Source: a virus
Direction: 5' to 3' (one strand)
Virus record (IMG/VR): IMGVR_UViG_3300034073_004189
Span: 1 to 22,676 of that record
Length of the DNA: 22,676 bases
The notes under the pieces: model-generated
What the model was told of the DNA's origin: nothing
Databases searched by the model: none
What the model saw: the letters and a program-made list of their open reading frames with translations, nothing else
In this document: piece after piece, positions 1 through 22,676 of the stretch
How the letters are laid out: each line of letters begins with the position of its first letter
Position numbering within the stretch: the stretch's first letter is position 1
Position numbers and translations under genes: made by a program

Positions 1-713
1 CCCAGAATATTCTTTGAAGTGCCGCCGTCTACTTCTACACTAGAATTTGCAGAAATAATCTTGATGTCACGGAGACCAGCAGAAGGTTGTCCTAAAGTAC
101 CGTCGGTCAATACAACCTTAGTTGTATTTGGATCAAAAAGATTTGGGTCTAGTTGTTTTATTTGAGTGTATGACTTGATTGGTTCTTGTAGGCCAGTAGA
201 CGAAGTAGAAGTTACGAATTTAATGAAATCACTTGTTGCTGGCGCTGGAGTAGAAGCATTTTTTAATAATTCGTTGCCGTCGACTGCTACGCCTGCAGCT
301 ATGCCCTTTTTAATACCCGCAGGATTATCTGAACCTATTCCTTGATTTAACTCGGCGGCAAATTTTGCTTCGTTGTTTTGAACGCCTGGTTGCGTAGGAT
401 TACCATTCGCGTCTTTTAAAGATATTTCTTGTAAGTCAGTGGCTTCACCCGCTCCTACGGGATAAACATTCTTATGCGAAGAAGCGCCAGTTTGACCGAG
501 CGTAGCTTTGCTCAAATATTTGGCGAACGTCTCACGAGTTGGTTTCGAAATATCTTTTACAGTTTTATCAACGGCAATATCGCCTGGTGAATACTTTCCT
601 TGACTACCACCGCTACTGTCTTCTGGAGAATTGGGTACAACGACGTCTGTGGTGTATAAATCACCATCAATGTTTATGCCACCCGTACCTGTATCTTTGC
701 TCTTATCGGCCAC
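1..713 (-). CDS. Unknown protein, C-terminus cut off by the window edge
   Basis: An open frame begins at a GTG (711-713) and stays open for 237 codons to the left edge, so the stop lies outside the window. The GTG is 10 nt after the stop of the preceding 84-residue gene, with a weak GAGAA-type Shine-Dalgarno between them, which fits an operon downstream of the tape-measure gene. The visible product is hydrophilic and rich in Gly, Asp, Thr, Ser and Asn, begins MADKSKDTGTGG, and has no signal peptide, membrane segment or cysteine. The Gly/Asp/Thr-rich make-up and the position after the tape measure suggest a baseplate or other virion structural protein, but I do not recognise a family. The lack of stops over 700 bases and the tight spacing support a real gene; the function is inference from context only. 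Confidence 0.75.
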   Translation of the reverse strand, partial: MADKSKDTGTGGINIDGDLYTTDVVVPNSPEDSSGGSQGKYSPGDIAVDKTVKDISKPTRETFAKYLSKATLGQTGASSHKNVYPVGAGEATDLQEISLKDANGNPTQPGVQNNEAKFAAELNQGIGSDNPAGIKKGIAAGVAVDGNELLKNASTPAPATSDFIKFVTSTSSTGLQEPIKSYTQIKQLDPNLFDPNTTKVVLTDGTLGQPSAGLRDIKIISANSSVEVDGGTSKNIL

Positions 714-723
714 TGATCAATTC

Positions 724-978
724 TCACTTATCTTTAGTAATTTTAGGCTCTTTATCTTTAGATATTCGTCCTTCCGCAACTGCTGCCAATTTTTCTGGGT
801 GTTCGTTGGTAATTTTTTCTATAGTCCTAGAACCTTCCAATAGCTGAATAAAAACGTCTTCAGCGAATGCTTTAATTTTTTCTTTTTCTTCTGCGTTTGT
901 CAAAAGACTCAAGGCATGATTAAAAAATTTATCGGTGTGCAACGTTTTCAAATATTCTTTTCTAGTTTTTTTATTCAT
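724..978 (-). CDS. Small charged helical protein downstream of the tape measure, unknown function
   Basis: This gene encodes 84 residues from an ATG 19 nt after the tape-measure stop. A TAGGAAATAGAGA ribosome-binding region lies just upstream. The product is rich in Lys and Glu, probably mostly alpha-helical, with no cysteine and no membrane segment. Its C-terminus is a very charged tail (RISKDKEPKITKDK). It sits between the tape measure and the truncated gene at the left edge and is probably co-transcribed with both. A tail-assembly or baseplate accessory role is possible from position, but no family motif is recognised. Size, spacing and ribosome-binding site make it a credible gene. Confidence 0.7.
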   Translation of the reverse strand: MNKKTRKEYLKTLHTDKFFNHALSLLTNAEEKEKIKAFAEDVFIQLLEGSRTIEKITNEHPEKLAAVAEGRISKDKEPKITKDK

Positions 979-997
979 GATTCTCTATTTCCTAGCT

Positions 998-3900
998 TCA
1001 AAGACCTTTCCCATTGTCGACGCCATTTTTTATTTGTTTAAAGGCTGTACCGGGAGCTGCATCTTTCAGTCCAACTTCTGCGTCGGGCATTTGTTTTATG
1101 GCACCGATCAACGTATTTATTCTTCCTTTAATCTTCGAATTGCTTGCTTCTAATATGGCGCCTTCGAGTTTGGTCGCATCGATCGCAACTGTAAAGTTTA
1201 CATTTATCGTTACGTCTTTCGCAGAAACCACGTGTTTACCTGAACTTCCCAATGCAGAACCGAAGTTTGCCTTAAATTTATCTAAGGTCGTTTTAAGATT
1301 TATATTATGCGCCTTTGAAAGCGCTGCGTCAATTTGAGTTACTGCATTCACCATGTCGTTCATGGCTTTTAACGTTGGAGTCAATGCAGAATCTATCGTC
1401 ATTGTTACTTTCGACGCTAATGCAGTTAAATTATTTAGAGCTCCAATCACTTCCGTGGTAGACAACGAAGTTTTTAAGAAAGTTGTAATTGATTTTAACG
1501 CGTCGGTTATTGGTCCGTAACTTTCAGGAACCATCGACAAGTGATATCCAAGACCATGATAACGATCCCCCGCAGCGGTGTTCAATTTCCAGATTTTGAC
1601 GCCTAAATCTTCGCTGAATGCTTTTACGCCAACGTCTCCCAATTTGTCAATTGATTCCAATAGTTCAATAAAATTCCTAACAGACCCTAACACCTTAGTG
1701 CCGGCGTCGCCGGGAATTAAATTCGCTATAATATTTGCGCTGGCAACGATCGGCTCGTAATATTCAGGAACGAGCGACAAGTGGTAATTTAGACCATGAC
1801 CGGGCGTTCCGGCAACGATGTTCAATTTCCAGATTTTAACAGCCAAATCTTCTTTGAAAGATTTTTCGCCAATGTCTCCTATTTTTTGTATATAATCCAA
1901 CAAATCGACGAATTGCTTTGTTGATTCTACTATTTTCGCATTTTGACCTTGCAACAGAGCGCCCAGTCTTGATAGAGCGCTAACGATCGGTGCCATTGCA
2001 GCAGGTACTCCATTCAAAGCGCTAGCGATCGAGTTTGCATTTTGATTAAATTCTTGTATCTTTTTATCTACACCTTTTGCCTTATCTGCTACGTCAGCGA
2101 GATTTGACATTTGCTGTAGCATGTTGCTCACTTCGCCTGCAGGTAAGTTCGGCACTTTTGGCGGTACTTGCGCTTGTGGCGCAACTTGTGGCATGTTCGT
2201 GATTTCATCTTGAGCTGCAGAAACAGCGTCAGTCATAACATCGCCTGTCTTTTTTGGTATTTCGTCCATCGAAATAAACATACCTTCGACGATTTGATCG
2301 CCTATTTTCATGAACACCTTCGAAGGCGAACCTATTTTGAAGATTTTTCGTGCTATATCAATGACTGCTTTAAATGGTCCAAAGTCTGCAATTTCCCCTA
2401 GCGCATTTTTAATACCCTCAACGATTCCTTTAAAAATATTAAAAAATGTTTCTCCTGAGAACAACGCAATAAGTCCATCTTTAAAATCAGTGAAAAACTT
2501 TAGAGCGCTCTCTGGGAATTCTCCTAGGGTCTTTAAAATACCAGTGACCATATCGTCACCCATTTGTGACATCAATTTCGATGGAGACGCTATCCCAAGA
2601 AAAATCTTGATATCATTTATCGGCGTTGTAAATTTTTCGACAATTTTTTCTTTAAGAGCCTTTAAACCGTCTAGCAGACCGTCTAACATTTGTCCGCCTA
2701 GCTTTTTGAAATTTTGAAAAGTAAAGTTTTCCTTAAGCCAATTCCACGCATCTTTTGGACCTTGTAGGATTTGCTTAAAAGCTTCTTTTACCGTCTCTAT
2801 GCTACTAGTAAAGGCCTTAACTGTTGCGTCCCATTTGTCTTTCATGTTTTCCATGAAAGATTTTTTGGTATCCCAAGAGAATATTATGTTAAATAATTTT
2901 CTGATTAACCTGTACGGTTCTTCGACAACTTTGACGATAGACCTGAACCACCCAAACAACTTACTAAAGAATCCTTCGCCACTACTTTCGCCACTTGAAA
3001 AAAACTTCGTCATCCAACCCCAGGCGTCCTTAAACCATTGAGTCACATTGATACTTTTCAAAAGTTCTTGGAATTTACCAAACAACCCAGCTACTGAATT
3101 CCACAAATTACCTATCTTATGAAAGAAATCGCCAATTAACCCAAAGAGAGGACCAAAAATTGGAATATTTTCTAAGGCCTTGAAAATATCTCCTAATTTG
3201 TTATTTAACCAACCAACTAACTTAAAAAATCCTTGAACTAGATAAACACCAAGTTGCAAAATTAATTTTGGTAATTCTGCGTATAACCATATGAATGTCG
3301 AAACAAGAAGATCTAAAATACCTGTTCCTATATCTTTTATAGCTTGATCTATCTTTTTTGAATCGCCGTTCCAAAGTCCAGATATTAAATCGCCTATACC
3401 CCCGAAAACTTGGAACACGGCAGCGGCTCGCATTTTTAAATTGTCTGCCAAGCCAGGTCCGAACCACTCGTCTAATTTCTTTTCTAAAGTAGTTCCTATT
3501 TTCGCGATACTTTCTGCAATAATTCCTTGCGCCTTTTCTGGTATCAACCCAAACGTAAGCGTGTTAATAAGTCCCGTAGTACCGGCGGCGATCTTCGCTG
3601 TTGCAGGATCAAAACCCTTCTTTTCTAAATCGTCGCCATATTTTCTAATCGCCGCGCCAACATCAACGGCAGCCGTTGCGACAGCAGCGACAATTGCGGC
3701 TTTTCCTAAGAATTTACCCACGTTGGATGACATAAATTGACCAACGCTGCCTGCTGCCTTGTTCATCGACAATCCAATTTTAGTCCACATGCCTGCTGCG
3801 GCAGGTGCAGCTGTCGTGGCAGTGGTAGTTGTGGCAGTTCCAATTACCTGACCCATATTATTAGTAAGCACCGTTGTCGAAGTCGAAAGTGCTTGATTTA

Positions 3901-6283
3901 CTACAGGTCCAGTAAACGCAGAAGACACCATACTTGCGATGCCTTTACCCAACGCTGCGGTTCCTGCTCCCAACAATGTTCGACCCACTATAGGGCCAGC
4001 GAAATATAATAACATTGGTGCCCAATGGTCTTTTACGAAGGCTTTTACTTTATCCCTCAGGAAATTAACAAGTTTATCGAACAACAAACTGAACATTTCG
4101 CTCAATGCTGGTGATAATTCCTTCCAGCCATCTCTGAATGCCGTAGCAATTGGATTGATATATTCTTGCGCTGCATCGCCAATCTTTCCAGCTCCTGGTA
4201 CTTCAGTCGGGTTTTTAATAAAATTAACGATGCCTTTAACCATATCGGTAATTGTCGACAAAACCCAACTTACTCCGCCCGCTATGATAACACGAATGGC
4301 CATCATTATTTTAGAAAAGCCACCCATTACCCTCTGCCCTGCTCCCTTTTCAGAATTAAAAAAATCAAAGAATTTTTCTTTTAATCTCTCCATCAACTCC
4401 GGAAAAGACGCTTTACCTGTTTCTAAATCTTTGAAAAACTGAATAAAAACGTCGGTAACGCCGTTCGCTAATTTTCTAAATTTTTCTGGCCGAAATAATT
4501 CGGCTAATCCACCGAGAAAATCTTTCACACCAGGAAAATATTCGACGAAAGCTTTTCCTAATCGCACACCAGCATGGTAGACTTCCATTAATGAACGACG
4601 AATGTTGATCATCAATTCTTGCATCTCTTTGGTCCTCATGATGCCATCGGTGAAACCTTTTACGAATTGATCGAAAAATCCTCCTTGCATAGCTGAACCT
4701 GATTTCAAAACCCTGTCCATTGAATCAGCGAGTTTGCTCATCGCTTCGGCTTGAGACATCTCCTTCTTTTCAGCTTTATCGCCTTCTTTTCTTAACTTGT
4801 CTAAAGAAACACCTCTATTCTTGGACGAGAATATTAATTTTTGTTCGGCGTCGTCGAGATTGGTCAATGACTTCACCAATGACCTTTGGGCCATTGTCAT
4901 TTTTTCGCCATCGATACCTGCTCTTGCAAATTCCTTGCGCAATTGTTCAATTCTTTCAGCAGGATTTTCGGCATTGACCATCTTCATTGCATCGATGCTA
5001 GTGCCAAAGACCTGATTTAACGTTGAAACTTTATCGGCAGCTTCATCAAAAGTCTGGAACGCATCCATTACGCCTGTCACTTTGTCAAGTTCGACGCCCA
5101 ATTTGCGGAAATACGTTACGGCGACACCGACTTGTTTTGCTGACATGCTGCCGAAATTTCTAACGTCGGCAGTTGCCTTAAACATATCTTTGGAGATTAA
5201 TTTGGCGCTTACACCAAATTGTTTACCAAGATGTTGAGATTGCTTCGTTATATCAATTAAATTTTTGGTTAATGACGTACCTGTTGCCTGCGCTTGTCTT
5301 GCGAGCGCACCCATTTGTTCATCGGTAGCCCCCAAGCCCTTTTGGAACCCAAGAATTGCTCCACCATTTTTGTCAAATTCTTCTGTAAATCCTTGTAGCG
5401 CTGCACCACCCGCTACGAAAAGTTCCTTAAAACGTTGTACACGCTCGGCGGCATTTCCGAACACTCGCATGGCGTTTAAACCTGAATCTGCAAATCCATT
5501 CATGTTTTTGGCGCCAGAAATAATTGTTTTATTTAACGGTTCTTGTAATGATCCAAACTCTTTTCTTAGATCATTCAGCGCTTGAGCCCATTCGCTAACG
5601 CCTCCACCGCCTTGTTGCGCTAGACCGATTAAGCCATTAAATAATTTAAACGGTATGCTTAAAATAGAAGTGCCAATCGAAAATAAACTCTTCGCAATAG
5701 TCTTTGCGAATCCAAAAAATCCTTTTCCAAGTGCAACAACATTTTTGAAAGATTGACGTAATCCGCTAAGTGCTCCGAGCGCTGCTCCTGCTGCAATTGG
5801 GAATTCGTCTTGCAAATAATCTCCAATAGCCTGGAGCTTTCTTTTTGCATTCAATGCATCTTTACCAGTTTTTGTTAATTTGTCGCGTAATTGTTCGTAG
5901 CTACTTTTACTCTCTTCAGCTTTTTTTGCAGCTTCAGCTGTTGCATCTGATAATTCGCTTGTAGAACTGACCGCAATTAGTGCGCCTTCAGATATTGCGT
6001 CGAAAGTTGCTTTAGACGTCGTGTTTAAGTTTTGAAGAGCGACTAAAACCTCTTTCAAGGTCGCATTCACTTGCACGAGTTGATTTACAAGCTCGCCCGT
6101 GCTCATGTTTTTCATGTTCTCTGCCATTTGGGCAGATGCTTCGGCTTGTGACTCGAACGATGAAGAAATTCTATTGCTATAATTCATCATCTGATTCATC
6201 AACGCGACCATCTGAGACGCTGCTGACAAATCTTCTTTCTTGGGTCCTACTCCTTTCCCTTTTCCTTCTTCGCCGTTAGCCAT
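998..6283 (-). CDS. Tail tape-measure protein
   Basis: At 1761 residues this is the longest gene in the window. It lies downstream of tube and chaperone-like genes, the standard place for a tape measure, whose length sets tail length and which fills the tube lumen. The N-terminal 160 residues are Ala/Gln/Glu-rich and probably coiled coil. Hydrophobic stretches follow at about 162-225, 765-805 and 860-885, typical of tape measures that help DNA cross the host membrane. Two SPSK motifs, each followed by an M(G)xIGDQ-like segment, lie near residues 1232 and 1320; such motifs recur in tape measures. Residues of about 1440-1600 contain a tandem duplication of 80 residues. I see no clear lysozyme or peptidase domain. 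The start ATG has a modest GGTGA site 6 nt upstream and follows the 99-residue gene by 22 nt. Long genes of this type with this context are rarely anything else. Confidence 0.93.
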   Translation of the reverse strand: MANGEEGKGKGVGPKKEDLSAASQMVALMNQMMNYSNRISSSFESQAEASAQMAENMKNMSTGELVNQLVQVNATLKEVLVALQNLNTTSKATFDAISEGALIAVSSTSELSDATAEAAKKAEESKSSYEQLRDKLTKTGKDALNAKRKLQAIGDYLQDEFPIAAGAALGALSGLRQSFKNVVALGKGFFGFAKTIAKSLFSIGTSILSIPFKLFNGLIGLAQQGGGGVSEWAQALNDLRKEFGSLQEPLNKTIISGAKNMNGFADSGLNAMRVFGNAAERVQRFKELFVAGGAALQGFTEEFDKNGGAILGFQKGLGATDEQMGALARQAQATGTSLTKNLIDITKQSQHLGKQFGVSAKLISKDMFKATADVRNFGSMSAKQVGVAVTYFRKLGVELDKVTGVMDAFQTFDEAADKVSTLNQVFGTSIDAMKMVNAENPAERIEQLRKEFARAGIDGEKMTMAQRSLVKSLTNLDDAEQKLIFSSKNRGVSLDKLRKEGDKAEKKEMSQAEAMSKLADSMDRVLKSGSAMQGGFFDQFVKGFTDGIMRTKEMQELMINIRRSLMEVYHAGVRLGKAFVEYFPGVKDFLGGLAELFRPEKFRKLANGVTDVFIQFFKDLETGKASFPELMERLKEKFFDFFNSEKGAGQRVMGGFSKIMMAIRVIIAGGVSWVLSTITDMVKGIVNFIKNPTEVPGAGKIGDAAQEYINPIATAFRDGWKELSPALSEMFSLLFDKLVNFLRDKVKAFVKDHWAPMLLYFAGPIVGRTLLGAGTAALGKGIASMVSSAFTGPVVNQALSTSTTVLTNNMGQVIGTATTTTATTAAPAAAGMWTKIGLSMNKAAGSVGQFMSSNVGKFLGKAAIVAAVATAAVDVGAAIRKYGDDLEKKGFDPATAKIAAGTTGLINTLTFGLIPEKAQGIIAESIAKIGTTLEKKLDEWFGPGLADNLKMRAAAVFQVFGGIGDLISGLWNGDSKKIDQAIKDIGTGILDLLVSTFIWLYAELPKLILQLGVYLVQGFFKLVGWLNNKLGDIFKALENIPIFGPLFGLIGDFFHKIGNLWNSVAGLFGKFQELLKSINVTQWFKDAWGWMTKFFSSGESSGEGFFSKLFGWFRSIVKVVEEPYRLIRKLFNIIFSWDTKKSFMENMKDKWDATVKAFTSSIETVKEAFKQILQGPKDAWNWLKENFTFQNFKKLGGQMLDGLLDGLKALKEKIVEKFTTPINDIKIFLGIASPSKLMSQMGDDMVTGILKTLGEFPESALKFFTDFKDGLIALFSGETFFNIFKGIVEGIKNALGEIADFGPFKAVIDIARKIFKIGSPSKVFMKIGDQIVEGMFISMDEIPKKTGDVMTDAVSAAQDEITNMPQVAPQAQVPPKVPNLPAGEVSNMLQQMSNLADVADKAKGVDKKIQEFNQNANSIASALNGVPAAMAPIVSALSRLGALLQGQNAKIVESTKQFVDLLDYIQKIGDIGEKSFKEDLAVKIWKLNIVAGTPGHGLNYHLSLVPEYYEPIVASANIIANLIPGDAGTKVLGSVRNFIELLESIDKLGDVGVKAFSEDLGVKIWKLNTAAGDRYHGLGYHLSMVPESYGPITDALKSITTFLKTSLSTTEVIGALNNLTALASKVTMTIDSALTPTLKAMNDMVNAVTQIDAALSKAHNINLKTTLDKFKANFGSALGSSGKHVVSAKDVTINVNFTVAIDATKLEGAILEASNSKIKGRINTLIGAIKQMPDAEVGLKDAAPGTAFKQIKNGVDNGKGL
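1501..1980. repeat. Tandem 240-nt duplication inside the tape-measure gene
   Basis: Two adjacent segments offset by exactly 240 nt (80 codons) resemble each other in DNA and protein. Matching landmarks are 1531-1558 against 1771-1798 (both end in AGACCATG) and the shared GTTCAATTTCCAGATTTT near 1580 and 1820. In protein, both copies contain VKIWKLN, then HGLxYHLSxVPExYxPI. The in-frame period and the DNA-level similarity point to a fairly recent duplication that has been kept in frame. Copy boundaries are approximate. Confidence 0.85.
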
Positions 6284-6305
6284 TCTAAATCACCAAATTG
6301 TTGAA

Positions 6306-6605
6306 TCACAATGGCCAAGGTACGCCAAGAACTCTTTCAAATTCAGACGCAGACATGTGCTTGACACCTAATTTCTGTACTACAGAATCGACTGTCGCAC
6401 CTGGACGATTTAATTCATCTTGAAATCGTCTTGAAGCCGCGAGAGCATTACCAACCGCCTCTATTTCTCGCTGCGATCCACGCAATTTAGTATTTACAAA
6501 CTTTCCCACTAACCACGCGCCAAGCGTAGCAAAAAATACTTTACCCAATAAGTTAACTTTTAATTCGTTGATAGGCTTTTTTTCTTCCACAACAAACCCT
6601 CGCAT
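6306..6605 (-). CDS. Small protein with one hydrophobic segment, before the tape measure
   Basis: The frame encodes 99 residues and stops 22 nt before the tape-measure start. Residues of about 19-37 form one hydrophobic stretch (LLGKVFFATLGAWLVGKFV) that could cross a membrane or bury in a helical bundle; the remainder is charged and helical. The ATG at 6605 has no obvious Shine-Dalgarno. A GTG five codons further in (6590) is preceded at 6 nt by GAGGG, so the true start may be there, giving 94 residues. No family is recognised. The location between the gp26-like pair and the tape measure suggests a tail-assembly role, which is inference. Confidence 0.7.
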   Translation of the reverse strand: MRGFVVEEKKPINELKVNLLGKVFFATLGAWLVGKFVNTKLRGSQREIEAVGNALAASRRFQDELNRPGATVDSVVQKLGVKHMSASEFERVLGVPWPL

Positions 6606-6647
6606 GTAGACGTTGATAAATAATACGCAAAATAAAAAACTACCCCC

Positions 6648-6929
6648 TTAAGTGAAACGTCTTAAACGACTAGGCGAATGAGTTCTCGATTGTCCTTGTA
6701 ACGCGCGAACATCGGGACTATTCTGATGAAGCGCCTTCGATTGGGTATGACCCTCTTCAGACGTTCGAGATAGTTCTTTATTAATTCTTTCTATAAACCA
6801 ACGTTTATATGTTACCGGTAAATTATAGACTTCTCTCCAAAGGAACCCGCCATAATACATTAAGGCGAAGGCAGGTTCCAGGATTATAGCCTCTTTATCT
6901 TCCGGCCGAAGGCCAAAGAAAGTTGACAC
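6648..6929 (-). CDS. Probable tail-assembly chaperone partner (gp51-like position), overlaps gp26-like gene
   Basis: This frame encodes 93 residues and overlaps the 3' end of the gp26-like gene by 35 nt in the +1 frame. The core is a hydrophobic and aromatic helix-like region (ALMYYGGFLWREVYNLP followed by a Trp/Phe/Arg-rich stretch), and the tail is basic and Ser/His-rich. In T4-like phages a small protein follows gp26, and many tailed phages place two overlapping chaperone frames just before the tape measure; this pair fits that pattern. The nearest start is GTG at 6927-6929. The best Shine-Dalgarno, AGGAGG at 6945-6950, is 15 nt upstream, farther than normal, so coupling to the upstream gene or ribosomal frameshifting are alternatives. 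The frame is open upstream to 6986. I am confident that it is translated, less so how it starts. Confidence 0.75.
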   Translation of the reverse strand: MSTFFGLRPEDKEAIILEPAFALMYYGGFLWREVYNLPVTYKRWFIERINKELSRTSEEGHTQSKALHQNSPDVRALQGQSRTHSPSRLRRFT

Positions 6930-7770
6930 CGAGCGGCATCGGGACCTCCTCTGAATGACCGCAAACAGAGCAAGACGTTTCTTGTTTCATTACAACACCA
7001 GGTTCGTTGTCCCTAATATAATTTCTCAACGCTAGAGAATCAGACGCGGGCATATTTTTAATAAAATTAGCGATCTTAGAGCGATCCTCAATACCGTCTA
7101 CCGAAACGATTGCGTACAACAAATTAGTCGTCACATTCGACTCAGACCTCATACCCAATTTCTTTTGCTTCTCTTGGGTAGTAACCATCTCCTCCTCGTC
7201 TCGTCCAGTCAAGAAACGGAACTTTACATTTTTCTTAGTACGTGGCAAAACGAATTCAAACAAATTTGATCCTGGAACAACCGGTTCAATTTCCAAACGC
7301 TTGATTGGTAATTCCGCTAAATTAAATTCGTGCTGAGATTTATTGTTGCAATCAGGACATTCTAGTTCCGCGCCATACTCAGGTCCATACCCTGTAATAC
7401 GGATCGCAACCATCAACGCGTTGCGGTCACCGCCTAAAAGATCAACGGGATTAATGTTGCGATCGACCAAGCAAGACTTAATTAACTCAGTAATAACTGT
7501 TCCTTTTTTGATTAAAGCACGTGATGTAAGAATATCTTCTTCACGAGCAGTCATGGGACGAATCTCAACGCTATCAACACCATATAGCGAAGACCCTTGA
7601 GGATAAACCTTACCCGAAGAAGGCAAAGGCACAGTTTCTAGTGGTATATCGAGACCGAACTCGGCTTTAACCTTCTCGGCAGCTGATTGCACTGGCATCC
7701 TTGGATCTACACCCACTGGTAAAGGTTGTCCCGTAAAAACTGCATTGCGATCGCGATTCTCTGTGCTCAT
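6895..7770 (-). CDS. T4 gp26-like baseplate hub/tape-measure chaperone protein
   Basis: The 291-residue product carries motifs I associate with the T4_baseplate family (T4 gp26 and marine relatives): LPSSGKVYP near 49-57, RPMTAREEDIL at 71-81, LIKSCL near 96-101, GDRNALMVAIRITGYGPEY near 114-132, and a C-terminus ending in VNFLWP. Two CxxC pairs (Cys138/141 in CPDC and Cys267/270 in CSVC) probably bind one zinc ion. In T4 this protein is needed for baseplate hub and tape-measure assembly. The ATG is preceded by AAGGA at a normal distance. Its last codons overlap the next gene in a different frame. It follows the tube gene across an insertion that holds two unrelated genes. The family call is from recalled motifs; the position before the tape measure supports it. 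Confidence 0.82.
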   Translation of the reverse strand: MSTENRDRNAVFTGQPLPVGVDPRMPVQSAAEKVKAEFGLDIPLETVPLPSSGKVYPQGSSLYGVDSVEIRPMTAREEDILTSRALIKKGTVITELIKSCLVDRNINPVDLLGGDRNALMVAIRITGYGPEYGAELECPDCNNKSQHEFNLAELPIKRLEIEPVVPGSNLFEFVLPRTKKNVKFRFLTGRDEEEMVTTQEKQKKLGMRSESNVTTNLLYAIVSVDGIEDRSKIANFIKNMPASDSLALRNYIRDNEPGVVMKQETSCSVCGHSEEVPMPLGVNFLWPSAGR

Positions 7771-7824
7771 ATTTTTCCTTTATCTAAAAACTTTTCTATA
7801 GTAATCAGAAGTAAGCAATCGTAA

Positions 7825-7843
7825 AATTGTTAAATTAACAATT
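7825..7843. promoter_or_regulatory. Perfect 19-bp palindrome in a divergent intergenic region
   Basis: AATTGTTAAATTAACAATT is a perfect inverted repeat with 9-bp arms around one base. It lies in the 113-bp gap between the divergently read gp26-like gene (start 7770) and the plus-strand 130-residue gene (start 7884). It could be an operator for a dimeric regulator, or simple AT-rich sequence. No convincing promoter boxes can be assigned on either side; TAAAAT at 7864-7869 is a weak -10 candidate for the plus-strand gene. Confidence 0.35.
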
Positions 7844-7883
7844 AATATTTTTAAGATACGAATTAAAATAACAAACTAACAAT

Positions 7884-8276
7884 ATGTCGTTTAATTCATA
7901 CCCTCACGAAGGCTTCGTCGCAGCTTATCAAATTTCTGCAACACCATTCGTTACATCGTCTAATCTTCCTGCCGGCCAAACTCAAGAAATTTATTTTGGC
8001 TCTGTATCTAGATTTTTAACTATAAAAAATACAGGCGGAATTTGGACAACTATCGCTTTTGGATTTTCAAAAAATGGCGTAAATTCTTCGTCTAATTATT
8101 TCGTCCTAAGCGGTTCTGAATCTTTTACAGCGGAACTTAGAACAGATAGAATATTCGTTCGAAATCTATCGCAACACCATGTAACGACGTTCAGCGCGAT
8201 CGCTGGCTTGACAGCGATTCCTTCTCAAAATTTTATGGCTCTCACGGGTTCCAACGGATACCCCGGCGTAGGATGA
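7884..8276 (+). CDS. Small probable virion protein on the opposite strand
   Basis: The 130-residue product lies on the plus strand inside a minus-strand tail module. It is rich in Ser, Thr, Phe, Gly and Asn with alternating hydrophobic residues, suggesting an all-beta fold, and ends GSNGYPGVG. It has no cysteine, signal peptide or membrane segment. The composition is that of a small virion decoration, head-fibre or tail accessory protein, but I cannot name a family with certainty. The ATG has no recognisable Shine-Dalgarno (upstream is AACAAACTAACAAT), so initiation may be leaderless or rely on AT-rich unstructured mRNA. Its last 35 nt overlap the convergent endonuclease gene. The long open frame and balanced protein-like composition support a real gene. 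Confidence 0.8.
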   Translation: MSFNSYPHEGFVAAYQISATPFVTSSNLPAGQTQEIYFGSVSRFLTIKNTGGIWTTIAFGFSKNGVNSSSNYFVLSGSESFTAELRTDRIFVRNLSQHHVTTFSAIAGLTAIPSQNFMALTGSNGYPGVG

Positions 8277-9072
8277 CATCCTCCTCCACGTGCAGAGAAT
8301 CATGGCACGGGATGCACAGAGGGGTCCCAGGAATATTCTGTTCAATGTGGTAGTTGGTAACCCACTCGGATATTTGGGATTTAACCAGGAAAGATTCTCC
8401 TGGTTCTCCAAACAATTCTACCGCCTTGTGGAGGATGGTGGCGAAACGCTCGCCACTGTGGTGGACCTCCAGGTCTTCCGTAGAACCACATTTGGCGCAC
8501 TTGAAACCTCCCTCTTTCAACTTGGGAAAGGTCCAACGACTATATAGATGGGAACGAACGAGGGGTTGCAAGGCAGATGTGCCGCCTTTCCAATGTGGAT
8601 GAGAAGAACCTGTGAGAAGCACAATAGCGCCTGTTTGCCACGACAATTTCATACTAAAAGATCTAGCTTGCTTAAAACTTTTTGATCCATAAGCTCTTTC
8701 TGCTATTTCAGCAAATTCAGGATCATTTTCTTTTGTTTTTCCTCGATTCCACGGATCTTTATTCCACAATCCTTCATCACGTCTTTTCTTGAGGCTTTTA
8801 GTTTGTGCTTCTTTATTATGCCCCCAGTTGTTGTGCACTCGAGAAGCGTGTCCTAGAATGTACTCTGAGAATCCTTTTTGAAGTGTCAAGAACTTTGTGG
8901 TCTCGCCACAGCCACATGCGCAAGTCGGTTCTTTGCCTTCAGGTAAAAACAATAGAGCGTATAACTTTTTTGTGGGAAGATTGTGCTTTTTTTGGCAATG
9001 AATTCGAAGAGAATCCAATTTGCTAGACCCGTAATCGCTACAAACAGGGCATTTAAAAGAAGAAAGGTCCAT
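8242..9072 (-). CDS. HNH homing-type endonuclease with N-terminal zinc finger
   Basis: The 276-residue product has three parts. Residues 8-30 form a C2H2-like finger (CPVC then HCQKKH). Residues of about 50-85 hold a CACGCGE motif and GHASRVHNNWGHN, a module I recall from many phage HNH proteins. The C-terminal nuclease has HPHWKGG, then CAKC, the catalytic-type LEVHH, and a closing CIPCHDSLH, matching a zinc-supported HNH site with its key His and Cys residues intact. Such free-standing enzymes nick or cut DNA near their insertion site and spread between phages. It separates the tube from the gp26-like gene. The 3' half is visibly more GC-rich than the 5' half (34 of 60 bases G/C at 8281-8340, 21 of 60 at 8701-8760), suggesting a chimaera. 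The start codon lies inside a hairpin. Confidence 0.9.
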   Translation of the reverse strand: MDLSSFKCPVCSDYGSSKLDSLRIHCQKKHNLPTKKLYALLFLPEGKEPTCACGCGETTKFLTLQKGFSEYILGHASRVHNNWGHNKEAQTKSLKKRRDEGLWNKDPWNRGKTKENDPEFAEIAERAYGSKSFKQARSFSMKLSWQTGAIVLLTGSSHPHWKGGTSALQPLVRSHLYSRWTFPKLKEGGFKCAKCGSTEDLEVHHSGERFATILHKAVELFGEPGESFLVKSQISEWVTNYHIEQNIPGTPLCIPCHDSLHVEEDVILRRGIRWNP

Positions 9073-9097
9073 GGTAGTAAATATACCACAGACCTTT
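9063..9097 (-). promoter_or_regulatory. Hairpin enclosing the endonuclease start codon
   Basis: On the minus-strand transcript AAAGGTC pairs with GACCTTT (7 bp), then GGTA pairs with TACC (4 bp) around a 7-nt loop. The only mismatch is a 3x3 internal loop that holds the endonuclease ATG (9070-9072). The hairpin begins 23 nt after the tube stop and is followed by a T-rich stretch (CTTCTTTT), so it could also act as an intrinsic terminator for the tube transcript. Either way it should lower endonuclease translation from read-through mRNA. RNA hairpins that hide the start region of phage homing endonucleases are known in T4; the role here is inference. Confidence 0.6.
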
Positions 9098-9120
9098 TGA
9101 CTTGTATATTTGATAATCGC

Positions 9121-9612
9121 TCAAAACTGCAGCACGCAATTGTCGAAGCGGAGTGTCATGGAGATTTCCATTGGGCCGCCGTCTTCGTAGGTGACTTCAC
9201 CGAAGTTGGCCTCGGTGATAAACGCGCCTTTGATGTCCCAGAGCTCCACCACGGTACCGACAGGATCGAGAAGCTTGAGTTGGATGTCGCGCTTGTAGAA
9301 GTCAGCGTAACCTGCGCGGCCGGAAACCGATTCAAAGTGGGTACGTACCCATTCCATGACCTGTTGCGCGCCAGATGGAGCGATTGGATCGTGTAGGGTT
9401 ACTGCGATTGTACCGAAGGTCGTCTTACCAGCAAGATATCTACGCGAATTGATGAATGGAACTTCAACTTCTTCTGTCGATATCGTTGGACGAGCTGTTG
9501 TTTTAATGATGTATGCATCAATACCTTCGATCATGAGTATCCAGCGGTTCTTGCGCTTCGGCTCAAACTTATTTGGAATCATCGATGTAACGTCTAATGT
9601 CTCTGCGGCCAT
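9121..9612 (-). CDS. Tail tube protein, T4 gp19-like
   Basis: The 163-residue product has the length and layout of T4 gp19-type tube proteins: an N-terminal segment with FEPKRKNRWIL, then alternating beta strands, with GDxxxx-free core motifs such as YADFYKRDIQLKLLDPVG and a C-terminal FGEVTYEDGGPMEISMTLRFDNC. Hexameric rings of this protein stack to make the inner tube that carries DNA and encloses the tape measure. AGGAG lies 9 nt before the ATG. Placement shortly after two sheath genes is the classic sheath-tube order of contractile tails. The gene is intact, and its base composition is more GC-rich than the neighbouring endonuclease 5' half. The assignment is secure in kind; the exact family is from memory. 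Confidence 0.93.
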   Translation of the reverse strand: MAAETLDVTSMIPNKFEPKRKNRWILMIEGIDAYIIKTTARPTISTEEVEVPFINSRRYLAGKTTFGTIAVTLHDPIAPSGAQQVMEWVRTHFESVSGRAGYADFYKRDIQLKLLDPVGTVVELWDIKGAFITEANFGEVTYEDGGPMEISMTLRFDNCVLQF

Positions 9613-9673
9613 GGTTTTATTCTCCTGTCACCTTTTCTAAATATAATTGTGTATTCAAAAATTATTGATTAAA

Positions 9674-10033
9674 TCAACGGTTAGCTCCCAAGTTCCGTCG
9701 TCTTCGTTCGTCGTAGTAAGCCTCCGTCTCGGCGAGGGCATCCTCCAAGTAGTCGTCGAGTTCTGAATTGTAACCCGTGAGGATGTCGTGCAGGTCCTGC
9801 ACTTGCTCCAGGGTCACGTTTTCTCCCCTGCCTTCCAAGACGGAGTCAAGGACTTTTCTCAAATCGAGAGGAAGATCCATGTATGCCTTTGCGAACTCCA
9901 CCATGTCATATCTGGAGGTGTGCGACATACCAGGAACCGCCGCCTCCAGGAGACGCCTGTTCTGACGTTCTAGGAGGGCGGATGAAATCTCTTCGTTAAT
10001 AAGGTCTGTTAACTGTTGGCGTGTTATTTTCAT
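9674..10033 (-). CDS. Small helical protein with capsid-targeting-like N-terminus
   Basis: The gene encodes 119 residues. Its ATG is 7 nt after the stop of the second sheath gene, so the two are translationally close, and the tube gene follows after 61 nt. The N-terminus MKITRQQLTDLINEEIS is an amphipathic helix of a kind repeated at the front of many phage virion proteins and reminiscent of T4 capsid-targeting sequences; LINE and LLE match the LxE-type sites cut by T4-like prohead proteases. The remainder is acidic and helical, ending in an Arg-rich RRRRNLGANR tail. It might be an internal head protein processed during maturation, or a tail-assembly factor. No function is established. Confidence 0.75.
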   Translation of the reverse strand: MKITRQQLTDLINEEISSALLERQNRRLLEAAVPGMSHTSRYDMVEFAKAYMDLPLDLRKVLDSVLEGRGENVTLEQVQDLHDILTGYNSELDDYLEDALAETEAYYDERRRRNLGANR

Positions 10034-10040
10034 TTAAATC

Positions 10041-13000
10041 TCACTGATTTACGTTGTTGGACACCACGAAGTCGAGGCTGACGAACTCGATGCTCTTTGT
10101 CGGTTGAACAAAGATCTTACCACGAACTGTGTTGTTCTCGACGTCGGTTTGAGTTGTCGTCGAAGAATCGATGATGACGCGGAATCTCTCGAGACCTGCG
10201 AGCGCTTGGATTCTCTGGAGACGTGGGGTAACGGCGGCAGAGAAACGAGCGAGGGTTGCTTCGCGATTTTGTTCGAAGAGAATTGTGTTTGCGATCTCGC
10301 GGACTTGACGACGAATCTCGATGAGAAGACGTCTAACGTTTACGCGATCAAGAGCAGATGCTGCGATTTGTAACGTCTTTTGTCCCCAGATTACGATACC
10401 TGATGCTGGATTCGTTCCACTCTTGGGAGCTGGTGTGAATGCAACAAGCGGATTGATTCTCTCATCGTATAGAGGATCTAGGTCCGTGTCATATAGTGGT
10501 GTTCTAGCTACAAGCGCTGCAGTTGGTAATGCACCGCGAGTAAAACCTGCTGGAGCGAACCAGGGATGACCGACGGCATCATTAAGCGACATAGCGCCAA
10601 GAACGAGTGCAGAAGGTGGAATTACGACGTTGACGCCATCTGGTGCTTCGTATAATACGTCTGGGAAGTAAGCTGCAGAGAACGAAGAATCGATATTTCT
10701 GTCTCGGAAACTTGATATTGTATTGGATACGTTAACCAAAGTAGTATCCGAGCGAACCTCGTCTTCTGCTCCTGTGCCATCTTCGTCATATTGTTCGATG
10801 TCCATGATGTAAAGCGCATCGAATCTTTCTTCGGTTGCGACAGTCGCATAGTCTGTCACTATAGGATGACGAAGTCCAGGAATGGTCAACAATTGAATAT
10901 CGACGTTGGTCGTGTTCTTCATAATGTCAATTGCCTTGATATAAGCCTTGACGTTTGGACCTTCGTTGAGTAAACGATCGTTTCCGTATATCATATCCGA
11001 AGAAACTGCGTTGTTCGTAATGTTGAACTCATCGCGATCAAAGACGTTAACGCCATTGAAACCGCCTTGGAGGAACATTGTGAACTTTGCGAACGTACGA
11101 TTTGAGTTCTCTGAAAGATCTGTTGTCTTAAAGGCGCGAGTCTTATTAGCCTCGTTAGCCTCTATTACACCGGTTCTAACATAAACTGCTTCATCCCATT
11201 CAAGCGTGTTAGCTTTTCCATTAGAACCAGTTACAACCTGAACATGCTCAAGGCTAAAGAGATTGTTGCAGAATCTATCAGCATCAACAATACCATTTTC
11301 GGCCGTGTCGGCTGCGCCAGTATTATCGCCGACAAGGACGGGCTTTACAGTCGTAGAGAAGTCAGGGAAGTACTTCGCGAATGCGGAGAGCGAAGCATTC
11401 TTTTGATTGCTGGCATTCGGTTTTGTAATCGTCTCGACTTGTTCAAATTGCGCGCCCCAATAGAACTTGGAGTTTGCTGTCTCAGTCTCGCTATCGACAA
11501 CGCCATCTGTAACCTTCTTGCGGAATGGAACTGGCGGTTCTACTACCTTGCGTAATACATCGAGGTCGGTTAAACCACCGTTGGCTGCGTATAGATCGTC
11601 TACGACGTCTGGCAATTGCGGGAACACTGCCGAACCTGACGTCATAAGGTGTGCAACACCTCTAAAGCCCATCGGTAGCGCTGTTGGATCTACGAAGCCA
11701 TTCTCAACGTCAGGAGCTACCTCTACGCGAATGTAGTTAGAGTTGTTGGAATAATTTCCGTCTATCACAATCTTTTGCTCTTCGATATCTCTATCGAAGT
11801 CATGGTAAACGTGAAGATCGCCAATTACCTTAGCTATATAACGATCAGACGTTGGGTTGAGATCGCAAACGAAGCTTTCTCCCGTTGCGATTAAGGATTG
11901 TGTTGAATCTCTATCGTCCCACTTTCTAACCTTTACAGTGAAGGAACCATATCTGTTATTAGCGTCTGTCGATAAGGTGATATCTTCGATCGAGATCTTG
12001 TAGAGAGTTGAAACGTCTTGACCCGCATCAAGTGCATGGAACTTGAATAGATTTACGGGCTTACCACCAAACTTTTGAGAAATAACCCATGGAGATTTGG
12101 CGTGACTGAAACGATCTTGGAAGCTTTCGAAATTTGGCACTGTAGAAGTACCAACGTTGTATGCTTGTGAGGAAGTTAACAAGAATGCGGAAGTCTCAGT
12201 ACCTGTCTTACCAAAGTGAGATGCAGCGTTTGCACCGTGCGTTCCTGATAGTATACCAACGCCAGTTACAACGCCGACAGAAGGATGAATATCCCAGTGA
12301 GTATAGAGATAATGTCCGGCTTCTTGAAGCTTGAATGGATCGCGGTTAAGAACATTCGCAAAGTAGTTATTAGCTGTCGGATCAAAAGACGCAGTTAATA
12401 CGTTTGGATAATTTACGTCTGTTCCTTTGTGTCCATTGAGCAATAACACGAAATCTTGCTTGGATATCGAATTCTCTGTCAACACGACAGAACCGATAGT
12501 TGTACCAAGCGGTGAAGCTGCTGTAGAACCAACTTGAGTCGAAGCAGGTGCCGATGACACGGCACCACCCAAGGAAGAAGACAGTCTTAACAAAACGCCA
12601 GAAGCTGCCATAAGGACGCCTCTAACGATTGGCGCCGCCTTATTTTGTCCGGAGACTTGTAGACCAGCATCACTAAAGTGAGTTGAACCAGCCGATTCAG
12701 ACATCAAACAAGATAGGAAGTATGTTCTACCTGGTTGTCCGTTGGAATTGGCGTATGGATTTTCGCTTAATGCTCCAAGAGAACCATATGGTTGCTTTTC
12801 ACCGACAACAAAGCCGGCGTTAGTAACAGAACCTGGATATGCGCCGGATGCGCCTTGTCTTTCCAAACCATCACCAACGCCGAGTACGCGTAGATATGTT
12901 ACAGCTTGCGCATTACGCAACCACTCTAAAACGGCTATTGGACCGAAGTGTTTGCTATCCACTGAACCAAACTTTGCTTCGAAATCCGAAAGTCGACCAA

Positions 13001-13142
13001 CGGTGATTGGTACGAAAGCTGGTCCTTGTTTCGCTGTACCAATAACACCCGCGGGGACGCCAACTGGTTGTGTTGTTACAGGACCGGAAATGTCTATTTC
13101 GTTTGCTGTTACGCCTGCTGCGCCAAGTTTTAATTGTGCCAT
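10041..13142 (-). CDS. Tail sheath protein, second paralogue
   Basis: The 1033-residue product is a contractile sheath subunit. The N-terminal region has the sheath-type GVPAGVIGTAKQGPAFVPI segment at about 26-46. The conserved core includes HPWFAPAGFTRGAL near 860-885 and WGQKTLQ followed by ALDRVNVRRLL near 915-940. The end has the beta-rich IFVQPTKSIEFVSLDFVVS that forms the inter-subunit mesh in sheaths. It is far longer than T4 gp18 (659 residues), so the outer domains are expanded. It is clearly related to the adjacent gene at 13195-16266 over N-terminal, middle (GGFxGVNxxDRD) and C-terminal motifs, but diverged in the outer region. A GGAG site precedes the ATG, and a 12-bp palindrome AACTATATAGTT lies in the 52-bp gap between the two genes. 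Sheath polymerises around the tube and contracts to drive it through the cell envelope. Confidence 0.95.
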   Translation of the reverse strand: MAQLKLGAAGVTANEIDISGPVTTQPVGVPAGVIGTAKQGPAFVPITVGRLSDFEAKFGSVDSKHFGPIAVLEWLRNAQAVTYLRVLGVGDGLERQGASGAYPGSVTNAGFVVGEKQPYGSLGALSENPYANSNGQPGRTYFLSCLMSESAGSTHFSDAGLQVSGQNKAAPIVRGVLMAASGVLLRLSSSLGGAVSSAPASTQVGSTAASPLGTTIGSVVLTENSISKQDFVLLLNGHKGTDVNYPNVLTASFDPTANNYFANVLNRDPFKLQEAGHYLYTHWDIHPSVGVVTGVGILSGTHGANAASHFGKTGTETSAFLLTSSQAYNVGTSTVPNFESFQDRFSHAKSPWVISQKFGGKPVNLFKFHALDAGQDVSTLYKISIEDITLSTDANNRYGSFTVKVRKWDDRDSTQSLIATGESFVCDLNPTSDRYIAKVIGDLHVYHDFDRDIEEQKIVIDGNYSNNSNYIRVEVAPDVENGFVDPTALPMGFRGVAHLMTSGSAVFPQLPDVVDDLYAANGGLTDLDVLRKVVEPPVPFRKKVTDGVVDSETETANSKFYWGAQFEQVETITKPNASNQKNASLSAFAKYFPDFSTTVKPVLVGDNTGAADTAENGIVDADRFCNNLFSLEHVQVVTGSNGKANTLEWDEAVYVRTGVIEANEANKTRAFKTTDLSENSNRTFAKFTMFLQGGFNGVNVFDRDEFNITNNAVSSDMIYGNDRLLNEGPNVKAYIKAIDIMKNTTNVDIQLLTIPGLRHPIVTDYATVATEERFDALYIMDIEQYDEDGTGAEDEVRSDTTLVNVSNTISSFRDRNIDSSFSAAYFPDVLYEAPDGVNVVIPPSALVLGAMSLNDAVGHPWFAPAGFTRGALPTAALVARTPLYDTDLDPLYDERINPLVAFTPAPKSGTNPASGIVIWGQKTLQIAASALDRVNVRRLLIEIRRQVREIANTILFEQNREATLARFSAAVTPRLQRIQALAGLERFRVIIDSSTTTQTDVENNTVRGKIFVQPTKSIEFVSLDFVVSNNVNQ

Positions 13143-13194
13143 CTACGATGCTCCGTTCTATGCTAACTTAACTATATAGTTCAACTCAAATTTC

Positions 13195-16100
13195 TCACAC
13201 GAACTGTACGCCCGCGTTCGTTACGATGAAGTCAATCGCGATGTATTCGATTGATCTCGTCGGGACGATTACGATTCTACCGTTTAGACGATTGAGATCG
13301 ATGTCCTCTTGCGTATTGTTTGTCTCGTTCATTACAACCTGGAATGCTTCGATGCCAGCTTGCGCTTGAATTAATCCGAGTTGGAATACCGAATCGGACA
13401 CGAAACGATTTCTAACTGCTGGCGTGTTTTGTTCGAACACGATTCTGTTCGCGATGCCAATGATTATGCGCTTAACTTCGAGAAGAAGTCGACGAACATT
13501 GACACGGTCGAGAGCAGACTTACTAACTTGCAGCGTCTTTTGACCCCAGATTACGAAACCGAGTCTTGGGAATGTTGCGATCGGATTGATGCGCGAATCG
13601 TAGAGACGATCACGATCTCCAACGTTGAGACGTACCGCGACATTGGTCACGAAGTCAAGAGCTGCGCGATTGAAACCTGCAGGCGCGAACCAAGGATAAG
13701 ATACCCTGTCGTTAAATCCTAGCGCTCCAATAGCTGCTACTGTTGCAGGAACCTTTACGCGGCGAACATTCGTTGTATCATCGACGAATACATCAGGGAA
13801 GTATGTTGCAACGTAGTTATTATCGATTGCTCTTGCGTCGAAAGCATCAACGGTTTCTTTAACGCTTGGTTTTGATGTCGAATCGTCATACAAGCGATAA
13901 CCGTCATCATTGTATGCTGGAATATCCATTAGATGCAATGCAAGACCATAATCTCTAACTTTCTTAGAAGTTAGATCGTTGATATACGGTTCTCTTATGC
14001 CCGGTACTGCCAAAACGTTAATTCCGACGATGTATGGATTTGTCATAATGTCAACGGCGGTGTTATATGAAGCAACACCGTTGTTAGACTTTCCGGTACC
14101 GTTAACTGCAGAGCCGAAACCAAGCGCTGTATAGTTTGAGGCTGCGCCACCAGTTGATAACACGTCCGAATCGAAAGACACAGATTTGTCGTTTAGACGA
14201 CGTGAGTCGCGATCAAGATAGTTAACGCCATCGAAGCCACCATACATGAATGTTGTGAACTTCGCGAATTGCGAGAAACGATTGAAGCTTGCTGCAGTCG
14301 TCTTAGCTAACAAAGTAGCTAATGTTACACGATTATTAACGACGCCATCAGACACCGAATAATCATTAGAATCTGGCTTCGCGTTTCTAATATAAGCTGC
14401 TTCCTTCATGTGTGCAGATGCAGAACCAGTAACATCGTTGATCGATGTATTGCTGAGCGCAACCTTGGCAAGCGAGAACTTGTTGCTGTTGAACGAATCG
14501 ATGTTAGATCCTGTATGAAGGGCATCAAGTTTTTCGATACCCGCGAACATCGTCAATGAATCTAACAATCCGTTCTTTTCGGTGATAACGTTTGGATTTA
14601 AAACTTCGTTGTCTGTAGAAGAAGCGTTGCGTTCAAACTTGACGCCCCAATACAAGGCGGGGAGTGTTACTTCCTTCGTACCTGGTGCGCCAGCGATCGA
14701 GCTCAAGGTCGAAACCTCTCCGCGCGTTACCTTGTAACGATATGGAATAGGGGGTAATATTGAACCAGATAATTTGTGATCTGCTGCTAAACCAACGCCG
14801 CCGAGACGACCCGCACCAGGAGCAATAGCAGCGAGGGCATTTAGGTTATTATTTGTCTTTAATAATTTCGGTCCATGGAAACCGAAGGGTAATGCTGTAT
14901 CAGGTATTAACTTCTTTTCTACCTTTTCATCAACAACAACTCGAATATACTTGGAATTGTTTGGATACTTGCCCGCTGTTATTAAGCGACGTTCTTTTGG
15001 ATTAATTGCATCGAAATGATAATAGACCTTTAGATCGCCTACTAGCTTAGCAACATAATTGTCAGAATCAGGGTCTAATGTACAATTTGTAAATTGTTCA
15101 ATGATTACTGGGCTAATATCGCTATCATCCCATTTTCTGACCTGAAGATTAAATGTACCATACTTGTTGGTTGAATCTGCCGATGCCTTAATATTGGCGA
15201 TGGAAATCTTATAAAGTTTATTAGCGTATTCACCATCGTCAAGAGCTTCGATCTTGAAAAGATCGTATTCTGTCTTACCGAATGGTTGCGAAATGAACAT
15301 CGGGGTTTGTGGCGCCGTGAAACGTGTGTTAAAGGAACCAAAAATTTCACGATAAGTAAGAGTTGGGTCGCCTGAAGAGCTATCTGTCAAAGCAGAACCC
15401 GATAACATCGCAACATAGTTGTCGGCTGCGACGCTAGCTACTTGTGAATCAACTGCAAAATCTGCAGCCAAGAAATGTTGTTCTGTATAAAACTTATCAG
15501 GATCTCTATTTAATATCTTTCCGAAATAATCATCAGCGGAAGGATCAAAAGACGCTGTTAAGATTTTTACGCCTACTTTTCCTTCATCGTTCGCGAACGT
15601 TGAACCTAACGAAGAAGATATAACAATTTTGAACTTTGACGAACCGTTAACTGATTTTGCTTGAGCTTGATCGTCAATCGTAGCTATTGATGTTCCTACA
15701 GGCGCTGCTTCATTACCGTCAAGTACATATGCTTTCGCTGTATTGGGAAGCATCAACATACCACGAATTAAGTTTACTTCGCTGCCTGCAGAAATACCTG
15801 GGAACGAATCGTTGTCCGAAAACATTGGCATACCATAGGCTTCGTTCGTCGAAACAGTATGCTGAGCTGCAATAAATTGAACAACCTTGTTATGACGAGA
15901 ATCTGCTTCCGCGACGGTACCTGGAAGCGAAAATCCCGCATTCCTTACGGTACCTTTTACACGGGTGTCGTCAAAGTCTGCTAACGTTTCGCTGGAACCT
16001 GCTCCAAGAACCCTTAGATAGGTTAAAGATGTACGATTCTTTAAAAATTCGTTTACGGCGTAAGGTCCAAAGTATTTGGTGTCTAAATCGCCAAATGTCT

Positions 16101-16266
16101 CTACGAACTCATTAAAGTTTGCAAAGGTAACTGGTACGAAAGCTGGTCCTTTATTTGAGGGTCCCACTACGCCAGCAGGGGTACCGACTGGTCCACCTAC
16201 TGTTGGTGCTGAAAGATCAATTTCACGCTCATAAAAATTTGGAGATCTAAAAACTTGCTCGGACAT
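13195..16266 (-). CDS. Tail sheath protein, first paralogue
   Basis: The 1023-residue product shares length and motif order with the next gene: GTPAGVVGPSNKGPAFVPV at about 28-46, GGFDGVNYLDRD in the middle, YPWFAPAGFNRAAL near 855-875, WGQKTLQ plus ALDRVNVRRLL near 905-925, and a C-terminal IVIVPTRSIEYIAIDFIVT. These are features of contractile sheath subunits. The start ATG follows AAGGAG at 7 nt and an upstream ATGTAA that is too short to matter. Two sheath genes in tandem are unusual in phages, though several phage-tail-like injection systems carry two or three sheath paralogues that build different parts of one sheath. Both copies are complete, so neither looks like a decayed duplicate. 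The upstream gap contains a sequence element shared with the gp15-like gene. Confidence 0.95.
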   Translation of the reverse strand: MSEQVFRSPNFYEREIDLSAPTVGGPVGTPAGVVGPSNKGPAFVPVTFANFNEFVETFGDLDTKYFGPYAVNEFLKNRTSLTYLRVLGAGSSETLADFDDTRVKGTVRNAGFSLPGTVAEADSRHNKVVQFIAAQHTVSTNEAYGMPMFSDNDSFPGISAGSEVNLIRGMLMLPNTAKAYVLDGNEAAPVGTSIATIDDQAQAKSVNGSSKFKIVISSSLGSTFANDEGKVGVKILTASFDPSADDYFGKILNRDPDKFYTEQHFLAADFAVDSQVASVAADNYVAMLSGSALTDSSSGDPTLTYREIFGSFNTRFTAPQTPMFISQPFGKTEYDLFKIEALDDGEYANKLYKISIANIKASADSTNKYGTFNLQVRKWDDSDISPVIIEQFTNCTLDPDSDNYVAKLVGDLKVYYHFDAINPKERRLITAGKYPNNSKYIRVVVDEKVEKKLIPDTALPFGFHGPKLLKTNNNLNALAAIAPGAGRLGGVGLAADHKLSGSILPPIPYRYKVTRGEVSTLSSIAGAPGTKEVTLPALYWGVKFERNASSTDNEVLNPNVITEKNGLLDSLTMFAGIEKLDALHTGSNIDSFNSNKFSLAKVALSNTSINDVTGSASAHMKEAAYIRNAKPDSNDYSVSDGVVNNRVTLATLLAKTTAASFNRFSQFAKFTTFMYGGFDGVNYLDRDSRRLNDKSVSFDSDVLSTGGAASNYTALGFGSAVNGTGKSNNGVASYNTAVDIMTNPYIVGINVLAVPGIREPYINDLTSKKVRDYGLALHLMDIPAYNDDGYRLYDDSTSKPSVKETVDAFDARAIDNNYVATYFPDVFVDDTTNVRRVKVPATVAAIGALGFNDRVSYPWFAPAGFNRAALDFVTNVAVRLNVGDRDRLYDSRINPIATFPRLGFVIWGQKTLQVSKSALDRVNVRRLLLEVKRIIIGIANRIVFEQNTPAVRNRFVSDSVFQLGLIQAQAGIEAFQVVMNETNNTQEDIDLNRLNGRIVIVPTRSIEYIAIDFIVTNAGVQFV

Positions 16267-16296
16267 TACATTTCTCCTTCACGGTCGAATTTCAAA

Positions 16297-16324
16297 GATT
16301 AAATATCTTGCAAAAAGTGATAAA
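16297..16324 (-). promoter_or_regulatory. Candidate phage promoter element upstream of the first sheath gene
   Basis: On the minus strand TTTATCACTTTTTGCAA (16308-16324) ends 41 nt before the sheath ATG and is followed directly by GATATTTAATC. A near copy with 15 of 17 bases identical lies upstream of the gp15-like gene at 17686-17702. Similar distance from the start codon suggests a shared regulatory element, possibly a late promoter. No activity is shown by sequence alone. Confidence 0.4.
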
Positions 16325-16341
16325 ACAAAAATAAGTTTAAT

Positions 16342-17637
16342 TTACGAAGTCGTTATCTTAAGACCCTGGAAATCTGCTGCTGAATAAACAGTTTCTCCCG
16401 TGGCTTGATTGACATTAACAATCTTTACATATTTAAATTCATTTCCATTTCCTATCTGGATTTTTTGATATTGATTTGGAAACACCCCTCTTGGGTACGA
16501 TGTCAACGCAGGATCATTACCACCATCGTTTTCTTGTGCGTTCGATGGTTGAACTACTTGTTGGCGCCAACCAGGTCTACGTTGATCATTTCTTGCATTC
16601 GTTTGCTCATCAAGCGGTAAAGTCGGATCGTCATTTCCTAACAAGTAGCTATTTGGAAACTCTTCTGGTCCCGTGGCGTCTTTAACTGATCTATTTTCAA
16701 CTTCAAAGTTAATAACGGGCGACGAAACATATCGTTTTACTGGAATAGGTACACCTGGTGCTGTAGAAGCCCAAACGTATGCGGGTACCTTAACGTCGAA
16801 CGTACATTTTATAAATCTTTCAGATGTCGACATGTCTTCAAAGTTGGTTTCGACATTATACGCGCCGTTATCTAATTTTGCTACGAACCAATAACCCTTT
16901 GTTGTTGTTAACTTCCACGAGTTTGTTTGTGGAAGATAGGACGACATTATTTTTTCCAAAATTTGATTCATGTGCTGGGTAAAATGTGTCCAAATGGTTA
17001 CGCTATATGTTGCTGTATAAAACTGGGGCGATGGTACGACGATCGTTTCGAAAATATTGTTTTTTCTATTCGTTAATAACAGCGCACCGCGAACATTGTC
17101 GAAGTCATCGCTTAAATCACCAGTTTTTCTTCCTGTAATAAATTCATTACTTAAAGAATATTGCGAACCACTCGTTACAGCAACATTTGCTTGATTTAAT
17201 ATCAACTGGCGATTTATTAAATTTTGATAATCTCTGTCAGATTTATCTAACCTACGTCTTACGACGATTTCACCCGTCTGTTGATTGATACCTCTACTTG
17301 TAATATCATCAGGAGCTTGAGATACGCTGGTTCGCATAATCGTTATAAGAGGTAAGATCAAAGTATTGTTTCTATCCCTCAGTGGACGACCTCGTTTTAA
17401 CATCGCCCATTTTTCACCCGCTGCGAAAACTATAGGAACCCGTTTTAGTTCCTGTGTGTCTTTACCTCCAGCGCTGGGCGCTATTTCTTTGTCGAATAAT
17501 GTAAATAAAGCTACATCAACGTCTTCTAATCCGCAAGGTGGAATCACCAAATCAGATCTAATGTTACCATCATATCCCGATTTGACGCCAGGTACGTTAA
17601 AGTTGACTTGGTCTACGGCATTAAATCGAGTTGTCAT
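16342..17637 (-). CDS. Tail terminator / sheath stabiliser, T4 gp15-like
   Basis: The 431-residue product shows the pattern I recall for T4 gp15. An N-terminal ALFTLFDKEI is followed by the strongly conserved-looking LKRVPIVFAAGEKWAMLKR, then LILPLITIMRTSV. Centrally there is PSPQFYTATYSVTIWTHFTQ and HMNQILEKIMSSYLP, matching gp15's short Pro-rich strand, a tyrosine-rich strand and QILPYF-type helix. The region CTFDVKVPAYVW resembles the closing strand of the fold. The C-terminal 120 residues are an Asn/Gln/Pro-rich extension. In T4, gp15 caps the finished tail, stabilises the sheath and binds the neck. Here it directly precedes the sheath genes, as gp15 precedes gp18 nearby in T4. An AAGGA site lies upstream of the ATG. 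The family call is by memory of motifs, without alignment. Confidence 0.72.
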   Translation of the reverse strand: MTTRFNAVDQVNFNVPGVKSGYDGNIRSDLVIPPCGLEDVDVALFTLFDKEIAPSAGGKDTQELKRVPIVFAAGEKWAMLKRGRPLRDRNNTLILPLITIMRTSVSQAPDDITSRGINQQTGEIVVRRRLDKSDRDYQNLINRQLILNQANVAVTSGSQYSLSNEFITGRKTGDLSDDFDNVRGALLLTNRKNNIFETIVVPSPQFYTATYSVTIWTHFTQHMNQILEKIMSSYLPQTNSWKLTTTKGYWFVAKLDNGAYNVETNFEDMSTSERFIKCTFDVKVPAYVWASTAPGVPIPVKRYVSSPVINFEVENRSVKDATGPEEFPNSYLLGNDDPTLPLDEQTNARNDQRRPGWRQQVVQPSNAQENDGGNDPALTSYPRGVFPNQYQKIQIGNGNEFKYVKIVNVNQATGETVYSAADFQGLKITTS

Positions 17638-17685
17638 CTTCTTTTCCTTAATTATTAGATTGATATTTAATCCTATAAAAGTCTT

Positions 17686-17702
17686 TTGCGAAAAGCGATA
17701 AA
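17686..17702 (-). promoter_or_regulatory. Candidate phage promoter element upstream of the gp15-like gene
   Basis: On the minus strand TTTATCGCTTTTCGCAA ends 48 nt before the gp15-like ATG. It differs at only two of 17 positions from the element upstream of the first sheath gene. An 11-bp GATTAAATATC also follows (17662-17672), present in inverse orientation beside the other copy. A looser match, TTTATCAAGTTTTTTG, lies upstream of the small SH3-like operon near 18840-18855. Confidence 0.4.
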
Positions 17703-17707
17703 CACTT

Positions 17708-17737
17708 TTGAATACATCTCACTTTTTATGTTATAAT
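17708..17737 (+). promoter_or_regulatory. Strong sigma70-type promoter for the lipoprotein gene
   Basis: TTGAAT at 17708-17713 and a perfect TATAAT at 17732-17737 are separated by 18 bp. TG one base before the -10 gives an extended -10. The predicted start of transcription is about 28 nt before the lipoprotein ATG. Such a host-type promoter implies expression by unmodified host RNA polymerase, independently of the tail genes on the other strand. Confidence 0.75.
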
Positions 17738-17771
17738 TACTCTCGCCATTAAGGCAATAGGAGAAAAAACA

Positions 17772-17993
17772 ATGAAAAATATGTTTGTTATGTTTTGCTG
17801 CGCTGCAGCTCTAATTGGTTGCAAGTCTGAAGACAAGTCCAACGCAGCAGCCTCTGCCTCTGCTTCAGTATCCGCAGAGGCTGTTCCTTCTACAACAGCT
17901 TCAGCATCCGCTGCAGTAGAGGCACCAGCAGCTCCTTCAGCAAGCGCGTCAGCAGCTCCAGCTGCTAGTGCTGTTCCTGCGCAGAAGAAGTGA
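17772..17993 (+). CDS. Small Ala/Ser/Pro-rich lipoprotein
   Basis: The 73-residue product begins MKNMFVMFCCAAALIGCKS: a short basic n-region, hydrophobic core and a lipobox (LIGC) with Cys at residue 17, so it should be lipid-modified and anchored in the membrane facing the periplasm or outside. The mature part is nearly all Ala, Ser, Pro, Val and Glu, low-complexity and probably disordered. AGGAG lies 8 nt before the ATG, and a good host-type promoter precedes it. It is alone on its strand between two minus-strand operons, the layout of a phage moron. Small phage lipoproteins are known that block receptors and prevent superinfection (for example T5 Llp), which is a possible role here, not shown. 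Ser aside, a host origin of the gene is possible. The ribosome-binding site and signal peptide make it a real gene. Confidence 0.87.
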   Translation: MKNMFVMFCCAAALIGCKSEDKSNAAASASASVSAEAVPSTTASASAAVEAPAAPSASASAAPAASAVPAQKK

Positions 17994-18001
17994 GCAATAA
18001 A

Positions 18002-18023
18002 GTGCATCACATTTGGGATGCAC
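18002..18023 (-). terminator. Possible terminator after the SH3-like operon
   Basis: GTGCATC and GATGCAC form a 7-bp stem with an 8-nt loop. On the minus strand the hairpin is followed by TTTATT, a short U-rich run that fits weak intrinsic termination of the operon that ends at 18076. On the plus strand, 8 nt after the lipoprotein stop, no U-run follows, so it would work less well there, though it may protect the mRNA 3' end. Confidence 0.4.
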
Positions 18024-18075
18024 AATTGGTCCTGTCGTCTAAGTAAAGACGCGATTAATATATCGAAATTAGAGT

Positions 18076-18369
18076 TCAAGTCTCTGCAGGACCACCGAGC
18101 TTAATTAAGCATCTATGGTTAATCCAGCCAACAATATTCTGTTGAGTACATATTTTGGCGCCTAAGGGTCCAACTTCGGGTTGGTGTATTTCTAGTACAA
18201 GAGCTACATCTCCACGACGAAATTCACCAACGATCGCAGGCCAAAATTTTTCGGCCGAATAATCATAATCATTCCAGGTCGCCCAAACGACCATAGAGTT
18301 CGTTTTACCTACGGTTCCAAGAACCACTAGGTCGCCGGGCTTCAATTTTTTTTTATTTTTTTTATTCAC
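18076..18369 (-). CDS. Small probable SH3-like protein
   Basis: The frame gives 97 residues from a GTG (18367-18369) that overlaps the end of the upstream gene in the arrangement GTGAATAA, suggesting coupled translation. An ATG at 18405 in the same frame would add 12 residues but overlap the upstream gene by 44 nt. The N-terminus is lysine-rich (NKKNKKKLK) and encoded by A-rich tracts. KPGDLVVLGTVG, then a Trp-rich centre (VVWATWNDYDY), GDVALVLEI and GWINHRCLIKL form the beta-strand pattern of small SH3-like domains with a closing GWI strand. Partner and role are unknown; it is the last of three small genes in this operon. The fold is inferred by eye. Confidence 0.65.
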   Translation of the reverse strand: MNKKNKKKLKPGDLVVLGTVGKTNSMVVWATWNDYDYSAEKFWPAIVGEFRRGDVALVLEIHQPEVGPLGAKICTQQNIVGWINHRCLIKLGGPAET

Positions 18370-18541
18370 TATCTTCGGCGTCTTTAGTGTCCCTGCCCAG
18401 AGCATCTAACTCTAGAATTAATTTAATTAATTGTTTGCGGTAACTATCGACGTCTTTATTTTTATTTTTTCTTGATTCTTCTATGAGCCTCGTTATATCT
18501 TTAATTTCTTGTACCAAAAATTCTTTTCTGGTCTTTCCCAT
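18362..18541 (-). CDS. Short charged coiled-coil-like protein
   Basis: Starting at the ATG at 18541, the product is 59 residues (MGKTRKEFLVQEIKDITR...), mostly Lys, Glu, Arg, Leu and Ile in heptad-like spacing, so a single helical hairpin or coiled coil is likely, with an acidic C-terminus. A longer frame reaches 18601 but would overlap the upstream gene; the ATG chosen leaves a 13-nt gap and has AAAGAG upstream. No family recognised. The gene sits between two SH3-like genes and is probably co-expressed with them. Confidence 0.6.
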   Translation of the reverse strand: MGKTRKEFLVQEIKDITRLIEESRKNKNKDVDSYRKQLIKLILELDALGRDTKDAEDSE

Positions 18542-18554
18542 AATTAGCTCTTTG

Positions 18555-18800
18555 TTAAACAGGTTTAACCCAGATCGACGGTATATATCCCGTAGATCCA
18601 TGTACCGTTAATAGTTTTATCCACTGTAGATTATTGTTTTCTACGATAGAGTCTATAACGATACTGACAAAATTTTTTCGAATGACGTTTTCCTCCATCA
18701 TTCTGAATCTATCGTTTTCAATAGCGTACATTGGTCGCGGTGGACCTGTGAAATCCGTTACGACACATTGTCCTACATAAAATCGATCGATGAATTTCAT
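18555..18800 (-). CDS. Small SH3-like protein, first of a three-gene operon
   Basis: From the ATG at 18800 the product is 81 residues. A TTG at 18809 could add three. Features are VGQCVVTDF at the front, a PPRPMYAI strand, then ENNNLQWIKLLTVHGSTGYIPSIWVKPV, closing with the GYIPSxWV pattern common in small bacterial and phage SH3-like barrels. The AGG about 10 nt upstream is a modest ribosome-binding site, and TATAAT at 18820-18825 on the minus strand is a plausible -10 box. The gene is divergent from the NADAR gene 61 bp away. The role is unknown; similar folds occur in regulatory and RNA- or protein-binding phage proteins. Confidence 0.65.
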   Translation of the reverse strand: MKFIDRFYVGQCVVTDFTGPPRPMYAIENDRFRMMEENVIRKNFVSIVIDSIVENNNLQWIKLLTVHGSTGYIPSIWVKPV

Positions 18801-18819
18801 CGCGATCAAACCTGCATTA

Positions 18820-18825
18820 ATTATA
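18820..18825 (-). promoter_or_regulatory. Candidate -10 box for the SH3-like operon
   Basis: A perfect TATAAT on the minus strand lies 19 nt before the ATG at 18800. No good -35 box is seen at 16-18 bp spacing; upstream is TTTATCAAGTTTTTTG, loosely like the element upstream of the gp15-like and first sheath genes, so a non-host sigma mode is possible. Confidence 0.35.
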
Positions 18826-18861
18826 CTTCGAACTAATCAAAAAACTTGATAAAATCAATTT

Positions 18862-19332
18862 ATGACAATCATCGATAGATTTACACGAGAAAGTGGGTAT
18901 GAGTTTTTATCCAATTTCTATCCTTCCACCATTAGCTTCGAAGGCAGACTATATCCGACTGTCGAACACGCCTATCAGGCTGCTAAAACTCTAGATCCTA
19001 AAATCAGGGAATTTATTAGAAAAGCCAATGGACCGCTAGAAGCCAAAAAGCTGGGTCAAGGAATTTTAAAGCGCGAAGACTGGGAACAAATAAAAATAGA
19101 CGTTATGCGTAAATTAATTAAAGAAAAATTTTCTAATCCTTTTCTTACGCACAAACTAATTGCAACAGGAGACGCACAATTAATTTTGGGAAATAAGTGG
19201 AATGATAAATTTTGGGGAGTCTGTAAGGGTACCGGAGAAAACTGGTTGGGTAAAGTTTTAATGGAAATTAGAAGCGAATTGCAAATAGAAATAGCAAAAG
19301 ACGCAGATATACAGTTCGCAAAAGTAGATTAA
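18862..19332 (+). CDS. NADAR-domain protein (YbiA-like)
   Basis: The 156-residue product spans a full NADAR domain: FLSNFYPS near 16-23, YPTVEHAYQAAK near 32-43 with the conserved Glu and His, a central AKKLG, and WGVCKGTGENWLGKVLMEIR near 117-136. Families of this fold include bacterial YbiA, which cleaves N-glycosidic bonds of riboflavin intermediates, and NADAR proteins that remove ADP-ribose from guanine bases and neutralise DarT-type toxins. In a phage it could undo a host ADP-ribosylation defence or act in NAD or nucleotide metabolism; sequence alone cannot decide. The ATG has no Shine-Dalgarno (AAAATCAATTT precedes it). TAAAAT at 18850-18855 would place the start of transcription at or near the ATG, so a leaderless message is possible. 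It is the first gene of a plus-strand operon. Confidence 0.9.
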   Translation: MTIIDRFTRESGYEFLSNFYPSTISFEGRLYPTVEHAYQAAKTLDPKIREFIRKANGPLEAKKLGQGILKREDWEQIKIDVMRKLIKEKFSNPFLTHKLIATGDAQLILGNKWNDKFWGVCKGTGENWLGKVLMEIRSELQIEIAKDADIQFAKVD

Positions 19333-19357
19333 AAAAGTCTTAGGAATCATAGACTAA

Positions 19358-19747
19358 GTGAAAAACATAAAACAAGTCATCGTTATTAGAAAAGATCTTA
19401 AGCTAAGACGAGGAAAATTAGCATCCTTGGTAGCCCACGCGGCGATGCAATTTATTTTAGATAACAATGAATCCGACAGAAACGATGAATTGCGAGTCAA
19501 ATTATCGCAGCAGGAAATACATTGGCTTAAGGATTCATTTGCGAAGGAAGTCATCGGTGTTGATTCACAAGATGCCTTAAGTAACTTAGTGTTAAAGGCT
19601 GAACTTAATGGTGTCAACGTTTATTCTATTTTTGATAAATCTTCTAATATAAAACCCGATGAACATCCACAATTGTTATGCGCAGCTTTTGGACCCGATG
19701 AAGAGGATCAAATTTCAGAAATTATAGGTAGTTTAAAATCAATCTAA
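19358..19747 (+). CDS. Pth2-type peptidyl-tRNA hydrolase
   Basis: The 129-residue product starts at GTG and opens with QVIVIRKDLKLRRGKLASLV followed by AHAAM, the hallmark of archaeal/eukaryotic-type Pth2 (phosphate-binding loop and the active-site Lys, Asp and His region). The end, CAAFGPDEEDQISEIIGSL, matches the family's final GP-and-helix. The middle, normally a compact strand-helix region, is conserved only loosely. Pth2 cleaves peptidyl-tRNA to free tRNA and peptide, recycling tRNA lost from stalled or aborted translation. Bacterial phages rarely carry this type. It lies 25 nt after the NADAR gene and its stop overlaps the next start (TAATG), so the three genes form one unit. The activity is assigned by family, not shown. 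Confidence 0.85.
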   Translation: MKNIKQVIVIRKDLKLRRGKLASLVAHAAMQFILDNNESDRNDELRVKLSQQEIHWLKDSFAKEVIGVDSQDALSNLVLKAELNGVNVYSIFDKSSNIKPDEHPQLLCAAFGPDEEDQISEIIGSLKSI

Positions 19748-20220
19748 TGAAAAAAGTAAGAATCACAACAAAAAAAGGATCAGTCGGAAAAAAATTTCCA
19801 ATCTTTAACAGTCCCGAAGCGTTATACGTTTGGCTCAATGATCCAGAACTTCAAGCGCTACCAAGACTAGATCCTTCACTTGGCTCTATGATTCTATTAA
19901 GGCCCGGCGAGACGATGGAGGTCGAGTGGTTAGGTTGCGAATTTTATAACGAAGGTGATTACGTTCTTCGAATAGACCAAGTTAGACTAGCCAAAACTAT
20001 GAAAATTAGAGCTTTAGATAAAAATAAAATTTTAGGCGTTCATAGCGGATGGACGATCGAACAAATTATTTCATTTAAAAATGGTGAAGACGATGACACA
20101 AAACGTTCTAAACTTTCATCCAAGTCAAAACACAAATTTAATATTGAAGAACTATTCGTCTCTAGAGGGTTGATAGAAGAACAAGATAACGAAAAAATAA
20201 AAGCAGAAGATCTTCATTGA
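19747..20220 (+). CDS. Unknown protein, third gene of the NADAR/Pth2 operon
   Basis: The 157-residue product starts at ATG overlapping the Pth2 stop by one base. It begins with a basic KKVRITTKKGSVGKK segment, has a compact middle (YVWLNDPELQALPRLDPSL then LLRPGETMEVEWLGCEFYNEGDYVLRI) and a very charged C-terminal third rich in Lys, Asp and Ser. There is one cysteine, no membrane segment and no motif I recognise. The basic front might bind nucleic acid. Tight coupling indicates co-expression with the hydrolase. Clear TAATG coupling and reading-frame length support it as real. Confidence 0.75.
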   Translation: MKKVRITTKKGSVGKKFPIFNSPEALYVWLNDPELQALPRLDPSLGSMILLRPGETMEVEWLGCEFYNEGDYVLRIDQVRLAKTMKIRALDKNKILGVHSGWTIEQIISFKNGEDDDTKRSKLSSKSKHKFNIEELFVSRGLIEEQDNEKIKAEDLH

Positions 20221-20350
20221 TCTCAATCTTCATCGTGCGATTAATCTATATGCACGCGCAAAATAATATAAAGATTCGCTAGCGTGTCACGTCCAGCTCC
20301 CGCCGATTGTTTAGTAACGGGCGGCGCCAAATCGAAGAAGCCCAACCTAA
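20221..20350. other. Gap after the accessory operon, no gene seen
   Basis: This gap separates the plus-strand operon from the leftover of the fibre 3' end. It contains a direct repeat of ATCTTCAT around 20211-20236 and a GC-rich patch near 20298-20330 with short self-complementarity (CGCCG/CGGCG) but no tRNA-like cloverleaf and no U-run terminator. Total non-genic length up to the fibre stop is about 220 bases. Confidence 0.5.
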
Positions 20351-20437
20351 TCACATCAAACCATAAGCCTGTAAAGCGTCAATTATTGCATTTAGCTTTA
20401 CGCCGATTTGATAGAAGTTACCTCGTAGATTTGTCAC
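20351..20437 (-). pseudogene. Leftover or mini-gene repeating the fibre C-terminal motif
   Basis: Beginning 5 nt after the fibre stop, in a different frame, a GTG (20435-20437) opens 28 codons ending in GVKLNAIIDALQAYGLM and a TGA. This matches the pattern of the fibre's own C-terminus (DMINAMYTALRNYGLLT): N-A-x3-A-L-x2-Y-G-L. Such endings are typical of phage fibre tips. It could be the decayed 3' end of a lost fibre gene, a 3' duplication, or an alternative tip reached by frameshift. It is too short to be a certain gene. Confidence 0.4.
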
Positions 20438-20442
20438 GGCAA

Positions 20443-22676
20443 TTAAGTAAGCAATCCATAGTTTCGTAAAGCTGTGTACATCGCGTTGATCATGTCTCTT
20501 TCATTCGAACTATAAGTTAGATCTGCTGTTGCTGCTCCGCCTGTTTGTCGAGCGACAGGAGTTACTCCAAAGAATCCCATCCCAGTCGAATTTATTTGCA
20601 TCCTAGTCGTGTTAGCATATCGTAAATATAGTTCTTGCGATGTCGCGCAATTCAAAAAAGTCTCACCATTACTTCTTTGAAGAAGAGCATAATTTGTGGC
20701 GTCTGTATGGTCTAGAGAACTATGTCCCACAACAGCGTAGTCAGTGTTTGCCGGCCATGTTCCGATTTGCATCGTACCGATTGTAGCATCTGGTTCTGTA
20801 GTCGTCGTAGACGTTATCGTAACAGTTCCAGTACCACTTTGAATCGTGACGGGTGAGGACGAAATGGTTGATCCAATCGTTATCGTTTTAGACGCCGCGC
20901 TGGGGCCGATGTTAATCGTTTGCGTATTGCTAGAGGTACCTATGTTTATGGTACCACCTGCGCTAGCGCTAGCAGCTCCAATATTAATAGTATCCCCATA
21001 TATGTCACAATTTGACGGAGTAACATTACCGCTATAATTACCGATTCTTATATCTGCCACGTTACTACTGAAGGTTCCAATATCGATCGTCTGCGTGCCA
21101 GTCGTTCCTGTACCAATCGATATTGTCCTTGCGATACCGGTAGTACCTATATTCAATGTTGATGCATTGTTCAATAAATTAAACGTAGAAGACGTAGTCG
21201 TCAGATCACCGCCATTTACAGCAAGATCACCAGGTATTGTCACGCCACCCGTCGCGTTGCCCACTGTCATTCCTGACGTAGCCCCGCCGCCAATGTTAAC
21301 AGTTACAGCATTTGTATTAAAGACAGTCGCCGTACCTGTGCTAGTTGTGGTAATATCTCCACCATTTACGGCTATACCACCTGAAAAAGTTACACTTGCT
21401 GCTGATCTTCCAATGGTAACTGCCCCGCCATCGTCTCCTATGGTGACGTTGTCACCACGAAGATAAGAGTTTATTCCTCCCGTAATGTTATATTTTCCAA
21501 TAAAGATAGACTGTATACCAGAATTACCTGTTCCATCTCCGCCAATACCAATACTAATTTTTCTTGATCCAGCAAAAGAACCGCTTGCTAATTTTAACTC
21601 TCCTGTTCCTATGTCAATCGTCGTTGAAGAAAGTCCATACATGCTTCCTAGCGTAGCAAACAATGGTGACGATGACAGTCCCGTAAAGCTACATGCTGAA
21701 AAATTGAAAGTCGAATTATAGCCAACAGAAGCTAAATCACTACCATTAAACTGAAATGTTGTAAATGCGGCGCTGCTCGCCGCGCCACCGGCGTTTAAAT
21801 TAATTCCACTTGTTCCTGCGTTTATATTGGTTTGAGAAGCCCCAGTAGTTTGACCAATAGTTGCTGTTGTAGCGGTAGCACTTTTACCCGTCAAAGATAT
21901 GGTGTTATCATCTAGAGTTCCGATCGTATCTCCCGCATTCTCTAAAATTATCGAAGTACTCGTCGTGGCTGAATTGATATACGTGTTTCCATTATTTTGC
22001 TGCAAAAGAGCATATTGTGTGCTATCAGTGAGATCTTTGTGCTTGAAAACAGCGTAATCTGAGTTGGTCGACCAAGTTCCCGTCTCTGTGTCTCCTATTA
22101 TAGCAGAAACAGTCGCGGCACCCATATTGATTGTCGTAGCGGCTCCACCGATGTTGAGCGTCGTAGCCGTCGCGTTGACTAAATTAAAGGTAGTTTGGGT
22201 CGTAGTCAGATCACCACCGTTGACTGCGAGATCGCCCGCTACTGTAGTTGTATCTGTCACAGCATCGCCAAGGGTCGTATTCCCCTTTACAGACAAATCT
22301 CTATTAACGTTTACCACACTGCTAGCTGAAGTAGCGCCTAAATTTAGCGTCGTCGGCGAGCCTGATGCATTTACACCTAAATTAATTGTGGTTGCAGCGC
22401 CACCCGCAGTTATCGTACTGGCAATAGTGTTAAATAAAGTAGCAGTAGCGGTCGTAGTCGTTATATCAGCGCTGGTAGCTCCGTTAACAGCTAAGTCACC
22501 TGTAACCGTAGCATTTCCATTGAGAGTGACGCCACCCGTAGCATTACCAACTGTTGTACCTGTAGTAGCACCACCAGCAATATTTACAGTCGTTGCATTA
22601 GCATTAAACACAGTGGCGGTACCCGTACTTGTAGTTGTAATATCTCCGCCATTAACAGCTAAGTCACCACTAAGCG
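20443..22676 (-). CDS. Repetitive tail-fibre-like protein, N-terminus outside the window
   Basis: The frame runs from a TAA at 20443-20445 to the right edge without a stop, over 744 codons; a GTG at 22611 lies inside a repeat and is not a likely start. The product is Gly/Thr/Ala/Ile-rich with five copies of AVNGxD-TTT units, TxNIGGAAT-like segments and long TINIGTSS/TITIGST runs, a pattern that suggests stacked beta-helix or beta-prism structure. Two copies of a DYAVxxHxxL ... YALLQxxNGxTxxNxAT module occur, the second followed by a C-terminal NERDMINAMYTALRNYGLLT, matching fibre tips of many marine tailed phages. It should therefore bind host surface structures from the tail or baseplate. 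The total length is unknown. Confidence 0.85.
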   Translation of the reverse strand, partial: LSGDLAVNGGDITTTSTGTATVFNANATTVNIAGGATTGTTVGNATGGVTLNGNATVTGDLAVNGATSADITTTTATATLFNTIASTITAGGAATTINLGVNASGSPTTLNLGATSASSVVNVNRDLSVKGNTTLGDAVTDTTTVAGDLAVNGGDLTTTQTTFNLVNATATTLNIGGAATTINMGAATVSAIIGDTETGTWSTNSDYAVFKHKDLTDSTQYALLQQNNGNTYINSATTSTSIILENAGDTIGTLDDNTISLTGKSATATTATIGQTTGASQTNINAGTSGINLNAGGAASSAAFTTFQFNGSDLASVGYNSTFNFSACSFTGLSSSPLFATLGSMYGLSSTTIDIGTGELKLASGSFAGSRKISIGIGGDGTGNSGIQSIFIGKYNITGGINSYLRGDNVTIGDDGGAVTIGRSAASVTFSGGIAVNGGDITTTSTGTATVFNTNAVTVNIGGGATSGMTVGNATGGVTIPGDLAVNGGDLTTTSSTFNLLNNASTLNIGTTGIARTISIGTGTTGTQTIDIGTFSSNVADIRIGNYSGNVTPSNCDIYGDTINIGAASASAGGTINIGTSSNTQTINIGPSAASKTITIGSTISSSPVTIQSGTGTVTITSTTTTEPDATIGTMQIGTWPANTDYAVVGHSSLDHTDATNYALLQRSNGETFLNCATSQELYLRYANTTRMQINSTGMGFFGVTPVARQTGGAATADLTYSSNERDMINAMYTALRNYGLLT
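20645..22080. repeat. Two copies of the YALLQ fibre module
   Basis: The copies lie at about 21965-22080 and 20645-20762 on the plus coordinates. Each encodes a GTWxxNxDYAV start, a xHxxL middle, and YALLQ followed by NGxTxxN. Spacing of about 1.3 kb suggests that the gene grew by duplicating a module, with beta-repeats in between. Confidence 0.65.
21209..22670. repeat. Five copies of the AVNG fibre repeat
   Basis: Copies are centred near 21220, 21369, 22226, 22490 and 22658. Each encodes AVNG(G)D followed by TTT-rich and FNxxNAxT-like segments, with third-position differences between copies, so they are old rather than recent repeats. The rightmost continues past the window. Confidence 0.75.

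Follow-up and report, generated by a model that had tools for sequence, protein, structure and literature searches.

A clade of large T4-like phages carries two tail sheath genes in tandem, and our analysis suggests that both products enter the same sheath. The best reading is probably a sheath with two genuine components around a single tube, where most phages use one kind of subunit: we estimate at roughly 0.75 the probability that the two proteins, A and B, both form one sheath around a homomeric tube and contract together, and we infer that both are present in the same virion. The DNA studied here (the window, i.e. the whole stretch that was analysed) is a phage fragment of 22,676 bp, IMG/VR virus record IMGVR_UViG_3300034073_004189.

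Two complete sheath genes in a T4-type tail block

The tail block of the window contains the following genes.

16342..17637, minus strand: tail sheath stabiliser (T4 gp15-like), directly upstream of A (Pfam PF16724, E=1.5e-10; conserved synteny)
13195..16266, minus strand: sheath paralogue A, complete, 1023 aa (PHROG 23, E=1.3e-50)
10041..13142, minus strand: sheath paralogue B, complete, 1033 aa (PHROG 23, E=1.7e-46; Pfam PF17482 above cut-off)
9674..10033, minus strand: small gene, 119 aa, between B and the tube gene, present in only some relatives (e.g. L021, L031, L091, L109)
9121..9612, minus strand: single tail tube gene (T4 gp19-like), 163 aa (PHROG 4542, E=1.2e-31)
6895..7770, minus strand: T4 baseplate/hub-like protein, downstream of the tube gene (PF12322, E=2.9e-17)
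998..6283, minus strand: tape measure protein, 1761 aa (PHROG 5493, E=1.2e-22)

The earlier note had described two complete tandem sheath paralogues of about 1000 residues, each about 1.5 times T4 gp18. This was borne out by two intact and adjacent open reading frames with a gap of 52 bp, and with T4 gp18 at 659 residues the ratio is 1.55-1.57. All the sheath motifs that the note had quoted were found in both proteins and in identical order, namely GxPAGVxG (GTPAGVVG/GVPAGVIG), GGFxGVN (GGFDGVN/GGFNGVN), APAGFxRxAL (APAGFNRAAL/APAGFTRGAL), WGQKTLQ...ALDRVNVRRLL and the closing motif (SIEYIAIDF/SIEFVSLDF). When aligned, A and B were 38% identical across residues 14-1029 (E = 2.6e-151), which at the sequence level is far beyond chance. 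In the Pfam search of the window proteins B passed the family cut-off of PF17482 and A scored slightly below it.

Structure prediction with AlphaFold2 gave mean pLDDT values of 87.7 for A and 86.6 for B. Low confidence was confined to the N-terminal 23-24 residues (a free arm) in the A model, and to the N-terminal arm and a few loop residues (905-927) in the B model. Both models were sheath folds, and the best PDB match found by Foldseek was T4 gp18 in both cases (E=1.1e-20 for A, E=3.2e-19 for B), with the sheath of a Klebsiella T4-like phage also among the best matches of both. By motifs and predicted structure, A and B are gp18-like contractile tail sheath proteins, the group of PHROG 23, PF04984 and PF17482, with the conserved N-/C-terminal core and the full sheath fold.

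In downstream order the window reads gp15-like stabiliser, A, B, a small gene, gp19-like tube, an HNH-type gene, a hub-like baseplate protein, two small genes and the tape measure gene, which is the standard T4-type arrangement. The order is kept in the relatives, including the gp15-like gene upstream and the gp19-like gene downstream of the sheath genes. Pfam and PHROG searches gave no match for the 119-aa gene. A single tube gene was seen in 85 loci of the synteny survey and a second one in no locus; a tube duplication to match that of the sheath, i.e. a fully doubled tail, was rejected on this ground.

Just past the tube gene, at 9097-9063 on the minus strand of the window, there is a strong 14-pair hairpin with a T-run behind it; the loop region of the hairpin contains a TATATTTA element. 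HNH-type endonuclease-like genes near the tube gene (window 8242-9072; also L111, L123 and L126) vary in position and strand among relatives, and in relatives of the L111/L123/L126 set a 552-aa HNH-type gene stands inverted between the third sheath gene (C, see below) and the tube gene. By analogy, the HNH-type genes around the tube resemble mobile homing genes. At the other end of the window (20443-22611) a 722-aa fibre-like protein with a GTG start is highly repetitive (TINIGTS/TTIGS repeats), may be incomplete, and weakly matches short tail fibres (PHROG 4527, E=5e-12).

One ancient duplication and a third copy

Two trees were made, one of 115 sequences and a second of 57 sequences under a site-heterogeneous model with more outgroups. 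In both, A and B formed two separate clades (SH-aLRT 100 for the A clade) with the single-sheath proteins outside, which strongly supports a single ancient tandem duplication that preceded the radiation of the clade and was then kept clade-wide. The earlier reading of a gene duplication, as opposed to a broken gene, is thereby extended to one old event kept across a phage clade, as indicated by the trees and the survey of relatives. There was no sign of gene conversion homogenising A and B, as A sequences never grouped with B.

The nearest single-sheath relatives, Microcystis phage Mel-JY01 and the IMG/VR contigs L065 and L068, have the same stabiliser-sheath-tube order with a single sheath gene (785-812 aa) and represent the pre-duplication state. 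The tandem position of A and B is what would be expected of a recent duplicate, redundant or decaying and without function. That explanation is hardly credible, however: the two are only 38% identical, they split before the clade radiated, both genes are under strong purifying selection and no losses were seen; tree, selection and retention led us to reject it.

In a freshwater subclade a third sheath gene, C, branches from B with a support of 99-100. Three tandem sheath genes are seen in L111, L114, L118-L121, L123, L125, L126 and L130-L133, where the third copy derives from B and its rate of evolution is two to four times higher. L067 also has a third copy, but one that is strongly diverged and lies beyond the tube gene; its placement in the tree is uncertain.

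Retention of the pair in large phages

Relatives were collected from scans with A (67 loci, of 211 stretches) and with B (80 loci). At least two tandem sheath genes were found on 103 other IMG/VR contigs (duplicate contigs removed, window excluded), 14 of which carry three, and the median gap from A to B in the relatives was 48 bp. The earlier note had held that absence or breakage of one gene in most close relatives would argue against a mixed sheath. We looked for this and found, among over 100 contigs, no A- or B-clade contig that lacked the partner despite having room for it: every such contig with a single visible gene is cut off exactly on the partner's side. On one contig (L085) A is split into two frames, through a sequencing error or else a real frameshift. 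Among bacterial genome collections, three bin contigs have the pair, L154-L156 (16, 109 and 306 kb); these are probably mis-binned phages, and nearly all the other relatives in the collections are single-sheath.

T4-type gp23 major capsid genes were found in 9 of the 10 large relatives searched, Mel-JY01 included. In viral records gp23 stands on the sheath contig itself, and it is also present in both bin contigs L156 and L155. Since the relatives have T4-type capsid genes and contigs that reach 309 kb, the clade consists of large T4-like phages. Several sheath paralogues are typical of PVC and Afp, and in that respect the window could be taken for part of a phage-tail-like particle (an extracellular contractile injection system or a tailocin). 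The chance of this is next to nil in view of the same capsid genes and contig sizes, and as the relatives' contigs encode capsids, an origin from a head-less particle was rejected. As a host clue we searched the relatives for a photosynthesis gene, and the psbA-type family was absent from them.

Selection and differences between the paralogues

From pairs of relatives in which both values could be computed, dN/dS was 0.05-0.07 for A, 0.05-0.08 for B, 0.15-0.27 for C, 0.08-0.15 for the stabiliser and below 0.05 for the tube, where the absolute values are rough because many pairs are close to saturation at synonymous sites. These ratios indicate strong purifying selection of similar degree on A and B, and faster evolution of C. 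The protein identities point the same way: between the window and L005 they were 86% for A and 85% for B.

Invariant positions common to A and B are most concentrated in the core, and both keep the helix ALDRVNVRRLL on the tube side. Sites fixed differently in A and B were weakly enriched in the arms and C-terminal domain, at 11 of 31 against 29 of 164 in the rest of the protein (p = 0.03; we chose the region bounds ourselves). The SPG of the N-terminal arm is lost in B, as is the final GxxF in B of the window's clade. In C the arms resemble those of B in most cases and the motifs are relaxed. The A/B differences at the arms and C-terminal domain hint at two partners that recognise each other. 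Residues 773 and 775 are Y and L in the window A but R and D in B and in every outgroup sheath; on the sequences compared, this is a fixed loss in A of an otherwise invariant R/D pair.

Large insertions, of up to several hundred residues, are mostly in B, where they follow residue 120-165 at a single outer site. Marine B copies of ~1400-1675 aa carry insertions at this outer site (L066 7355-12382, L156 9239-13762, L154 5281-9477, L053, L054 and L058). When the large B insertions of the marine relatives were searched for known domains, Pfam matched only the sheath domain.

A common element upstream of the sheath and tube genes

A short element, ATANTTA, precedes the start codons of A, B, C and the tube gene by ~30-40 nt. 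In the window it was found at three places.

16300..16306, minus strand: ATANTTA element upstream of A (ATATTTA)
13169..13175, minus strand: ATANTTA element upstream of B (ATAGTTA)
9638..9644, minus strand: ATANTTA element upstream of the tube gene (ATATTTA)

Among distinct upstream sequences the element was present in 59/62 for A, 52/60 for B, 10/10 for C and 47/56 for the tube, where shuffles expect 1 to 5, and its background inside genes is 0.65% of 60-nt stretches. It is mostly absent upstream of the hub (1/39) and stabiliser (8/62) genes, and in L131 and L117 the genes that carry it are exactly those for sheath and tube. In the relatives that were read it was not found before the major capsid gene, and a general late promoter was set aside for that reason, which left a promoter-like or an RNA-level element. 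Scans for ordinary sigma-70 promoters and terminators gave no more matches than shuffles. The simplest reading, although not a secure one, is a late-promoter-like signal of the highest-copy tail proteins. With such a signal A, B and C would all be made in quantity, and the best reading is that both sheath subunits are abundant.

A and B are each complete and could in principle build a sheath of their own, and their outer domains differ most; one may therefore ask if they are alternative sheaths, used singly depending on host or condition and never mixed. We regard this as very unlikely. The two genes adjoin in one block, in which the terminator scan called none between them, the type of upstream element is common to both, there is one tube, and loss of a single gene was never seen in over 100 contigs, which would be odd for alternatives.

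Possible arrangement of two subunits in one sheath

For the two-component sheath, in which A and B would be the two obligatory subunits, we propose the following course of events. Gene 18 was doubled in tandem in a single-sheath ancestor, ahead of the clade's radiation, and the tube-facing C-terminal core was retained in both products. A and B would be made in quantity, each with an upstream element of the tube-gene type, polymerise round one kind of tube and contract together, with the N-/C-terminal arms joining one ring to the next. The outer domains in the middle, chiefly those of B, would be free to vary and to accept insertions, and in the subclade a further duplication, that of B, gave rise to the faster-evolving, B-like C.

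How A and B would be placed relative to each other is a more tentative matter. We favour regular alternation because of the equal size, equal constraint and common upstream element, and a regular A/B lattice, with alternating rings or alternation within rings set by arm-to-C-domain pairing, comes somewhat short of even odds. Irregular mixing of A and B in the sheath seems improbable. A division of labour as in PVC and Afp, where one paralogue would make up the shaft and the other would be limited to the first baseplate rings or the last neck rings, is doubtful though to be taken seriously. In the PDB, injection systems with several sheath paralogues differ in chain count (Pvc2 30, Pvc3 6, Pvc4 6), and a minor role of this kind fits C with its faster evolution and relaxed motifs. 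A and B, on the other hand, are of equal length in the window's clade and under similar constraint, unlike the PVC paralogues, which differ in size, and both carry the tube-type upstream element that a minor end-ring protein would not need. For C, end-capping is the likelier role.

Comparison with known contractile systems

T4 shares with the clade the gene order (gp15 stabiliser, gp18 sheath, gp19 tube) and the sheath fold, but has one sheath gene of 659 aa against two or three of ~1000 aa. The earlier note had held that a mixed sheath would be a notable variant; a two-component phage sheath is not, however, unprecedented. In PaBG, a Pseudomonas jumbo myovirus, two sheath paralogues of ~38% identity were both identified in the virion and ascribed to gene duplication, and this two-protein sheath was described as 'unique' (Kurochkina 2018, cited in PMC7412058); two sheath copies are encoded by some phage genomes (Evseev 2022, PMC9230969). 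Like PaBG, the window has a pair of full-length sheath paralogues within a single phage genome. The PaBG proteins are, however, ~530-550 aa and not ~1000 aa, their genes, with matches at 46.9-48.2 kb and at 166 kb, are widely separated and not in tandem, and PaBG has two annotated tube genes where the clade loci have one. In the tree PaBG gp76 lies on a long branch among single-sheath phages and not within the A or B clade, and the PaBG duplication appears to be independent of that of A and B.

A 484-kb uncultured phage (LR756508, L135) has two sheath genes of 824 aa each, ~1 kb apart, at 203-208.4 kb with the stabiliser upstream; in the record they carry no annotation. In the tree both copies are placed near Mel-JY01 and not within A or B, one of them on a long branch. 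The pair appears to be another, separate duplication, a placement that, as for PaBG, rests on long branches.

The likeness to PVC and Afp drawn in the earlier note is only a loose one. PVC (Pvc2/3/4) and Afp (Afp2/3/4) also have several sheath paralogues in one contractile machine. They have no capsid, whereas the clade's contigs carry T4-type capsid genes, and only distant homology to the sheaths of the clade; Pvc2/3/4 are 355, 440 and 410 aa, unequal and much smaller than A and B, which are equal in size and constraint.

Meaning for the contractile sheath

As far as we searched the literature, what is new is a clade with a strictly kept tandem sheath pair, a three-sheath subclade and a common upstream element. 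The contractile sheath has served as the model of a machine made from one protein repeated in a helix, and how homomeric assemblies become heteromeric is a question already asked for proteasomes and other rings. One, two and three sheath genes on one tube offer a natural series for this evolution in symmetric polymers. The clade shows that the two-sheath arrangement is common and stable in nature, beyond the case of PaBG. If true, an alternating A/B lattice would be an ordered two-protein contractile phage sheath on a homomeric tube, later of three proteins in one subclade.
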